Assembly: GCF_024231755.1 (NCBI RefSeq)
Contig: NZ_JAAEQH010000210.1
Span: forward strand, 1 to 64,000
DNA length: 64,000 nt
From: Neptuniibacter sp.
GTDB taxonomy: Bacteria > Pseudomonadota > Gammaproteobacteria > Pseudomonadales > Balneatricaceae
Direction of reading: 5' to 3'
Position numbers and translations under genes: made by a program. The notes under the pieces were generated by a model. That model did no database searches. It was given only the letters and a program-made list of their open reading frames with translations, and was not told the origin of the DNA. Below, one piece after another: positions 1 through 64,000 of this stretch (the first letter of the stretch is position 1; every line of letters begins with the position of its first letter).

Positions 1-744
1 GATCATCTGAAAATGGCAAACGATTGTGGTGTAAGCACGATTCGTGTTGCCACTCACTGTACCGAAGCGGACGTATCTGAACAGCATATCGGTATGGCTG
101 CGAAGATGGAGATGGATACCGTTGGCTTCCTGATGATGGCGCATATGGTGTCTGCAGAGAAGATTCTGGAGCAGGCCAAGCTGATGGAAAGCTACGGCGC
201 TAACTGCATCTACTGCACCGACTCTGCAGGTTACATGCTGCCAGACGAAGTGACTGAGAAGATTGGTCTGCTGCGTGCAGAACTGAACCCGAATACTGAG
301 ATCGGTTTCCACGGTCACCACAATATGGGTATGGCGATCGCTAATTCACTGGCTGCAGTTGAAGCTGGTGCTGTACGTATCGATGGCTCCGTAGCAGGTC
401 TGGGTGCAGGCGCTGGTAATACTCCTCTGGAAGTGTTCGTTGCGGTTCTTGAGCGTATGCAAGCAAACCACAGCATCGATCTGTACAAGATCATGGATGT
501 GGCAGAAGACGTGGTAGTACCGCTGATGGATCAACCGATCCGTGTTGACCGTGATGCCCTGACGCTGGGTTATGCAGGTGTATACAGCTCCTTCCTGTTA
601 TTTGCTCAACGTGCTGAAGCGAAGTACGGCATTCAAGCACGTGACATTCTGGTAGAGCTGGGTCGTCGCGGCACTGTAGGTGGTCAGGAAGATATGATCG
701 AAGACCTGGCGCTAACTATGGCAAAAGAAAAGGGGCTGATCTAA
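1..744 (+). CDS. dmpG: 4-hydroxy-2-oxovalerate aldolase, C-terminal part
   Basis: The reading frame is open from base 1, so this is the last ~247 codons of a gene that begins before the window; family members are about 340 residues. The product cleaves 4-hydroxy-2-oxovalerate to pyruvate and acetaldehyde, the last carbon-carbon cleavage of the catechol meta-cleavage pathway, normally in complex with an acylating acetaldehyde dehydrogenase. Visible hallmarks are the HMGL-type TIM barrel with the metal-binding segment GFHGHHNMG, the following [17 protein letters not shown] segment, and the C-terminal DmpG-type extension. The stop codon overlaps the next start (TAATG), so the two genes are translationally coupled. 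The ATG at base 13 is internal and not the real start. DmpG, BphI and MhpE share this fold; the downstream decarboxylase favours DmpG. Confidence 0.93.
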
Positions 745-1550
745 TGGCTGAAGCACAAGAAAACAAACTGACTCAGGCACAGATTGAGCAGTTGGCTGAG
801 CACTGTGAAAACGCAGAGCTACAGGCATACGAGATCACTAAGATCACCAACGATTTCCCTGAGATGACCTACAAGGATGCATTTGATATCCAGTGGGAGA
901 TCCGTCGCCGTAAAGAAGCGCGCGGTAACAAAATCGTGGGTATGAAGATGGGCCTGACCTCCTGGGCAAAAATGGCTCAGATGGGTGTTGAGCATCCATG
1001 CTACGGTTTCCTTGCGGATTACTTCTCTATCCCGGATGGCGGTGAAATCAAACACGATGAGCTAATCCACCCGAAGATCGAAGCAGAGTTGGCATTTGTT
1101 ACTAAAGCACCGCTAAAAGGTCCTGGTGTACATATCGGTGACGTACTGCGTGCTACTGACTTTGTTATGCCGGCAGTTGAAGTTATCGATTCACGCTACA
1201 AGGATTTCAAATTCGATCTTAAGAGCGTAATCGCGGATAACTCATCTTCCAGCCGCTTTATTGCTGGCGGCACGATGAAGAAAGCGGAAGAGCTGGATCT
1301 TAAGAATCTAGGCGTTGTAATGGAGATCAACGGTGAAGTGGTTCAGCTGGGCGCAGGCGCAGCAGTACTGGGCCACCCGGCTTCTTCAGTAGCGATGCTG
1401 GCTAACATGCTTGGCGAGCGTGGTGAAGAGATCCCTGCGGGTACTTTCATCATGATCGGTGCTATTACGGCAGCGGTTCAGGTCAACAAAGGCGACAGCT
1501 TCTGTGTCCGTTATCAGGATCTGGGAACAGTCAGCGGTAAGTTCGTTTAA
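744..1550 (+). CDS. dmpH: 4-oxalocrotonate (2-oxo-3-hexenedioate) decarboxylase
   Basis: This 268-residue protein belongs to the fumarylacetoacetate hydrolase-like family of 2-oxo-3-hexenedioate decarboxylases and 2-oxopent-4-enoate hydratases. It removes CO2 from 4-oxalocrotonate to give 2-hydroxypenta-2,4-dienoate, working with Mg2+ and usually complexed with the hydratase. Family signatures are GMKMGLTSWAKMAQMG near residues 75-90, the acidic metal site around HPKIEAELAF, and the DFVMPAVEVIDSRY segment. Length matches DmpH/XylI/NahK (about 264). It starts with the ATG that overlaps the aldolase stop by one base. The hydratase paralogue (DmpE) has a similar fold but usually different motifs; the tautomerase gene just downstream supports the oxalocrotonate branch. 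Confidence 0.9.
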   Translation: MAEAQENKLTQAQIEQLAEHCENAELQAYEITKITNDFPEMTYKDAFDIQWEIRRRKEARGNKIVGMKMGLTSWAKMAQMGVEHPCYGFLADYFSIPDGGEIKHDELIHPKIEAELAFVTKAPLKGPGVHIGDVLRATDFVMPAVEVIDSRYKDFKFDLKSVIADNSSSSRFIAGGTMKKAEELDLKNLGVVMEINGEVVQLGAGAAVLGHPASSVAMLANMLGERGEEIPAGTFIMIGAITAAVQVNKGDSFCVRYQDLGTVSGKFV

Positions 1551-1580
1551 AGAACTTGTCTGCAAAGAGGAATTAACTGG

Positions 1581-2165
1581 ATGATCGCTTCTGAGACTGA
1601 AAAAACACAGGTCTGCCAACCCGGAGACGAAGGCTCTGTCACTGTAAGTATTTCACGTAAGGTCAAACCCGGCTTTGAGGTGGAATACGAACAGTGGATC
1701 TCCGGGGTGATAGAAGCGGCATCCAGTTATCCTGGACACTTGGGCACCAATGTACTGCGCCCAAGTCAGGCTACTAATTTTGAGTACGTACTGATCTACC
1801 GCTTTGACAGTTACCAACACTGCCAAACATGGGAACAATCCGATTTACGTAATCAATGGCTGGATAAGCTGGACGGCTTGGTGGAAGGGGAAGCCAAAAC
1901 CCAACGCGGTACTGGACTAGAGTTCTGGTTTGATCTGCCAGAACTGCCCGTTCAGAAACACCCTAGACCAGAGAAGATGGCCTTGGTGCTTATTGGGGTC
2001 GTTTATGTACTGGTGCTAGCACTGAACCTGATCTTTGCCCCATGGCTGGAGCAGATGCCTCTGTGGCTACGAATCCTATGTGTGGTCGTCGCGCAGGTTC
2101 TGCTAATGACCTATCTGGTCATGCCTAAAGTCACCCGAGCACTGAAAGACTGGCTCTACAGCTGA
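1581..2165 (+). CDS. ABM-domain protein with C-terminal membrane anchor
   Basis: A 194-residue protein with an antibiotic-biosynthesis-monooxygenase (ABM) fold at residues ~18-115, seen in SRKVKPGFEVEYEQWISGV and the YRFDSYQHCQTWEQS segment. Two hydrophobic helices follow at ~133-152 and ~162-182. This layout matches the COG3224 group, whose role is not established. The gene sits between the decarboxylase and the tautomerase of a meta-cleavage operon, 30 bases after the former and 12 before the latter, with a GAGGA sequence upstream of the ATG. ABM domains can act as cofactor-independent oxygenases or simply bind hydrophobic ligands, so a role in handling an aromatic intermediate at the membrane is an inference only. 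Confidence 0.8.
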   Translation: MIASETEKTQVCQPGDEGSVTVSISRKVKPGFEVEYEQWISGVIEAASSYPGHLGTNVLRPSQATNFEYVLIYRFDSYQHCQTWEQSDLRNQWLDKLDGLVEGEAKTQRGTGLEFWFDLPELPVQKHPRPEKMALVLIGVVYVLVLALNLIFAPWLEQMPLWLRILCVVVAQVLLMTYLVMPKVTRALKDWLYS

Positions 2166-2177
2166 TAAGGACAACAT

Positions 2178-2369
2178 ATGCCAATTCTACAAGTGAATAT
2201 GATGGAAGGCCGTTCTGAGGAACAGAAAGAACGCCTTATCGAAGAACTCACTGTTGCCTGCGTGCGAGCGCTGAACGCTCCACAGGAAAGTGTACGTGTA
2301 ATGATTAATGAAATGCCAAAACAACACTTTGGCATTGGCGGCAGCTCCGCCAAAAAATTAGGGAAGTAA
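2178..2369 (+). CDS. dmpI: 4-oxalocrotonate tautomerase
   Basis: A 63-residue tautomerase of the XylH/DmpI family that converts 2-hydroxymuconate to 4-oxalocrotonate. The mature N-terminus would be Pro after removal of Met; Pro1 is the catalytic general base in this family. The PILQVNMMEGRS start and the VRVMINEMPKQHFGIGG segment are typical; an Arg at ~40 and aromatic Phe near ~50 match the active-site pattern. A good Shine-Dalgarno sequence (AAGGA) precedes the ATG. It is the last gene of the operon, followed by three hairpins. It supplies the substrate of the decarboxylase encoded two genes upstream. Confidence 0.93.
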   Translation: MPILQVNMMEGRSEEQKERLIEELTVACVRALNAPQESVRVMINEMPKQHFGIGGSSAKKLGK

Positions 2370-2408
2370 GTTACTTAAAACTTAACCTCTCACACTGAAC
2401 TTCGCTCT

Positions 2409-2458
2409 CAGTTACTTTTGTAAGTAACTGCTTGATAGGACTTGTCATTAACGACAAG
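2409..2458 (+). other. Two tandem inverted repeats before the operon terminator
   Basis: Two stem-loops lie back to back after the tautomerase gene. The first has arms CAGTTACTT (2409-2417) and AAGTAACTG (2422-2430) with a 4-base loop. The second has arms CTTGTC (2441-2446) and GACAAG (2453-2458). They precede the true terminator hairpin and may stabilise the 3' end of the mRNA or bind a regulator. Confidence 0.55.
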
Positions 2459-2466
2459 CGCTTTTT

Positions 2467-2492
2467 AGCCCTGCATGTCAGGGCTTTTTTTT
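2467..2492 (+). terminator. Rho-independent terminator of the meta-cleavage operon
   Basis: Stem AGCCCTG (2467-2473) with CAGGGCT (2479-2485), a 5-base loop, and an uninterrupted T run to 2492. It is placed about 100 bases after the tautomerase stop. The stretch from 2493 to the next start at 2696 is AT-rich leader with no clear gene. Confidence 0.88.
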
Positions 2493-2695
2493 ATTCTGCT
2501 TTTGGTTCATTCCAGCCTTATTTCAAACAGAGTTTGATCATTTGCTGACAACTTTTAGCAAATAAGAAAAACCCTATAAAAGTTATAAGTTTCCGCATTT
2601 ATAAATCCCAATAAAACAGACAGTTAGCCCTTTGTTTGTTTTGGCATCCTTTCTGCAAAGCTTCTCCTGAGCTTAATCAACCTGAGAAGAACCAA

Positions 2696-4261
2696 ATGAA
2701 TAAAAACAATAAAACAGGTACAAACGCGACTGTTGATAATCACACGTTTGTCCTCACTACAGACCCGGAGGGTAAGATTCTTTACTCCAGTGAAGACCTG
2801 CAAGAACTTTCGGGATACAGCTCTAGTGAACTTCTGGGTAACAACATAAGACTGTTACGCCATCCCGATATGCCAGATGGACCATATAAAGACCTGTGGA
2901 GCACCATTTCACAAGGTAGGTCCTGGATGGGGATGATCAAAAACAAGGCAAAAAACGGTAATACTTTCTGGGTGGACACCTACATTATACCTATCATGGA
3001 AGGAGGAAAAATCATTGAGTATCAATGCATTTACCGCCTACCCAAAGAAGATGTGGTTGCACGAGCAAACCATATCTATACCTTACGTAAACAGGGCAAA
3101 ACCCCTCCTTTTCTGAGAAAAACCAACCCTAAAATTTCCTGGCGTGTTTGCCTTGTTTATTTACTAGCGATGCTACCGATTAGCTGCGCAGTTTTTCTTA
3201 ACCTCGGCGCTGAATATAAAATAGGCCTCACCCTACTCTCATTTGTTATGGGTATAAGCCTTCTCCTACAACAAATCCGCTCCCTAGAACGTGTTATTAG
3301 CGAGAGCCGTAAGATAGTAAACCATCAAGTAAAGCAGATGATCTACACCGGTACTTTCAACGATATTGGTCAGCTGTCACTGGTTCAGACCATGTTGCAA
3401 TCCCAGTTGGATGCAATCCTTAAACGGATTAGTGCGGCCTCTAATGAAGTGCAGTCCAGCGCTATCGAATCAACTGAAGTAATGAGCACTACCTGCCAGG
3501 AAGCCGAGCAACAACAGGAATCTCTACAACAGCTGGCTGCTGCTATGGCTCAAGTATCGGAAGCCACCAGCTCAGTTGCACATACCACTGCGGAAGCTTT
3601 GCATCAGGTTCAGCAGGTACAACAGGATGCGAACGCTGGCGGAGAAGTTGTTGATGCAGCAGTCAGTTCAATGCAGTCTCTGGACGGTGCAATCAACCAG
3701 ATGGGACAGAATATCGATAATCTGAAACAAAGTAGCGACAGCATAGGTAAAGTGGTTGTCGTCATCAGCGATATTGCCGAGCAAACCAATCTCTTAGCAC
3801 TTAACGCAGCGATTGAAGCCGCGCGTGCTGGTGAAAATGGTCGTGGATTCGCCGTAGTTGCCGATGAGGTACGCCAACTTGCTCAGCGTACTCAAAACTC
3901 CACTCAGGAGATCAATGGCATTATCACTGCCCTGCAGCAAGAGATTAATCTGATTTCAAATTCGATGGTCAATGGCCGCGAACTTACTGATCATAGTGTT
4001 TCTGGAATTCAGAATGCGGGCAGTAGCTTAAAGGCGATTCTTAGTGCAGTTGAGGAGCTAAGCAATATGACTGCCCAAATCGCCTCTGCCACTGAAGAGC
4101 AGAATGCTGTAGCGGTAGAGATGAATGAACAGATTCACACCATTAATCAAACTTCTGAGAATGTAGTCTCTCAAGCGAGCCAGACGCTGAATCTAAACCG
4201 GAAATCAGAAGATCTCGCACGTAAGCAGACACAAATGATAGAGAGGGTCTTAACCTGCTGA
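2696..4261 (+). CDS. PAS-domain methyl-accepting chemotaxis protein (Aer-like)
   Basis: An energy- or redox-taxis type chemoreceptor of 521 residues. An Aer-like N-terminal PAS domain (~residues 12-120; [20 protein letters not shown], then the [15 protein letters not shown] motif typical of Aer) has no periplasmic domain. It is followed by a two-segment membrane hairpin (~145-195), a short linker, and the cytoplasmic signalling hairpin with [21 protein letters not shown] and [17 protein letters not shown]. There is no C-terminal NWETF-type pentapeptide. I chose the ATG at 2696 because GAGAAGAA stands just upstream; an in-frame ATG at 2636 would add 20 residues with no ribosome site. The stop codon directly abuts the stop of the convergent next gene. 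In Aer the PAS domain binds FAD; that is expected here but not visible. Confidence 0.9.
4235..4261 (+). repeat. Direct repeat copy 1 (3' end of the chemoreceptor gene)
   Basis: The last nine codons of the PAS chemoreceptor (M-I-E-R-V-L-T-C-stop). A near copy occurs at 9702-9728 in the same orientation. 22 of the first 25 bases match, and the differences fall mostly in codon-compatible positions. Confidence 0.6.
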
Positions 4262-7200
4262 TCAAGTTTTTGAACTGTCCATAACAATCCTGTTACGCCC
4301 TTTATGCTTAGCTTTATAAAGGGCTTGATCCGCTCTCTCTAATGCCTCAAGAATAGTTTCATTTAGAACCCAGCTTGTTGCACCAATACTGGTGGTCACA
4401 CTGATCTCTTCGTCCTTATGTGGGAAGCGGGTGTTGTCTAATTCATGACGAATTCGGTCTAGAATTACCTGAGCCTGATCTAAACTCACCTCGACTAGTG
4501 CAATGGAAAACTCTTCACCTCCCATTCGCCCAAAGAGATCCTTCTCTCGCAACACTCCTGATACCAGCCTGGTAAATCCTATAAGCACCTCATCCCCTGC
4601 CGCATGACCATAGGCATCATTGAGCTTTTTGAAATGATCCAAATCCAGCATCGCTACAACAGTAGCTGTCCTGTCATCTCGATGAAGTGCACCACTTAAT
4701 TCCAGATAGGCTCTTCGATTCAACACTCCCGTTAAAGAATCTGTTGAAGCCTGCTCCTTCAGCATATGTTCCTTCAATTTGCGTTCAGAGATATCACTAA
4801 TAGCGGAGAAAATAGCTTTCTCTGATTCCAATTGGATCATCGTTGACGAGAACTGAGCCCAAAATGGCTGTCCCCGGTATGCTTTTAGTTCGCATTCAAT
4901 ATTGTTCAAAGTGCCATATGTACGTAACCCTTCCATCATCCTTTGACGATCAATAGGTGACACATACAGATCAAAAACATTTACACCTTCTAATTTCTGT
5001 TTATCCAGAGCGAACTGCTCACAGAACCGATCATTAGCCGCAATAACACTACCATCCATTCTGGAAAGCACATAAGGAAGAGGTAACGCTGCCAAGATAG
5101 CTTCCAGATGGTGAGTTTTACGCTGTAGCTCCTGAGTTCTGTTAGAAACCTGATCTTCCAACTCCACATTATGAGCCTGAACGCTGCGATACAGGGCAGA
5201 ATTGTTATAGCTGATTAAATACTGAGAAAGCATTATTTCAACTACATTCACCTGATACGGGGTGAACAGACTGGGTGCTCCACAATGCTCTAGTAGCAAA
5301 ATCCCTGCAACCTTACTATCAAAGATAAGTGGAACGCTTAGCAACGAGAGACAGCCTCGTTTGCTGATATAAGGCTCAAGTACAAAGTCTCCCTCCTGAC
5401 ATGCATTTTTAAGTAACAAGCGTTTTTTACTATTAAGACAGTAGTTAAGGACACTTTCAGGACACATCTCATCCGAACGAGTTGAACTAAACACCCCTTC
5501 ATGCCGTTGACCAATACAGCGCCACTGTCCATCAGTAAAATCGTACAGACTTGCTGTCTGTGCCCCAGTTACCTGAGCAATCCATGCCAATACAAGTTCC
5601 TGTAACCTGTCACCATCAAGCGGTCGGGAAAGCTGCTGAGACGCCTCAACAACTGTCTGCCAATCTACATTGACACCCGCAATAGCATCACCTTGCGTGA
5701 GGTCTGCTATAAATTGACGTATATCAGATGCTTTAGCATGGGCGCCCCAGGCTTGATAGAGACGGATAGCCTCCTCAAGATATGCCTTTCCTAAAGCGGA
5801 TTGCCCTTGTAACAAGCGATAACGCCCCATCCGCTCATTCGACAAGGCTTGCAGCAATGGGAACTTAGCTTTTTGTGCAGCCTCAATGGCTTCTTCATAA
5901 CAGGCAAAAATAAAAGCACGGCTCTCAACCAATACAGCCTGTTCTGCCCGGATCAAATGACCTGCTGCATTAAAAGTATTTGGGTTTAAAACCTCCCAAC
6001 GGGAAAATTTTTCCAGTGCTTCTTCTAACCAATTTCGTTGATGGGATGTTAATGAACTTCCTGTCTGCTGCAGCGCCAGCAGAGAGAGAATATTAAACAG
6101 AGTCAAGACCGCCTCATGGAAGATACCTTCATCCTGATCTTCTTGGGTTAATGTCTCGGCAAGAGAGATATCTATACCCTGTTGATAATTACCGAACAAA
6201 TAACTCTGTAGCAGTCTTCCGAGCATCCGGTCGTACTTACCACACATATAATTCGTTTGCTGGAAATGACTCAGCGCTTCACCTTCATATCCGGAAATAT
6301 GATCAAGGTTATGTTGGTTATCTAAGGTTCCTTGCAGAATTTTTATCAGGTTGCACTGCAACTGGCTGAGATAAACCTGTGCAGGCTGTTTTATCTTACG
6401 ACAGGTATCCACCACATTGAGTGTACGGTGTAATAAATTATCTAACCGTTCAGCACACATTAGGTCCGCGTAGAAACCAAAGATATAGGCATGTACACCC
6501 CAGTAATAATCCCCTTGTTCCAGGCAAGCATGATACGCACGGTCACGCTCTTGGCCACTTAAGACCAGATCGGTTTGCCAGGGCAGAATAAAGTTTGCCC
6601 GCATCATCTTTAACCGGCCTTCAACCAGCGGTATTGCGGGGAAGCGCTCTCCGACAACACGAGAATATTGTTCAGCTTCAAATGCGGTAGAGTAATCTTT
6701 CAGCACCTTCGTACAGAGAAGGCCGTACATCATAAAGACATAGCTGGAATGGGTGCTGTTTCCATGGGTGATGGTCAGCCTGAGCAGTTCCAGTATAGTG
6801 ATGGGAAAGAGTAAAGAACCTGAGTTATAGCAACATGGTTGCATTGCCATCAGAAGTTCAAGAATACTCAGAACCCGTTTGTCAGTTATCCCCGGTTTAT
6901 CAGCTAACTGATCAAATGGTTGTTCAGATAAGAGTGACTGAACCTGCCCTAATGTCTCTCCAATAACCTGCATATCAGGATTTTCAGGTAGAGGGTATGC
7001 CAGCGCCTTGAGCCCTTTCACTCCTTCCTCTATTGCCAGTTCCAGATAACCGTAGCGTGTATATTGAGTTATCAATATTGTCTGAAGATGCACCGATTCT
7101 TCGGCCGTTTTACACTGGCTTTCTACCTTGCCCTTAAACGCTTCGGCAGCTTCGTATTCACCCGCGAGGTATAAACATTCAAGTTTGAGTAAAGCCGCAT

Positions 7201-9532
7201 GGCCCTGCAGGTTAGCGGTAGTATCTTCGCTCTCCCCTTCGCTCTTCAGGGCGAAAAACATCTCTAGGTAATTAACAGCAAGGCTATAAGCGGTCGCACT
7301 GCGTGCACGTTCAGCGGCAAGAAGATTCAGTTGTGCAACAGTATTCTTCTCTGCAGCATTCAACAAAGTGTGAGATTGATTAAAATGATTTAGAAGCTCG
7401 TAACTATGCTCCTGCCACTCATGCTTTTCCAACGGTTGTAACATCAAACAACCAATCCGGTGATGTAAGCGTGTCCTTTCTGATGAATCCAGCAAACTAT
7501 ATGCAGCCTGCTGCACTCTGTCGTGAAGAAAGCATAACTGTTTGTCACCGTCCTGATTTGAGCCTGCTCCTTCAAAATAGAGCAGCCCAGTATCTAGAAC
7601 AGGGGCTAATACCTGATTCTCATCCCAATTGTCAGCCTGTAATGCGCTGATGATTGAAAAAGGTAACGATGACCCTATACAAGATGCCTGCTGCAGTAGA
7701 TGCTGAGAAGACTCTGGAAGACGACCTATCTTCTGTAACATCAGATCAACAACGTTATCCGTAATATCCCTTTTCCTGACAGCCTCTATCGACCAGTTCC
7801 AGCACTGTTTTTCATGGTTAAAGCCTAACAGCCCCGACTGATATAGTTCCTGCAGAAACTGCCTGAAGAAGAAAGGGTTACCACCTGTTTTCTGATAGAC
7901 CAGTTCTGTTAGAGGTCTGACTTGATCACCAGGAAGGCGCAGGGTGTCCGAAATCAGCTGGTTTAGGTCATTCTCTTGCAATGGCTGCAGGGACAATTGA
8001 GAGATTTGCTGATCATCATGATCGAGCGCCCCAAGCATCTGCATAAATGGATGTTTAGAATCTACTTCATTATCTCGGTAGGCCCCCAAAATCAAACAAT
8101 AGCGGCTGTTTTCATCACTGAAGAGAAGTTGAAGGAGATTGATACTTGCAAGATCTGCCCATTGCAGATCGTCGATAAACACAACAAGGGGCTTATGCTG
8201 TGTACAGATAGTATGTACAAAACTCAGAAACAGATTATTAAAGCGATTTTGCTGCTCTTCCGGACCTAACGGGCTTGGCTTTGGCTGAGGGCCAAGTAAA
8301 AGTTCAAGATCAGGAAGGACATCAATCAAAACCTGAGCATTGGGATACAGAGCCTCAGATAAACGCTCTCGCCAGAATTCAACTTGCTCCGGAGGATAAG
8401 CCATGATGCTGCGGATGAAATGATTAAAAGCCTGGGCAATGGCGCTATAGGGAGATGCCTTCTGATACTGATCAAATTTGCCCCAAACAAATAAGCCATT
8501 AGATTTTAGGATCGGTGCCTGAATCTCATACACCAGGGCTGATTTACCTACCCCAGAGAAACCAGCAACCAACAACGCTTCCGAAGGCCCCTGTTCAACT
8601 CTTCCAAAAGCGGATAACAACTGCTCAATCTCTCGCTCACGACCATAGAGTTTACAAGGTATAAACAACCTGTCGGGTATATTCTCCTGAGCAGGAATGA
8701 AGTTCTCAAGTTGAGCATTATCAAGCTGCAACAGTTTCATAAGGTCCAGGCTTAAAGCGACCGCACTTTGATAACGATTCGAGGGCTCTTTTGCCATCAG
8801 GGTAGTGATGACGCGAAAGAACGCTTTTTGCAGGTTTTCACTGCACTGATCTCTTTGCCAAGCAGGTTCTTGTATATCAATTGCGATACGAGCATAGCTC
8901 AGTTCATCATCACTCAAATCCGCAAAAGGCGTTTGACCGGTGAATAACCAATAGAATACAGCACCTAATGAGTAGAGATCCGTGCGGGTATCAAGGTCAT
9001 GATTAAACTGGTGCCCCTGCTCAGGCGCTATGTAATGGGGGTCTGAAAATAGTGGACGAGAGTTTTTAATGCCTGAGCGGTCTCTGCTTAAATGCTCAGC
9101 AGAATTATAATCCACCAGCTCAGCATGAAGATGATCCGAAGATAACAGAAAGATATCCGGCCTCAGCGAAAGATGAACCAGATCGTGGTGATGTAATCGG
9201 ATCAGACTATTAGTAAGTGAGACAGCCAGAGTGAGTTTCTGTTGAATCGATAATGAAGCCAGATCAACTCGCCCCAAAGACGTATTACAACGGCTGAGCA
9301 AGTTAAGCGCCTTGTCTTCTTCAGATTCAAGAACCGGGGCGCCCTGCCCTTTTAATAATTCGAGGCACTTCTTCTCACGGTTTTTTAACTGCATCACCTC
9401 AAAAGGTGCCAGATAAAGTGGATATTCTTTTACTAAAGCAAAAGATTCATCGGGAGAATCAACAAGTGTTATCTGACAGAACGGATCCTCAATAAGCTTG
9501 GCGCTTCCTTTCGAAAACTCGTTCAAGCGCAT
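4262..9532 (-). CDS. Pseudokinase-AAA ATPase-helical repeat-GAF-PAS-GGDEF signalling protein
   Basis: A 1756-residue cytoplasmic protein built like the large PknB-type kinase/AAA sensors, but ending in a diguanylate cyclase instead of a histidine kinase. Order: protein-kinase fold (~1-270), AAA/STAND ATPase (~290-640; Walker A GFSGVGKSAL near 329, Walker B LVVFIDDLQWAD near 453), long TPR-like helical region (~690-1240), GAF (~1275-1415), coiled coil, PAS (~1455-1575), GGDEF (~1595-1750). The kinase catalytic loop reads HLSLRPDIF, so the catalytic Asp and the metal-binding Asn are lost and DFG is DYN: probably a pseudokinase. The cyclase looks intact, with GGEEF near 1670 and an RxxD inhibitory site (REKD) five residues before it. 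It would make c-di-GMP in response to ligands or partners held by the front domains. No neighbour shares its transcript. Confidence 0.88.
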   Translation of the reverse strand: MRLNEFSKGSAKLIEDPFCQITLVDSPDESFALVKEYPLYLAPFEVMQLKNREKKCLELLKGQGAPVLESEEDKALNLLSRCNTSLGRVDLASLSIQQKLTLAVSLTNSLIRLHHHDLVHLSLRPDIFLLSSDHLHAELVDYNSAEHLSRDRSGIKNSRPLFSDPHYIAPEQGHQFNHDLDTRTDLYSLGAVFYWLFTGQTPFADLSDDELSYARIAIDIQEPAWQRDQCSENLQKAFFRVITTLMAKEPSNRYQSAVALSLDLMKLLQLDNAQLENFIPAQENIPDRLFIPCKLYGREREIEQLLSAFGRVEQGPSEALLVAGFSGVGKSALVYEIQAPILKSNGLFVWGKFDQYQKASPYSAIAQAFNHFIRSIMAYPPEQVEFWRERLSEALYPNAQVLIDVLPDLELLLGPQPKPSPLGPEEQQNRFNNLFLSFVHTICTQHKPLVVFIDDLQWADLASINLLQLLFSDENSRYCLILGAYRDNEVDSKHPFMQMLGALDHDDQQISQLSLQPLQENDLNQLISDTLRLPGDQVRPLTELVYQKTGGNPFFFRQFLQELYQSGLLGFNHEKQCWNWSIEAVRKRDITDNVVDLMLQKIGRLPESSQHLLQQASCIGSSLPFSIISALQADNWDENQVLAPVLDTGLLYFEGAGSNQDGDKQLCFLHDRVQQAAYSLLDSSERTRLHHRIGCLMLQPLEKHEWQEHSYELLNHFNQSHTLLNAAEKNTVAQLNLLAAERARSATAYSLAVNYLEMFFALKSEGESEDTTANLQGHAALLKLECLYLAGEYEAAEAFKGKVESQCKTAEESVHLQTILITQYTRYGYLELAIEEGVKGLKALAYPLPENPDMQVIGETLGQVQSLLSEQPFDQLADKPGITDKRVLSILELLMAMQPCCYNSGSLLFPITILELLRLTITHGNSTHSSYVFMMYGLLCTKVLKDYSTAFEAEQYSRVVGERFPAIPLVEGRLKMMRANFILPWQTDLVLSGQERDRAYHACLEQGDYYWGVHAYIFGFYADLMCAERLDNLLHRTLNVVDTCRKIKQPAQVYLSQLQCNLIKILQGTLDNQHNLDHISGYEGEALSHFQQTNYMCGKYDRMLGRLLQSYLFGNYQQGIDISLAETLTQEDQDEGIFHEAVLTLFNILSLLALQQTGSSLTSHQRNWLEEALEKFSRWEVLNPNTFNAAGHLIRAEQAVLVESRAFIFACYEEAIEAAQKAKFPLLQALSNERMGRYRLLQGQSALGKAYLEEAIRLYQAWGAHAKASDIRQFIADLTQGDAIAGVNVDWQTVVEASQQLSRPLDGDRLQELVLAWIAQVTGAQTASLYDFTDGQWRCIGQRHEGVFSSTRSDEMCPESVLNYCLNSKKRLLLKNACQEGDFVLEPYISKRGCLSLLSVPLIFDSKVAGILLLEHCGAPSLFTPYQVNVVEIMLSQYLISYNNSALYRSVQAHNVELEDQVSNRTQELQRKTHHLEAILAALPLPYVLSRMDGSVIAANDRFCEQFALDKQKLEGVNVFDLYVSPIDRQRMMEGLRTYGTLNNIECELKAYRGQPFWAQFSSTMIQLESEKAIFSAISDISERKLKEHMLKEQASTDSLTGVLNRRAYLELSGALHRDDRTATVVAMLDLDHFKKLNDAYGHAAGDEVLIGFTRLVSGVLREKDLFGRMGGEEFSIALVEVSLDQAQVILDRIRHELDNTRFPHKDEEISVTTSIGATSWVLNETILEALERADQALYKAKHKGRNRIVMDSSKT

Positions 9533-9701
9533 TATATCTCTCGCTACTAACTGACTACGGGATAAATAACAGTATATTGCCTCCGTAGACCTATGCCATC
9601 AAAACTCCTGTTCAAATGAGAATTTCTTCTCTATTACTTCCATAAATATTAAATTTGTTCAAAAAACACTCAGATTAAATATCATTGAGGGTTGCTAAGT
9701 G

Positions 9702-9728
9702 ATGGTAGAGAGGGTTTTAACCAGCTAG
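9702..9728 (+). repeat. Direct repeat copy 2, remnant of a chemoreceptor 3' end
   Basis: The sequence reads M-V-E-R-V-L-T-S-stop in one frame, matching the chemoreceptor C-terminus M-I-E-R-V-L-T-C-stop at 4235-4261. 22 of 25 bases agree. An in-frame stop lies just upstream at 9696, so only this tail is preserved. It sits on the far side of the 5.3-kb signalling gene. The rest of 9533-9777 is AT-rich and must hold that gene's promoter; I see nothing else in it. Confidence 0.55.
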
Positions 9729-9769
9729 TACATAATTGATTCTGAATTGCCCTAACCGGACTAATCTGA

Positions 9770-9812
9770 TCGAAAAACAAAGCAAGCAGAGGGGAAATTT
9801 TTGCTTGCTTTG
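9770..9812 (-). terminator. Terminator of the esterase autotransporter gene
   Basis: An 11-bp perfect stem (9778-9788 with 9802-9812, arms CAAAGCAAGCA and TGCTTGCTTTG) around a 13-base loop. On the minus strand it is followed by TTTTT, as expected for a terminator serving the gene that ends at 9821. Confidence 0.75.
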
Positions 9813-9820
9813 CGGGTAGC

Positions 9821-11659
9821 TTAGAAGCTCAGATTAAATGAAGCATGAATAGATGTATCTTCACCCTGATCACGTCCACCTGTGGTAGTGCCGCTTATAG
9901 TAACAGCGCTGGCTTTACCCATTGGGAAACTTACCGAACCGGTCAAACGAGCATAGACATCGTCATCCCCCTTAACCGTTTCACGCAACATACGATCCGA
10001 AACGTTGGTCTGGAAATAATCCAGCTGGCGGCCATCTTTATCCTGATATTCTGCCGCCAGTTGAAGTTGGTAACTTCTTTGATCCGAAACCGGGCTCTGA
10101 AGTTGCAGGCCCAAAGCCAGTGTCAGCTGTTCCATAGATTGCTCTTCCACTCCGATGGTAAGCAAGCTATCACCGGATTCTACATAATCATCTACAGTCA
10201 GATCTGTGTAACGAATGGAGGCGATAGGCCCTAATTTAAAACCTTGTTCCCCGACATCAAACAGGTAACCGGTCTGCGCAAATGCGCCCATAGCTGAAGT
10301 ACTTGGGTCAGCTTTAAGATCATCGAATACCCCACGACGTTCCAGCTCCAGGTCACCCATGCTTGTACTTAACCCCGCATCGACAAAAAACGAACCTTGC
10401 TGATGGCTAACAAAGGCGGCTAGCTGCAGGCTATCCAGTTCATTACTGCCGTAGTTTTTAGAAAGGTCGCTATCGCTGTTGCTGTAGTTAGCAGCGAAAC
10501 CTACATGGGTTGATTCAGACACAGCAAAGCTTACACCACCACTAATGCTTGTCAGATTAGTTTCAGATTCTGCCACACCTAAGCCACTGGACTGCTGTTC
10601 GGTTCTACCGAAGCCTGGTGTTATAAACCATTGATAGCCACTCTCCTCATACCAACCGGAAGCACCTCCTCGTAGTTGAGTTAATAAGCTTTGCTGGAAA
10701 CGATCGGTAACTGCAATCGCGGTGTCAGCTTGCAGGGCAGAGATGCTACCAGCGCTGATCAGGTTGGCGGCGTAATCGGCGATGGTTTCTTCAAATTTGG
10801 TTGTGAAGTGGATCAAGTCCATCCACAAATATTGGTTCTGTTGTTCTAGTGTAAGCTCGCCACAATTATTGTGGACACAGGCATTGGTGGCTACGCCACT
10901 GATGTAACCGTATGCGGCGGGGTCTGCCTGAACTCTTTGTACCAGAGTAAACAGGTCAAGATAGTGGATGTTTACACCATCTAGGTTTAGTTCAGTCAGG
11001 CCCTGATTGATCAGTTGGCTGGTTTTGGTGGCAATATTATTGTCATAGTCTGGGTAGTTGATTTCAGGGCCCGCAGCGTCGATCTCAGCCATATCAAACA
11101 GGCTGATTAAAACGACATTACGGCCGCCCATAGCTTGGATGCTGTCTAGACCTGAAGAGATATTATTGATGACGTTCGCTGCAGTAATCTCAGGGTCTAC
11201 GCCGGCAGCCGCAGCTGGGTGTGTATCGTTGGTACCTATCCAGATACCAACGACATCATCAGCTGACAATTGATTCACATCGGACTGGAACTGGGAAAGT
11301 TGCGTTAGAAAACCAGTTTCCCCACTGCTAAGCAAACCGTCTACTAAACCATTTGTGCCGCTGGTAGCTCCGCCATAAGCGTAATCATCTTCAGTTGAAA
11401 AGCTCAATCCTGTTTTACCTGGCAGGTACTCTGCCCAGGTTGGGCCGTTCAAAGCGCGGCCTCCGGCATAACCTTGGGTTGCTTGTAATCCCAACAATCC
11501 GGCTATAGCAGGTTCATGGCCAAAGTCTCTTAACAGGTTGCCATTATCGGTCAGGCTGTCACCCAAAGCATAGAAATGGCCGTTTGCCTGGACGCCTGTT
11601 GATAGCATCGCTGTTGTCAGACCAGCCGCACAAATCGCGGTATATAATTTGTTTCTCAT
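9821..11659 (-). CDS. GDSL esterase/lipase autotransporter (EstA-like)
   Basis: A 612-residue type V secreted esterase anchored in the outer membrane. The signal peptide is residues 1-25 (cleavage after VQA). The passenger domain is a GDSL (SGNH) hydrolase: block I FYALGDSLTDNGN with nucleophile Ser35, block III WIGTNDTH, and block V DLIHFT near 280 giving the catalytic Asp and His. From ~340 to the end is a 12-stranded autotransporter barrel, ending in the expected terminal Phe (SFNLSF). Length and layout match EstA of Pseudomonas (~620 residues). It probably hydrolyses short-chain or lipidic esters at the cell surface. It is transcribed away from an AraC-type gene, which is the likely local regulator. 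Confidence 0.92.
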   Translation of the reverse strand: MRNKLYTAICAAGLTTAMLSTGVQANGHFYALGDSLTDNGNLLRDFGHEPAIAGLLGLQATQGYAGGRALNGPTWAEYLPGKTGLSFSTEDDYAYGGATSGTNGLVDGLLSSGETGFLTQLSQFQSDVNQLSADDVVGIWIGTNDTHPAAAAGVDPEITAANVINNISSGLDSIQAMGGRNVVLISLFDMAEIDAAGPEINYPDYDNNIATKTSQLINQGLTELNLDGVNIHYLDLFTLVQRVQADPAAYGYISGVATNACVHNNCGELTLEQQNQYLWMDLIHFTTKFEETIADYAANLISAGSISALQADTAIAVTDRFQQSLLTQLRGGASGWYEESGYQWFITPGFGRTEQQSSGLGVAESETNLTSISGGVSFAVSESTHVGFAANYSNSDSDLSKNYGSNELDSLQLAAFVSHQQGSFFVDAGLSTSMGDLELERRGVFDDLKADPSTSAMGAFAQTGYLFDVGEQGFKLGPIASIRYTDLTVDDYVESGDSLLTIGVEEQSMEQLTLALGLQLQSPVSDQRSYQLQLAAEYQDKDGRQLDYFQTNVSDRMLRETVKGDDDVYARLTGSVSFPMGKASAVTISGTTTGGRDQGEDTSIHASFNLSF

Positions 11660-11899
11660 GGACGTGATTTCTCTTATTGTTATTACTGAAATCCTGTGCT
11701 TGATACTTATGTCTAATAAAATTCCTCAAAAGGAGTGATTATTTTTTAAGCACTTTGAGGTGAATTTTAAAAACTAAGCCGAATTGGGTAATGGCGGAAG
11801 CTGACAATTCTGTGGCGGCAAACGACAAAAGCCGTTTTAGTAAGCGTTTTCCCTCATAAGCAGCCTTAGTCAGGCAATAAAATAATAATGAGGTTACAT

Positions 11900-12832
11900 A
11901 TGGCTAATGGCATATTAGCGCCGGAGTTTTTCTCCGATTTTATCGATAATAAGGGTGATGACGTATCACGTAATATAACTGTATTGAAAGGTTATAATGC
12001 CGATTATGTCAGTATGAATATTGATACCGCAGATAAAATTCTTGGTTATTATTTAAGGTTATTTAATAGCCATACTATTTATCAGCGCGCTTATGATTTT
12101 TTTAATAAACCTAACCAGATCTCTCTTTGGATATTAAATAGTCAAAGCTTCACAACGTTACTTGAAAAATTCGGCAGGTTCGTTGGTAACGACTTGTTCA
12201 ATAAGACGACAGAACTGCATCATGATCACATCAGAATGCAGATAAATGAACTTTTTGGCGAACAGGAAAGCGTAGAATTCTGTACGTATATCATGGTGTT
12301 ACAGTTGCGAACTATCTACCCCGAAAACACCAGAATATCAGTCCAGTTACCCAGAAGCTTTTACGAGACAGGTCAGCTGCTCCAAGACAAACTGGCATGT
12401 GATGTTTGCTACGGAAGTGACAGCTTCACCATTGATGTCTATGGCGTCTCTGCAGAAAACCAAACCCTTCTTTCCTATAACCCTATACTGGAAAACCTGC
12501 TACAACCTAGCAATGATATTCCTGTATTTGATGAAAAAGATGAGCTTATTCTTAAAATAGAAGAGATCATTAAAATAAACCTGGCAAGTGAAGGTTTTTC
12601 AATTAATGATTTAGCAGATCAGTTATTTGTAACTCCAAGAACTCTGCAAAGAAAATTAGCCAAATTAAATACATCATTTACCAAACTAAGGGATGATCAG
12701 CGCATTTCTGTATTAAACACTAAAATAGAGGAAGGTTTGACGATGCAGGAAATAGCCGATGTCGTAGGCTACAGTGATGTGAGTTCGGTTTATAAAATAT
12801 TAAAAGCGCAAAATAACATCAGTTCTGTATAA
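11900..12832 (+). CDS. AraC-family transcriptional regulator
   Basis: A ~310-residue regulator with an N-terminal AraC-type ligand or dimerisation domain and a C-terminal double helix-turn-helix (from ~residue 220; FSINDLADQLFVTPRTLQRKLAKL and MQEIADVVGYSDVSSVYKILK). The second HTH has the usual GYSD start. I chose ATG 11900 because GAGG stands six bases upstream; ATG 11888 is the alternative and adds four residues. The gene is noticeably more AT-rich than its neighbours. It diverges from the esterase autotransporter with a 240-base gap, so control of that gene is the simplest guess. The inducer is unknown. Confidence 0.88.
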   Translation: MANGILAPEFFSDFIDNKGDDVSRNITVLKGYNADYVSMNIDTADKILGYYLRLFNSHTIYQRAYDFFNKPNQISLWILNSQSFTTLLEKFGRFVGNDLFNKTTELHHDHIRMQINELFGEQESVEFCTYIMVLQLRTIYPENTRISVQLPRSFYETGQLLQDKLACDVCYGSDSFTIDVYGVSAENQTLLSYNPILENLLQPSNDIPVFDEKDELILKIEEIIKINLASEGFSINDLADQLFVTPRTLQRKLAKLNTSFTKLRDDQRISVLNTKIEEGLTMQEIADVVGYSDVSSVYKILKAQNNISSV

Positions 12833-12862
12833 AAATGGTCATTTTTCCGGCAACGTTATCAT

Positions 12863-12891
12863 AGCCCAGCATAAAGAATTCAGGCTGGGTT
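12863..12891. terminator. Hairpin between convergent genes
   Basis: Arms CCCAGC (12865-12870) and GCTGGG (12884-12889) with a 13-base loop sit between the AraC gene and the convergent CbiX-like gene. There is no clear T run on either side, so its role as a terminator is uncertain. Confidence 0.4.
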
Positions 12892-12901
12892 GCTGGACCT
12901 A

Positions 12902-13276
12902 TTAACTTGCGCTGGCTTCATTTGAGGCCGCTATCAACAATTCAATCATCATTTCCGATGCCCCCAGATGTGCAGCTATCTCAATCCGAACATCTGGGTA
13001 ATCTTGTTTAGCTGTACTGACAATTTTTGGAATATCTTCGGTGACATGTCGCCCCGAATTCAGAAAAAATGGCAACACAACAATCTCGCTGGCACCTTCT
13101 TCAACGCATTGTTGAATACCGTCAGGAATCAATGGTGCTGCCAGTTCTAAGAAGGCGGCATGCACACAGTCATAGTGATTACCGCAGCGCTGTTTTAATT
13201 TGTTTGCGAGTTCTCTAACTTCATCATTGGATTGCGCTCTGCGACTACCATGAGCAACCAGCAATAGTGCTTTCAT
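12902..13276 (-). CDS. CbiX/SirB-type chelatase family protein
   Basis: A 124-residue single-domain protein of the CbiX family, the small class of sirohydrochlorin cobalt/ferrochelatases. The family start is clear (ALLLVAHGSRRAQSNDE, with His9 as a metal ligand candidate), as is the second motif VLPFFLNSGRHVTEDIP with the second conserved His. Family members insert Co2+ or Fe2+ into sirohydrochlorin for cobalamin or siroheme. No other tetrapyrrole gene is nearby, so the in vivo metal and pathway cannot be assigned. It is monocistronic, with a terminator of the upstream chemoreceptor gene between them. Confidence 0.85.
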   Translation of the reverse strand: MKALLLVAHGSRRAQSNDEVRELANKLKQRCGNHYDCVHAAFLELAAPLIPDGIQQCVEEGASEIVVLPFFLNSGRHVTEDIPKIVSTAKQDYPDVRIEIAAHLGASEMMIELLIAASNEASAS

Positions 13277-13313
13277 ATTTATTTCCAGATACTGCTTTTA
13301 AAAACGAATTTAT

Positions 13314-13361
13314 ATTAAAAGACCAGCAAGGTCAGATAGCCAATAACTAACCTTGCTGGTC
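13314..13361 (-). terminator. Terminator of the NIT chemoreceptor gene
   Basis: A perfect 12-bp stem (GACCAGCAAGGT at 13321-13332 with its complement at 13350-13361) around a 17-base loop. On the minus strand TTTTAATA follows. It lies just past the stop at 13378. Confidence 0.8.
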
Positions 13362-13377
13362 TGATCAGATTGGATGA

Positions 13378-15849
13378 TTAACGGAAGTAGTTGACCAATT
13401 CGCTCAATTCTTCTGCTTTAACACGCATACTCATACTTGCAGCTGAAGCCTGTTCTACTAGCGCTGCATTTTGCTGAGTCATACTGTCAACTGAAGAGAT
13501 AGCTGTGTTCACCTGTGAGATACCCTTGCTTTGTTCAGTGGCCGCAGCAGATATCTGGTTGATAGTATTTGAAACGGTCTCTACAGAAACGATGATCTGC
13601 CCCAATGCTTCCTCTGAAAGACTCACTTGTGACTTACCCACTTCCACTTTCTCTAAACTACTGCTGATCAATTCTTTAATCTCTTTTGCTGAAGCAGCCG
13701 AGCGTTGCGCAAGGTTCCTGACTTCACTAGCGACTACAGCAAAGCCGCGACCATTTTCACCAGCACGAGCAGCTTCAACAGCCGCGTTTAATGCGAGAAG
13801 ATTGGTTTGGAAAGCGATCTCATCAATCACATTAACGATGTTAGCTATCTGAGCGCTGGCATCGCTGATTTCATTCATAGCGGTGATTACTTCCTGGATC
13901 ACCTCCCCGCCATGGGCGGCTTTATTCATAGCACCTTTGGATTGAGACTCTGCATCCACAGTATTGTGTGCAGTATTAGACACACTGGATGTCATCTCCT
14001 CCATGGTCGCTGAAGTTTCCTCAAGATCCGCAGCTTGTTGCTCAGTTCTTGTGCCAAGATCTTTGGTACCTGATTCAATTTGAGAGGCACTAGTAGCCAC
14101 CTCAAAAGAAGTTTGTTTGATCCTTTCAATTATTTCTGTGAGTTTTGTAACAGTCTCATTGGTATTACTTTTCAGGTCAGCGTAGGAACCTTGGTACTCG
14201 CTCTCAATTCGAGTATTCAGGTTACCTGTAGCCAAATTACCCATCACGTTATCTATGTCCGAGAAAACAGCCTCAATATTGTCTAAAAGGTCATTAACCT
14301 GCTGGCTAAGTTGCAGGAAAAATCCCTCTTTGCCGTTGATATCTATGCGACTGTTTAGCTCTCCCCTAATCGCCGCTTGCACTACATTCTGAATATCTTG
14401 TTCGATGATCTGGCGAAGCTGATCAGTAGTGAGATTGATACTTTCCTTCAGGGAGTTAAATGAGCCTTTATACTCTGTAGTAATTCCCTGATTTAAGTCA
14501 CCTGCAGCTATGGCAGAAATTGCTGTGCAACTGTCAGTTACAATGGAATCACATGAGTCCACTAGGTTATTGATACTGGCACTCAATTCTTTATAGAAGC
14601 CTTCTTTATTACACAGATTAATTCTTTTACTCAAATCACCTTCTTTAGCATTAGCAACAATTGGAGAAATATCTTTATTGATCGTATTGCTGATCTGCTC
14701 TTGTAAAGTGAGTACTGCTTTATAGATACCAGTAGTGTTTTCTATTGACTCATCACTTTCTACCAGATTCCCCGATGCAATCACCTCTGTAATGGCTTGG
14801 ATATTCCTAGGCTCACCACCAACCTGCTCTCGTATTGAACGAGTAATTACCATGCTAAATAGCAAGGTCAAAACAACACCTAAGAAAGCAAAAAAAACTT
14901 CCAGATAAAAACTAAGCTGGCTGCTTTGAGCGGAACCATTCACCTCTGCAGTCAGCTTATCTTCAATATAGTTTTCGATATCTTTCAGGATGTTGATTTT
15001 TTGGGTTTGTTTATCGAACCAGAAGGTAGGCTCTATTCCAAAATCGCCAATAGACGCTCTTTCCATGGCAACTTTTCTCATGGACTCAACCTCCAAAATA
15101 ACCGGGTTTTCTATCGCTGCAGAGTAATAGGCTGAGACATCTTTCGATGCTAAAGAGAGAAAGACGTTGATGTAGTTTTCTTGAGTATTAACAAGGTTGA
15201 GGAATCGGGTATATAAAGTACCGAATTCGTTCTTGCTAAAAACATTGGACAAAACCGCTCGCTCGATACCTGCACGCTCCTTACTCTGAAGGAAGTTTGT
15301 GTAAGCAGCGGTCATATTGGCTAGCTTTGGATCATTACTGATTTTAGACAGGTCAGAAACAATGCTAATAAAAATACCATTAATTTTGGTGTAATACTTA
15401 AGCGCCTCAGTAAGCGGGAGAGACTGGTTATCAATTAATGCTCTGATGTCCTCGCGCCTGGACAACTCGGACTGGACCTCAATTAGTTTGGATCTAAATT
15501 CCTCATTTAAATCAGACAAATCAAGTTGCTGCAGGGATTCTCGGGCAGATAACGTTTTAGTATCGGTCACTTGCCTTTGAACAACTAATTTATCACCAAA
15601 CTTCTCACCTTTACTTCCGATAAAGCCTGCTGTCATTCCCCTTTCTTTCTGCAGCTCATGGACAAGATTACCTGATATAACCGCAAAATCTGTTAACTTT
15701 TGCATTTGCTCGTAAGCTTTTTTATCTGACCAAGCATAGAAAGCCAGAATGGAAGCAAATATGGTCATCAGCATTAACGGAATGACAACCATGATCATTA
15801 ATTTTGATTTCAGCGACATTATCTCAACTAAAGAGGTAATACGATCCAT
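13378..15849 (-). CDS. Methyl-accepting chemotaxis protein with NIT sensor and poly-HAMP array
   Basis: About 823 residues. TM1 lies at ~15-40; a periplasmic NIT (nitrate/nitrite-sensing type) domain at ~45-310 carries the motif [19 protein letters not shown]2 at ~315-338. A HAMP unit ([10 protein letters not shown]) is followed by four HAMP-like units centred near GDLSKRI (~409), GDLNQGI (~454), GELNSRI (~502) and GNLNTRI (~547). The chemotaxis hairpin then holds [17 protein letters not shown] and [18 protein letters not shown] domains sense nitrate or nitrite in the few cases known; the ligand here is inferred. I chose ATG 15849, which has GGAG nine bases upstream; ATG 15858 would sit directly on that GGAG. 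Confidence 0.9.
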
Positions 15850-15917
15850 GCAATTCATCTCCAGGCGTGGATTAGTTCATTGATTATATGTACTTGAAAA
15901 TTAGTAAATTGATCTCA

Positions 15918-16175
15918 TCAATAGTGGCTATCCAAGGCTTTTATTTTTCTGTGGAAGGCCTCATCTGAGTCTTTTGATACGTACTCAAATTGAAACTCTT
16001 CATTGAAGTCCAACTTGACGAAGTTGTAGGCATCGGAAACAGCGATCATAAAATCATCTGCATCCACATGAGCGTAAAGTCCAGCCAAAAAATGATTTTT
16101 ATCGCTCAATTTTTTGCCTTTATTGATGATCTTGCCGTGAACACGTTTTATAAGGTTTTTATTAATATGCTTCAC
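15918..16175 (-). CDS. Small hypothetical protein
   Basis: I do not recognise this 85-residue protein. It is basic at the N-terminus (HINKNLIKRVHGKIINKGKK) and acidic and aromatic towards the end (VKLDFNEEFQFEYVSKDSDE). There are no membrane segments or signal peptide. The start is a GTG with AGGA seven bases upstream, which makes translation credible. It ends 68 bases before the NIT chemoreceptor start on the same strand, so the two may be co-transcribed. The local sequence is AT-rich. Confidence 0.5.
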   Translation of the reverse strand: MKHINKNLIKRVHGKIINKGKKLSDKNHFLAGLYAHVDADDFMIAVSDAYNFVKLDFNEEFQFEYVSKDSDEAFHRKIKALDSHY

Positions 16176-16642
16176 CTGCCAGTCCTCTCAATACTGAGTT
16201 GTAGGTTCCAGAGATCCTCTTACGAAAAAACAAAGAAATAAGATCACCTAATAACGACTGCAATAAATAAGCCGCTATTAAGTCAGAACTCGCATACAAC
16301 TCGACAGAACGGTTCTAAGTAATGAGTCCACGTTCTTTATCTCTGATTATTCTCCAAGTATTAGCAATGACCTATTAGATACGGTAGGAATTTGGGGGGT
16401 ATGAGTGCCCTGCACTAGGGCAAAAAGTATTGAAACCTGCCTCGAAAGAAGGCAGCGATATCCTTACTACAGCGGAAGAAGTAGGTTTGGCCTTATCCTT
16501 TATTAACCATAAAAGAGACACCGCACTGAGGTGATAAAACAGAAGCTTAGCTGTCACATGAAAAAGGCTGAACGCAACCTTAGCTCCCTGCAGAGATTCT
16601 CAAGGCATCCAACCGATGAGCGCTGGAGCTGTAATTCATCAA
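16176..16642. other. Intergenic stretch without a convincing gene
   Basis: About 470 bases between the small hypothetical gene and the SigZ-type gene. It contains only a 60-codon minus-strand frame (16375-16557) with no ribosome site or family resemblance. The promoter of the small gene must lie in its left part. I see no strong hairpin or repeat. Confidence 0.5.
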
Positions 16643-17197
16643 TCAACAATTACGGCACTGGTCTGGATTTTCCAGAAAATCTATAACATTGCCTTTTCTG
16701 TCCAGTTCCAAGTGACAACAGGATTCAAATAATGCTCTTAGTTTCTGCCTCGCACGCTGAACCCGAGATTTAAGTGCCGAGTAACTCAATCCAAGTTCCG
16801 TGGCATACTCCTTTTGTGATCGTCCTTGAATATCGATTGTCCTTAGCAGCTCCGCTTCCCTCTTCGGTAATGCATTGATGAACGGGATCACACATTCACT
16901 CAACTGCTCCAGTGCCAGAGGGCTATCATTCTCTAACGATAGCTCCTCTTGCCCTATATCGCTCTGAAAAGAGACACGTCGGCCCTGACTCCGGTAGAAA
17001 TCGTTCACTACGTTATTAGCCAACTTATACAACCAGGGTTTCAGTTTATCCTTTGACTTTAAGCTACCAATCTCTCTATGAGTTTTAATTAATATCTCTT
17101 GTAATAGATCATCCACATCTGCTGAATTAGAAATTTTAGAGTGCAGCAAGCCTTTTAGCTTGCTGCTGTATTGTTGCCAGACATTGTCGATATTCAA
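16643..17197 (-). CDS. sigZ: ECF sigma factor, SigZ type
   Basis: A 184-residue group 4 sigma factor. Region 2 is at ~18-80 (ADVDDLLQEILIKTHREIGSL, then LKPWLYKLANNVVNDFYR) and region 4 at ~115-165 (LPKREAELLRTIDIQGRSQKEYA, LGLSYSALKSRVQRARQKL). The C-terminal tail is the SigZ mark: CCHLELDRKGNVIDF followed by a final CRNC. These four cysteines could bind metal or sense redox state, which is an inference. No anti-sigma factor gene is adjacent. It lies 27 bases downstream of a GST gene on the same strand, and both products end in a Cys-rich tail, suggesting one redox or electrophile-response operon. Confidence 0.85.
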   Translation of the reverse strand: MNIDNVWQQYSSKLKGLLHSKISNSADVDDLLQEILIKTHREIGSLKSKDKLKPWLYKLANNVVNDFYRSQGRRVSFQSDIGQEELSLENDSPLALEQLSECVIPFINALPKREAELLRTIDIQGRSQKEYATELGLSYSALKSRVQRARQKLRALFESCCHLELDRKGNVIDFLENPDQCRNC

Positions 17198-17224
17198 TCG
17201 TAACTTCCCCTTCTCTTGCTACCA

Positions 17225-17929
17225 CTAACAACAACTGGCTGTAATACAAGCCTGATCAGCCTGACTCGAACAAACATCGCTACCCTTTCCTAGAAAAGTC
17301 TCTTCGGAAAGATAAAACTCGGTAAAGCGACTTTCAAAATCATCAGATACCGACCTCTCCGCCAAACCGGTAGATAGGAGGTTCTGCTGCCAGTTTTTAA
17401 GCTTAGGGTAGTCCGCCAGAAAATCATAACAACGATGTTTCTCTATTATCGCTGCACGATGTAGCAACGGTAGCCATGCAATATCCACCATGCCTATGCT
17501 TTGACTATTAAAGTATCGGCTATCTCCCAAAACTCCTTCTATTGCAGCAAAAGCTTTTGCTAACTTATTTGCTCGCTCCTTCAATGTTGCCAAGTCACTA
17601 CTTCTCTGAACACTGCACTGAACCAGGTAGTTTTTAGATGCCAAATAACTCCATGCCCGATTTATAGCACGCTGTTCTGCAGAGACTGACTTCTGTAATG
17701 GCGCATAAGCATCTTCGATATACTCAGCGATCGCATCAGATTCAAACAAGGGTTGACCTGACTCTGTGATCAGCACGGGAACCTGACCATGGGGAGAGAT
17801 TTCAAGAAACCAATTCGGTTTATCTCTTAGACTGATGTATTCGATTTCATAGGGGATATGTTTTGCTTCAAGAAGTGCTGTGATTCGTTGCACAAAAGGG
17901 CAAATTTTGAAGCTGACTACTTTAATCAT
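17225..17929 (-). CDS. Glutathione S-transferase family protein with Cys-rich tail
   Basis: A 234-residue protein. The N-terminal thioredoxin-fold domain (~1-78) shows VVSFKICPFVQRITALLEA with a candidate catalytic Cys near 9, cis-Pro in HGQVPVL (~50), and the glutathione-gamma-Glu site ESDAIAEYIED. The helical C-terminal domain runs to ~205. The CPF motif resembles omega-class or glutaredoxin-like GSTs, which act as thiol transferases rather than classic conjugating enzymes. The extreme tail is unusual: CSSQADQACITASCC, with four cysteines in 15 residues. It is the first gene of a probable two-gene unit with the SigZ-type sigma factor. Its substrate is unknown. Confidence 0.85.
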   Translation of the reverse strand: MIKVVSFKICPFVQRITALLEAKHIPYEIEYISLRDKPNWFLEISPHGQVPVLITESGQPLFESDAIAEYIEDAYAPLQKSVSAEQRAINRAWSYLASKNYLVQCSVQRSSDLATLKERANKLAKAFAAIEGVLGDSRYFNSQSIGMVDIAWLPLLHRAAIIEKHRCYDFLADYPKLKNWQQNLLSTGLAERSVSDDFESRFTEFYLSEETFLGKGSDVCSSQADQACITASCC

Positions 17930-18042
17930 CTTTGTTCCTCAATTAATTAGCGTTGTACCCTAAAGACGCTCAAAGAGAGAAAAAGACGCAAAATTTGTTA
18001 GAAAAAATATTGAGGCTCAAATGGATGCTATATAGTTAAGGT

Positions 18043-18486
18043 ATGAAACCTATATACCGTCCTTTCCAAATTGATGATCTGCCTGCTCTGATCCCGTTAA
18101 TGGAACAGTTAGGATACAGCCATTCTGAAACCTCCCTTCTCAATAATATTGAAACAGTTCGTAAATCAGGCGGGGAAATATTTATTGCTGAACGCAAAGG
18201 AAAGGTATTGGGTTGCGTCTGTGCCATTATAGATGTGCGTTTGGCGGAAGGGACTCAAGGGGAAATTGTCAGTCTTGTTGTTCTAGAGGAAATGCGGGGA
18301 TTCGGTCTCGGAAAAGGCTTGGTCAACACCGCTGAAGAATGGTTATTTCAGTATGCTGACACTGTGCGAGTTCGGGCTAATGAAATTCGTGCAGAAGCTC
18401 GTCAGTTTTATCTGGGTATGGGCTATGAAGTCAGTAAAATCCAGGTAGTATTAACAAAAGCAGTAATGGCAAAAAGTACTGACTAA
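18043..18486 (+). CDS. GNAT-family N-acetyltransferase
   Basis: A 147-residue single-domain acetyltransferase. The acetyl-CoA pyrophosphate loop is visible as EEMRGFGLGKGLVNTAEEW (~87-105), preceded by the beta-4 strand GEIVSLVVL, with YLGMGYEVSKIQVVLTK near the end. It begins IYRPFQIDDLPALIPLMEQLGY, a typical GNAT start. The substrate cannot be told. It diverges from the GST gene by 113 bases and converges on thrH with a shared terminator. Confidence 0.85.
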   Translation: MKPIYRPFQIDDLPALIPLMEQLGYSHSETSLLNNIETVRKSGGEIFIAERKGKVLGCVCAIIDVRLAEGTQGEIVSLVVLEEMRGFGLGKGLVNTAEEWLFQYADTVRVRANEIRAEARQFYLGMGYEVSKIQVVLTKAVMAKSTD

Positions 18487-18498
18487 AGAAGCACTCAC

Positions 18499-18532
18499 AA
18501 AAAAAGCGATACTCTAAGGCATCGCTTTTTCT
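18499..18532. terminator. Bidirectional terminator
   Basis: Arms AAAAAGCGAT (18501-18510) and ATCGCTTTTT (18521-18530) with a 10-base loop. An A run on the left and a T run on the right let it serve both the GNAT gene (+) and thrH (-). Confidence 0.88.
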
Positions 18533-18560
18533 CTTCCGCATTCGAATACGTGAATGAAGA

Positions 18561-19178
18561 TTACAGAGTCAGATCGCGATTACTCGCTTTGATAAACTCT
18601 TTCTTCAGATCTTCGTATGTGTGTACCGCTGGGAACTGCGGGAACTCTTCGATTACGTTATCTGGAGCATGGAACAAAATGCCAGACTCAGCCTGAGTCA
18701 GCATCGTTGTATCGTTGTAGGAATCACCTGCTGAGATTACACGGTAATTCAGCAGCTGGAATGCACGAACAGACTGACGCTTAGGATCTTTCTGGCGCAG
18801 TGTGTAATCGGTGATACGACCTTCTTCATTTACTTCCAGTTTGTGACACAGCAGAGTCGGGAAACCCAACTGACGCATCAGCGGCTGAGAGAATTCGTAG
18901 AAAGTGTCAGACAGGATTACTACCTGGAAACGCTCACGCAGCCAGTTAACAAACTCTACCGCACCTTCTAGTGGCTCAAGCTTGCTGATAGTTTCCTGGA
19001 TCTGAGGCAGTTTCAGACCATGCTCATCCAGAATGCGCAGACGCTGCTGCATCAGCTCGTCGTAGCATGGAATATCACGCGTAGTTGCTTTCAGCTCTTC
19101 GATACCAGTTTCTTCAGCAAAAGCGATCCAGATTTCAGGGATTAGTACCCCTTCAAGGTCAAGACAAGCGAGTTCCAC
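18561..19178 (-). CDS. thrH: Phosphoserine phosphatase / homoserine phosphotransferase
   Basis: A 205-residue HAD-superfamily enzyme of the ThrH type. ThrH dephosphorylates phosphoserine and can pass the phosphate to homoserine. Motif I is CLDLEGVLIPE, with nucleophile Asp7 and the ThrH-specific Glu where most HAD proteins have the second Asp. Motif II is VVILSDTFYEF, and motif IV is ISAGDSYNDTTML. Length agrees with the family (~205). The start codon is GTG with AGGAG six bases upstream. It stands alone, closed by a terminator shared with the convergent GNAT gene. Confidence 0.93.
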   Translation of the reverse strand: MELACLDLEGVLIPEIWIAFAEETGIEELKATTRDIPCYDELMQQRLRILDEHGLKLPQIQETISKLEPLEGAVEFVNWLRERFQVVILSDTFYEFSQPLMRQLGFPTLLCHKLEVNEEGRITDYTLRQKDPKRQSVRAFQLLNYRVISAGDSYNDTTMLTQAESGILFHAPDNVIEEFPQFPAVHTYEDLKKEFIKASNRDLTL

Positions 19179-19283
19179 GCGCGACTCCTAATGAATTTGA
19201 TTGATGTGCTTAGTTTTAGTTGTTCTAAACAATATAGTTTGCGCGCCAATGTACCTTCTCTACCGCAGCCTTGCAAGGAAACC

Positions 19284-20180
19284 TTAAGCGGAGATTGCTT
19301 CTCTTTCCTCTTCGATCTTCTGCATTATAAAGCTGATAAACAAACGAACCTTTGCCGGTAGATACTGACGGTGAGGATAAACCATATGCACTTCACGCCC
19401 TAGGGGACGGTACTGGGGTAAAAGCGTAACTAAACGCCCTAAGGTTAATGCCTCACCCACCACATAATCCGGTAAGTTCGCTACACCGATCCCTGCCTCG
19501 GCAGCATCTGCCGCACCCCGCAATTCATCGAACTGCAAGCGGGCTTTGCCATTGTATTCATGCGACATGCCAGAGCTATCCGTAAACAACCACTTTGGAG
19601 ATCGCCGTGACAGGATTAATGGGAAACGCTCCAGATCATCCAACCTTTCAGGGTGCCCCAATTTAGCAATCAAATCCGGGCTGGCACAGAGGCTGAATCG
19701 TGATTGAAATAAAGGCCGGGAAACCCAATCAGGAATACTGATCTCGCCGATTCTGAAAGCGATATCTACCCCCTCCTCTTTCAGATCGATATTGCGGTTG
19801 ATCAACATAAGATCCAGATCGATACCAGGGTGTAGTTCCATAAACTCAAAGAACCATGGGTTTAGGAGTTCATTAGCCAGACTCACGGGTGCTGTGACTT
19901 TCAGATTGCCACTTGGCGAGGTCAGCTCACCATCCAGCCCTTCTGTTGCCTCCACCAGCTCTTCATACAGAGGCTGACAACGACGATAAAACAGAGCCCC
20001 CGCTTCAGTTAACGAGAGTTTACGGGCGCTGCGATAAAGCAATTGATAACCCAACTGATCTTCTAATTGCTGAATGCGGCGACTCAGAGTTGAAGTGGGC
20101 ATCAACAGTTCTTTCGCTGCGGCGACATAGCTACCGCGATCGACCACTTTTACGAAAAGATAAAGGTTTTGGTAATCCAT
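19284..20180 (-). CDS. LysR-family transcriptional regulator
   Basis: A ~298-residue LysR regulator. The winged HTH is at ~1-62 (MDYQNLYLFVKVVDRGSYVAAAKELLMPTSTLSRRIQQLE), followed by a periplasmic-binding-type effector domain. The -TSTLSRRIQQLEDQLG- form resembles the aromatic/CrgA-like subgroup, but the effector is unknown. I start at ATG 20180; an ATG at 20195 lies inside a perfect palindrome and has no ribosome site. The gene diverges from the sigma-54 activator, and their shared 100-base region holds the palindrome. Confidence 0.87.
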   Translation of the reverse strand: MDYQNLYLFVKVVDRGSYVAAAKELLMPTSTLSRRIQQLEDQLGYQLLYRSARKLSLTEAGALFYRRCQPLYEELVEATEGLDGELTSPSGNLKVTAPVSLANELLNPWFFEFMELHPGIDLDLMLINRNIDLKEEGVDIAFRIGEISIPDWVSRPLFQSRFSLCASPDLIAKLGHPERLDDLERFPLILSRRSPKWLFTDSSGMSHEYNGKARLQFDELRGAADAAEAGIGVANLPDYVVGEALTLGRLVTLLPQYRPLGREVHMVYPHRQYLPAKVRLFISFIMQKIEEEREAISA

Positions 20181-20188
20181 ATACTTAT

Positions 20189-20204
20189 ATCCCATATATG
20201 GGAT
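20189..20204. promoter_or_regulatory. Perfect 16-bp palindrome, candidate operator
   Basis: ATCCCATATATGGGAT is a perfect inverted repeat placed nine bases before the LysR start at 20180 and 79 bases before the divergent activator. Its position fits autoregulation or joint control of both genes. It does not match the T-N11-A core usually expected for LysR proteins, so another binder is possible. Confidence 0.5.
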
Positions 20205-20239
20205 TTAAATTCTCAATATTACCTGTAAATTTAATATAC

Positions 20240-20282
20240 GAGATCTAATAAAATCAATTGAAACGTTTTAATCGGAGATCTC
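20240..20282 (+). promoter_or_regulatory. Inverted repeat overlapping the activator ribosome site
   Basis: GAGATCT (20240-20246) and AGATCTC (20276-20282) can form a 7-bp stem. The right arm covers the GGAG ribosome site directly in front of the ATG at 20283, so pairing would hide it. It may instead be a repeated protein site, since each arm contains the AGATCT palindrome. Confidence 0.35.
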
Positions 20283-21962
20283 ATGGATACTCTTTCCATA
20301 GCCCCTGATCCTCAACTAAGCCATCAAATCCGCTTTCAGGAGCGGGATGGGCAGATCTGGCTGGATGAGCAACGGGTCTTGTTATTGCAATTGATTGCCC
20401 TCGCAGACTTTCGTAAAGAACAGATCGAGACTGTGGGTCTGGAACGTGCGAAAGGCTTCTTTATGCGTCTGGGCTACAGTATGGGGAAAAAAGACGCCCA
20501 ACTGGCTCTGCGCCTAAGCAACTCCAAAGATGAAATTGATCTTATCCGCACAGGTTTTGGCCTTCACTCGTTGAAAGGTCTGGTTAGAATCGATGAGCAA
20601 CAATTAGAAGTGGACCAGAGCACGGGGCATTTCTACGCAGAATATGTGATGCATGACTCCTACGAAGCGGAGATGTTCTGTACTGAGCTGGGCATGCTCG
20701 ATGAACCTGTTTGCTGGAGCCTGATTGGTCAAGCCAGTGCCTTCACATCAGCCCTACTTGGACGGGAAATTTTGTTTAAGGAGATCACCTGTCGCGGCAG
20801 TGGGGACAGCACCTGCCTGCTAGTAGGTAAACCTGCTGAGGAGTGGGAAGACGTTGCGACCTATCGCGAATACTTCCGCCGCACTCCAATCATTGAAGAA
20901 CTGTATGAACTTCAGTCCCAGATATCCGTGCTGAGACATAAGGTTGACCAGAAATCGACGCTGGGTAACTTCCGTGGACAGTCTCCTGGCTATAAACAGG
21001 TCTGTAAACTGGCGAATCGTGCTGCTGAAGCCAATGTCACTGTACTGCTGTTAGGTGAAACCGGCGTAGGTAAAGAACTGGTTGCCCGTGCTATTCACGA
21101 TGCCAGTCAACGCAAAGAGAATAACTTTGTCGCGGTGAACTGTGCGGCGATTCCACCGGATCTGATTGAATCAGAACTGTTTGGTGTTGAGAAAGGCGCT
21201 TTTACCGGTGCAACACAATCCCGCCCTGGACGTTTCGAACGAGCGAACAATGGCACCATTTTCTTGGATGAGGTTATTGAACTCTCCCCGCGGGCACAAG
21301 CCGCCTTACTGCGAGTACTACAGGAAGGAGAGCTTGAACGTGTAGGTGATAACCAGACCCGTAATATTGATGTACGTGTTGTTGCCGCAACCAATGAATC
21401 TTTGGAAGAAGCGGTACGTGAAGGTCGTTTCCGGGCAGACTTGTACTACCGTCTGAATGTTTACCCAATCAATATTCCACCCCTGCGTGAACGAACCGAA
21501 GATCTACCGCTCTTGATTGAGCATTTCCTGGAAAAATACCACGCCTATTACAGTAAACGTACTGCAGGCCTTTCCGGATTGGCCATGCAGGCGATGATGA
21601 ATTACGAATGGCCAGGCAACGTTCGCGAGCTGGAAAACCTAATCGAACGCGGTCTGATTCTGACCGATAACGGTGAAGAGATCAGCGCTTCATCACTGTT
21701 TCCAACGCTGGGCTTTAACGCAAGCCAAACACTATCAGCAGATGGACATCTTGTTGATATATCAGAAGCGGAACAACAGCAGACAACCTCTAGCTGGATT
21801 AAAGAGGCGCTTGGCGCATGCGAATCACTGGAAGATATTGAACAACAGTTCCTTGATTACGCACTGAATGAATCTAACGGCAATGTTTCGGAAGCAGCGC
21901 GCATTCTAGGCATTTCCCGACCAACACTTGCTTACCGTATGAAAAAGATGGAAGAAAAATAA
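20283..21962 (+). CDS. Sigma-54-dependent activator, XylR/DmpR type
   Basis: A 559-residue enhancer-binding protein. It has an XylR_N plus V4R sensor at ~12-200, a linker coiled coil (~208-225), an AAA+ domain (~232-465) with Walker A LLGETGVGKEL, the sigma-54 contact loop GAFTGA and Walker B TIFLDEV, and a Fis-type HTH (~525-557; GNVSEAARILGISRPTLAYRM). The sensor keeps the zinc-site pattern of PoxR/DmpR: PVCW, then Cys 26 residues on (ITCRG) and Cys 8 further (STCLL), with the preceding SYEAE Glu. Relatives bind phenols or other aromatics directly and drive sigma-54 promoters. Here it heads a tightly coupled three-gene unit and may also act on the meta-cleavage operon 18 kb away (inference). 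Confidence 0.92.
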   Translation: MDTLSIAPDPQLSHQIRFQERDGQIWLDEQRVLLLQLIALADFRKEQIETVGLERAKGFFMRLGYSMGKKDAQLALRLSNSKDEIDLIRTGFGLHSLKGLVRIDEQQLEVDQSTGHFYAEYVMHDSYEAEMFCTELGMLDEPVCWSLIGQASAFTSALLGREILFKEITCRGSGDSTCLLVGKPAEEWEDVATYREYFRRTPIIEELYELQSQISVLRHKVDQKSTLGNFRGQSPGYKQVCKLANRAAEANVTVLLLGETGVGKELVARAIHDASQRKENNFVAVNCAAIPPDLIESELFGVEKGAFTGATQSRPGRFERANNGTIFLDEVIELSPRAQAALLRVLQEGELERVGDNQTRNIDVRVVAATNESLEEAVREGRFRADLYYRLNVYPINIPPLRERTEDLPLLIEHFLEKYHAYYSKRTAGLSGLAMQAMMNYEWPGNVRELENLIERGLILTDNGEEISASSLFPTLGFNASQTLSADGHLVDISEAEQQQTTSSWIKEALGACESLEDIEQQFLDYALNESNGNVSEAARILGISRPTLAYRMKKMEEK

Positions 21963-22363
21963 TGGCGACCTTAACTCAGGAGCTGGCTTCTCAGCTCATC
22001 TCTAAAGCAGAAGAAAAAGCCAGGGAACTCGGCGTCAATGTTTGTATTGCAGTGACAGATCAGGGCGCGCACTTGAATGCATTCGCCCGTATGGATAATG
22101 CATTCACAGGTTCAGTAGATGTAGCCATAGGTAAAGCACGTACTTCAAGCCTGTTTCCGGTACCATCAGGCGCTTTTGGCGAACTGATTCGTGAGGAAAA
22201 ACTCACCGGTATGGAACTATCCAATCAAGGGCTTGTAGGCTTTGCCGGCGGCCAGCCAATCAGAATTGATGATGAACAGATTGGGGCAATCGGAATCTCT
22301 GGAGCAACGGCAGATCAGGATGCGGCAATTGCTGAATATGCAGCAAGTGAGGTGACAAAGTGA
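21962..22363 (+). CDS. GlcG/HbpS-like (DUF336) protein
   Basis: A 133-residue protein of the GlcG/HbpS heme-binding-like family. Visible features are AEEKARELGVNVCIAVTDQGAHLNAFARMD at the start, the KARTSSLFPVPSG middle, and the glycine-rich GFAGGQPIRIDD and GAIGISGATADQD near the end. Family members bind heme or act as cofactor-linked accessory proteins in glycolate, diol and aromatic catabolism; a defined reaction is known for few of them. It overlaps the activator stop by one base (TAATG) and the next gene by four (GTGA), so its expression is tied to both. Confidence 0.87.
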   Translation: MATLTQELASQLISKAEEKARELGVNVCIAVTDQGAHLNAFARMDNAFTGSVDVAIGKARTSSLFPVPSGAFGELIREEKLTGMELSNQGLVGFAGGQPIRIDDEQIGAIGISGATADQDAAIAEYAASEVTK

Positions 22364-23385
22364 GTAAAGACTTAAAATTAAGCATTGTTGACCAGTCACC
22401 GGTTCACGACGGTAAAACTCAGGCGGAAGCACTACGTGACAGCGTAAAACTTGCACAGCTGGCTGATCAGTTAGGCTATCGTCGTTATTGGATCGCTGAA
22501 CACCATGCAACTCCGTCCTATGCCAGCCCGGCACCTGAGATTGTCATTGGTCAGATTGCTGCACACACTCAGAACATCCGAGTAGGTAGTGGCGGTGTGA
22601 TGCTTTCTCACTACAGCCCTTACAAAGTAGCTGAGGTCTTCCGCACTTTGGAAGCTTTCTTCCCAGGGCGAATTGATCTGGGTATTGGCCGTGCGCCCGG
22701 TGGTTCAGAAAAGCCGAGTATGGCGTTATCTTTCCCCAACTACCCTACTGAAGCGGAGCATTTCCCGTATCTTTTGGAAGCGCTAACAGGCTTTATTGAT
22801 AACCAACTCCCTGAAGGGCATATGTTTGAAGGCCTGAAAGCAACACCTCAGGGTGGTAGCTTACCTGAGATCTGGACCTTGGGTTCAAGTGACGGCAGTA
22901 TCGAACTGGCTGCTTCCATGGGTCTGGGTTTTGTGCTCGCGCTGTTTATTGGTACACACGAACGTCCTGCTGAAATCATCAAACGTTACCGTAAAATGTA
23001 CCGTCCTCGCCCGGGCTCAACTCAAACTGAAGCACCAGCTATGATCTCCAGTGCAGTGATCTGTGCCGACAGTAAAGAAGAAGCACAGCTGCTGGCAGCC
23101 TCTCATACCTATTGGAAAGTACAGGCACACCTGCATGGTATCCGCGAAGGAATCAAACCACCTGAAGAGTGTATGGATCTGTATAAAAAACTGTCCCCAT
23201 CTGATCAGGAATACTTCGACGTTACCCGTAATAGTATGATCACGGGTAGCCCTGAACAGTGTCGTGAAAGGCTAGAAGCTCAGGCAAGTTACTACGATGT
23301 GGATGAGATTGTCGCTGTTGCAGTAACCCACAGTTTTGAGAAGCGCTGCGATAGCTATAGAAAACTGGCTGAGGTGTTTAGCTAG
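22360..23385 (+). CDS. Luciferase-like flavin monooxygenase (LLM family)
   Basis: A 341-residue flavin-dependent oxidoreductase of the bacterial luciferase superfamily. It resembles the MsnO8 group by LSIVDQSPVHDGKTQAEAL at the start, YRRYWIAEHHATPSYASPAPE (~45-65), and FFPGRIDLGIGRAPGG (~100-115). Such enzymes use reduced FMN or F420 and O2; FMNH2 is likelier here. The GTG start overlaps the upstream stop (GTGA). As last gene of the activator operon, it may oxidise the compound sensed by the activator, but the substrate is unknown. Confidence 0.9.
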   Translation: MSKDLKLSIVDQSPVHDGKTQAEALRDSVKLAQLADQLGYRRYWIAEHHATPSYASPAPEIVIGQIAAHTQNIRVGSGGVMLSHYSPYKVAEVFRTLEAFFPGRIDLGIGRAPGGSEKPSMALSFPNYPTEAEHFPYLLEALTGFIDNQLPEGHMFEGLKATPQGGSLPEIWTLGSSDGSIELAASMGLGFVLALFIGTHERPAEIIKRYRKMYRPRPGSTQTEAPAMISSAVICADSKEEAQLLAASHTYWKVQAHLHGIREGIKPPEECMDLYKKLSPSDQEYFDVTRNSMITGSPEQCRERLEAQASYYDVDEIVAVAVTHSFEKRCDSYRKLAEVFS

Positions 23386-23488
23386 CCATAGAAAGTCCAT
23401 CAGACAGTCAGGATCTCCTCCTAACAACACAATCTAGGGAGCCAGATTCAATCTCCCTGCTAATCACGATTCTGTATGCGACTACATA

Positions 23489-23520
23489 AAAGGCCACATG
23501 ATTATGTGGCCTTTATTTTT
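23489..23520. terminator. Terminator after the monooxygenase gene
   Basis: An 11-bp stem (AAAGGCCACAT at 23489-23499 with ATGTGGCCTTT at 23504-23514) and a GATT loop, then ATTTTT. It can also serve the convergent hypothetical gene ending at 23533. Confidence 0.9.
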
Positions 23521-23532
23521 GTTGTATAGTTT

Positions 23533-24027
23533 TCACATTAATAACTGAGTCATTTGAAGCAACCTGTGAGTTTGCTCAAGATCCGCCCTCACCTTCTGCT
23601 TATACTCCTGAGATTTCACTGATACAGCCGATTTCTGGCGTAGGACCGTCCAGTCATTAAGATCATTGTTATCCTGAAGTAGTTTTTTAAACGCCTCAGG
23701 AAAATCATCCTCCCGTTCAATTTCGGAAATATCCGCATCTCCTTTTAACAGAAATACACTGTCCCCCTCATCACACTGAACTCTGGATTCACTGAAGTTG
23801 AAAAGGTGGGCTGCGTAGTCAGGTGAAAAACACACCGGCATGTCTGCAGTTCTTTCTCCTCCAAGAGCCAATTGCAGCTCTCCTTTCTGATGGTTTTTAA
23901 CCGCAAGAACATAGGCTGGTATTTTCATCTTAAGCACTCCATGTTGCGGGATACTCTTAACGTATAACTCCTTTGGGAGCTGGCTATTTGACGCTGAGAG
24001 TTCCTTTGTCTCATCAAAATGAATCAA
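23533..24027 (-). CDS. Hypothetical protein
   Basis: I do not recognise this 164-residue soluble protein. The middle has a beta-rich look (VLKMKIPAYVLAVKNHQKGELQLALGG; CDEGDSVFLLKGDADISEIE), and the C-terminal ~50 residues are helical and charged, ending in a possible coiled coil (KQKVRADLEQTHRLLQMTQLLM). No signal peptide or membrane helix. The start is a TTG preceded by a GA-rich ribosome site, AGGAGAGAGAGGAG, that can partly fold on itself; the next in-frame Met is ~32 residues in. It is monocistronic. Confidence 0.6.
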   Translation of the reverse strand: MIHFDETKELSASNSQLPKELYVKSIPQHGVLKMKIPAYVLAVKNHQKGELQLALGGERTADMPVCFSPDYAAHLFNFSESRVQCDEGDSVFLLKGDADISEIEREDDFPEAFKKLLQDNNDLNDWTVLRQKSAVSVKSQEYKQKVRADLEQTHRLLQMTQLLM

Positions 24028-24471
24028 CTCCTCTCTCTCCTGGATTGAGAGGCCTCGTCAAAAAACGAAGATCACTACCATTTTTTGTACAACACAGTGT
24101 AAGAAAGATTTTTTAAAGCCGAATGAATATTCAATTAACTATTAGAAACTTTCAGCCTCTGCCGTGATTAGGGAGTTCCCGCACAAACGCTTTGGAAGCA
24201 GATGTGACAAGTCCTCCAAAAAATCAAAGAACACTAAATTATTAACAACGAATATTAAGAAAGGATGGATAACATGAAAGGCTTTAATCAAAATTCATGT
24301 CACTTTCTGCTTCACAGTAATTAATTTGTTGTCAAAAACAAACCAATTATCACCGTTGTTGCGAAAAAGTAACGGTTTGTTGCATTTTTAACCCTTGAGC
24401 TTTTCCCCTAATCCGGCTAATTTTGACGAACCGTCATTTTAAATATCAAAAGCAGAACACAGAAATAGAAT
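24028..24471. other. AT-rich divergent promoter region with TetR operator
   Basis: 444 bases between the hypothetical gene (-) and the TetR gene (+). Apart from the palindrome at 24424-24436, I find a loose inverted repeat around 24338-24380 (ACAAACC and GGTTTGT). No open frame with a ribosome site is convincing. Confidence 0.5.
24424..24436. promoter_or_regulatory. Candidate TetR operator 1
   Basis: TGACGAACCGTCA, 36 bases before the TetR gene start. Its half-sites TGACG/CGTCA and the near-identical 13-mer at 25275-25287 point to binding by the TetR protein encoded between them. Confidence 0.7.
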
Positions 24472-25218
24472 ATGTGCCCAAAAATTGTTGATGATGCGGT
24501 CATTGAAGCCCGCGAAGAAGAGATTATGCAAACAGCCCTTCAGATTATGTCTGAACAGGGTGTTGCAGGTCTTACCATCGACAAGGTGGTTGCTAATCTC
24601 CCCTACTCCAAAGGCACTGTATACAACCACTTTACCTGTAAAGAAGATCTGCTGACCGGTCTGTGCAACCGTAGTGTTAAAGCTCTGACGGAGTTGTTTA
24701 AGCGCGCTGTAACTTTTGAAGGTAACAGCCGTGAAAGGATGTTTGCTGTGGGTTTTGCCTACATGTTGCACTCACAGTTAAACCCAACTGAGTTTATGTT
24801 GGTGATCTCCGCAAAAACCCCTTCAGTGCGTGAGAAATCAACTGAAAAGCGCCAGGAAGAACATACAGCCCTGGAAAGTGAGTTGCTAGGAAGCATCCTG
24901 CAGATCATCTCTTCCGGGCTCTCTTCTGGTGATTTAAACCTGCAACCTCACCTTAGCCCAGCTCAAGTTGCTTTCTCGCTATGGGCTATGAGCTTTGGAA
25001 CCATCGCTCTCCTACATGAAACGCTTGATCGTTGCAGTGTACGTACTGAGATGATGCTGGAAAGAGAACTTACCAATCACAGCAACCTTGTGCTTGATGG
25101 TCTGGACTGGAAACCCTATACCAAAGATTACGACTGGGCGGAAACGGTAGAGAGATTAAAAGCAGGCATTTTCAAAACGGAATTCGAACAACTTCAGGAA
25201 CAGCTAAGCCTGACCTGA
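24472..25218 (+). CDS. TetR-family transcriptional regulator
   Basis: A 248-residue repressor-type regulator. The HTH is at ~18-62 (IMQTALQIMSEQGVAGLTIDKVVANLPYSKGTVYNHFTCKEDLL), and the remaining helical domain would bind the effector. Length is above the family norm (~200), with a charged C-terminal extension. Nearly identical palindromes stand before this gene and before the following export operon, so it most likely represses both and is released by a transported or envelope-stress-related molecule (inference). The effector is unknown. Its own terminator separates it from the operon. Confidence 0.88.
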   Translation: MCPKIVDDAVIEAREEEIMQTALQIMSEQGVAGLTIDKVVANLPYSKGTVYNHFTCKEDLLTGLCNRSVKALTELFKRAVTFEGNSRERMFAVGFAYMLHSQLNPTEFMLVISAKTPSVREKSTEKRQEEHTALESELLGSILQIISSGLSSGDLNLQPHLSPAQVAFSLWAMSFGTIALLHETLDRCSVRTEMMLERELTNHSNLVLDGLDWKPYTKDYDWAETVERLKAGIFKTEFEQLQEQLSLT

Positions 25219-25240
25219 GTTAGAGAAAGAGATTTAGAAG

Positions 25241-25261
25241 AAACGGCATGGCCGTTTTTTT
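25241..25261 (+). terminator. Terminator of the TetR gene
   Basis: Stem AAACGGC (25241-25247) and GCCGTTT (25251-25257) with a 3-base loop and a T run to 25261. Confidence 0.8.
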
Positions 25262-25271
25262 AATAAAAGTT

Positions 25272-25290
25272 TAGTGACGATTCGTCACTA
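25272..25290. promoter_or_regulatory. Candidate TetR operator 2
   Basis: TAGTGACGATTCGTCACTA is a 19-base palindrome with one central base. Its core TGACGATTCGTCA shares 11 of 13 positions with operator 1. It lies 65 bases before the exporter start, where it would block the promoter of the export operon. Confidence 0.75.
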
Positions 25291-25354
25291 TTAAGTAACC
25301 TTAAGTTGGCATAAGACCAACCTAACACCCCATAGGGGCCCCTGGAGTAGGAAA

Positions 25355-27769
25355 ATGAGAGATCGCCTTTTCCGATTTGTGCTAGATCATCCAGTATGGG
25401 TGATTCTGCTCTCTGTGCTGTTGGTATTTGGTGCTGCATCCGGCGCTAAAAACCTGGTTTTCAAGAGTGATTATCGAGTGTTCTTTGGTGAGGAAAACCC
25501 TCAGCTGACAGCATTCGAATCGATGCAAAAAATCTACAGTAAGAGTGACAACGTCGCTTTTATCATCTCCCCGGATGATGGTGAGGTATTTAAGCCAAGT
25601 ACTTTGGCGGCAATCTATGAGCTGACCAATGAATCCTGGCAGGTGCCCTACTCTACCCGTGTAGATTCCGTTACAAACTTCCAGCATACCTGGTCTGAAG
25701 AAGATGACATGATCGTTGAAGATCTGGTCTTAGACCCGGAAGCAATCAGCGAAGCAGATATGCCTCGCCTGAAGGAGATCGCAGTTAATGAACCACTGAT
25801 GCTGCATAAGCTGATTTCCGAAAAAGGCCACGTTACCGTTGTAAACGTAACGGTTCAGCTACCGGGCGAAAACCCTGTAGTGGAAGTGCCAGAGGTTGTA
25901 TCCAAAGTTCGTGAGATGCGCGACAACTTTGTTGCTGCAAACCCTGATCTGAAAGTTCATCTCTCCGGTATGGTTATGATGAACAACAGCTTTGCCGAAT
26001 CATCCCTAAACGACAATGCAACACTGGTTCCAATCATGTTTGGTGTTGTTATTCTAGGTATGATCCTGCTGCTACGTACTTTCAGCGGTACCTTTGCCAC
26101 TGTAATTATTATCGGTTTCTCTATTGCCGGTACTATGGGCCTGGCAGGCTGGGCAGGATTATTCCTTACCGGACCATCAGCAAGTACGCCGATCATGGTA
26201 CTGACGCTGGCGGTTGCCGACTGTGTTCATATCATGACAACGATGTTCTATGAGATGCGCCATGGCGTGGAAAAACGTAAAGCGATTGAAGACAGCTTGA
26301 AGATCAACTTCCAGCCGATCTTCCTGACCAGCGCGACTACTGCTATCGGCTTCCTGAGTCTGAACTTCTCCGATTCACCACCATTCCACGATCTGGGTAA
26401 CATGGTTGCAGTAGGTGTGATGTTAGCCTTTGTCTTCTCTGTCACTGTATTCCCGGCAATGTTGAGATTACTACCGGTGAAAGTCGCTCAGATCGAAGAA
26501 GGCGAAAGCGATACCATGCACAAGTTGGCTGACTTCGTAGTGAGCAAACGTCGTGTACTGTTCCCGACTATGGCTGTGATTATGGCTGCCATCGTTCTTC
26601 TGGTGCCAATGAACAAACTGAACGATGACTTCGTTAAGTACTTCGATGAGACCGTTCCATTCCGTCAGGCCACCGACTATATGCAGGACAACCTGTCAGG
26701 TATGTCGACCATGGAGATCTCCATCGACAGTGGTGAAGCCAGTGGTATTAACGCACCTAAATTCCTGAAAACAGTAGGTGATCTGAGTGACTGGTTACGC
26801 GCTCAGCCTGAGACAGATCACGTAAACACCCTGAGCGATACGATCAAACGCCTGAACAAGAACATGCACAGTGATGATCCTGCTTACTATAAGCTGCCAA
26901 CGGATCGTGAACTGTCAGCACAGTATCTGCTGCTGTATGAGATGTCTTTGCCGTATGGTCTGGACCTGAACAACCAGTTGAACGTGGATAAATCCTCAAC
27001 CCGTGTTGTTGCAACATTCCAGAATCTGACAAGTACACAGCAGATTGAAATTGAAAGCCGTATCTACAACTGGTTTGCCGAAAATGCTCCACAGTACGAA
27101 GTATCGATCGCCAGTCCAAACCTGATGTTTGCTCATATCGGCCAGCGAAATATCTACAGCATGCTGTTGGGTACAAGTCTTGCACTGATATTGATCTCAA
27201 TTCTGCTTGGCTTTGCTCTACGCTCGGTTAAATTCGGCTTTATCAGCCTGATTCCTAACCTGGCACCAGCAGCGATGGGCTTTGGTGTGTGGTTCCTGAT
27301 TGATGGACAGATCGGCCTGGCACTATCTGTCGTGGCTGGTATGACTCTGGGTATAGTGGTGGATGACACCGTTCACTTCCTGAGCAAATACCTGCATGCA
27401 CGCCGTGACCGCAATAAAGGTACCCATGAGGCAGTACGTTATGCCTTCGGAAGTGTAGGCCGTGCCCTCTGGATCACCACCTTTGTTCTGGTTGCTGGCT
27501 TTATGGTACTGGCGCAGTCCTCCTTCAAACTGAATGCAGATATGGGCCTGTTGACCGGCCTGACTATTCTGATTGCCTTGATTGTGGACTTCCTGTTCCT
27601 GCCGCCACTGCTGATGAAACTGGATAAAAGTAAAGCCACTGAAACAACTGAAGACACTAATTCCAACGACAGCGATACACACTCAAAAGACCGTGAAACA
27701 TCTGCTACAACCGCTGACGGTAAAACTACTGAAGGAGACAATAATGACTCTGTTAACCAACCCGCTTAA
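25355..27769 (+). CDS. RND-superfamily exporter (MMPL type)
   Basis: An 804-residue inner-membrane transporter of the COG1033 (MMPL/Patched-like) group. There is one helix at ~12-32, a large periplasmic domain (~40-220), a five- to six-helix bundle (~222-370), then the same arrangement again (helix ~400, loop, bundle ~605-760). Conserved membrane Asp/His positions are seen in LTLAVADCVHIMTTM and GIVVDDTVHFLSKY, the proton-relay positions of this family. The last ~45 residues are an unusual hydrophilic tail rich in Thr, Ser, Asp and Asn. It likely exports a lipid or hydrophobic molecule with the LolA-like and beta-barrel proteins encoded next. Probably repressed by the upstream TetR protein. 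Confidence 0.9.
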   Translation: MRDRLFRFVLDHPVWVILLSVLLVFGAASGAKNLVFKSDYRVFFGEENPQLTAFESMQKIYSKSDNVAFIISPDDGEVFKPSTLAAIYELTNESWQVPYSTRVDSVTNFQHTWSEEDDMIVEDLVLDPEAISEADMPRLKEIAVNEPLMLHKLISEKGHVTVVNVTVQLPGENPVVEVPEVVSKVREMRDNFVAANPDLKVHLSGMVMMNNSFAESSLNDNATLVPIMFGVVILGMILLLRTFSGTFATVIIIGFSIAGTMGLAGWAGLFLTGPSASTPIMVLTLAVADCVHIMTTMFYEMRHGVEKRKAIEDSLKINFQPIFLTSATTAIGFLSLNFSDSPPFHDLGNMVAVGVMLAFVFSVTVFPAMLRLLPVKVAQIEEGESDTMHKLADFVVSKRRVLFPTMAVIMAAIVLLVPMNKLNDDFVKYFDETVPFRQATDYMQDNLSGMSTMEISIDSGEASGINAPKFLKTVGDLSDWLRAQPETDHVNTLSDTIKRLNKNMHSDDPAYYKLPTDRELSAQYLLLYEMSLPYGLDLNNQLNVDKSSTRVVATFQNLTSTQQIEIESRIYNWFAENAPQYEVSIASPNLMFAHIGQRNIYSMLLGTSLALILISILLGFALRSVKFGFISLIPNLAPAAMGFGVWFLIDGQIGLALSVVAGMTLGIVVDDTVHFLSKYLHARRDRNKGTHEAVRYAFGSVGRALWITTFVLVAGFMVLAQSSFKLNADMGLLTGLTILIALIVDFLFLPPLLMKLDKSKATETTEDTNSNDSDTHSKDRETSATTADGKTTEGDNNDSVNQPA

Positions 27770-28541
27770 ATCGTTCCTGATCGCAGGTCTGATCGCAACA
27801 CCTGCTATTGCTGCAGCCGAAACAGCTGAAGAGAAAGGTCTGCGTATTGCAGAAGAAGCAAAAGCAAGTGATCTGGGCTGGCAGGATATGCAGGCTCAGA
27901 TGAATATGATTCTGCGTAATAAGCAGGGTCAGGAGAGTGTTCGTGAGATCCGCATGAAGTCTCTGGAAATTGATAATGACGGTGATAAGAGCCTGTCAGT
28001 TTTCGATAAACCTCGTGATGTGAAAGGCACAGCATTTTTGAGCTTTTCTCATGCTGTTGGTGCCGATGATCAGTGGCTATACCTACCTGCTCTAAAGCGT
28101 GTGAAGCGTATCGCATCACGTAACAAGTCCGGTCCATTTATGGGTTCAGAGTTTGCCTACGAAGACCTGTCATCTTTCGAGGTAGAAAAGTACACCTACA
28201 AATTCATCAAAGATGAAGCCTGTGAAGGTGGCACCTGCTACGTAGTTGAACAGTACCCTGTCGATAAAAACTCCGGTTATACCCGTCGTGTTGTATGGCT
28301 TGACCAGGCTGAGTATCGCCCGTGGAAGATAGACTTCTATGACCGTAAAAACTCACCATTGAAGACCCTGACTTACCACGAATACAAAGAGTATGAAGGT
28401 AAACACTGGCGCCCGGATATGATGAAGATGGTGAACCACCAGACTGGTAAAAGTACCGACCTGACATATGGTTCCTACACTTTCAAAACCGGTTTGACCG
28501 ATAAAGACTTCAACAAAAACACCCTGAAACGAGCGCGTTAA
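27744..28541 (+). CDS. LolA-like outer-membrane lipoprotein-sorting family protein
   Basis: A 265-residue periplasmic protein with a signal peptide (cleavage near IAAAE, ~22). It belongs to the LolA-like family that accompanies MMPL exporters. Typical segments are WQDMQAQMNMILRNKQGQE, the DVKGTAFLSFSH and DDQWLYLPALKRVKRIAS blocks, and FMGSEFAYEDLSSFE. The half-barrel fold could carry a lipid from the inner-membrane exporter to the outer membrane. I chose ATG 27744 for its GAAGGAG ribosome site; the frame is open further up, but only inside the exporter gene. The start overlaps the exporter stop by 26 bases. Confidence 0.9.
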   Translation: MTLLTNPLKSFLIAGLIATPAIAAAETAEEKGLRIAEEAKASDLGWQDMQAQMNMILRNKQGQESVREIRMKSLEIDNDGDKSLSVFDKPRDVKGTAFLSFSHAVGADDQWLYLPALKRVKRIASRNKSGPFMGSEFAYEDLSSFEVEKYTYKFIKDEACEGGTCYVVEQYPVDKNSGYTRRVVWLDQAEYRPWKIDFYDRKNSPLKTLTYHEYKEYEGKHWRPDMMKMVNHQTGKSTDLTYGSYTFKTGLTDKDFNKNTLKRAR

Positions 28542-28542
28542 G

Positions 28543-29745
28543 ATGGGCAAGAAGCTGACACAGGCTATTCTGGCAGCAGGGCTGATTACAGCCCTGCCTG
28601 CTCAGGCAGAAACCTATTATGAAATGTCCGGAAAGATCAGTGCCGACCTGCGTTATTTTACCCAAGATGCACAGTTCCCCGGTCAGGACTACGATACCAA
28701 CCTATCCTTTGCGGCAGAACCCGAGTTCTACTGGGAATGGAACGACGGTCTAGACAGTATCACCGTCACTCCTTTCTTGCGTTTAGACGAGAACGACAGT
28801 GAACGTACCCATATGGATATCCGCGAACTAAGCTGGGTTCATGTAGCTGATGATTGGGAATTACGCACAGGCCTACGCAAGGTGTTCTGGGGTGTGACTG
28901 AATTTCAGCACCTGGTTGATGTAATCAATCAGACCGATAGCGTTGAAGATTTTGACGGTGAAGACAAACTTGGGCAGCAAATGATCAACCTCTCCCTGGT
29001 TCGAGACTGGGGTATTGTTGACCTTTATCTGTTACCCGGTTTTCGTGAACGAACCTTCGCAGGAGAAGAAGGACGTTTGCGTGCAGGTCTGGTAGTTGAT
29101 ACTGATCGTGCCGAATATGAATCTGGGGCTAAAGAAAATCATATCGATACAGCGATCCGCTGGAGCCATACCATTGGTGATTTTGACCTAGGGGCATATT
29201 GGTTCCACGGTACCAACCGTGATCCGAAGTTACAGGTACAAAATGACAACGGCAATCTGGTGCTTGTTCCCTACTATGAACAGATGGACCAGATCGGCTT
29301 TGATCTACAGGCCACTATCGATAGCTGGCTCTGGAAGTTCGAAACTATCCACCGTGATACCAGCAGCGAAAACTACTGGGCTGCTCAGGCTGGTTTTGAA
29401 TACACCTTCTATGGCATTAATGAAAGCGCAGCAGATATAGGCGTACTGCTGGAATATGGTTGGGATGAACGTGGTAAAGATGCTGATGCCGCGATCCAGA
29501 ACGACCTGTTTATGGGAGCACGAATGACCCTGAATGATGCGGAAAGTACTGAGATGCTGGCAGGTATCAGCCATGATCTGGATTACGATAGCCAAAGCCT
29601 TATCGTAGAAGCCAGCCGCCGTTATGGTGATAACTGGAAGGTCAGCGTTGATGGTCGATTCTTCAGTGCTGATGATCAGGCCGACCTAAGCTACAACATC
29701 AAGCAGGATGATCATCTGCAACTGACCGTTGAACGATACTTCTAA
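28543..29745 (+). CDS. Outer-membrane beta-barrel protein of the exporter operon
   Basis: A 400-residue protein with signal peptide (AQA at ~22). It has the alternating aromatic and polar pattern of an outer-membrane barrel throughout and a C-terminal Phe (LQLTVERYF). It is similar in layout to DUF1302-type proteins found with MMPL exporters. RELSWVHVADDWELRTGLRKVFWGVTEFQHLVDVINQTD is the most family-like stretch. It starts one base after the LolA-like stop, so the three genes form one unit. Its role as surface receptor or exit route for the exported compound is inferred from context. Confidence 0.82.
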   Translation: MGKKLTQAILAAGLITALPAQAETYYEMSGKISADLRYFTQDAQFPGQDYDTNLSFAAEPEFYWEWNDGLDSITVTPFLRLDENDSERTHMDIRELSWVHVADDWELRTGLRKVFWGVTEFQHLVDVINQTDSVEDFDGEDKLGQQMINLSLVRDWGIVDLYLLPGFRERTFAGEEGRLRAGLVVDTDRAEYESGAKENHIDTAIRWSHTIGDFDLGAYWFHGTNRDPKLQVQNDNGNLVLVPYYEQMDQIGFDLQATIDSWLWKFETIHRDTSSENYWAAQAGFEYTFYGINESAADIGVLLEYGWDERGKDADAAIQNDLFMGARMTLNDAESTEMLAGISHDLDYDSQSLIVEASRRYGDNWKVSVDGRFFSADDQADLSYNIKQDDHLQLTVERYF

Positions 29746-29794
29746 TCTTATTTAAGAGACGCTCTTTGAGGTCACTACATATAGGGCCCGAACT

Positions 29795-30553
29795 TTAAGG
29801 TGACGGAGTGGCTACTGGGTTATCCAGTTGCTGCTCCAACTCATCAAGGGCGAGAAGTCTTTCCTGAAGTCGCTGATACTGGGCTGGATCCCATATGATT
29901 TGTCGATTGGTCCGATCAAGTTCATAACGGGCCCCGAGCAAAAAATCCATACCCAATAGCCCATGATTACCGATTGGGGTATTTTGATAATCGATCACAG
30001 CAGAACGTACATTATTGTATTTGTAGGGACCGATTTCGACCTTGGAAAAGGTCGTTTGCTTGATCTCAACAGCTCTGCCATCCGCAACTCTGGCATAACC
30101 ACCTGAACTAAGCTGTGCTCCTAAAGACTTAATTGCATCTGCATGAATGACAGTCGATGAAGCCCCCGTATCGAGAATTAAATTAAGATTCGCCATACGA
30201 GCACCATAAACAACTTTTACCGGCACAGTGATGCGGTTATATTTCAGCTCGACTGGCGTTATAAACCTTCTCATCTGGTCCTGTAAAGACCTTCTCTGGT
30301 GGGTAAGTTTGAGCTTAAGCTGTTTAAGATCCCGCTCCTTTTTCAGTGATTCAAGGTCTTCAGGATCGAGTAGTTCAGCCTGTTCCTTTCTCGTTTGCAG
30401 CTGATCACGGTATTTAGCTGGCACTTTGGACAAGCGATCCACAAATACTTTTTTGCCTCGATCATCAACATACTCGTAAATCCTGGCTTCCGCAGGGGTT
30501 GGAAAGAGTATGACTCCAGAAAGAATGAGACTAACAAATAAAGGTTTGTGCAT
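29795..30553 (-). CDS. Periplasmic retropepsin-like aspartic protease with DUF4124 domain
   Basis: About 252 residues. A signal peptide (TPAEA) is followed by a DUF4124 segment (YEYVDDRGKKVFVDRLSKVPAKYRDQL, ~25-52), a charged coiled stretch, and a single retropepsin domain (~105-245) with the active-site motif LILDTGASSTVIH and the partner strand HGLLGMDFLLG. Such single-domain proteases act as dimers. Start: ATG 30553 gives a normal signal peptide; a TTG three codons upstream is the alternative. It follows a closely similar gene on the same strand (43-base gap), a tandem duplication. Substrate unknown. Confidence 0.85.
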   Translation of the reverse strand: MHKPLFVSLILSGVILFPTPAEARIYEYVDDRGKKVFVDRLSKVPAKYRDQLQTRKEQAELLDPEDLESLKKERDLKQLKLKLTHQRRSLQDQMRRFITPVELKYNRITVPVKVVYGARMANLNLILDTGASSTVIHADAIKSLGAQLSSGGYARVADGRAVEIKQTTFSKVEIGPYKYNNVRSAVIDYQNTPIGNHGLLGMDFLLGARYELDRTNRQIIWDPAQYQRLQERLLALDELEQQLDNPVATPSP

Positions 30554-30596
30554 AGCTAGCAATCCAAGTTAAATCCATTTTAGTTTAGAAAGCTGA

Positions 30597-31442
30597 TTAT
30601 TTTTTAGCACTCGCATTGGCGCCACTTGCTACCGGTTCTATATCTTTTGCCGATGCATTTTCAATCAACTGAATATCGCGGCCTTCCAGATTTTCAGCAT
30701 TCTTTACTTCCTCTTCCACAGCCTTTTGTTTCTCAATCAACTGCTCGATCTCATCTAGCTCTGTCTGCAGGGAAGCATAATGTTCTGGTTCAAAAATCAA
30801 TTTATTAGCTCCGGCATCTTCCTTGAAACGAATGCCTGACACGATTGGTTTTCCTAACACGCCATCAACCCCACCTGGGATCAATGAATCTTCTACCAGA
30901 TAGAAATTTCTGAGGTCATAAGAGTACGGCCCAAACTCGACCTTAGTGATATTCAGAGGGCGAGTTCTCACGACCTGATCAGATAGTTGCAAATGATTTA
31001 ATTTGCCCGGTTTAGCACTGAAAAGAGAAGCTTGGCTTTCCCTTAACAGCAAAGCCGGATAACCCACATCCAATAGAAGATTGAGCGTTCTGAGTATAGT
31101 ACCATCGCGGAATTTTACCTGAACTACAGGCTTGCCTTGAATCTTACGCAGCGGGGCTTCATAGATAGCCATTGCATCAAGAACATCACGCTTGGTTTGG
31201 CGCTGCTCGATAGATACATTATTAATACTTTGCAACAGGTTCTTTTTAGCCTGTTCGTGAGGCGATAAGCTGAAATCAGTCTTGTTTTGGTTCTTTAACT
31301 GATCCCAGTACTTGTGTGGAACTCTGGAGAGGCTATCGACAAAGATTTTTTTTCCAGAGTCATCTACATAATGGTAGATTTCTGCGTGAGAACTTAAACT
31401 CAGTGAGCTGATTAATGCTGCGAGCAGAATGCTTTTTTTCAT
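30597..31442 (-). CDS. Retropepsin-like paralogue with degenerate active site
   Basis: A 281-residue paralogue of the next gene, with signal peptide (SSHA), the same DUF4124 segment (YHYVDDSGKKIFVDSLSRVPHKYWDQL) and the same retropepsin fold. Where the partner has DTGAS, this protein has DVGYP (LNLLLDVGYPALLL, ~123): the Asp remains, but Thr, Ala and Ser are replaced, and GLLGMDF has become GVLGKPI. Activity is doubtful. An extra Lys/Glu-rich and Ala-rich tail (~240-281) is absent from the partner. It may act as a binding or regulatory subunit, for example in a heterodimer with the intact protease (inference). Confidence 0.8.
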   Translation of the reverse strand: MKKSILLAALISSLSLSSHAEIYHYVDDSGKKIFVDSLSRVPHKYWDQLKNQNKTDFSLSPHEQAKKNLLQSINNVSIEQRQTKRDVLDAMAIYEAPLRKIQGKPVVQVKFRDGTILRTLNLLLDVGYPALLLRESQASLFSAKPGKLNHLQLSDQVVRTRPLNITKVEFGPYSYDLRNFYLVEDSLIPGGVDGVLGKPIVSGIRFKEDAGANKLIFEPEHYASLQTELDEIEQLIEKQKAVEEEVKNAENLEGRDIQLIENASAKDIEPVASGANASAKK

Positions 31443-31519
31443 AATCGATACTCTGGCTCATCCTTGGGTATTTAGATTGTGACCAAGTTTAAGTGTAGAT
31501 CCTAAATCAGGACTCTTCA

Positions 31520-31630
31520 TCAAGAGAAGAAACCGCTTAGCCCATTCAACATAAATAGTACAACCACAGCCATAAACACTAGCGCTAAGCGTAATACCAT
31601 ACAACGGGTACAAGTTTTTTTCTTCGGCAT
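31520..31630 (-). CDS. Small membrane protein coupled to yciH
   Basis: A 36-residue frame starting with ATG at 31630, one base after the yciH stop (TGA-T-ATG). Translation: a basic start MPKKKTCTRC, then one hydrophobic helix (~11-29; VLRLALVFMAVVVLFML), then NGLSGFFS. The CxxC pair sits just before the membrane segment. The near-zero spacing to yciH suggests translation by re-initiation. I do not know a named family. Confidence rests on the coupling and the membrane-protein composition. Confidence 0.6.
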   Translation of the reverse strand: MPKKKTCTRCMVLRLALVFMAVVVLFMLNGLSGFFS

Positions 31631-31631
31631 A

Positions 31632-32006
31632 TCAACCGCCTGCCAGTTTTACAGTAAAGCCCTCTTTCTCAAGAACGGCTTTCAGTTTTTCCCGGTGATC
31701 ACCTTGGATTTCAACAATACCTTCTTTAAGTGCTCCGCCGGTGCCACAGGTTTTCTTCAGTTTCTTAGCCAACACCTTCAATTCTTTCTCAGGCAAAGGA
31801 ATCCCGCTAATCGTGGTAACACCTTTACCCTTGCGCCCTGAGGTTTCACGGCGAATTCTTACTACACCATCGAGAGAATCAAGACGTTGCTGATCACTTA
31901 GCTCATCACAAACACAAGCATCAACTGCTTCACCACAGCCTGGGCAAAGCTGCCCTTTTTCCGTTGAATAAACCAGACCGCTTAATTGATCTTTTAAAGA
32001 AGCCAC
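31632..32006 (-). CDS. yciH: SUI1/eIF1-like translation factor YciH
   Basis: A 124-residue protein. The C-terminal SUI1 fold (~45-122) shows RRETSGRKGKGVTTISGIPL, LKKTCGTGGALKEG and EIQGDHREKLKAVL, the standard YciH signatures. The N-terminal 35 residues carry CPGC and CVC cysteines that may bind zinc. YciH is a bacterial homologue of eIF1 that inhibits initiation at poor start sites under stress. The start is GTG; no close ATG fits. A 36-codon membrane-protein frame follows one base after the stop. Confidence 0.92.
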   Translation of the reverse strand: MASLKDQLSGLVYSTEKGQLCPGCGEAVDACVCDELSDQQRLDSLDGVVRIRRETSGRKGKGVTTISGIPLPEKELKVLAKKLKKTCGTGGALKEGIVEIQGDHREKLKAVLEKEGFTVKLAGG

Positions 32007-32070
32007 GAATACAACCCTAATCTAAATTGGCAAAAGGCTATTATAGAGTAGTTCGGGCTGCTGATGGGAA

Positions 32071-33390
32071 CTAGCTTAAACCACCAATCTGACGCGCAAG
32101 ATACGCAGCATAGTTATCCGTCATACCGCTAATAAAATCTAAGGCACGCATATAAGCTTTATAGAGGGGCAATTCGGGTCTTGGAGCATGGATACCCATT
32201 AGGCTGATAATCCTTTCGCTACGGTAACTTAACCCTTCCCCTTTCAGGTGATGGTTATCATATACTGCATGGCAGAACGCCTCTAATAGCACACCCAAAG
32301 TGGTGTAGGCCCCGACTTCCAACTCAGTTTTACGAGTATCGGGAAATACCCTTTCACGTGCTAACTTTTTCGCCTCACGCAATCCATCACGTACACCTGG
32401 ATCACCGTCACTTAATAGTTCACCGGAGTACTCTCCTTGCATGATCAGGTGTTGATTATCCATATAGGCTTGAACAGCTGAGCCCACCATATGTTCCATA
32501 GCTTTACCACGAAGTGCAGAGATCTTACGACGTGCAGAAGCTTGGGAAGTAAAAATATCATCTTCAAATGAGGTGTCACCACAAAGCTTTAGCAGAATCG
32601 GTTTAATCTCTTCAAAGCTAAGAATATTTAGCTCGATAGCATCTTCCAGATCAAGAATGGCATAACAGATATCATCCGCTGCTTCCATCAGGTAGGTAAG
32701 TGGGTGGCGACACCAACGATTCTCACCTTTAGGCACTAGCCCAAGCTCACGGCCAAGCTTATTAAGGATCTCCAGCTCAGTCTGGTACGCACTGAACTTG
32801 CCTTTCTTTCCGGCAAATTCAGCGCTCCATGGATATTTTAATAACGCCCCAAGTGTTGGATAAGTTAGACGAAGGCCACCATCAAATAGATGGTTTTCAA
32901 TTCGGGTAACCACTCTGAAACCTTGCGCGTTACCTTCGAAGGTCATCAGATCCAGGCGTTGTTCATCGGTCAGACCTTTCAAAAGTTTGCTGTCAGACTG
33001 GCGTTTAAACCAATCACGGATCGCATATTCACCTGCATGCCCAAACGGTGGGTTACCAATATCATGTGCTAGACAAGCTGACTGGACGATCATGCCGATA
33101 TCGTATGAGGTTGCCCAATCAGGTAGTTGGTCCTGAATCTGTTCACCAACTCGAATTCCCAGGCTTCGCCCCAAACTACCAACCTCAATGGAGTGAGTAA
33201 GACGGGTATGGATATGATCATTGAGGGACATGGGGTGAACTTGTGTTTTTCGACCCAAGCGCCGAAAGGCACTGGAAAAGATTATTCGATCCTGATCCTT
33301 GTGGAAATGACTACGACCTATCTCATCTTCGGTAACTTCCGCATGTCCATAGCGTTTTGTAGTCAACAAACGTTGCCACTGCATTTCCAT
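32071..33390 (-). CDS. dgt: dGTPase-like dNTP triphosphohydrolase
   Basis: A 439-residue HD-domain enzyme that splits dNTPs to nucleoside and triphosphate. Motifs: RLTHSIEVGSLGRSLG (~63-78), then the metal-site HD in CLAHDIGNPPFGHAGE (~107-122), NAQGFRVVTRIE, and the later EAADDICYAILDLEDA. The final Asp of the HD site is in this last segment. Shorter than E. coli Dgt (505), matching the deoxyguanosinetriphosphate triphosphohydrolase-like group. Start ATG 33390 has GGAG eight bases upstream; a second ATG two codons on is less well placed. Confidence 0.92.
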   Translation of the reverse strand: MEMQWQRLLTTKRYGHAEVTEDEIGRSHFHKDQDRIIFSSAFRRLGRKTQVHPMSLNDHIHTRLTHSIEVGSLGRSLGIRVGEQIQDQLPDWATSYDIGMIVQSACLAHDIGNPPFGHAGEYAIRDWFKRQSDSKLLKGLTDEQRLDLMTFEGNAQGFRVVTRIENHLFDGGLRLTYPTLGALLKYPWSAEFAGKKGKFSAYQTELEILNKLGRELGLVPKGENRWCRHPLTYLMEAADDICYAILDLEDAIELNILSFEEIKPILLKLCGDTSFEDDIFTSQASARRKISALRGKAMEHMVGSAVQAYMDNQHLIMQGEYSGELLSDGDPGVRDGLREAKKLARERVFPDTRKTELEVGAYTTLGVLLEAFCHAVYDNHHLKGEGLSYRSERIISLMGIHAPRPELPLYKAYMRALDFISGMTDNYAAYLARQIGGLS

Positions 33391-33480
33391 TCAGATCACT
33401 CCAATAATTTCCTGAATATGAGTATTTTTTAATCGGCAAAAAGCCTAGCTTCTGAAGCAAAAAGTCATTTCAGAAGACAA

Positions 33481-34899
33481 CTATATTTCCTCTGCGAAAC
33501 TACGGATTTCATCAGCAAGTACTCGGACAGCATTGTGAGTATCTTCATCCATTTTCCCAGCATAGTTAAGACGCATAAAGTTTCGGTATTTGCCCGAAGC
33601 AGAGAAGATAACCCCTGGCGCAATACTAACCTGCTTATCTGCAAGCCTTTGATTTAACAGTACTGTATCCATCGCCATCGGTAATTCGACCCAGAGCATA
33701 TAACCACCTTCAGGAAAACTAATACGTGTACCTTCTGGAAAATAGCTCTCAATCCATTCAATCATAAGATCCCGTGATTGCTGGTACTGCAGACGCATTT
33801 TGCGCAGATGACGCTCGTAATAACCATTTGCAATAAATTCAGCGACGGCTTCCTGCTGGATCAGGGGACTACTCACCGTTGAGACAAACTTTTTATGTAA
33901 TACCCTCTCTGTACATTGCCCAGGAGCTACCCACCCCAAACGTAAACCTGGTGCAATTGTTTTCGAGAATGAAGAGCAGAGCAGAACCCGTCCCTCCTGA
34001 TCAAAAGCACGGATAGCTTTAGGTCGAGGAGAACGAAAATACAGATCGCCATAGATATCATCTTCTATGATTGGAATATCGTACTGTTGAGCCAGACGTA
34101 GCAATCCCTTCCGCCGCTCTTCAGGCATGGTATAACCCAGGGGGTTATTACAGGTTGGTGTAACTTGAATTGCTTGAATCGGCCACTGATCCAAAGCCAA
34201 CTCCAAAGCTTCCAAACTAATACCCGTCTCAGGATGGGTAGGAATTTCCAGTGCTTTCAAACCAAGTGCTTTAATTGCCTGAGTAGAACCATAAAAACTG
34301 GGTGAATCAGTTGCGACAATATCTCCAGGATTAGTCACCGCTCGAAAGCTACACACAAGCGCCTCCTGACAACCAGACGTGATAATGATCTCGTCCGGAT
34401 GCAAGTTACAACCATAGTCCACTGCCAAACGAGCAATCTGTTTACGTAAATTTGGGGAGCCGCCCATGCCGCAGTAGTTAAGAAAGTTTTCGGTACCATT
34501 TCGAGCAGCTTGAGATAATGATTTCAGCAATGGCTTCAAAGTTGATGAGTTTATCTCTGGTAGAGCAGTACCCAATGCGACATGGCCAGGTTCTTTCTCT
34601 GCATGCAGTAGGTTATATACCTGTTCCCAATGGGATACTTCGAGAGGACGTTGTGCCGGACGACTTACCTCCGGTAACTGAGGTGCAGCACTTCTTCCCT
34701 TCACATAGTAGCCTGATTTTGGCCTTACCTCTGCAAAGCCACCCTCTTCCAGCCGGATATAAGCCTCTTGTACAGTAGAAATACTGACCCCTCTTTCTTT
34801 ACTCAAAGAACGTATGGAGGGAAGTTTTTTTCCTGGCTGGTAATAGCCCTGATTTATCCTGCTAACTAATTCTTCAACAAGCTGCTCATACAGTTTCAT
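33481..34899 (-). CDS. MocR/PdxR-type regulator (GntR HTH fused to aminotransferase fold)
   Basis: A 472-residue protein. A GntR winged HTH (~1-72; YQPGKKLPSIRSLSKERGVSISTVQEAYIRLEEGGF) is joined by a linker to a fold-type I aminotransferase domain (~110-465). The PLP lysine lies in LLCSSFSKTIAPGLRLGW, with the cofactor Asp and Tyr in IPIIEDDIYGDLYF. MocR proteins use bound PLP and an amino compound as signal and usually regulate an adjacent transporter or metabolic gene. The divergent neighbour is a small lipoprotein gene 172 bases away, which does not reveal the target. Confidence 0.9.
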   Translation of the reverse strand: MKLYEQLVEELVSRINQGYYQPGKKLPSIRSLSKERGVSISTVQEAYIRLEEGGFAEVRPKSGYYVKGRSAAPQLPEVSRPAQRPLEVSHWEQVYNLLHAEKEPGHVALGTALPEINSSTLKPLLKSLSQAARNGTENFLNYCGMGGSPNLRKQIARLAVDYGCNLHPDEIIITSGCQEALVCSFRAVTNPGDIVATDSPSFYGSTQAIKALGLKALEIPTHPETGISLEALELALDQWPIQAIQVTPTCNNPLGYTMPEERRKGLLRLAQQYDIPIIEDDIYGDLYFRSPRPKAIRAFDQEGRVLLCSSFSKTIAPGLRLGWVAPGQCTERVLHKKFVSTVSSPLIQQEAVAEFIANGYYERHLRKMRLQYQQSRDLMIEWIESYFPEGTRISFPEGGYMLWVELPMAMDTVLLNQRLADKQVSIAPGVIFSASGKYRNFMRLNYAGKMDEDTHNAVRVLADEIRSFAEEI

Positions 34900-35071
34900 A
34901 ACAAAAAGCCATCACAGTCACATCAAACAAGTACAGTTTAAGGTTTATTTAACAGCACAGATAGGTAATCAATAAAACTGTACCGCAACAATAACACCAA
35001 TCTAAATCTGTATTGGTATAGCTAAGCATTTTATCCTGTTCTTATCAAATCCAAAGATTCAGGAGGCTGAA

Positions 35072-35476
35072 ATGTTTATTCAAAGAACATCATTGATATT
35101 ACTTTTCAGCACAGCCTTAAATGGCTGTGATAGCAGCTATCACGCCTTTGACGGCAACTCTGGATACCGATCGAATATGATCACCCCGGATAACTTCTCT
35201 TTGCAGTACACCGGTAATCAATTCGATACGAAGCAGGATGTTGAAACTATGTGGCACCATAGAGCGAGAGAACTTTGTCGTGGCGCTGCTTACCAGGCTG
35301 ATCATTTGACAGTAACCAAAGTAAAGAATCCTGGATCACTACAATCCGGTGAAACTCTGCCTCAAGCAATTTCACACTACTATCTTAGTGGAGAGGTCCT
35401 CTGCCTGGCCCCAAACCTAGCTAGGAAGAGAAAAGAAACAAACACAAATGATGAGAGTGTTGCTGATATAAAATAA
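35072..35476 (+). CDS. Small putative lipoprotein
   Basis: A 134-residue protein with a lipoprotein-type signal (LFSTALNGC, lipidation at Cys ~19) and a strong AGGAGG ribosome site. The mature part, GYRSNMITPDNFSLQYTGNQF followed by WHHRARELC, resembles the CC0125/CC1285 family of small envelope lipoproteins (a strand-rich start, then a helix ending in Cys). The C-terminal 20 residues are charged and probably disordered. Function unknown. Confidence 0.7.
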   Translation: MFIQRTSLILLFSTALNGCDSSYHAFDGNSGYRSNMITPDNFSLQYTGNQFDTKQDVETMWHHRARELCRGAAYQADHLTVTKVKNPGSLQSGETLPQAISHYYLSGEVLCLAPNLARKRKETNTNDESVADIK

Positions 35477-35491
35477 AGAATGGCTAGCTAG

Positions 35492-35743
35492 TCACTTAGC
35501 GTACGCCTTGCCTCCAATGATTTTGTAGGCAGGCGTACCTCGAACCAAAACATCTCGCGCAAACTCACCGCCACAACCGGGGCAGATACATGGCTGCTCA
35601 GTGTAGTCTTCGTTGATACGCTCCTTAAAGCACTTCACCAATGAGCCTTTGCCGCCCTTTCTGTACTTAAACAGATGGGTCTTGCAGCGACTACAATAAA
35701 CATCAACGGTTCTCAAAGGCCCCTTCTTATTAGGTTTTGCCAT
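35492..35743 (-). CDS. Small zinc-ribbon protein
   Basis: An 83-residue protein with two cysteine pairs, YCSRCKTHLFKY (~18-21) and CICPGCGGEF (~52-57), forming a probable zinc ribbon, with a Lys/Gly-rich loop between. I chose ATG 35743 because GGAGAAGG lies nine bases upstream; an earlier in-frame start at 35776 would add 11 residues with no such site. It is a short widespread gammaproteobacterial type with no assigned role that I know. It faces the convergent lipoprotein gene and diverges from the thioredoxin-fold gene. Confidence 0.75.
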   Translation of the reverse strand: MAKPNKKGPLRTVDVYCSRCKTHLFKYRKGGKGSLVKCFKERINEDYTEQPCICPGCGGEFARDVLVRGTPAYKIIGGKAYAK

Positions 35744-35808
35744 CTTAGTGAACCTTCTCCTTATCCAAGGCTCCAATACGAGTAATCATCATAAGCGGAT
35801 CGTTTGTA

Positions 35809-38151
35809 ATGCATAAAGGTAAATGGACATTCTTTATCCCCCTTGCACTAATAGCAACCCTGGGGATACCTATCACGGGTAAGGCAAATGAGATAAAGCT
35901 AATTCCACCAGCACTACAACATCAACTGCAATTGGTTTTAGATAACAAAAGTTTAACCTACCAACCAAGAACAAAACATCTGACAGAATCTGGCGGACCG
36001 CGCTTTACTAATCGTCTGTTACTTGAGTCCTCTCCCTACTTGCAACAGCATGCCCATAACCCGGTTAATTGGTATAGCTGGTCTAAAGAGGCGCTAGATA
36101 AAGCAAAACAGAAAAATAAGCCTATTTTTCTGTCTATTGGCTACTCAACCTGCCACTGGTGCCATGTAATGGAGGAAGAGAGTTTTGAGGATCTGGAGAT
36201 AGCAGCATTTCTTAATGAGCACTTCATCAGCATTAAAGTAGACCGTGAGCAGCTCCCCGATATCGATGAAACATATATGCTTGCAGCAGCCATGATCAGC
36301 GGTCAAACCGGTTGGCCCTTAAATGCATTCAATACCCCTGAAGCAGAGCCATTTTTTGCTGGGACTTACTTTCCTCCCAAACAGTTTCTTCAACTACTAC
36401 AACGAATTAAAAAACTTTGGCACGAAGAACAGACTGAAATCAGGGTTGATGCATCTAATACACTTTCTGCAATAAAAAGAATCAGTTCTACAAATAAAAG
36501 CGAGAGCAATAGTGTTAGTTATGAAACTCTCGCAGCGGCCACTGAACAATGGTTGGAATTGGCTGATGAGTTGCAAGGAGGCTTTGGTACCGCACCTAAA
36601 TTTCCCAATGAGCCAGCCCTATTCCTGCTGTTCGACCAAGCCATCCGAACTCAGGATCAAGCTCTGTTAGAAACCTTAAACCATACCCTTGAAGCGATAC
36701 ATCAAGGGGGAATCTATGATCAAGTTGGGGGAGGATTTCATCGCTATGCAATCGATCCTGAATGGTTAATTCCACACTTTGAAAAGATGCTCTACAACCA
36801 AGCACAACTGTCGCGCATTTATCTACAAGCCTATGAGATTAGCGGCAATCCTTTATTTGAACGGACTGCTCAAAACACACTCGAATATGTGTTACGCGAG
36901 ATGCGTAATAAACAGGGACTTTTCTACTCGGCAACCGACGCTGATAGCGAAGGTGAAGAGGGGCGTTTTTTCCTTTGGAATGAAGCTGAACTGAAAGAGG
37001 CCTTATCAGATCAAGAATTCCAACTGGCTTTTGCTCTGTATGGCCTTGAAAATGGCAGCAACTTTGATGGGAAAAACATTCTTTACCTGCCCAACTCCCT
37101 TCCGGAAGTTATTGTTTCTCAAGGTTACAAAGTCAATGATTTTTTCAAGCAGCTGAACAGTATTAACCAAAAGTTACTAGCTGCCCGCCAGCTCCGTCCT
37201 CACCCACATTTGGATAACAAAGTTATCACGGCATGGAACGGCATGATGATTCGCGCCCTTGCCGAAGCAGGTTCAACTCTAGGGGAGGTCCATTACCTAC
37301 AAGCTGCAATCAATGCTTCTGATACCCTGTGGCAGCAGCACTTTGGCTCATCAGGTTTACTCAGGGACAGGCTTGATAATATTGATGGCCAGCCGGCCAA
37401 CTTAGAGGATTATGCCTATTTCGCTGTAGCCAACATCAGTCTGTATGATTCCACAGGAAACCAGGAGTGGTTAAAGCGGGCTCAGATTCTGACAGATGAT
37501 ATGTTAAAACTTTTCTGGGATGAGCAAAATGAAATCATGTACCTCTCCAGAGCGGACACCTTACTGCCAGTTCGTGCAAGAAGTCGCGGTGACAATGCGA
37601 TTGCCAGCGGCGAATCAATCGCATACGAGGCACTATTACTGTTGGCAAAAAGGCAACCGAATCAACGTTACCTGACCACAGCCCAGAGGATGTTACAGGC
37701 TAACAGTGGTAATGTTTCTCGTAACCCGATGCAATATAGCTACTTGCTAAAAGCTTTCGGGCAAAATTCAAGCTATCTAAACAGAGTTCAATACGCTGCG
37801 CAGGGGGCCCTAAAAGCTGAGCTAACATCCACCGGCACAGGTTATATTCTGAAGATTCAATTAGCACCCGGCTGGCATATTAATGCCGAAAAACCGGGAC
37901 ATAAAAAGCTTATTGGAAGTAGTGTAAGCGCAGAATGGGTAGAGAAGGTAAGTTACCCTAAAGCGGAAAGCTTAGCGCTCTCTTTCGCTTCTCAGGATAT
38001 CAACCTCTTTACTGGCGAGTTTGATATCCACATCCAAGCTAAACAGAGTAAAAAGGTGCTTGATGAGCTACTTAGCTTTACCTTTCAGGCCTGTAGCGAC
38101 ACACAGTGCCTAGCACCGGAAACTCTTAAGTTCTCAGCGGCAATACAGTGA
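35809..38151 (+). CDS. Secreted YyaL/DUF255 thioredoxin-fold protein with DsbD-like C-terminus
   Basis: A 780-residue protein. The DUF255 thioredoxin-like domain (~65-220) holds [16 protein letters not shown] and the [16 protein letters not shown] motif, whose CxxC could be redox-active. An (alpha/alpha)6 barrel of the cellobiose-epimerase type follows (~235-640). Two things set it apart from the usual cytoplasmic YyaL/SSP411 proteins of ~680 residues: an N-terminal signal peptide (ITGKA, ~25) and a C-terminal domain (~665-780) like the periplasmic alpha domain of DsbD ([17 protein letters not shown] and [17 protein letters not shown], with two cysteines). It therefore probably works in the periplasm and may receive electrons from a DsbD-type system (inference). 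Confidence 0.87.
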
Positions 38152-38195
38152 AAGAATTCGGGGAACAGATTCTAAATCTGCCCCCCGATACAGGA

Positions 38196-39884
38196 TCAAG
38201 TTTTAAACTGGTTAACAAGTGCGTTAAGCCTCTGCTCCAGCTGTGCCATCTCTGTTGTTGTAGAGGCTAACTGGTCCGCATTACCACTGGCCCTCTCAGA
38301 GATATCTGCAATATGTTGCACACTGCGACTCAGCTCATCGGCCACAGAAGTTTGCTCCTCTGCAGCTGTTGCAATTTGTGTACTCATGCCACTGATTTCA
38401 CTCACGGACGAAGTGATAATATTCAACTGCTCACCCGTGTTCCCTGCTTTTTCAACAGTTTGATCAGTCTGCTCACGGCTACGCTCCATCTCTTGTACCG
38501 CCTGACGAGCACCTGTCTGCAGCTTCTCAATCATAGTCTGAATCTCATCAGTACTCTGCTGAGTACGATTCGCCAGTGTACGCACCTCATCCGCAACTAC
38601 TGAGAAACCACGGCCCTGCTCACCTGCTCGGGCAGCCTCAATCGCAGCATTCAAAGCCAGTAGGTTAGTCTGATCTGCAATCTCCTTGATAACATTAACG
38701 ACAGTACCAATATGCTCAGAGTCTTTATCCAGCTGAGCAATTACATCAGACGCGGTATTTACACCCGCTTGTAACGATTGAATAGAACCAATTGTCTCGT
38801 TTACTACATTCTGCCCACCTATAGCAGCTTCATCTGCAGACTGGGCAGAGTGCGAGGCATTGGTAGCATTTGTCGAGACTTCCTGAACTGCTGCAGCCAT
38901 TTCATGAATAGCAGCCGCAACCTGTTCAGTTTCACGCCGCTGTTCATCAACTTCTAAACGAGTGTTGTCAACAACACCTGTCATTCTGTTGGTTGCGCTG
39001 GAGAGATCCTCGATTGCACTTTTAACTTCAACTATGAGGCTCTGTATTTTGGCAGCGAAAGCATTAAAGCCCTTAGCTAACTCGCCTACTTCACCTTTGG
39101 CATTAGTATCCAGTCGTTTACTCAGATCACCTTCACCCTCACCAATATCCCTTAACGCTGCGGCAGCAGCTGCTAGTGGATTGGCAATGCCATTAGCAAA
39201 CATGGCTGCCAGTAGGCCGAAGACAAGTACAAATCCACCACCTACCAGGATAATGAACATCATGGTATTTGTGGTTTCTTCATCAAGAGCCTGATTTGCT
39301 TCGGCTATCTGGTCATCGATGTCATCGATATAGAAGCCTGTACCCACCATCCACTGCCACTTTTCGATGCTTCGGGCAAAGCTTAACTTATCAACATCCA
39401 TCTTCTTCGAAGGTTTAGCCCAGATGTACTTGACATACCCTCCCCCATTTTTCGCAGCATCAATCAGATCCTTAACGATAAGAACGCCATTTTTATCCTT
39501 TAAATCGATAAGGTTTTTGCCTTTTAACTGGGGTTTTGGCCGAGTCGCCATATTCACACCATCAAAGGTGTAAACGAAAATATAGCCGTCACCTTTTTTG
39601 CCGTAGGTTAGGGCTGTCAGCACTTCTAGGGCTTGATCCTGAGCTTCTTGCGAGTCAAGAGTCGTATCATCAGCAATATGCTGTACTGATGAAATAGCCA
39701 AGTCGACATAGCTCTTCAAGGCTTCCTGCTTACTCGCCATGAGTTCCGTTCGCAGCTGATCTATTTTCTTCTCCCCCATATCTCGTAGTTGCATGTTAGT
39801 TATCAACAAAACAACACCGAGTACGGCGATGAGAGGGATAAGTGTTAACAGAAGCACCTTCTGTTTCAGCGACATGTTGCCCAT
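38196..39884 (-). CDS. Methyl-accepting chemotaxis protein with single Cache sensor
   Basis: About 562 residues. TM1 (~10-30), a periplasmic sCache_2-type sensor (~35-185) with [28 protein letters not shown] and [17 protein letters not shown]2 (~208-230), HAMP (~232-285), then the signalling hairpin with [41 protein letters not shown]. Cache domains of this type bind small organic acids or related metabolites; the ligand cannot be read from sequence. ATG 39884 has GGAG eight bases upstream; a GTG three codons earlier is the alternative. No pentapeptide tether at the C-terminus. Confidence 0.9.
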
Positions 39885-39998
39885 TAATTGCACTCCACTC
39901 TTCTTAGATACGCTCTTTGTAATTATTTATTATGAATTAGTACTTTAGAACTAATTATTATCGATTATACAATTCGCAGTTATGATCTGCGACAAGCA

Positions 39999-40370
39999 CT
40001 AGGTTGCTTTCAGTTCAATACAGTTCCCATCTGGGTCTTCGATATAAACCGAAAGACCAAACCCTTTTGCTCCATTTCGCTGCTCAACCTTACCGTACGG
40101 AACCCCAACACTTTCCAGATAAGGTAAGAGAACGTCTGGTTCAAAAGGCTTTATACGCAGGCAGAAGTGATCCAAATTATTATCACCGGGCTTGTAATCC
40201 CCAGGTTTCAAATCAATCAGGGAATCTCCCGCCTTCAATTGATATAACTCGGGTTGAGTGACTTTTCTGATTAACTCACAACCAAGCACATCCACGTAGA
40301 ACTTCAGACTGCGTTCAATATCCTGAGTAACAAGCACAATATGATCTAACGTCTCAATCTCAAATCGCAT
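39999..40370 (-). CDS. VOC-family (glyoxalase-fold) protein
   Basis: A 123-residue protein of the vicinal-oxygen-chelate superfamily. It has the paired beta-alpha-beta-beta-beta modules: IETLDHIVLVTQDIERSLKFYVDVLGCEL, then LDHFCLRIKP, ending with VYIEDPDGNCIELKAT. Metal ligands likely are the His in LDHIVL, the His in LDHFCL and the Glu in CIELK. The reaction could be glyoxalase I-like, dioxygenase-like or resistance-related; sequence alone does not say. It stands alone. Confidence 0.85.
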   Translation of the reverse strand: MRFEIETLDHIVLVTQDIERSLKFYVDVLGCELIRKVTQPELYQLKAGDSLIDLKPGDYKPGDNNLDHFCLRIKPFEPDVLLPYLESVGVPYGKVEQRNGAKGFGLSVYIEDPDGNCIELKAT

Positions 40371-40965
40371 ATTGCCTCTGATGGGAGTATCTATGTGATT
40401 GTCTGCCCAGATAAATCTAAAATCCCAAATGCTCCGATTTCAACTTGAAACATAAGCACTTACTACCACTATAGAACGAATTAAAAATTAGTCCAAAAGC
40501 ATTGCACGTCAATATGTTAGTAATCTGTTGTGAAGGGGATGGTAAATACAGCTCAAGGAGAAGGCTTAGTTGCATACAAAGATTATTTAATAAATATAGT
40601 TGCAACTACTGTTCTATAGGCAATTAAGTTTCAATCACTGACGCCAAACACTGCCATAGATAAACTCTTACATCCCTGCCTGTTTGGGAACAGTATCTTC
40701 GAGAGTAAGGTAACACTAGAAAGGATATACGATATCAATCTCAGTTCGAGGGAGGCATAGTAGAACCATTCACGGGTTAACCTTAGGTAAATCTTCCCCC
40801 TCTCGAGACAAAAATAGTTTCAAGACCTCCTCCTAAATCCAACTTTAGTACGTAGAACCACTAAGTAACTTCCCGTACTAAAAAACGATTTTCCTATCAT
40901 TTTGCTCAAGTATTATCTGGTCAAATTTAAAAAGAATAAAAAATGATCAAAAGGACTAGGCCAAA
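40371..40965. other. Long intergenic stretch without a gene
   Basis: About 595 bases between the VOC gene and the next chemoreceptor. A 62-codon minus-strand frame at 40417-40605 has no ribosome site and an implausible composition. I see no clear tRNA, hairpin terminator or repeat. The right end must hold the chemoreceptor promoter. Confidence 0.5.
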
Positions 40966-42591
40966 ATGATTGTTAACAAGATGTCTGTCACTCACAAGTT
41001 GGCAACAATAATTCTGATGCTCCTGAGCCTGGGTGTATCAATGAAAGCCTATGACCTTTGGGAATATCGCCAAGGACTCTCACTCGAAAGGCAACGGCAA
41101 TCAGACAATGTGGTCGCTGTGGCTCACTCAATAATGCAAGGCTATTACAACAAGTATAAGGCCGGCTATATCTCATCGCTTGAAGCACAAGAGCGATCTT
41201 TAGATACTCTCAGAGAGATGCGCTATGACGGCAACAATTACGTCTGGGTAAATGATCTTGATGCCCGAATGATCATGCATCCAATCAAGCCCGAACTCGA
41301 TAACAAAGACCTCTCCGGTTTTAAGGATAGCAATGGCAAGCAACTGTTCTTAGATATTGCTACCAGTGCTCGACAAAACCAATCTGGATACCAAACCTAC
41401 CATTGGCCAAAACCAGGAGAATCTACTCCTCTGGAAAAACTTTCTTCATTTAAACTGTTTGAGCCCTGGGGCTGGGTTATTGGTACGGGAATTTACGTTG
41501 ACGATATTGAAGCTTTATTTTACGAAAAGATTTCAGAATCAGGCTTATTCTTAGCTATTTGCATTCCAATTGTGATTTGGTTTGCGATGCTGATTGTACG
41601 TTCCATCACTGCTCCTTTGGCACATATGGGTGATGTGATGAAAAAAGTAGCTGCCGGAAACCTGGTCGCCAGAATAGAAGTCAAAGGCAGTGATGAGCTT
41701 GGAGAGGTAAGCAAAGAGATAAACCGAACCTTAGATGTACAATTGGAGTTGATTCAGAAACTGAAGCATTCCAGTGAGCATATTCTGACGTCTGCAGAGA
41801 TCATGGCTACAACAACAGAGCAAACATCAACAGGTGTGAGACAGCAACATGGTGAAACGCAAATGTTGGCTGCCGCCATGCAAGAGATGTCCGCGACAGC
41901 ACAAGATGTAGCACAAAATGCGCAACAAACTGCAGATATAACTATTAAGGCAGAGAGCACAGCTCGTTTGGGTGATGAAATTGTTCAAAATACAATTGAT
42001 GCGATCAATGGATTGGCACATCAGGTTCAATCACAAGCGAGCGTTATCACTCAGCTTGAAGAAGATACCCTTCAAGTGGAAAGCTTCCTTAGTATCATCC
42101 GTGATATTTCTGATCAAACCAACCTACTTGCTTTAAATGCGGCTATCGAAGCAGCAAGAGCCGGCGAACAAGGTAGAGGGTTTGCGGTCGTCGCAGATGA
42201 GGTACGAGTCCTAGCAAAACGTACATCTGAATCAACAGACCAGATTCATAAGTTGAATGATCGACTTAAAAAGGCCTGCCAAGGCGCAGTTGGTATGATG
42301 AACGAAAGCCACAGCGAAGCACAGAGCTGTGTAGAACGCGCTGCAGCTGCAGGACAACATCTTAATGACATAGTGTTAAACGTGCAGCAGATCATGGAAA
42401 TGAACACTGTTGTCGCTTCTGTGGTGCAGCAGCAAAGCCAGGTAGCTGAAGAGATGAGCAGTAATCTGAGCAACATATCCACAATAGCAGAACAAACTCA
42501 GGGAGGAGCGGTTCAAACTGCTGAAAGCAGTGAGAAACTTGCAGCTCTGGCAAGGGACTTGAAAGGCCAGGTACAACAGTTTCAGATCTAA
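40966..42591 (+). CDS. Methyl-accepting chemotaxis protein with single Cache sensor
   Basis: A 541-residue chemoreceptor. TM1 (~10-28), a periplasmic Cache domain (~30-185) with [27 protein letters not shown] and [17 protein letters not shown]2 (~190-212), HAMP (~213-265), and the hairpin with [40 protein letters not shown]. The sensor has the same Cache type as the chemoreceptor at 38196-39884 but a different ligand-facing sequence. AAGGA stands nine bases before the ATG. It is closed by a strong terminator and is convergent with the first lut operon. Confidence 0.92.
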
Positions 42592-42596
42592 AATAA

Positions 42597-42625
42597 AAAA
42601 AGCGCTCTTAGTTAGAGCGCTTTTT
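42597..42625. terminator. Bidirectional terminator
   Basis: Stem AGCGCTCT (42601-42608) and AGAGCGCT (42614-42621), a 5-base loop, an A run on the left and a T run on the right. It serves the chemoreceptor (+) and the lut operon 1 (-). Confidence 0.9.
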
Positions 42626-42656
42626 CCAATCTTCATCCTAAGCAGGAATAGACATC

Positions 42657-42684
42657 AAATAACCTCTACTCCGAGCGGTTATTT
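42657..42684. terminator. Second hairpin after lut operon 1
   Basis: AAATAACC (42657-42664) and GGTTATTT (42677-42684) with a 12-base loop, directly after the lutC stop on the minus strand. It may be a backup terminator or a 3' protective stem. Confidence 0.45.
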
Positions 42685-42692
42685 TTCGATAG

Positions 42693-43379
42693 TCATTGGT
42701 CGTCAACAATAATTAAGTGCAAAACTTCAGGGCCATGCGCCCCTTGCACCAGAACGCCTTCAATATCGGTTGTACCGCTGGCACCTGAAATCAGGCACAT
42801 ATTCCTGGGAGTTGTACCTTGAGCGGCTATTTCATTGGCTATTGCCGCATAGTCATCCATGTAATGCAGAATTTTGGATCTCGGCACCACCGCAAGCAAA
42901 TACAGCGGTAAGAAATTTAAGAGTACCGGCATACTTTCGCTGGAATGAACCACAAAAGAGCCCGTTTCAGCTACACCGTACTCAGCAAAACATAATCCAA
43001 CCGTATTGTCGTTGTGAATATCAACATCGGTATTGATATCTGCCCACTCAAGCGATTGCAGAGAAGGCTTGTCCTGAACTTTTAATTCAGCGGGCAGATC
43101 ATACTTGCCCAGAAAACCTTTTACCGTTTCAGGCAACTGATCCAAAGAAGGTATACATTCACAACTGGTCCCTATAACCAACCCTTTCTCGACACGACGC
43201 ACCAATGCTTCAGCCGCATCTTCGGCCAGAAGCTCTGGTCGCGCATTTGTACTCTCAGTCAAAATAGCCGCAGCTTCTGCTTGAATAGTGCTCAGATCAG
43301 CTTCTGCTGTAGGTGCTGCACGCAAAATTGCATCAAAGATTTTATCGCGACTGGTCGTTTGCTCATTTTTATCAATCAT
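42693..43379 (-). CDS. lutC: Lactate utilisation protein C, copy 1 (LUD domain)
   Basis: A 228-residue LUD-domain protein, third gene of lut operon 1. LutABC together oxidise L-lactate to pyruvate through iron-sulfur centres. The fold is recognisable by VGLCFAEYGVAETGSFVVHSS, LNFLPLYLLAVVPRSKI and QGAHGPEVLHLIIVDD. The usual GPSRTADIE block reads GASGTTDIE here, unlike copy 2 (GPSRSADIG), so this copy has drifted at a conserved site. It starts 10 bases after lutB. Two hairpins follow the stop. Confidence 0.88.
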   Translation of the reverse strand: MIDKNEQTTSRDKIFDAILRAAPTAEADLSTIQAEAAAILTESTNARPELLAEDAAEALVRRVEKGLVIGTSCECIPSLDQLPETVKGFLGKYDLPAELKVQDKPSLQSLEWADINTDVDIHNDNTVGLCFAEYGVAETGSFVVHSSESMPVLLNFLPLYLLAVVPRSKILHYMDDYAAIANEIAAQGTTPRNMCLISGASGTTDIEGVLVQGAHGPEVLHLIIVDDQ

Positions 43380-43389
43380 CTTTGCGGCC

Positions 43390-44805
43390 TCACTTCTGAG
43401 CTTTCTTCATTTTTTTATATTGCTGCATAAAGGTTTGTGTCCCCGGTTCTATAAGATCACGGTTACGGGTCCAACCACTGGTCATCGGCATAGAACGAAT
43501 CCAGCCCTTTTTGCTAAACAACCTCATAAAGATCACTCCACAACTGCTGAACAGCTGGAACAGTGCCGGGCGCTTAGCGATGAAAGCAAACCCTTTTAAA
43601 AAGAAACGATTGGTAAGCGGCTCATACTTCTTCTCCCACGATTTCGCTCGTAAGGACCTTAATAATTTAGGCAGAGGAATTTTTACCGGGCAAACTTCTT
43701 CGCAACGACCATTTAACGTACAGGCGTGAGTTTGTTTGTTTGCTACCTTAAGACTGTTCAGATGAGGCGTTAATACCGATCCCATCGGGCCTGGATAAAC
43801 AGAACCATAAGCATGTCCACCAATATGTTTATAGACAACACAGTGGTTCATACAGGCGCCGCAGCGGATGCAACGCAACATCTCTTCCATACCCTCAGAG
43901 AGCATTTTTGTGCGGCCGTTATCGACTAGCACAATATGGTACTCTTCTGGCCCATCCACATCACCCTGACGTTTCGGGCCATTATGAAAGGTGATGTACT
44001 GGGTAATCTCACCACCAGTTGCTGAACGGGTCAGCAGACGCAGCAAAGGAACCGCATGTGCCATCGACGGTACAAGCTTCTCAATACCAGCAGTCACAAT
44101 ATGCACTTTCGGCGGGGTTGTCGTGAGTTCAGCATTACCTTCATTGGTAACCGTACAGGTTGATCCACTGTCTGCCAGCAGGAAATTCGAACCACTGATA
44201 CCAATATCCGCTGTCAGAAACTTGGTACGCAAATCACGGCGAGCACTTCTTACCAGCTCAATAATTTCCTCTGAGTAAGTTGGGTCTTTATGATTTTCGC
44301 GGAACAGTTTAATGACATCCTCGCGACTGCGATGCATAGCCGGCCAGACGATATGGGAAGGAGGGTCGCCGGCTAACTGGATAATATGTTCCGCGAGATC
44401 GGTTTCAACACGATCAATATCCGCATTATCTAACGCATGGGATAACCCGATCTCTTCGCCCAGCATAGACTTACTGCGTGTTATACGTTTAGCTTCATGC
44501 TTGCGGCAAATCTCAAGCACTTTGCGTGAGGCTTCTTCCGCATCACTCGCCCAGTGAATGATAGCTCCTTGAGCTTTGGCATTTTTTTCAAACTCGGCAA
44601 GGTAATGCGCCATATACTTGATGGTATGGTCTTTAACCTTTTGCCCTTGTATACGTGCGTTCTCGAACTCAGGAAAGTTTGCAATTGCTTCAGCACGCTT
44701 AGCCTCAGCCTTATCGGTAGTACGACGTATAACGGCCTTTAAATTAGGTTGTGACAGTGCTTCACTGACATTCTGTTCGAAGTTTTCTGGCTTATTTGCG
44801 TGCAT
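43390..44805 (-). CDS. lutB: Lactate utilisation iron-sulfur protein B, copy 1
   Basis: A ~471-residue protein with an N-terminal LUD domain (~60-290) and two [4Fe-4S] segments (~305-375). The first is CIRCGACMNHC. The second reads CTLNGRCEEVC, with Cys spacing x5-x3 instead of the x2-x3 seen in copy 2 (CGKCEEVC): the central Cys is Asn and an extra Cys lies three residues earlier. It passes electrons between the LutA subunit and the respiratory chain (family knowledge). ATG 44805 has GGGAG six bases upstream; an ATG two codons before sits on that site. The 5' end overlaps lutA by 14 bases. Confidence 0.88.
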   Translation of the reverse strand: MHANKPENFEQNVSEALSQPNLKAVIRRTTDKAEAKRAEAIANFPEFENARIQGQKVKDHTIKYMAHYLAEFEKNAKAQGAIIHWASDAEEASRKVLEICRKHEAKRITRSKSMLGEEIGLSHALDNADIDRVETDLAEHIIQLAGDPPSHIVWPAMHRSREDVIKLFRENHKDPTYSEEIIELVRSARRDLRTKFLTADIGISGSNFLLADSGSTCTVTNEGNAELTTTPPKVHIVTAGIEKLVPSMAHAVPLLRLLTRSATGGEITQYITFHNGPKRQGDVDGPEEYHIVLVDNGRTKMLSEGMEEMLRCIRCGACMNHCVVYKHIGGHAYGSVYPGPMGSVLTPHLNSLKVANKQTHACTLNGRCEEVCPVKIPLPKLLRSLRAKSWEKKYEPLTNRFFLKGFAFIAKRPALFQLFSSCGVIFMRLFSKKGWIRSMPMTSGWTRNRDLIEPGTQTFMQQYKKMKKAQK

Positions 44806-45619
44806 GACCATCTCCCAGAATCTCGGTTGCCATATCGGCCAAAACTTCAGCCGTATGTAAGGCTTTGATCTCTGAATGACCTTCCCGATTGAGTTTTCCA
44901 GCCATATTCATCAAACAACCCATATCTCCACCCAGTAGGTAATCCACTTTAGTGTCGAGAACATTTTCGATTTTCTCTTCCACAATAGCATCGGAGATAT
45001 CAGAGTATTTGACGCAGAACGTCCCACCAAAACCACAACATTCTGAATGGCCATGAAGGGGATTATGCTCTAAGCCGGAAACTTCAGAGAGCATTTTCCG
45101 CGGCTGCTCATAGACACCCAAAGAACGATAGCCAGAACAGCTATCGTGGTAAGTATATGTACCTTCAAGCTCCACCCCTTGTGGAACAAAATTACAAATA
45201 TCCACCAGGAAGGAAAGCAATTCATAGGTCTTATCAGCCAGTGCCTGTGCACGCGCCTGCCATTCGCTTTGACCTTCAAAGAGGTCGGCAAAATTTTTAA
45301 TAATCATGCCCGCACATGAACCCGAGGGGATCACTACATAATCAAATTCTTCGAATTGTTTAATGGTTTCATACGCGATTTGGCGTGTACCTTCGTCGTC
45401 ACCTGAATTAAAAGCGGGCTGCCCGCAGCACGACTGATGTTCTGGAACTTCAACACTACACCCAGCTTGTTCAAGCAGATCAAGTGCGGCGAATCCAACT
45501 GTTGGCCGCATAGTATTCACCAAACAGGTTACAAACAAACCAACCCGTTTATTGGTAATATCGACACTTTCTATAGTTCGCGCTGATACGCTGCCTACAT
45601 TAACGTAGTTATCTGACAT
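44792..45619 (-). CDS. lutA: Lactate utilisation protein A, copy 1 (CCG domains)
   Basis: A 275-residue protein with two cysteine-rich CCG domains: HQSCCGQPAFNSGDDE (~62-75) and SECCGFGGTFCVKYSDIS (~192-208), the ligands of a 4Fe-4S or noncubane cluster in this family. It has a ~25-residue N-terminal extension compared with copy 2. First gene of operon 1 on the minus strand. Its promoter region holds a copy of the operator palindrome about 155 bases upstream. Confidence 0.9.
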   Translation of the reverse strand: MSDNYVNVGSVSARTIESVDITNKRVGLFVTCLVNTMRPTVGFAALDLLEQAGCSVEVPEHQSCCGQPAFNSGDDEGTRQIAYETIKQFEEFDYVVIPSGSCAGMIIKNFADLFEGQSEWQARAQALADKTYELLSFLVDICNFVPQGVELEGTYTYHDSCSGYRSLGVYEQPRKMLSEVSGLEHNPLHGHSECCGFGGTFCVKYSDISDAIVEEKIENVLDTKVDYLLGGDMGCLMNMAGKLNREGHSEIKALHTAEVLADMATEILGDGHARK

Positions 45620-45772
45620 AAGCCTCTACCCTCACCAGCAGATCTTATAAAATGGCTCTGTATTTATTATTAGAAGGTAGCCGTGATGCTGATAAATATG
45701 CAGCGCTACTAACCATCTATCCCGTCTGAAGACATTACCCAGAGATTTAGAAGAATATAAGTCAGACACACC

Positions 45773-45791
45773 AACTGGTCTGACCAAGAAT
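45773..45791. promoter_or_regulatory. Lut operator, left copy
   Basis: AACTGGTCTGACCAAGAAT, containing the TGGT-N3-ACCA palindrome typical of FadR-subfamily GntR proteins (core 45776-45786). The exact reverse complement of all 19 bases stands at 46566-46584 on the other side of the regulator gene. This copy faces lut operon 1. Confidence 0.78.
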
Positions 45792-45850
45792 TATCTAGTT
45801 CCTATATTGATAAAGCATAGCTGCCAATACCCACTTCGTAATCGTTGTGC

Positions 45851-46552
45851 TTATTCTGAATCTTCAAGTTGCTTACGAGTGTAATCGATATGCTCGGCTG
45901 CAAGCTTTCGGGCAAGTGTGGCCTCACGATTTAAAAGGGCCTGATAAATTTGGGCATGTTGGGCACGGATTCCATCAGGATATCGACCAAATTTTTTGAG
46001 AGTACGATCTAGAACACCATAGATAGCATTAAAGAAACGGTTATAAAAAAGCTGGCTGAAAGAGATTACCAAAAGGTTATGGCTGGCCTCTGCGATCATC
46101 ATATGAAAACGCAGGTCTGCTTTTGCTTTAGCTAGCGTAGTGTTAACACTGCTTCGCTCCTGCATTGCGCGATATTCCTGACCAATTTTTTCTAACTGCT
46201 CATCAGTTGCACGCAACGCGGCATAATAGGCGGCCTCCCCTTCCAAAGCCGCACGCATCTCCATAACCTGCACCTGAAATTCAAAATTTTCTCCCAGTCC
46301 TTCCGGAGGCATCTCAAAATGGGATTCAAGAAGATTGCGGCATAGAGTTCCACCCCCATGATAGGTTTCCACCAGCCCTTTCAGTTCAAGATCATGGATC
46401 GCCTCACGGACGGTTTCACGGGAAAGGGAGTACTCCTGCGAGAGAACCCTTTGCGAGGGCAGTTTCTGCCCGGGGCAAAAATCACCAAAGGTTATCTTCT
46501 GCTGTAGTTTGTTACTGAGTTTGCTGCTCAGGTTGCTGTCTTGCTTCGTCAT
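45851..46552 (-). CDS. FadR/LldR-type GntR regulator of the lut operons
   Basis: About 233 residues. The winged HTH (~12-75) shows FCPGQKLPSQRVLSQEYSLSRETVREAIHDLELKGLVE; the C-terminal FCD domain (~95-225) is all-helical, with the metal/ligand His residues in LRFHMMIAEASHN and REATLARKLAAEHIDY. FCD regulators of this type (LldR, LutR) respond to lactate or related hydroxyacids. It lies between two divergent lutABC operons and is flanked by identical inverted operators, so it very likely controls both and itself. Start: ATG 46552 chosen; a GTG at 46564 is possible, and neither has a clear ribosome site. Confidence 0.87.
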   Translation of the reverse strand: MTKQDSNLSSKLSNKLQQKITFGDFCPGQKLPSQRVLSQEYSLSRETVREAIHDLELKGLVETYHGGGTLCRNLLESHFEMPPEGLGENFEFQVQVMEMRAALEGEAAYYAALRATDEQLEKIGQEYRAMQERSSVNTTLAKAKADLRFHMMIAEASHNLLVISFSQLFYNRFFNAIYGVLDRTLKKFGRYPDGIRAQHAQIYQALLNREATLARKLAAEHIDYTRKQLEDSE

Positions 46553-46565
46553 ATAAGCCAACACG

Positions 46566-46584
46566 ATTCTTGGTCAGACCAGTT
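46566..46584. promoter_or_regulatory. Lut operator, right copy
   Basis: ATTCTTGGTCAGACCAGTT, the exact reverse complement of the left copy (core TGGTCAGACCA at 46571-46581). It lies 14 bases before the regulator ATG and about 135 bases before lut operon 2, so it can serve autoregulation and operon 2 together. Confidence 0.78.
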
Positions 46585-46673
46585 ATGAGTTTAGCATTTC
46601 TTTTGTCTAGACCCTCAACTATCTTTTCATTATCAAATAGCTATGTGATCCTGGCACATACTTACAATAAGAA

Positions 46674-46709
46674 ACGGCGCCATCTCCTTGTACTGCTCCT
46701 AGGTGCCGT
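46674..46709 (+). promoter_or_regulatory. Hairpin in the lut operon 2 leader
   Basis: Arms ACGGCGCC (46674-46681) and GGTGCCGT (46702-46709) with one G-U pair and a 20-base loop. It ends nine bases before the lutA start and its loop contains CTCCTTG. No ribosome site is obvious for that start, so the structure may influence translation. Confidence 0.4.
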
Positions 46710-46718
46710 CATATAGCG

Positions 46719-47525
46719 ATGACGAAGATGTTGAATCAAACAAACACCCCAAAGGTAGGCCTGTTTGTCACCTGTCTTGCCGATATGTTCCGCCCCAGTG
46801 TGGCTTTTGCCACAGTTAAACTACTGGAAATGTCTGGTTGCTCAGTAGAAGTTCCAGATAAACAAACCTGCTGTGGCCAGCCTGCTTACAACTCAGGTGA
46901 TAAAGAAACAACTAAAGAGATTGCTCGCCAGACAATTGAAGCATTCGACGGCTATGAATATGTTGTCGGGCCATCTGGATCCTGTATAGGCATGCTGCAC
47001 TATTACGTCGATCTATTTGATGATACTGATCCTTGGAAAGCCCGCGCCGTTGATCTGAAATCCCGTGCCTTTGAGATCACTCAATTTCTGACGGATATAG
47101 TCGGCTTTGACCAGATCAACGCAGTGTTCGAAGGCACAATTACCTATCACGATTCCTGCTCAGGCCTGCGCCAGCTAGGCATCAAACAGCAACCACGCAA
47201 GCTGCTCTCAAAAGTTGATAATCTGACGCTTAATGAGATGGAAGAAGCTGAAACCTGCTGTGGTTTCGGTGGTACTTTCTGCGTTAAATACCCGGATATT
47301 TCCAACCGTATGGTTTCCAACAAAACCCAATATATCAGTGATTCTGAGGCAACCACACTGGTCGGCGGAGATCTTGGTTGTCTGCTAAATATGGCTGGCA
47401 AGTTAAAGCGTGAAGGTAAGCAGGTTGAAGCGCGCCACGTCGTTGAGATTCTTGCGGGTATGGCAGATACCCCTGCAATTGGCGAAGCAGATTATGATCT
47501 GGCTTCTGAGCTTAAGGCCGGGTAA
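46719..47525 (+). CDS. lutA: Lactate utilisation protein A, copy 2 (CCG domains)
   Basis: A 268-residue CCG-domain protein, first gene of lut operon 2. The two cluster motifs are KQTCCGQPAYNSGDKE (~45-60) and ETCCGFGGTFCVKYPDIS (~178-195). It is clearly paralogous to copy 1 over its length but without the N-terminal extension. The start at 46719 lacks a clear ribosome site; ATG 46728 is a possible alternative. Five bases separate its stop from lutB. Confidence 0.92.
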   Translation: MTKMLNQTNTPKVGLFVTCLADMFRPSVAFATVKLLEMSGCSVEVPDKQTCCGQPAYNSGDKETTKEIARQTIEAFDGYEYVVGPSGSCIGMLHYYVDLFDDTDPWKARAVDLKSRAFEITQFLTDIVGFDQINAVFEGTITYHDSCSGLRQLGIKQQPRKLLSKVDNLTLNEMEEAETCCGFGGTFCVKYPDISNRMVSNKTQYISDSEATTLVGGDLGCLLNMAGKLKREGKQVEARHVVEILAGMADTPAIGEADYDLASELKAG

Positions 47526-47530
47526 TTGAT

Positions 47531-48958
47531 ATGCAGATTAAAAGTCCTGAATTTAAAGAAAATGCCCGTATCGCCCTACACGATGTTGATCTGCAAGAAG
47601 CACTAGGTCAGTTCAAACACGGCTTCCCGGTGAACCGCGCCAATGCCATAAAACGCTTACCTGAATTTGAAGATCTGCGTGATGAAGCGCGAGACCTTAA
47701 GAACCATATTATTCAGAATCTGGATATTTATCTAGAACGGTTTGAATCAAAGGTCATTGAAAGCGGCGGCCATGTTCACTGGTGCAGCACAGGTGAAGAT
47801 GCCAATAAAACCATTCTGGATATCTGTAAACAGGTCAATGCAAAAACCATAACTAAAGGGAAATCAATGGTTTCGGAAGAAACCGGTTTGAATGAATACC
47901 TTGAAGCTAATGGTGTCCGCCCCGTAGAAACCGACCTGGGTGAATACATCCTTCAACTACGTAATGATCACCCAAGTCACATTATAGCCCCTGCAATTCA
48001 CCTTAATGTGGATGATGTCTCGGAGACCTTCCACGAACATCATAAGCGCCCGAAAACAGGAGATCCTCAGGCCCTTATGCAAGAGGCCCGTGAAGTACTG
48101 CGTAAGGAGTTTGTCAGTGCAGATGTGGGACTCACAGGAGCCAATTTTCTGGTAGCAGAAACTGGCTCCACCATTATTGTTACGAATGAGGGTAACGGCG
48201 ATCTGACTCAGACCCTGCCGAAAACCCACATTGTTATTACCTCTATCGAGAAAGTGATACCAACCCTAGAAGATATGAGCCTGTTCTTACGCTTGCTGGC
48301 ACGTTCAGCAACCGGACAGGAGTTCGCGGTATATAACACACTGTCCAGCGGTCCCAAACGCGCTGAAGATCAGGATGGCCCGGAAAACTTCCATGTGGTT
48401 CTGGTAGATAACGGTCGCAGTGAGATGGTGGGAACTGAATTTCAGGATATGCTGCGTTGTATCCGTTGCTCATCCTGTATGAACCACTGTCCGGTTTATG
48501 GTGCCGTTGGTGGTCACAGCTATGGTTGGGTTTACCCTGGCCCAATGGGCTCGGTTTTAACGCCCAAAATGATCGGCATTGATAAAGCTGCTCATCTGCC
48601 TAACGCCTCTACATCCTGCGGTAAGTGTGAGGAGGTCTGTCCGGTACGTATCCCTCTACCGAAGATGATGCGCCATTGGCGTGAAAAAGAGTTCGAAAAA
48701 CACCTAACACCTAAAGCGGTACGCTATGGTATTGCAAGTTGGGCGTTCTTCGCTAAACGCCCTTCCCTTTATCGCTGGCTAGCACGTGGATCTGCATGGT
48801 TTATGATTACGATCGCTGGTAAGAAAGGACGAATTAAGAAATTACCTCTGGCTGGAGGCTGGACCGACTGGCGAGATATGCCTGCCCCACAGGGCAAAAC
48901 CTTTATGGATCAGTGGAAATCCGGGTCTCATTCATTACAAAAGCAGGCGGAGAAATAA
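47531..48958 (+). CDS. lutB: Lactate utilisation iron-sulfur protein B, copy 2
   Basis: A 475-residue LutB. An LUD domain (~60-295) is followed by the canonical ferredoxin-type pair: CIRCSSCMNHCPVY (~309-322) and SCGKCEEVCPVRIPLPKM (~362-380). Here all cysteines have the usual spacing, in contrast to copy 1. The C-terminal part is a basic helical region that may dock on the membrane chain. It sits between lutA and lutC with 5- and 1-base gaps. Confidence 0.92.
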   Translation: MQIKSPEFKENARIALHDVDLQEALGQFKHGFPVNRANAIKRLPEFEDLRDEARDLKNHIIQNLDIYLERFESKVIESGGHVHWCSTGEDANKTILDICKQVNAKTITKGKSMVSEETGLNEYLEANGVRPVETDLGEYILQLRNDHPSHIIAPAIHLNVDDVSETFHEHHKRPKTGDPQALMQEAREVLRKEFVSADVGLTGANFLVAETGSTIIVTNEGNGDLTQTLPKTHIVITSIEKVIPTLEDMSLFLRLLARSATGQEFAVYNTLSSGPKRAEDQDGPENFHVVLVDNGRSEMVGTEFQDMLRCIRCSSCMNHCPVYGAVGGHSYGWVYPGPMGSVLTPKMIGIDKAAHLPNASTSCGKCEEVCPVRIPLPKMMRHWREKEFEKHLTPKAVRYGIASWAFFAKRPSLYRWLARGSAWFMITIAGKKGRIKKLPLAGGWTDWRDMPAPQGKTFMDQWKSGSHSLQKQAEK

Positions 48959-48959
48959 G

Positions 48960-49652
48960 ATGAGCAAAGCAGAGATTCTTGGCAATATCCGCCGTGGCCT
49001 TAATCGTGGTGAACCATCACCCGCACAAAAAGCTGCGACCACCCGACGTATGAACGCCCATAAAGCAACCATTATCCCTAAGCGCTCGCAACTGGATCAG
49101 GCAGGACAGATTCAACTGTTCCGGGATATGGCCAGTGGTGCAGCAGCCGAGCTGATCGATATTAGTACGATGAATGAGCTACCATCAGCAGTGGCAGAGT
49201 GGCTTAATAAGCATGAGTTCAAAACCCTGGTCAGTGCTAGCGATGACAGTCTGAATGAGCTGGACTGGACTCCATTAGGTGATATCCAACGCGAGCAGCG
49301 GGTCGCTCAATCCGGTGATGTAGCCAGCCTGACAACATCCATGGCGGGGATCGCGGAAACCGGCACACTGATGCTCTATTCCCGACCAGAGAGCCCGACT
49401 ACTCTTAATTTCCTTCCAGATTGCCATCTTGTTGTGCTCAAGGAGTCTGACATTGCAGGTAGCTACGAAGATGCCTGGAACCGGCTTAGAGAGCTGAACC
49501 CAAATGGAATGCCCCGTACAGTAAATATGATCACCGGCCCATCACGGAGTGCAGATATTGGCCAGAAACTGCAAATGGGAGCCCATGGCCCCTGTGCCTT
49601 GATCATATTTATTCTGAAGAATTGTGAAACGATCTTTCACTCAGATGGTTAA
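48960..49652 (+). CDS. lutC: Lactate utilisation protein C, copy 2 (LUD domain)
   Basis: A 230-residue LUD-domain protein, last gene of operon 2. The conserved blocks are TTSMAGIAETGTLMLYS, LNFLPDCHLVVL, the canonical MITGPSRSADIGQ and MGAHGPCALIIFIL. It starts one base after the lutB stop and is followed by a terminator hairpin. Confidence 0.92.
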   Translation: MSKAEILGNIRRGLNRGEPSPAQKAATTRRMNAHKATIIPKRSQLDQAGQIQLFRDMASGAAAELIDISTMNELPSAVAEWLNKHEFKTLVSASDDSLNELDWTPLGDIQREQRVAQSGDVASLTTSMAGIAETGTLMLYSRPESPTTLNFLPDCHLVVLKESDIAGSYEDAWNRLRELNPNGMPRTVNMITGPSRSADIGQKLQMGAHGPCALIIFILKNCETIFHSDG

Positions 49653-49669
49653 CTTTGTCTCTTAACTTT

Positions 49670-49698
49670 GCCACCTCATTCGGGTGGCTTGTTTGTTT
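49670..49698 (+). terminator. Terminator of lut operon 2
   Basis: Stem GCCACC (49670-49675) and GGTGGC (49683-49688), 7-base loop, followed by TTGTTTGTTT. The T run is interrupted, so strength is moderate. Confidence 0.65.
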
Positions 49699-49834
49699 CT
49701 CTATTCAGCAAATTAATTTTCCCTCAAGCCAAACACCAAACCGCCGATATAAAGGTTTACTGAACTAATAACCAAACATTTATGCCTGTGTATGGATTAC
49801 AGAGCGTTGTCGTAATCAGTTATAGGGTGAAGTT

Positions 49835-50047
49835 ATGGAAGTAAATGAAATAGCTGCAACAGCAAGTGTTGCCGCTGCTCAAAAAACAGAGACTAGCCAT
49901 GCGGTTAAAACTGTTGAAATGGCTAATGATGAGATCAAAGAGACAGGTGAACAAGTATTGCACCTGCTCGAATCTGCCACTGAGCCGCGTAAACTTAGAG
50001 TAGGCGCAGTAACTACTCTCGGCTTAAATCTGGATGTTAAAGCCTGA
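49835..50047 (+). CDS. YjfB-like putative motility protein
   Basis: A 70-residue protein resembling the short YjfB (putative motility protein) family: an N-terminal MEVNEIAATASVAAAQKTE helix, a central helix (VKTVEMANDEIKETGEQVLHLLES), and the typical end TLGLNLDVKA. Members often sit near flagellar or chemotaxis genes; here it is isolated, only five bases from the convergent polB end. The 180-base upstream gap holds the lut terminator and its promoter. Function unproven in the family. Confidence 0.7.
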   Translation: MEVNEIAATASVAAAQKTETSHAVKTVEMANDEIKETGEQVLHLLESATEPRKLRVGAVTTLGLNLDVKA

Positions 50048-50052
50048 TTTAA

Positions 50053-52389
50053 TCAGAACAAACGCCCCTGTGGCGCGGTCAGCTCCTCAAAACTCTCCCC
50101 TAGAAACTGCAAAATAGTGTCACACACTGGCTGGATCTGTTTTTCCAGATAATGCTGATAGTCCAGAGGGGAATTCAGACACTCAATAGGCTCCGGGCCA
50201 TTAACCGTCATCTTGTACTCAATATAACTGCCTGAACGGTAAGGGCTTGGAATATTCTGCTGCTGATAATAATGTTCTGCTTTCAAACCCGCCTGCACAT
50301 GAGGTGGACGATTCTTAACATACTGATCCAGATTCTGCCTGATACGTTTGCGATAGATCAGTTGATCATCCAGCTCTCCCTGCAATAGATCATTGGTAAC
50401 TTGTTCGACTAAACCTCGCCATTCCTGGCCAAGAAAAATCTTTTCGTAGAGCTCCTCTTGGAGGTTTCGCGCCAGTGGTGTCCAGTCGGTTCTGACGTTT
50501 TCCAATCCTTTAAAAACCATAGAGACAACCCCATCCTTGTCTCGCTTGAGCCCGGCATAACGTTTCTTCGTCCCTTTCTCTGAATGACGCATGGTTGGCA
50601 TCAGAAAACGGCTATAATGCGTTTCATATTCAATCTCAAGATTACTTTCCAATTGAAAGCGATCCTGCAAATTTTGAGTCCACCAGGAATTAAGGCACTC
50701 AGCTACCTGCTTTCCTTTTTCATTAGCTTTCTCTTCAGGAAAATCATCGCCCAACCAAACAAAAACCGAATCCGTATCACCGTAAATAACCTTAAAGCCG
50801 AACGTTTCTTCAATGCAATCACGGGTCTTAGTCAGGATTTCATGCCCTCTTAAGGTAATTGAGCTGGAGAGGCGTTGATCAAAGAAACGACAAACATTTG
50901 AACCTAGAACTCCATAATACGAGTTCATAATAATTTTTATCGCCTGGGAAAGAGCACTGTTATGCGACTGCTTTGCCTGATCCCTGGCCTGCCAAAGTGT
51001 TTCTATCAGTTCCGGCAGAATCGTTTTGCTTCGCGAAAAAATTGCATGATTAAATCCGGGGATTAGATCTTCTGGTTCAGCTCCTTCCTTTAAACCTTCA
51101 GCCATGCCATAGGGGTCAATTTTAAACGTGCGGATAATACTCGGATACAGGCTTTTGAAGTCCAGCACCAATACCTGTCTATATAAACCGGGTACTGAAT
51201 CCATCACGTAACCACCCGGCGCACTTAAGCCAGAAACCCCTGATGCGTATTCCGGTGCCACATAACCCGCCCGATGAAGGTGCGGCAGATACTGGTTATC
51301 AAAAGCGGCTGCGGAACCTCCTACTTTATCAAGGGGTAGCCCGGTCAAACGTGCTCTCTCTACAAGATAGTTAATCAAATCGGCCTTAACGAAGATATCC
51401 CACACCAGCTTACAATCTTCCAGATTGTATTTGGCTAGAGCAGCTTTATCTTCACGGAAAAGCCGCTGAATCTCACCACCACGATCATCGACATGATCAA
51501 TTAGCTTCCCCCGCTCCAGCATGTGCCTGGAAACATATTCAAGGGAGAAGCTTTCAAATTGGTAGGTTGCACCTTTTAGCGTATCGATACCATCTAACAC
51601 CATTCGTCCCGACATTCGTACAAACAGTTTTCCCTGCCCAGACTGGTGCAACTGCATAGGCTGTTCATCCCTGCCTAGCAGTAATGGCACACGTAATGCC
51701 TCAGCTCGCTGTTGAAGTACCCGGAAATCAAATCCCACGACGTTCCAGCCGATAAAGATATCGGGATCGTATTCACGTACCACTTGAAGAAACACTTCCA
51801 GCAGAGTCCTTTCATTTTCTACATAGCGGATCTGATCGGTATCTACTCCCTGCCCCTGCATAATGACCAGCTGAAAATCATCAGCATAAAAAGCCGCTGA
51901 TAGTATTTGGTCAGCACGCATTGTGGTTTCCAGGTCAATGGAAAGTATTCGGAATTGCGGATGGCTCATCGCAGATTTTAGCCTGACCTGCTGCCCCTGC
52001 CTGACAACCTCTACCCCACCCTGAATAAATCGTTCCATCAGATAGCGATCAGCATGACGGATATCCTCTTCCATCATTACTATGGAGTGAAGCTGTAAGA
52101 TTTCCTGGATTTGGCGGTAGGTTTTAAGGCTACGACAATAGAGCGCAGAGACAGGCTTGTAATTAAGATCAGTAAGTTCCACATCAGCCAAGCGCCAGTC
52201 ACGGAGATGGGCTAACACAGATCGAGCTTTATCAGCCTGTTCTTGAAGAATAAAAAGGACAACTTCCTGGTCCGCAATGGCGATCGGATAAACTGACTCA
52301 CCACTACGAATCCAATAGGTCAGCTGCACACCATTTCGACTATCCTGTTGTTGTCGGGTCAGAACATAACCGATGGAATTAGCTGACAT
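50053..52389 (-). CDS. polB: DNA polymerase II (family B)
   Basis: A 778-residue family B polymerase, close to E. coli Pol II (783). Exonuclease motifs are ILSIDLETT (~150), GWNVVGFDFRVL (~220) and YNLEDCKLV (~320). Polymerase motifs are DFKSLYPSIIRTFKIDP (motif A, ~411), KIIMNSYYGVLGS (motif B, ~485) and IYGDTDSVFVW (motif C, ~540). All catalytic Asp residues are present. It takes part in replication restart and lesion bypass, normally under LexA control; no clear LexA box is seen because the gene directly follows the mevalonate operon (27-base gap) and may be read through from it. Confidence 0.95.
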   Translation of the reverse strand: MSANSIGYVLTRQQQDSRNGVQLTYWIRSGESVYPIAIADQEVVLFILQEQADKARSVLAHLRDWRLADVELTDLNYKPVSALYCRSLKTYRQIQEILQLHSIVMMEEDIRHADRYLMERFIQGGVEVVRQGQQVRLKSAMSHPQFRILSIDLETTMRADQILSAAFYADDFQLVIMQGQGVDTDQIRYVENERTLLEVFLQVVREYDPDIFIGWNVVGFDFRVLQQRAEALRVPLLLGRDEQPMQLHQSGQGKLFVRMSGRMVLDGIDTLKGATYQFESFSLEYVSRHMLERGKLIDHVDDRGGEIQRLFREDKAALAKYNLEDCKLVWDIFVKADLINYLVERARLTGLPLDKVGGSAAAFDNQYLPHLHRAGYVAPEYASGVSGLSAPGGYVMDSVPGLYRQVLVLDFKSLYPSIIRTFKIDPYGMAEGLKEGAEPEDLIPGFNHAIFSRSKTILPELIETLWQARDQAKQSHNSALSQAIKIIMNSYYGVLGSNVCRFFDQRLSSSITLRGHEILTKTRDCIEETFGFKVIYGDTDSVFVWLGDDFPEEKANEKGKQVAECLNSWWTQNLQDRFQLESNLEIEYETHYSRFLMPTMRHSEKGTKKRYAGLKRDKDGVVSMVFKGLENVRTDWTPLARNLQEELYEKIFLGQEWRGLVEQVTNDLLQGELDDQLIYRKRIRQNLDQYVKNRPPHVQAGLKAEHYYQQQNIPSPYRSGSYIEYKMTVNGPEPIECLNSPLDYQHYLEKQIQPVCDTILQFLGESFEELTAPQGRLF

Positions 52390-52416
52390 AGGGGCGGCCC
52401 CAGATAGTGTTTGGCA

Positions 52417-53421
52417 TCAACCGAATGGTGCAACTATATCCAGATCCAACAACTCAGGAAATGCATTTCGCACCTGTGCTTCATACTCGCTATGGAACAG
52501 TAGTTTGAGGTTGGGTCCCGCATCCATAGTTAGATACACGGGTACTCCCAGTGCTCGCAACTCCCATACCCTATGCATAGCCGCTACAGATTCAGGTTGC
52601 CAGTAAAGTAACGGTGGCCATGAAGCGATCATTGTTGCATGCATGGAAAGTGCATTCTGCTCTGCGGTTTGTCCAAGTAACTCTAAATCACGATCCGCAA
52701 TAGCTCGCTTGATAGTCGCCAGATCATTTGCTGCCTGTTGTGGCCACGATTGATATAGATCGGCCGATTCAACGGTACGCTGCATCCCGGAGCGGGAATC
52801 AACTTTCTTCGCTCCGGTTGCTACTTTCAACAAACCAATACGGAAGCCGGGCCAAGTGATATCCAGACGCTCAGCGCAGCTATCCATGCCATCATCACGC
52901 ACACCTTTGTGCCACTCGACAAAACCCTGATAGATAGAACGAGAAGCACTGCCACTGCCCATCCGGGCAAAAGCGGACAGTTTATCGTCGCTCAGTCCAA
53001 GGTTATAAAAATCATTGATTGCCAGCGTAAGTGCTGCAAAACCAGAAGCAGACGAAGCAAGTCCAGCAGCGGTTGGAATGTTATTAATTGTTTTTACACA
53101 AACAGGCTGATTAAGCTCACCTCTGAACAGATTGATAAAAGCGATCACCTTGCGAGCGAAACTATTATCTTCAGCCTGTAATTCATGATTCAAGTAAACC
53201 TGATCAGCTCCAGTTTCTGATTCGGTTATTTCAGTACGGCTGCCCAGTTCTCCTAGAGAAATAGAGAGCGAACCATTAATTGGTAGATTGAGTTCCACAT
53301 CACGTTTACCCCAATACTTACACAACGCAATGTTACTGGGAGCAAAAGCTTCGGCATGCGTGCCAGGTAAAGGTTGATCGGGCAGATAAGTGTTAATAAC
53401 AGTCTGCTTAGTGATACTCAA
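52417..53421 (-). CDS. mvaD: Diphosphomevalonate decarboxylase
   Basis: A 334-residue GHMP-family enzyme making isopentenyl diphosphate from mevalonate diphosphate with ATP. The start motif is APSNIALCKYWGKRDVELNLP (~27-47), the phosphate loop NIPTAAGLASSASGFAALTLA (~112-132), and the catalytic Asp lies in YLTMDAGPNLKLL (~300). It ends the mevalonate operon and overlaps the preceding kinase gene by 14 bases. Confidence 0.93.
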   Translation of the reverse strand: MSITKQTVINTYLPDQPLPGTHAEAFAPSNIALCKYWGKRDVELNLPINGSLSISLGELGSRTEITESETGADQVYLNHELQAEDNSFARKVIAFINLFRGELNQPVCVKTINNIPTAAGLASSASGFAALTLAINDFYNLGLSDDKLSAFARMGSGSASRSIYQGFVEWHKGVRDDGMDSCAERLDITWPGFRIGLLKVATGAKKVDSRSGMQRTVESADLYQSWPQQAANDLATIKRAIADRDLELLGQTAEQNALSMHATMIASWPPLLYWQPESVAAMHRVWELRALGVPVYLTMDAGPNLKLLFHSEYEAQVRNAFPELLDLDIVAPFG

Positions 53422-54349
53422 TGGTGACTCCTTGCTCAGATACGGCTACAGGTATCTGCTCATATGAAATAGATAACTCTGGATCGGCTCCTAAAGCCAA
53501 CACACAATCCCCAAGACCGGAGCCTGAGATTTTGGCCCCTTGGATACGCTCACTTTCGCGCAAAGCATAAACGATTTCGCTGATAGATTTATCCGAGACA
53601 CCTAGCGCGTCCATCAATCCCTGATAATTATTCATCAGGTTGCCAAGATTACCCCAATCTCCAGTTGAGACAGCTTGTTCAGCCTTATCGGTAACCAGCC
53701 CCATCAACTTGTAGATATCCCGGTACACATCGGGATTATTAGCGCAAAAGCCCTCGACGATCTTAAGCACATCCGGTGTTTTGGTTTTATAACCCGCATA
53801 ATAGAGCGAGATCTCTGGTAAACCTGCAAGAGCCTTTATTTTACGAGGCTTCACCCGGTAAGAAACGGTCGAACCATAAATACTGGCAACTAGATCAGTC
53901 CCCGAACCTCTGCCATCTTGAACCTGATGGACGACTTTTAAAGCAAGATCAAACAGCTCATCCTTTTCCGTACTACCACCGGCATAAGCAGACAATGCAG
54001 CCACGACCCCTGCAGTTACTGCAGCTGAAGAACCTAGACCGACTGTATGCGAGAACTCTGAACTGATTTTTAGGGAGAAACCTGAAGGCAGCTCTTTTAC
54101 CAAAAGTTCCACTGCAGCTAACACGAAGCTTAGTTTTGGTTCCTGTTGAAGATCAGTAAGCGATGCCTTGTACTGAGCTAAAGCGGAATCAATTAATATC
54201 TCATCGGATTCCAAAGGTATCAGCTCTATATGGATATATTTATCCACTGCACAAGCCAACGCTTTTTCTCCAAAAAGAACCGAGTGTTCTCCCATCAGCA
54301 TGATACTGCCAGGTACTTTAACTTTAATCTTTTTCAAGACAAGCTCCAT
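53408..54349 (-). CDS. GHMP kinase of the mevalonate pathway (mevalonate kinase or phosphomevalonate kinase)
   Basis: A 313-residue GHMP kinase. Motifs: PGSIMLMGEHSVLFGEKALACAVDKYI (~14-40), the phosphate loop TVGLGSSAAVTAGVV (~106-120), a catalytic-type Asp in GRGSGTDLVAS (~146-156), and KISGSGLGDCVLALG (~273-287). The operon needs one mevalonate kinase and one phosphomevalonate kinase; the GLGDC ending and the GEH start resemble annotated mevalonate kinases of gammaproteobacterial operons, but I cannot settle which of the two kinases this is. It overlaps the next kinase gene by 26 bases. Confidence 0.85.
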   Translation of the reverse strand: MELVLKKIKVKVPGSIMLMGEHSVLFGEKALACAVDKYIHIELIPLESDEILIDSALAQYKASLTDLQQEPKLSFVLAAVELLVKELPSGFSLKISSEFSHTVGLGSSAAVTAGVVAALSAYAGGSTEKDELFDLALKVVHQVQDGRGSGTDLVASIYGSTVSYRVKPRKIKALAGLPEISLYYAGYKTKTPDVLKIVEGFCANNPDVYRDIYKLMGLVTDKAEQAVSTGDWGNLGNLMNNYQGLMDALGVSDKSISEIVYALRESERIQGAKISGSGLGDCVLALGADPELSISYEQIPVAVSEQGVTIEYH

Positions 54350-55334
54350 GATATGACGGTTTCAGCGGTTCGAGACAGATCTGTAAAGAACGAGATATAT
54401 CATTCACATTAAGGTCAGGTAGATAAACCAATACTTGACCGCCGCTTTCTCCCTGAATAGAACCCGCGCCACAAATCTTAGCTGCGCCACCTAAACGTTC
54501 AATTTCGCGGATAACCTTCTCAACCGGTTTTGGTACTACGCCAATCTGTTCGAGCAACTGTGAATTACATCGGATCTGCTCCAGTATCCGAGATGGTTTT
54601 TTATCTTTTAGAGCCTTTTCAAACGTTTCTGTGACAACCTTAAACTTATCCCAGATATCAGAGGAAGCATGTTTCTGGCGAACTGCAGCAACCGTTTCAC
54701 CTGTAGTTGAATCCGGCGTACCGCTACTCCAGGTATACCAGTTCTGATCCAGGTTGATGGGTAACGAACTAACATGTCCCCCTACCACTTTAATCACACC
54801 ACCATAGGTAACCGCTGCAGCATCAATAGCACTACCCCGCCCATGCTGGAGACGTTCACAGTACCGAACTCTGGTAAACAGGTTATCAAGATCTGAATTA
54901 AAACTTGCCGAGCTCTCCCTTGCCGAACTCTCCGCTAATTTTGATAACGCGGCAATTACTGCTGCAGATGAACCCATACCTGAACCAGTAGGAATATCAC
55001 TTTTTATATCAATTTGACCAGAACTCTTAAATCCTGACTGGGCGAGAGTATAGAAAAGTAGATCACCTGGTGAATCAAGTAGTTCAGAAATACTGATTTG
55101 ATCAGAAATAAAACGTTGAAAACGCTGATCCAATAGCTCAACCAAGGACTGTAATTCAGATGTCTTAAGCTTGAATATGCCTAGACCGTATGAATGAATG
55201 GTGAGGCTATTGGTATCATGAGGAGTAAAAGCTGCCGTTACAGATTGCTCTACTGCAACAGCAATAGCAGGAGCCCCATAAACTACCGAGTGTTCCCCAC
55301 TCAGTATGAGTTTACCAGGGGCCTTAGCCTTCAT
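54324..55334 (-). CDS. GHMP kinase of the mevalonate pathway (second of the mevalonate/phosphomevalonate pair)
   Basis: A 336-residue GHMP kinase. Motifs: APGKLILSGEHSVVYGAPAIA (~4-24), the loop IPTGSGMGSSAAVIAAL (~115-131), Asp in GRGSAIDAAAVTYGG (~168), and KICGAGSIQGESGG near ~298. The start motif is mevalonate-kinase-like, while the GAGSIQG end differs from standard mevalonate kinases, so it may be the phosphomevalonate kinase. Assignment between this and the neighbour stays open. It overlaps mvaS by one base (TAATG type). Confidence 0.85.
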   Translation of the reverse strand: MKAKAPGKLILSGEHSVVYGAPAIAVAVEQSVTAAFTPHDTNSLTIHSYGLGIFKLKTSELQSLVELLDQRFQRFISDQISISELLDSPGDLLFYTLAQSGFKSSGQIDIKSDIPTGSGMGSSAAVIAALSKLAESSARESSASFNSDLDNLFTRVRYCERLQHGRGSAIDAAAVTYGGVIKVVGGHVSSLPINLDQNWYTWSSGTPDSTTGETVAAVRQKHASSDIWDKFKVVTETFEKALKDKKPSRILEQIRCNSQLLEQIGVVPKPVEKVIREIERLGGAAKICGAGSIQGESGGQVLVYLPDLNVNDISRSLQICLEPLKPSYHGACLEKD

Positions 55335-56500
55335 TAGCAGATGACATATTCCCGTTTATGACCACTGATTGCAGCCAGACGGAAACGTCCAGTGGTACCT
55401 GCAGGAATATCATGATGCTCACCATCCTTTGGATCAGGATAGCGATAGAGCTGGAGATATTCGTCGTAACTCACTTCCTGACGCGCATCGAGCATGCTCT
55501 TATGATTCAACGTATGCAGGCATTTTTCATAACCAGCTACAACGGTGCCAGAGAAAAACTCAGCCACACAACCAGAACCATAGCTGAAGAAACCCACTTT
55601 TTTACCTGCCAGATTCTGTTTACAGTTTTCCAGCAAAGAGGTCAGGCCTATATACATCGAAGCAGTGTAGCTGTTTCCGATGATACGGTTATAGTGCAAC
55701 GTATCTTCAACCTGCTGTTCAACCTGTTCCAAGGTCAAACCAGCCTTGTTGATTTTGGCCAGATGCTTATGCGCTTTCTCAGCCATGCGACTGAATGGCA
55801 GATGATAGCAGAAATGAGAAAAATCATGGAACGCCAGGGCACTAACTTCAACGAAGTTTTCCCAGGTTTTCTTCAACGATTTCAGATAGATCTTAGTGGA
55901 ATACTTGCCATCAACCAGCGCTGTTGAGCGGTAATTAGGACGCCAGAAATCCATTACATCTTCAGTGTAGTTACCCACTTCTGGATCAATCTCAATCAGG
56001 CGTGGGTTTGCCGAGATAAGCATGGCAACCGCACCACAACCCTGAGTTGCTTCACCCGATGTATCAAGGTCATAACGGGCGATATCAGAAGCGATCACAA
56101 GAACCTTCTTCTCAGGTTGGCGAGCTACTAATGCACAGGCCATCTGAATCGCTGCAGTCGCGCTGTAACAAGCCTGTTTCAGCTCTACAACACGGCAGTT
56201 TGCATTCAGACCAAGCAACCGATGAACATATACACCTGCGGCTTTAGATTGATCTACACCGGTTTCAGTAGCAAACATCAGTGTACTTACTGAGTCAGCA
56301 CCTACACGTTCAATCAGAGGGTGAGCCGCATTAGCAGCCATTGTGACAACATCTTCATCAGGAGCAGCCATGGACATTTTTTCCTGGCCAATTCCCTGAT
56401 AATACTTTTCTGATTCGATCTGCTGAACTTCTGCCAGAGTTCGCAAATCTAAAAAGTAATTGGAAGTATAGAAACTAATTTCGTCAATACCGACAGACAT
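55334..56500 (-). CDS. mvaS: HMG-CoA synthase
   Basis: A 388-residue thiolase-fold enzyme joining acetoacetyl-CoA and acetyl-CoA to HMG-CoA. The catalytic Cys lies in VELKQACYSATAAIQMA (~111), the general acid Glu in TLMFATETGVDQSKAAG (~80), and the catalytic His in FHDFSHFCYHLPFSRMAEKAH (~235). Length matches bacterial MvaS. It is followed by the kinase genes with a one-base overlap and preceded by the isomerase gene at 15 bases. Confidence 0.93.
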   Translation of the reverse strand: MSVGIDEISFYTSNYFLDLRTLAEVQQIESEKYYQGIGQEKMSMAAPDEDVVTMAANAAHPLIERVGADSVSTLMFATETGVDQSKAAGVYVHRLLGLNANCRVVELKQACYSATAAIQMACALVARQPEKKVLVIASDIARYDLDTSGEATQGCGAVAMLISANPRLIEIDPEVGNYTEDVMDFWRPNYRSTALVDGKYSTKIYLKSLKKTWENFVEVSALAFHDFSHFCYHLPFSRMAEKAHKHLAKINKAGLTLEQVEQQVEDTLHYNRIIGNSYTASMYIGLTSLLENCKQNLAGKKVGFFSYGSGCVAEFFSGTVVAGYEKCLHTLNHKSMLDARQEVSYDEYLQLYRYPDPKDGEHHDIPAGTTGRFRLAAISGHKREYVIC

Positions 56501-56515
56501 TATTGGGTCTCGATC

Positions 56516-57544
56516 CTAGCACTCATCTAATATCAGCGTCCGGTTATTAAATAATGAAGCGACATCCGGAGCGCCTAGCAGAAACATAGCTGTTCTGAAT
56601 TCTGTTCTAATTTTTTCAATCTCTTCCACCACAGCATCAGCTGATTTCATCGCTGGTTTAAGCAGTGGAGCAGCCATGCCGCATAAAGAGGCGCCGAGTA
56701 TAACAGATTTAACCATATCAATCCCATCTCTTAGTCCACCACTTGCAACTATTGTGGCACGACTATGGTAGGGGCTGGCTAATGTTAGAGCTCTAGGAGT
56801 TGGAATGCCCCAATCCTGGAACTTAAGGCCGATGTTATTCTGGTCTTTACGACGGTGATGCTCAATTCGACTCCACGAGGTGCCACCTGTACCTGCGACA
56901 TCAAAACAGCTAACACCCGCTGCTAAGCCAAGCTCAATATCAGCTGGAGAGAGACCGCTGCCCACTTCCTTTAGCAAGACAGGAACATCCAGCTGTTTAA
57001 CCAACTCAGCTATTGAATCCTTAAGATTGGAGAAATCAGTATCCCCTTCGGGCTGAACCGCCTCCTGAAGTGGATTTAGATGAAGATAGAGAGCGTCAGC
57101 TTTAAGACAATCAACCGCCTGCTGAGCTTGTTCAGCGGTAATACCATAATTCAGCTGTACGGCCCCTAGATTACCTATCAGCGGCACATCTGGAGCCAAT
57201 TCTCGTAATTCAAAGCTGGAGCGTGCTTCTGGGGTGGTAAACATCACACGCTGCGAACCTACCGCCATGGCAACTTTTGTACGTTGTGCAGCTTCCGCCA
57301 GATTACGATTAATAGTTTTGATCAACTCATGATCCCCTCCGGTCATAGAAGAAATCAATAGCGGGAAACTCAGGTCATAACCAAGAAAACGAGAGGATGT
57401 ATCAACATCGTTGAGCGATACTTCCGGCAAGGCACGATGCATCAGACGCATACGATCGAAATAATGGCCGCTACGGTCTGTATCAGGGTCATTTTCTATC
57501 GCTCGGATATGCTCCAATTTACGATCATTGGTTTGATCAGACAT
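56516..57544 (-). CDS. fni: Isopentenyl-diphosphate delta-isomerase type 2
   Basis: A 342-residue FMN- and Mg-dependent isomerase converting IPP to DMAPP. Motifs: RKLEHIRAIENDP near the start, PLLISSMTGGDHE (FMN site, ~60-72), VAMAVGSQR, HLNPLQEAVQPEGDTDF (~155-170), VLLKEVGSGLSP, and the FDVAGTGGTSW glycine loop. Type 2 isomerase often travels with mevalonate operons. It overlaps mvaA by one base. Confidence 0.95.
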   Translation of the reverse strand: MSDQTNDRKLEHIRAIENDPDTDRSGHYFDRMRLMHRALPEVSLNDVDTSSRFLGYDLSFPLLISSMTGGDHELIKTINRNLAEAAQRTKVAMAVGSQRVMFTTPEARSSFELRELAPDVPLIGNLGAVQLNYGITAEQAQQAVDCLKADALYLHLNPLQEAVQPEGDTDFSNLKDSIAELVKQLDVPVLLKEVGSGLSPADIELGLAAGVSCFDVAGTGGTSWSRIEHHRRKDQNNIGLKFQDWGIPTPRALTLASPYHSRATIVASGGLRDGIDMVKSVILGASLCGMAAPLLKPAMKSADAVVEEIEKIRTEFRTAMFLLGAPDVASLFNNRTLILDEC

Positions 57545-58578
57545 TATCGCTCCAACTTAAGATGAGCTTCCATCAACTCACCTGGGTTGGTTTGTGCAGC
57601 AATCAAAGACAGTTCTCCACACAAGACCGTTGCCGCACAAATGGCAGCAAGGCGACGCGCGTTCTCACCTGGCTCTCTGTCCTCTTTACAGCCTAGAGCT
57701 GCAAGATTCTCTTCTACAAAATCGATGCCTTTGCCATTACCCACAGAACCCATGATCAGGTTTGGTAGAGTACAGGAGAAATACAGATCACCATCACGTA
57801 CCTCCGCGTGCACAATTCCCTGTGAACCCTCAATAATATTTGCGGCGTCCTGACCCGTGGCCAGATAAAAAGCCAGCAACATATTTGCATAATGGGCATT
57901 CGCGCTTCGCAGCCCACCCGCAATCATTGTTCCAATCAGGTTTTTTTTGATATTCAGATCAACCACTTTTTCAGGCGTGGTTTTAAGACGGCGCTCGCAC
58001 AATTCACGTGATATCAGAATCTCACTGACAACATATTTACCACGACCAAGAATGCCATTTACAGCCGTCGCTTTTTTGTCTGAGCAGTAGTTTCCGGAGA
58101 TGGATGAGTAACGAAGCTGAGGGTATTCAGTCAAAATCCACGGAATAATCTTATCTGCGGCATTGGTCACCATATTATGACCAGATGCATCACCCGTGGT
58201 GAATTCAAGTCGCAGATAGATCAAATTGGCCACAATCTGGCTGTTCAGGTCGATCAGTTTGGCAAAACGGCTCGTTTGCGCAACCACTTCATTCAGATCA
58301 GCCATACGACCCTTAATCGAATTCAGCGCCAGCATTGCCGCTTCAGCGTCATCAGCTTCTAGTAGAATCGAGCGACTCATTCGCTCATCAACCACAGTTG
58401 TTTTGATACCTTCAGTCAAGACAGAAACACGAGCACCACGTCCCACTGACGGCCATAAAGGCGTTTCGTAGGTCGCCAGAGGAACAGATATTTTTTCATC
58501 CAATACAGGACCGGTAATTTTAATCGGGCCAACATTCCGCATTGGGATAGGCGCTTGACTGATTTTATGTGCTTTCAT
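57544..58578 (-). CDS. mvaA: HMG-CoA reductase
   Basis: A 344-residue catalytic-domain-only reductase that makes mevalonate from HMG-CoA. Alignment with the human enzyme is direct: catalytic Glu in VPLATYETPLW, Lys in GNYCSDKKATAVNGILGRGK, Asp in GQDAANIIEGSQG, and the final His in GELMEAHLK (human His866). The cofactor loop is TGDASGHNMVT. These forms are closer to class I (eukaryote/archaea type) than to the longer bacterial class II, which suggests acquisition by transfer. First gene of the operon, with hairpins just upstream and no clear ribosome site. Confidence 0.92.
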   Translation of the reverse strand: MKAHKISQAPIPMRNVGPIKITGPVLDEKISVPLATYETPLWPSVGRGARVSVLTEGIKTTVVDERMSRSILLEADDAEAAMLALNSIKGRMADLNEVVAQTSRFAKLIDLNSQIVANLIYLRLEFTTGDASGHNMVTNAADKIIPWILTEYPQLRYSSISGNYCSDKKATAVNGILGRGKYVVSEILISRELCERRLKTTPEKVVDLNIKKNLIGTMIAGGLRSANAHYANMLLAFYLATGQDAANIIEGSQGIVHAEVRDGDLYFSCTLPNLIMGSVGNGKGIDFVEENLAALGCKEDREPGENARRLAAICAATVLCGELSLIAAQTNPGELMEAHLKLER

Positions 58579-58599
58579 TAAAAAATTTGCTGCAACGAA

Positions 58600-58624
58600 A
58601 AAGGGCTGCTTTACGCAACCCTTT
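58600..58624 (-). terminator. Hairpin terminator between tolC and mvaA
   Basis: Arms AAAGGGCTGC (58600-58609) and GCAACCCTTT (58615-58624) with a 5-base loop and one G-U pair. On the minus strand a five-T run follows (58598-58602). It lies only ~20 bases before the mvaA start, so it either ends the secretion operon or acts as an attenuator of the mevalonate operon. Confidence 0.7.
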
Positions 58625-58639
58625 GATAATATTTAAGTA

Positions 58640-58667
58640 GCTCAGGCTTATTTTAGCTAACCTGAGC
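58640..58667 (-). promoter_or_regulatory. Second inverted repeat in the tolC-mvaA gap
   Basis: Arms GCTCAGG (58640-58646) and CCTGAGC (58661-58667) with a 14-base loop. It stands upstream of the terminator hairpin in the direction of mvaA transcription. Confidence 0.4.
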
Positions 58668-58683
58668 GGCTTATTTCAATTAC

Positions 58684-60096
58684 TCAAGTGCCTTTGTTTG
58701 CTTTGTCTTGAAGCTGAGCCTTATTCTTTTCCATAGCCGTTTCAGGATCCAGAATCACAACGTCTGTTGTAAAATTCTCCACGTCCCCTAAATTAGGCTC
58801 TGGCATTACTAACTCAAGCGCATCCAACAGTAAGCCCATACCATCTAGCATCCGGAAATGCGTTATTAGATGATCATGCTGGGTGTTAGAAAGATCAATT
58901 TTCGAAGAGAAAACCTCATTTTCTGTATCCAATAGATCCAGCAGTGAACGCTGCCCGATATTAAACTGTTTCTGATACGAATCACGAGTTGAGGTACTAG
59001 AAAGTACATGTTGCTCAAGGAATGGAACCTGACGCGTGAGAATCTGGTGAGCATTCCATGACAACTCAAGGCTTTGGATCACTTCGCGGCGTGTATTCTT
59101 ATGAATGGAGCGTGCTTCTTCAATTTGATACTGAGTTTCACGTACACGGGCCTTATCGCCACCACCATTATAAAGGTTATAGCGCATACGAATCATCGCA
59201 GTTAGATCTTCGTTTGTGCCATTCACACCGTCTATATCATTGTTCCAAGTACGATCAATTTCCAGATCGACACGTGGGTAGTAATTTCTCTTAGCTGCAT
59301 TGTATTGTGCAATCGCAGCCTCAGCATCAGCTACCGCTACCTGAAGAGTAGGATGGTTTTCAAAGGCTATTTTCTTAGCTGCTTCAAGAGACTCTGGAAT
59401 CTCCTGATCAGCTTTATCTGCTAAGGCAGGGTATTCCAGGTCAGCTGGCGCCTTGGAACCAAGAACTCTGAAATAGTTAGCTTCAGCATCTAATAAGTTA
59501 TTCTCTTCTGCGAGAACATTAACTTCGGCAAGCGCTAATCGACCTTCAGCCTGTTCGATGGAAGCCAGCGCTCCCAGACCTGATTCTGAACGACGTTTAA
59601 TTTGATCGTAAATCTTTACGTGGTTGTAAAGGTTTTCTTTGGTCAGACGTAATAGCTCACGTCGGCGATTAACCTCAACGTAGGCACGTGAAGCTTCTAG
59701 AATAAAGTTTTCTGCTACATCTTCTAAGCGGCGGTCTGCGGAATTAGCACGGGCTTTGTGTCGCTCAACCTCACTGGAGGTCGCAAATCCGTCAAATAAC
59801 ATCTGACGCAAGCTCAAACGAGCTTCACCACGTGTTAATTCTACATCCCCATCATTAGCACGTGTTGTTGAGTTATTGGTCCACTCATACCCTATACCTG
59901 CTTCAACATCGATTTTCGGAAAATAGCCAGACTTCGCCTGGGCAATCTCCTGATAAATCGAGTTTCTCGCATTAACAGCTCTTGTGATTTCCGGGCTTTC
60001 TGATAGGCCCTCAGCAATTACTTCTTCTAAAGTAGCTGCCTGCATCGTTGTCGCTGTCATCCCTAAAATAACGCCAGCAATTACTGACCTGGACAT
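58684..60096 (-). CDS. TolC-family outer-membrane channel of type I secretion
   Basis: A 470-residue protein. The signal peptide ends after MQA (~20). Two repeated OEP domains follow: from ATLEEVIAEGLSESPEI (~21) and from ESLEAAKKIAFENHPTL (~240), with conserved LSLRQMLFDGFAT and IRMRYNLYNGGGDKARV strands. It forms the trimeric outer-membrane tunnel for the ABC/HlyD pair encoded upstream on the same strand, as LapE does for giant adhesins. The C-terminal ~45 residues are charged. Last gene of the operon. Confidence 0.9.
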   Translation of the reverse strand: MSRSVIAGVILGMTATTMQAATLEEVIAEGLSESPEITRAVNARNSIYQEIAQAKSGYFPKIDVEAGIGYEWTNNSTTRANDGDVELTRGEARLSLRQMLFDGFATSSEVERHKARANSADRRLEDVAENFILEASRAYVEVNRRRELLRLTKENLYNHVKIYDQIKRRSESGLGALASIEQAEGRLALAEVNVLAEENNLLDAEANYFRVLGSKAPADLEYPALADKADQEIPESLEAAKKIAFENHPTLQVAVADAEAAIAQYNAAKRNYYPRVDLEIDRTWNNDIDGVNGTNEDLTAMIRMRYNLYNGGGDKARVRETQYQIEEARSIHKNTRREVIQSLELSWNAHQILTRQVPFLEQHVLSSTSTRDSYQKQFNIGQRSLLDLLDTENEVFSSKIDLSNTQHDHLITHFRMLDGMGLLLDALELVMPEPNLGDVENFTTDVVILDPETAMEKNKAQLQDKANKGT

Positions 60097-60162
60097 AAAA
60101 ACTCCACCTTCTATGTATCAAATAGTTCGTAGCCACTTTAACTTGCATTACTAAACAAACAC

Positions 60163-60807
60163 TTAAGCCGTGACCGGTGTCTTACTTGCCATTAACACAA
60201 GAGAGATCCGATCTGACGCCCCTGTTTTCTGAAAAATAGAACTCAGATGGGCTTTTACTGTTCGTTCAGTTATATCAAGTTCGCGGGCAATATCCTTGTT
60301 ACTAGCGCCTGTTACCAGGACAGCCAGTACATCTTGCTCACGACTGCTCAAGTCTTCAAAAATACTAATAGACTCTGCGGTGTCCACTTTACTATCTGTC
60401 ACAGATGAACTACTTAACAATCTTCTAAGAAGCTTTTGCAGTAGTTCTGGCCCTGCCCAGATATCACCACGGAGTACAGTCTTCACTACTTCAGAAAGCA
60501 GTGAACCTGTCACATACGTGTTTGTATAACCATTTGCACCTAACTGAAGTACCTCTACACCTTCACTCTCATTCGGTGTATCAGTACACACAATTACAAT
60601 GGCGCTAGGATTATGCGCTTTAAAACTGAATATTAGCTTACTATCGGCTGCATCAACAGAACTTATATGGACCAATAAGATTTCATTGCCGTCTTTCAGC
60701 TTAGTAGTTATATCGGCGGCCCTAATAACTTCAGGCTTCCAATCCACCAGTAATTTGTTCCAACGTTCCAAAACCTTTGGTCGGTTACCGACGAAAAACA
60801 GCTTCAT
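60163..60807 (-). CDS. LuxR-type regulator with degenerate receiver domain
   Basis: A 214-residue response-regulator-like protein. The LuxR HTH is clear (~150-210; FEDLSSREQDVLAVLVTGASNKDIARELDITERTVKAHLSSIFQKTG). The N-terminal domain has the receiver fold, but the phosphoacceptor strand reads EILLVHISSV with His where Asp is expected (~46), and the acidic pair at the start is absent. It therefore is unlikely to be switched by phosphorylation and may respond to protein or ligand binding. It sits between the HlyD and TolC genes and probably regulates the secretion system or its adhesin. Confidence 0.87.
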   Translation of the reverse strand: MKLFFVGNRPKVLERWNKLLVDWKPEVIRAADITTKLKDGNEILLVHISSVDAADSKLIFSFKAHNPSAIVIVCTDTPNESEGVEVLQLGANGYTNTYVTGSLLSEVVKTVLRGDIWAGPELLQKLLRRLLSSSSVTDSKVDTAESISIFEDLSSREQDVLAVLVTGASNKDIARELDITERTVKAHLSSIFQKTGASDRISLVLMASKTPVTA

Positions 60808-61027
60808 AATTTCCCAACTTATCTTGCCTGATCATTGGCAAAAGCAACATCGTCATCGACATGTGCAAATTTTTTATTTTTCTTAATATAGAACAGCAAA
60901 CCTCATGTTTTCTGTTCTATCTACACCAAAAGCTCACTAATAAAGCCTTACAAAGCGAGCGGATAATAATACATACTCTACCTGAATAGAATATAAACGA
61001 CCTAACAATAAGTTACCATATTATGCA

Positions 61028-62350
61028 TTACCGCTCGGTTAAGGCTTTATTTTTAGCTTTCAGAACCGGTTTTAACAGATAATCCATTACGGTTTTCTTA
61101 CCCGTCAGAATATCAACACTCACGGTCATACCTGCGATTAAAGGGAGCTCTTTAGTAGCTGTTGCAATAAATGGCTGATTTGTCTCCAAACGAACCAAAT
61201 AATAACTCTCACCTTCTTCATCCAGAATGGTACTGGGGCTGACAAATACAACCGCAGCATCAACGCCGCCATATATAGAAAAGTCATAGGCTGACACTTT
61301 AATTACCGCAGCCTGACCTGGGGATATATTCGCTATATCCGATGGACGAATTCTGGCTTCCACTAGAAGCTTATCTTCCCAAGGAATAATGTTCAGCAGC
61401 TCATCACCCGGTTGAACAACGCCTTCAACCGTATTAACCAACAACTGTTTTACTGTTCCCTTCACTGGCGCTTTCACCTCAGCGCGATCAATTCGATCAT
61501 TCATACCGGTAAGGGCCTGATTCAAGCGAGAGATTTCTGCCACAACCTCGTTCAATTCGCGACGAGCTTCATTTCTAAACTGTAGCTCCGCCTCACCCAG
61601 CTTCTGCTTTGTCTCCTCCAAGGTGGATTCAATTCTGGGTATATTCAGACGAACCCCTGACAGCTCACCTTCCAGATCGTTAAGCTGTCGCTTAAGTCGC
61701 AAAAACTCTACTTCAGAAATAACCCCCTCTTTCAACAAAGGCCGAGTTATATCCAACTCACGCTTTAGCAATCCATAACTTCTACGTAACTGTTGCTCTT
61801 GAGACTTTGCAGCTTTCAGCTCTTGGCTACGTTGAGCCACTTGTTGCTCTAACCCTGCCAATCCAGCGTAAATTTCTGCCTTTCGAGTAGAAAAAAGAAA
61901 CTTCTCTTGCTCTACCATCGAACTGTATTCTATCGGGAAATTCTTTGGCTCAGTGAACTCTATGTTGTCTGCTTCGGCTTTTAGACGAGCTGACTTTGCT
62001 GTCAACTCATACAAACGGACCTGGTTTTCTTTCAGAGAACTGGAGAAGCGAATATCATCTATTCGCAGTAATACCTGCCCTTTTTCTACTAGATCACCCT
62101 CTCTAACCAGAATTTCAGAAAGAGCACCACCTTCTAAGGTTTCTACAACCTGTAACTGGCTTGATGGGATGATTTCACCATCCCCACGGGTAATCTCATC
62201 CAGCTCTGCCCAACTGGCCCAAAAGATGGCAATAGCAACAAACAAAGCTACTACCCAGAGTAACGTTCTTGCACCAGCGGGGGTCTGCTCAGCCAATGCC
62301 TCACTGACACTACTCATGTACTGAAGATCTTTTTGGTTACCACTCATCAC
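61028..62350 (-). CDS. HlyD-family membrane fusion protein of type I secretion
   Basis: A 440-residue adaptor. One N-terminal membrane helix (~28-48; LLWVVALFVAIAIFWASWA) is followed by a lipoyl half-motif (LQVVETLEGGALSEILVREGDLVEKGQVLL), a long coiled-coil hairpin (~110-280), the second lipoyl half and a beta-barrel region (AEVKAPVKGTVKQLLVNT). It links the ABC transporter to TolC, like LapC. It follows the ABC gene by three bases. Confidence 0.92.
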   Translation of the reverse strand: MMSGNQKDLQYMSSVSEALAEQTPAGARTLLWVVALFVAIAIFWASWAELDEITRGDGEIIPSSQLQVVETLEGGALSEILVREGDLVEKGQVLLRIDDIRFSSSLKENQVRLYELTAKSARLKAEADNIEFTEPKNFPIEYSSMVEQEKFLFSTRKAEIYAGLAGLEQQVAQRSQELKAAKSQEQQLRRSYGLLKRELDITRPLLKEGVISEVEFLRLKRQLNDLEGELSGVRLNIPRIESTLEETKQKLGEAELQFRNEARRELNEVVAEISRLNQALTGMNDRIDRAEVKAPVKGTVKQLLVNTVEGVVQPGDELLNIIPWEDKLLVEARIRPSDIANISPGQAAVIKVSAYDFSIYGGVDAAVVFVSPSTILDEEGESYYLVRLETNQPFIATATKELPLIAGMTVSVDILTGKKTVMDYLLKPVLKAKNKALTER

Positions 62351-62353
62351 GTC

Positions 62354-64000
62354 TTACCTTTGCACCTGAAGGCGCCCTTGTTTCAAGGCATCCAATACTG
62401 ATTCTTTAGGCCCGTCGGCTACAACGCGTCCTGCATCCATTACAATAATTCTATCCACAAGGGATAGCAGTGACATTTTGTGAGTAACTACCAACATCGT
62501 TTTTTCCTGAGAGTACTCTGTGAGCATTTTCTTGATCTGCTCTTCTGATGAGTTATCCATTGACGCGGTTGGTTCATCAAGGATGAGAATATTGGGATCA
62601 TGAATTAATGATCTGGCAACTGCTACCGCTTGGCGCTGCCCTCCGGATAAGCCTGCACCACGCTCGCCCACCTGCATATCAAACCCCTGCGGGTGTCGAT
62701 TCACCATATCTGAAACACCTGTCAGCTTCGCCACAGCAACCAATTGGGCGTCTTCTGTTTGTGGAGCTCCGATAACGATATTGTCCCTGACACTGCCAGC
62801 GAACAGCATAATATCCTGAGGCATGTAACCAAAATTACGCCGCAGATCGACCGGATCAATCTGATTAATATCAATCCCATCAATCCTTACTGAACCTTCG
62901 CTTGCCTCATACAATCCGAGTACTAGCTTTTCTACAGTAGACTTACCAGAGCCAATACGACCGATTAAAGCCACTTTTTCTCCAGGTTTAACTGAAAAAG
63001 AAACACGATCTAATGCTCTCTGTTCCTGCCCCGGATAAGCAAAACTAACATTCTGAAACTCAATAGCTCCTTCTAGCTCATTGCGGTGAACAAACTGCTG
63101 TCCATCACTTCTCTCAGATGGCAGATCCATTATCTCGTTCAAACCTTTCAGCGCAGTTGAGGCCTGATGATAACTAATCACCAAATTGGCCACCTGGGCC
63201 ATTGGAGCAATAGCTCTGCCTGACAGCATGACACAAGCAACCAGCGCCCCCATCGTCAGCTCCCGCTCACTGATCAGGTAAACACCTATGATGATAATAC
63301 CGACGGACGTGAGTTGCTGAGCGAAGGAAGCGAAGTTTACTACCGAGGATGAAAGCATTCTGGATTTCAAACTCCACTTAGCGATATAACCTACCGCCTG
63401 TTCCCAGCCCAACTGCAGTGATGAAGTTGCACGCTGAGTTTTAACTGTTTCCATCGCAGTTAAACTTTCAATCAATGTAGAGTTTTTCTGTGCATTGGAG
63501 GCGAACGTCTTTTCGACCGCCTCTTTCAAATAAGGCCTTACTGCAAACGAAAACAGAATGATCAACGGGATCATCACTAAAGGAGGAATAACAAGAGGGC
63601 CTCCAATAAAACCTATAACCACCAGGAACAGGATCGCAAACGGAAGATCAATGATAATGGTATTGGTAGAGGAACTGAGGAAGCTTTTTATACTATCGAA
63701 CTCTCTGAGGTTACTGGCGAAAGAGCCTACAGAGGGAGGCAGAGAACTGTATTTGAGTGACAATACTTTTTCGAACAACAAAGATGAGAGGATTATATCT
63801 CCTTTCTTTCCCGCCACCTCGATAAAATACGAGCGCAACATTTTGAGCCCGAAATCAAACAGATATACGACAAATACACCGATCGCTAGAACCCACAACG
63901 TCTCAATCGCATTATTTGGAACAACGCGATCATAAACATTCATCACAAACAGCGGATTCGCCAATACAAATAAGTTGATAAGAAAAGAAGCTACCAGGAC
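62354..64000 (-). CDS. Type I secretion ABC transporter (LapB-like), partial
   Basis: The frame runs through the window edge, so the N-terminal part (probably a degenerate C39 peptidase-like domain and the first helices) is missing. Visible are the permease segment starting INLFVLANPLFVMNVYDRVVPN, then the nucleotide-binding domain: Walker A IGRIGSGKSTVEKL, signature LSGGQRQAVAVARS, Walker B ILILDEPTASMD and H-loop LVVTHKMSLL. The NVYDRVVPN motif is characteristic of LapB/RTX-type exporters. The exported protein, likely a large repetitive adhesin, is not in the window. Confidence 0.93.
   Translation of the reverse strand, partial: VLVASFLINLFVLANPLFVMNVYDRVVPNNAIETLWVLAIGVFVVYLFDFGLKMLRSYFIEVAGKKGDIILSSLLFEKVLSLKYSSLPPSVGSFASNLREFDSIKSFLSSSTNTIIIDLPFAILFLVVIGFIGGPLVIPPLVMIPLIILFSFAVRPYLKEAVEKTFASNAQKNSTLIESLTAMETVKTQRATSSLQLGWEQAVGYIAKWSLKSRMLSSSVVNFASFAQQLTSVGIIIIGVYLISERELTMGALVACVMLSGRAIAPMAQVANLVISYHQASTALKGLNEIMDLPSERSDGQQFVHRNELEGAIEFQNVSFAYPGQEQRALDRVSFSVKPGEKVALIGRIGSGKSTVEKLVLGLYEASEGSVRIDGIDINQIDPVDLRRNFGYMPQDIMLFAGSVRDNIVIGAPQTEDAQLVAVAKLTGVSDMVNRHPQGFDMQVGERGAGLSGGQRQAVAVARSLIHDPNILILDEPTASMDNSSEEQIKKMLTEYSQEKTMLVVTHKMSLLSLVDRIIVMDAGRVVADGPKESVLDALKQGRLQVQR

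Follow-up and report, generated by a model that had tools for sequence, protein, structure and literature searches.

The window, a stretch of 64,000 nucleotides from a Neptuniibacter genome (G000; a fragmented 4.49 Mb assembly of 384 contigs, 88.7% complete and 5.9% contaminated), contains two complete lutABC operons on either side of one GntR gene, in agreement with the original prediction; all open reading frames are intact, and their Pfam and NCBIfam domains fit. The locus comprises the following features:

42693-43379, minus strand: lutC1 of operon 1, LUD domain (PF02589, 1.2e-24)
43390-44811, minus strand: lutB1 of operon 1 (TIGR00273, 444.8 bits, at the cut-off of 444.8)
44792-45619, minus strand: lutA1 of operon 1, CCG domains (PF02754, two stretches)
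45773-45791, minus strand: putative operator of operon 1, reading TTCTTGGTCAGACCAGTTG towards lutA1, about 152 bases ahead of it
45851-46564, minus strand: GntR/FCD regulator, LldR/PdhR-like (PF00392, 1.6e-15; PF07729, 3.2e-21)
46566-46584, plus strand: putative operator of operon 2, the presumed ancestral copy, perhaps also serving the regulator; motif conserved in the family
46588-46626, plus strand: likely promoter of operon 2, blocks after the operator that do not vary among the six genus genomes in which operon 2 adjoins the regulator
46719-47525, plus strand: lutA2 of native operon 2 (PF02754, two stretches)
47531-48958, plus strand: lutB2 of native operon 2 (TIGR00273, 485.3 bits, above the cut-off), with second cluster motif CX2CX3CP
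48960-49652, plus strand: lutC2 of native operon 2 (PF02589, 3.2e-23)

Both operons encode the full LutABC domain set, CCG-CCG in LutA, LUD plus Fer4_8 in LutB and LUD in LutC, according to Pfam and NCBIfam. In Shewanella, LldEFG forms an L-lactate oxidation operon. The window shares with LutABC/LldEFG the three genes A-B-C with CCG, LUD+Fe4S4 and LUD domains, but has two non-orthologous copies flanking one regulator; the LutABC operon for L-lactate oxidation is described in PMC3924224.

The regulator has the domains of the FadR subfamily, an N-terminal GntR HTH and a C-terminal FCD. Its best NCBIfam model is LldR (NF007741), at 132.3 bits against a cut-off of 311, and it also scores under the PdhR and GlcC cut-offs, which makes it LldR-like but outside NF007741. 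Residues D150, H154, H203 and H225, a D-H-H-H pattern that we take to be metal ligands, are constant in 25 of 25 rows. This pattern, the GntR HTH with FCD and the TGGT-N3-ACCA palindrome are common to LldR/PdhR/GlcC-type regulators, from which the window's protein differs in its scores and in lying beside lut operons. Translation probably begins at the ATG at 46552. Boxes given in print for the FadR subfamily are of the form TKGT/ACMA (PMC4494728).

In line with the original prediction, the 19-mers at 45773-45791 and 46566-46584 are exact reverse complements of each other and both contain TGGT-N3-ACCA; this pattern occurs at just these two places in the window. Between the intergenic stretches of 231 and 154 bases, no inverted match is longer than these 19 bases, and we estimate its chance probability at about 1e-7 (231 x 154 x 4^-19). 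The description as mirror-image operators holds insofar as the sites are exact inverted copies; since each reads TTCTTGGTCAGACCAGTTR towards its operon, the mirror image is simply equal orientation. Across G000, TGGT-N3-ACCA alone gives no signal (126 places vs. 110 for the reversed control), and TGGTCNGACCA occurs at 5 places vs. 6 in the control. The 13-base core ACTGGTCWGACCA is found without mismatch at only two places in the assembly, both at the lut locus, and with one mismatch it is not enriched (5+9 vs. 9+10 in the control). A genome-wide regulon in G000 was considered and discarded, the other TGGTCNGACCA places (C183, C258 and C323) falling within or close to genes without an evident connection to lactate, as judged by eye from their frames. 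In another genus genome, G008, a perfect palindrome lies inside a MerR-type gene. A sigma-70 scan returned 3 sites vs. 2.2 expected.

The proposal of one GntR/FCD regulator with a putative operator before each lut operon was upheld by comparison with relatives. The operon-2 site is kept across genera: of the 14 fetched family genomes from outside the genus, 12 have it at the corresponding position and the remaining 2 have a one-change variant; G015 and G020 carry the site, their low scores (9/15 and 8/15) being an artefact of an intergenic cut that touches it. Before operon 1, the site or a variant is present in all six genus genomes in which this operon adjoins the regulator, with a match to the core of 15/15 in G000, G003, G004 and G008 and 13/15 in G005 and G001. 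The best explanation would place both operons under the control of one lactate-responsive repressor.

The original prediction spoke of a duplicated Lut locus, a description that did not survive comparison. Amino-acid identity between the operons is merely 54% for LutA, 46% for LutB and 31% for LutC, operon 1 falls into a different LutB clade, and the comparison of genomes speaks for displacement. The gene order A-B-C and the operator are alike in the two operons, as expected had one operon been duplicated in tandem and diverged in place, but LutB1 is 83-85% identical to LutB of Colwellia and Leucothrix vs. 46% to LutB2, while LutB2 groups with the LutB of the family. As a recent event, tandem duplication is refuted by the divergence of the operons and the placement of LutB, and we give such an origin almost no credence. 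Relatives of operon 1 were found in Colwellia, Pseudocolwellia, Glaciecola, Leucothrix and Neptunomonas, and operon-1-type LutB in 7 of 90 LutB-positive family genomes, a count made first by score and then confirmed by sequence for all 7. In family genome G043, LutB scores equal to LutB1, and its frame was missed by the frame caller; N. qingdaonensis and G457 of the family survey are one genome, with the same coordinates. Regulator, site and operon 2 occur together in other genera of the family, and we take them to be its ancestral divergent unit, the ancestry of operon 2 being established by these comparisons.

The Fe-S cysteines are conserved in LutA and LutB of both operons: all listed cysteines of LutA1 are present in 16/16 rows, and eight cysteines of LutA2 in 21/21, with two more in 20 and 18. 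One second-cluster cysteine of LutB is placed differently, the motif being CX5CX3CP (C364/C370/C374) in 17/17 operon-1-type rows vs. CX2CX3CP in 21/21 rows of the LutB2 type, so identical function of the two enzymes is not assured.

LutC1 is 91% identical to its counterpart in G008 and 69-71% to other genus copies, and LutB1 is 86-88% identical to genus copies other than that of G008, hardly closer than the 83-85% to Colwellia. Between G000 and G008, 18-28% of 4-fold sites differ in operon 1 vs. 60-71% in the regulator, polB and mvd; judged by this divergence, the window's operon 1 is shown to have been exchanged recently with the G008 lineage. Operon 1 from another organism, joined to the contig during assembly, might look similar, as the operon 1 genes have 90-94% DNA identity to G008, stretches to the right of the locus 72-78%, and the draft carries contamination. 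However, the best piece of the left flank (33400-42690) is 72% identical to G008, compared with 73% for G010 and G007 and 74% for G009, so that flank is not DNA of G008's species and a chimera with such DNA finds no support; the GC of operon 1 (0.44-0.47) resembles that of its surroundings, and G004 has the same layout. We regard an assembly chimera as highly improbable.

Among the 11 genus genomes, both operons stand at the regulator in two (G000 and G004), operon 1 alone in four (G001, G003, G005 and G008) and operon 2 alone in four (G002, G007, G009 and G010); in the remaining one, G006, operon 2 lies elsewhere, with no neighbouring regulator. The operon-1-only genomes retain a stub of the operon 2 promoter and operator upstream of the regulator, which is clear in three (G008, 28/29 bases to the window, E 8e-8; G003, 87% over 46 bases to G004, E 2e-9; G005, 91% over 46 bases to G004, E 3e-13) and weak in one (G001, 13 bases only, E 0.87). 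This stub indicates that operon 2 was probably present and then lost, although it could instead have been kept as the regulator's own promoter. A tblastn search of these genomes for coding remnants of operon 2 gave none with a convincing E-value, the promoter stub being all that was found. The operator core is exact in 0 of 4 stubs vs. 5 of 6 genomes with operon 2 beside the regulator, and one core change, T to A, is common to G004, which has both operons, and the stubs of G003 and G005. At the native place there is thus an operon of foreign type, with a trace (weak in G001) of the native one that has apparently gone, and the comparison suggests that the two-operon locus is a stage of operon displacement, the newcomer replacing the native.

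The operators might serve the regulator and operon 2 only, the copy before operon 1 being there by chance and operon 1 obeying another regulator. In Colwellia, a LysR-type gene is oriented divergently to operon 1, and there are AraC-type genes in the vicinity of this operon in G001 (81 bases downstream of lutC1), G005 (0.7 kb) and G004 (4.2 kb). In the window, however, operon 1 is flanked by the regulator and by a chemoreceptor gene, and in 3 of the 4 operon-1-only genomes the core is exact on the operon-1 side but broken in the stub; control of operon 1 by another protein is quite improbable.

We consider it likely that the window holds two non-orthologous LutABC L-lactate systems under one LldR-like FCD-GntR repressor, caught midway through displacement in situ. 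Operon 1, of a type otherwise known from Colwellia-like bacteria, would have been inserted across the regulator from operon 2; it is preceded by an identical operator that is oriented alike towards its transcription. When lactate or a close 2-hydroxyacid is lacking, both operators would be occupied by the regulator and both operons kept off; with lactate, both would be derepressed and both complexes would oxidize lactate to pyruvate. Once operon 1 was in place, operon 2 would become dispensable, its operator would decay and the operon would finally be deleted. The LutB identities fit transfer either to or from Colwellia-like bacteria.

Alternatively, one regulator may govern two enzymes that do different jobs, acting on another 2-hydroxyacid or isomer, with another electron acceptor, or under other iron or oxygen conditions, and selection would keep both. 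Both operons are intact with low dN/dS (0.009-0.11 for operon 1 between G000 and G008; 0.024-0.025 for lutA2 and lutB2 between G000 and G010, lutC2 being saturated), they are divergent (46% in LutB), and the second-cluster difference is constant. P. aeruginosa likewise has two L-lactate dehydrogenases per cell, the FMN enzymes LldD and LldA, in different genomic contexts and under the separate regulators LldR and LldS (PMC11389411), whereas here one regulator and Fe-S enzymes at one locus are read from sequence. Against such a division of tasks, operon 2 is absent, with stubs left, in 4 of the 6 operon-1 carriers of the genus, and operon-1-type LutB is the sole LutB found in 8/8 Colwellia-type and Leucothrix genomes searched, some of them incomplete bins; the same operator before both operons argues for the same signal. 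With operon-1-type so often the sole LutB, as also in the 4 of 11 Neptuniibacter genomes lacking operon 2, the same reaction for both operons fits better, and separate tasks seem unlikely.

In the marker tree, G004 stands beside the operon-1-only pair G003/G005 in a starred grouping, and the placing of all six operon-1 genomes in one clade is rejected; the grouping of G000 with G008 has support of just 81/83, the deep genus branches remain open, and the markers adjoin the lut locus and could themselves recombine. The outgroup G011 has a very long branch, is 28% filled and has an odd composition, and the tree was rebuilt without it. The concatenated operon 1 tree comprises 15 rows, leaving out Glac66 (partial C gene) and Vin67 (far outgroup). 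By the AU test (p 0.49 and 0.45), operon 1 may have entered Neptuniibacter once or more often.

The paired layout is unusual, as had been supposed, being rare in the order, family, class and phylum samples; the synteny comparison found it in one more genus genome, G004. In the order sample, 2 of 98 LutB-positive genomes have an adjacent lut pair, with at most four candidates scored per genome in the surveys, which may therefore have overlooked a second LutB. Some genomes recur between the order, class and phylum surveys, G000 being in each and some others in two, and in some drafts (e.g., G573 and G1070) two copies lie near the ends of separate contigs and may or may not be adjacent. A literature search on paired or multiple lut/lld operons, mostly covering papers open without subscription, returned, among the matches listed, no title on this layout, from which we do not claim its absence from print.

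Apart from the displacement stage, the parts of the locus are ordinary. Mosaic operon evolution with xenologous gene displacement in situ was reportedly described by Omelchenko and colleagues in 2003. In both cases, a foreign version takes over the chromosomal position of its native counterpart; here, a coexistence stage, a shared operator and a decaying native stub would be visible within one genus. In our judgement, operon replacement is as a rule deduced from its end states, whereas members of this genus carry, at one and the same regulator, just the native operon, both operons or just the newcomer, and the stub suggests the sequence of events in one clade. A more speculative idea, which we hold only tentatively, is that the shared operator enables displacement, the newcomer being correctly regulated at once and the native operator decaying before operon loss, and that the exchange may bring in an enzyme that differs in redox property or substrate, as the differently placed second-cluster cysteine would allow. 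Whether correct regulation on arrival decides which foreign operon wins thus becomes a testable question in culturable marine bacteria; the two LutABC types also lend themselves to a natural comparison.

The link to lactate comes from the match of LutB to TIGR00273 (LutB/LldF) and from the LldR-like regulator. No lactate permease (PF02652) was found in the 11 genus genomes. In G010, the same core lies 111 bases ahead of a gene that scores above the cut-off of the NCBIfam L-lactate dehydrogenase subfamily model (437.6 vs. 376 bits), this LldD-type protein scoring under the LldD exception model (390 vs. 550). Several Colwellia have, after the operon, a TRAP system, the binding protein of which (L064) matches keto-acid- and lactate-binding proteins.

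The seven genes of the locus, their coordinates and the inverted 19-mers were all confirmed in the window, with Pfam and NCBIfam assigning the domains of the lut and regulator genes. The original prediction misread the locus as a duplicated one: operon 1 (lutA1-B1-C1, minus strand) and operon 2 (lutA2-B2-C2, plus strand) are distant from one another, with amino acid identities of 54% for LutA, 46% for LutB, and 31% for LutC. Both putative operators are TTCTTGGTCAGACCAGTTR when read along transcription of their own operon, and ACTGGTCWGACCA occurs exactly at only two sites in the 4.49 Mb assembly, both at this locus. With one mismatch, ACTGGTCWGACCA showed no enrichment in this assembly relative to a reversed control (5+9 vs. 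9+10), and TGGT-N3-ACCA alone was uninformative (126 sites vs. 110 in the control). The regulatory reading of the locus, with one regulator and two operators, is plausible. TGTCTG at 45761-45768 of the window, downstream of the operon 1 operator, is present in 5/6 genus genomes and could represent an additional, weak binding site for the regulator.

In a family survey, LutB was found in 90 of 116 genomes, three of them with two copies, adjacent in the window's genome (G000) and G004 and apart in G457. In overlapping samples of the order, class, and phylum, with at most four candidates scored per genome, LutB was present in 98/390, 59/369, and 64/398 genomes, of which 8, 3, and 5 contained two, adjacent in two (G000, G004), one (G000), and one (G000), respectively.

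The regulator is divergent to operon 2 in 14 fetched genomes from other genera of the family. TGGT-N3-ACCA lies between the regulator and lutA2, or at the edge, in 12 of these 14, cases that are not independent because the genomes are related; nine of the 12 have the form TGGTCNGACCA. By our own arithmetic from the density of 126 per 4.49 Mb, the chance of this motif in 150 b is ~0.004. The remaining two of the 14, G011 and G024, carry one-change variants at the operator place (TGATCTGACCA and TGGTCAGGCCA, respectively). TGGTCAGACCA precedes the lut operon of G012, where the regulator and lutA were not picked up by frame calling.

Among the 11 genus genomes, both operons flank the regulator in G000 and G004, G001, G003, G005, and G008 have operon 1 only, and G002, G007, G009, and G010 operon 2 only; G006 has operon 2 without the regulator beside it. 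A marker tree was built on polB and six genes of the following cluster:

52417-58578, minus strand: mevalonate-pathway cluster in a gammaproteobacterium

The cluster encodes diphosphomevalonate decarboxylase, two mevalonate-kinase-like proteins, HMG-CoA synthase, type 2 IPP isomerase, and an HMG-CoA reductase-like protein, and the fetched stretches of 11/11 genus genomes hold relatives of most of its genes. The tree gave (G007 op2,(G001 op1,(G004 both,(G003 op1, G005 op1)))), starred at every node, and (G000 both, G008 op1) at 81/83; the remaining branches are not settled. A single clade of all six operon-1 genomes was rejected on the markers (p 1.5e-41). An ancestral operon 2 would imply a minimum of three losses (G008; G001; G003 with G005). 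We consider this probable displacement series in the genus the more interesting aspect of the locus.

The sequence upstream of the regulator in operon-1-only genomes, at the place where operon 2 would start, looks like a kept operon-2 promoter. This stub matches the window at 28/29 b in G008 (E 8e-8) and matches G004 over 46 b at 87% in G003 and 91% in G005 (E 2e-9, 3e-13); in G001 the match is 13 b only (E 0.87). The stub operator cores are GGGTCAGACCA (G008), CGGTCAGACCA (G001), TGGACAGACCC (G005), and TGGAC-GACCA (G003). The exact core is found in 0/4 stubs, in 5/6 genomes with operon 2 next to the regulator, and on the operon 1 side in 5/6 genomes (one change in G001), counts that are not independent events because the genomes are related. 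The sixth operon-2 core, TGGACAGACCA in G004, carries a change common to G003 and G005. The regulator may still make use of the stub. A search of the operon-1-only genomes for coding remnants of operon 2 gave none.

Between the window and G008, 18/28/28% of 4-fold sites differ in lutA1/B1/C1, vs. 60% in the regulator, 69% in polB, and 71% in mvd. DNA identity per 100 b is 85-98% across 42.7-45.7 kb and 60-85% across 45.8-46.6 kb (regulator). For G003 and G004, compared as a control, operon 1 differs at 49/34/47% of 4-fold sites, nearer to the neighbours' 53-63%. These sequence comparisons show that operon 1 was recently exchanged between the window's lineage and that of G008. The best pieces of the left flank are 69-74% identical to 9/10 relatives (G008 72%), G006 yielding no more than a short match. 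In G002, G003, G004, G007, G009, and G010, pieces homologous to the left flank (window 33400-42591) are separated from the lut locus by 34-83 kb, so the window chromosome is probably rearranged here.

A single scan for LutB1 across named genomes gave 17 loci, with identities of 99, 88, 88, 87, and 86% in five Neptuniibacter loci, 83-85% in Neptunomonas qingdaonensis, Colwellia, Pseudocolwellia, Leucothrix arctica, and Glaciecola, and 62 and 46% in two distant matches. A LysR-type gene is divergent to the operon in all seven Colwellia/Pseudocolwellia loci (type tested in four). In loci L057, L059, L063, and L064, the operon is followed by an outer membrane protein gene (DcaP family in L064) and TRAP transporter genes; the best matches of the L064 binding protein are 2hzk (entry name SmoM) and 7ug8 (ketoacid-binding protein), with a weaker match to TTHA0766 (7e9y), which binds lactate. 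Leucothrix carries a GntR gene of its own, accompanied by a TGGTAAGACCA site, plus a GlcD/YdiJ-like dehydrogenase gene. Among 10 searched genomes behind LutB1-type loci, the operon-1 type is the sole LutB found in 8/8 Colwellia-type and Leucothrix genomes, and the other two, N. qingdaonensis and the Vin_4 bin, each carry a pair of LutBs; some of these genomes are bins, so a second LutB may be absent from the assembly.

LutB1 (window 43390-44811; CX5CX3CP in 17/17 rows) and LutB2 (47531-48958; CX2CX3CP in 21/21 rows) differ in the position of one cysteine within the motif for the second Fe-S cluster. LutBs at five loci outside the family are LutB2-like, and a distant LutB1 relative (L067) is LutB1-like. 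This constant difference keeps a functional partition between the two systems alive as a rival to displacement of operon 2 by operon 1.

The regulator comprises GntR and FCD domains, with D150, H154, H203, and H225 invariant in 25/25 rows, the D-H-H-H pattern of metal-binding FCD repressors. It would repress at both putative operators, and lactate or a close acid would release it from both. PMC4494728 gives TKGT/ACMA boxes as the FadR-subfamily consensus and describes divergons with single or double sites studied in numbers. In G010, an exact core, TGGTCTGACCA (L123:5436-5446), lies 111 b before an LldD-type gene whose product scores above the cut-off of the NCBIfam L-lactate dehydrogenase subfamily model; this supports a lactate regulon, of which the gene is likely a further member. 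Control of operon 1 by a separate regulator would fit the AraC-type genes close to it in G004 (L040:1184-2014), G005 (L043:5305-6192), and G001 (L044:9901-10320), but no such gene adjoins operon 1 in the window, and we hold this to be very improbable. G008 contains a perfect palindrome, TTACTGGTCAGACCAGTAA, within a MerR-type gene frame (L122:1180-1198); by-eye inspection of the 6 kb fetched showed no lactate gene.

Two chemoreceptor genes lie near operon 1:

40966-42591, plus strand: methyl-accepting chemotaxis protein (Pfam Cache domains; matches to PDB 4k08, 5g4y)
38196-39893, minus strand: methyl-accepting chemotaxis protein (matches to PDB 2qhk, 4exo)

The sensor domains of such chemoreceptors often bind C2/C3 carboxylates, which makes lactate chemotaxis conceivable.
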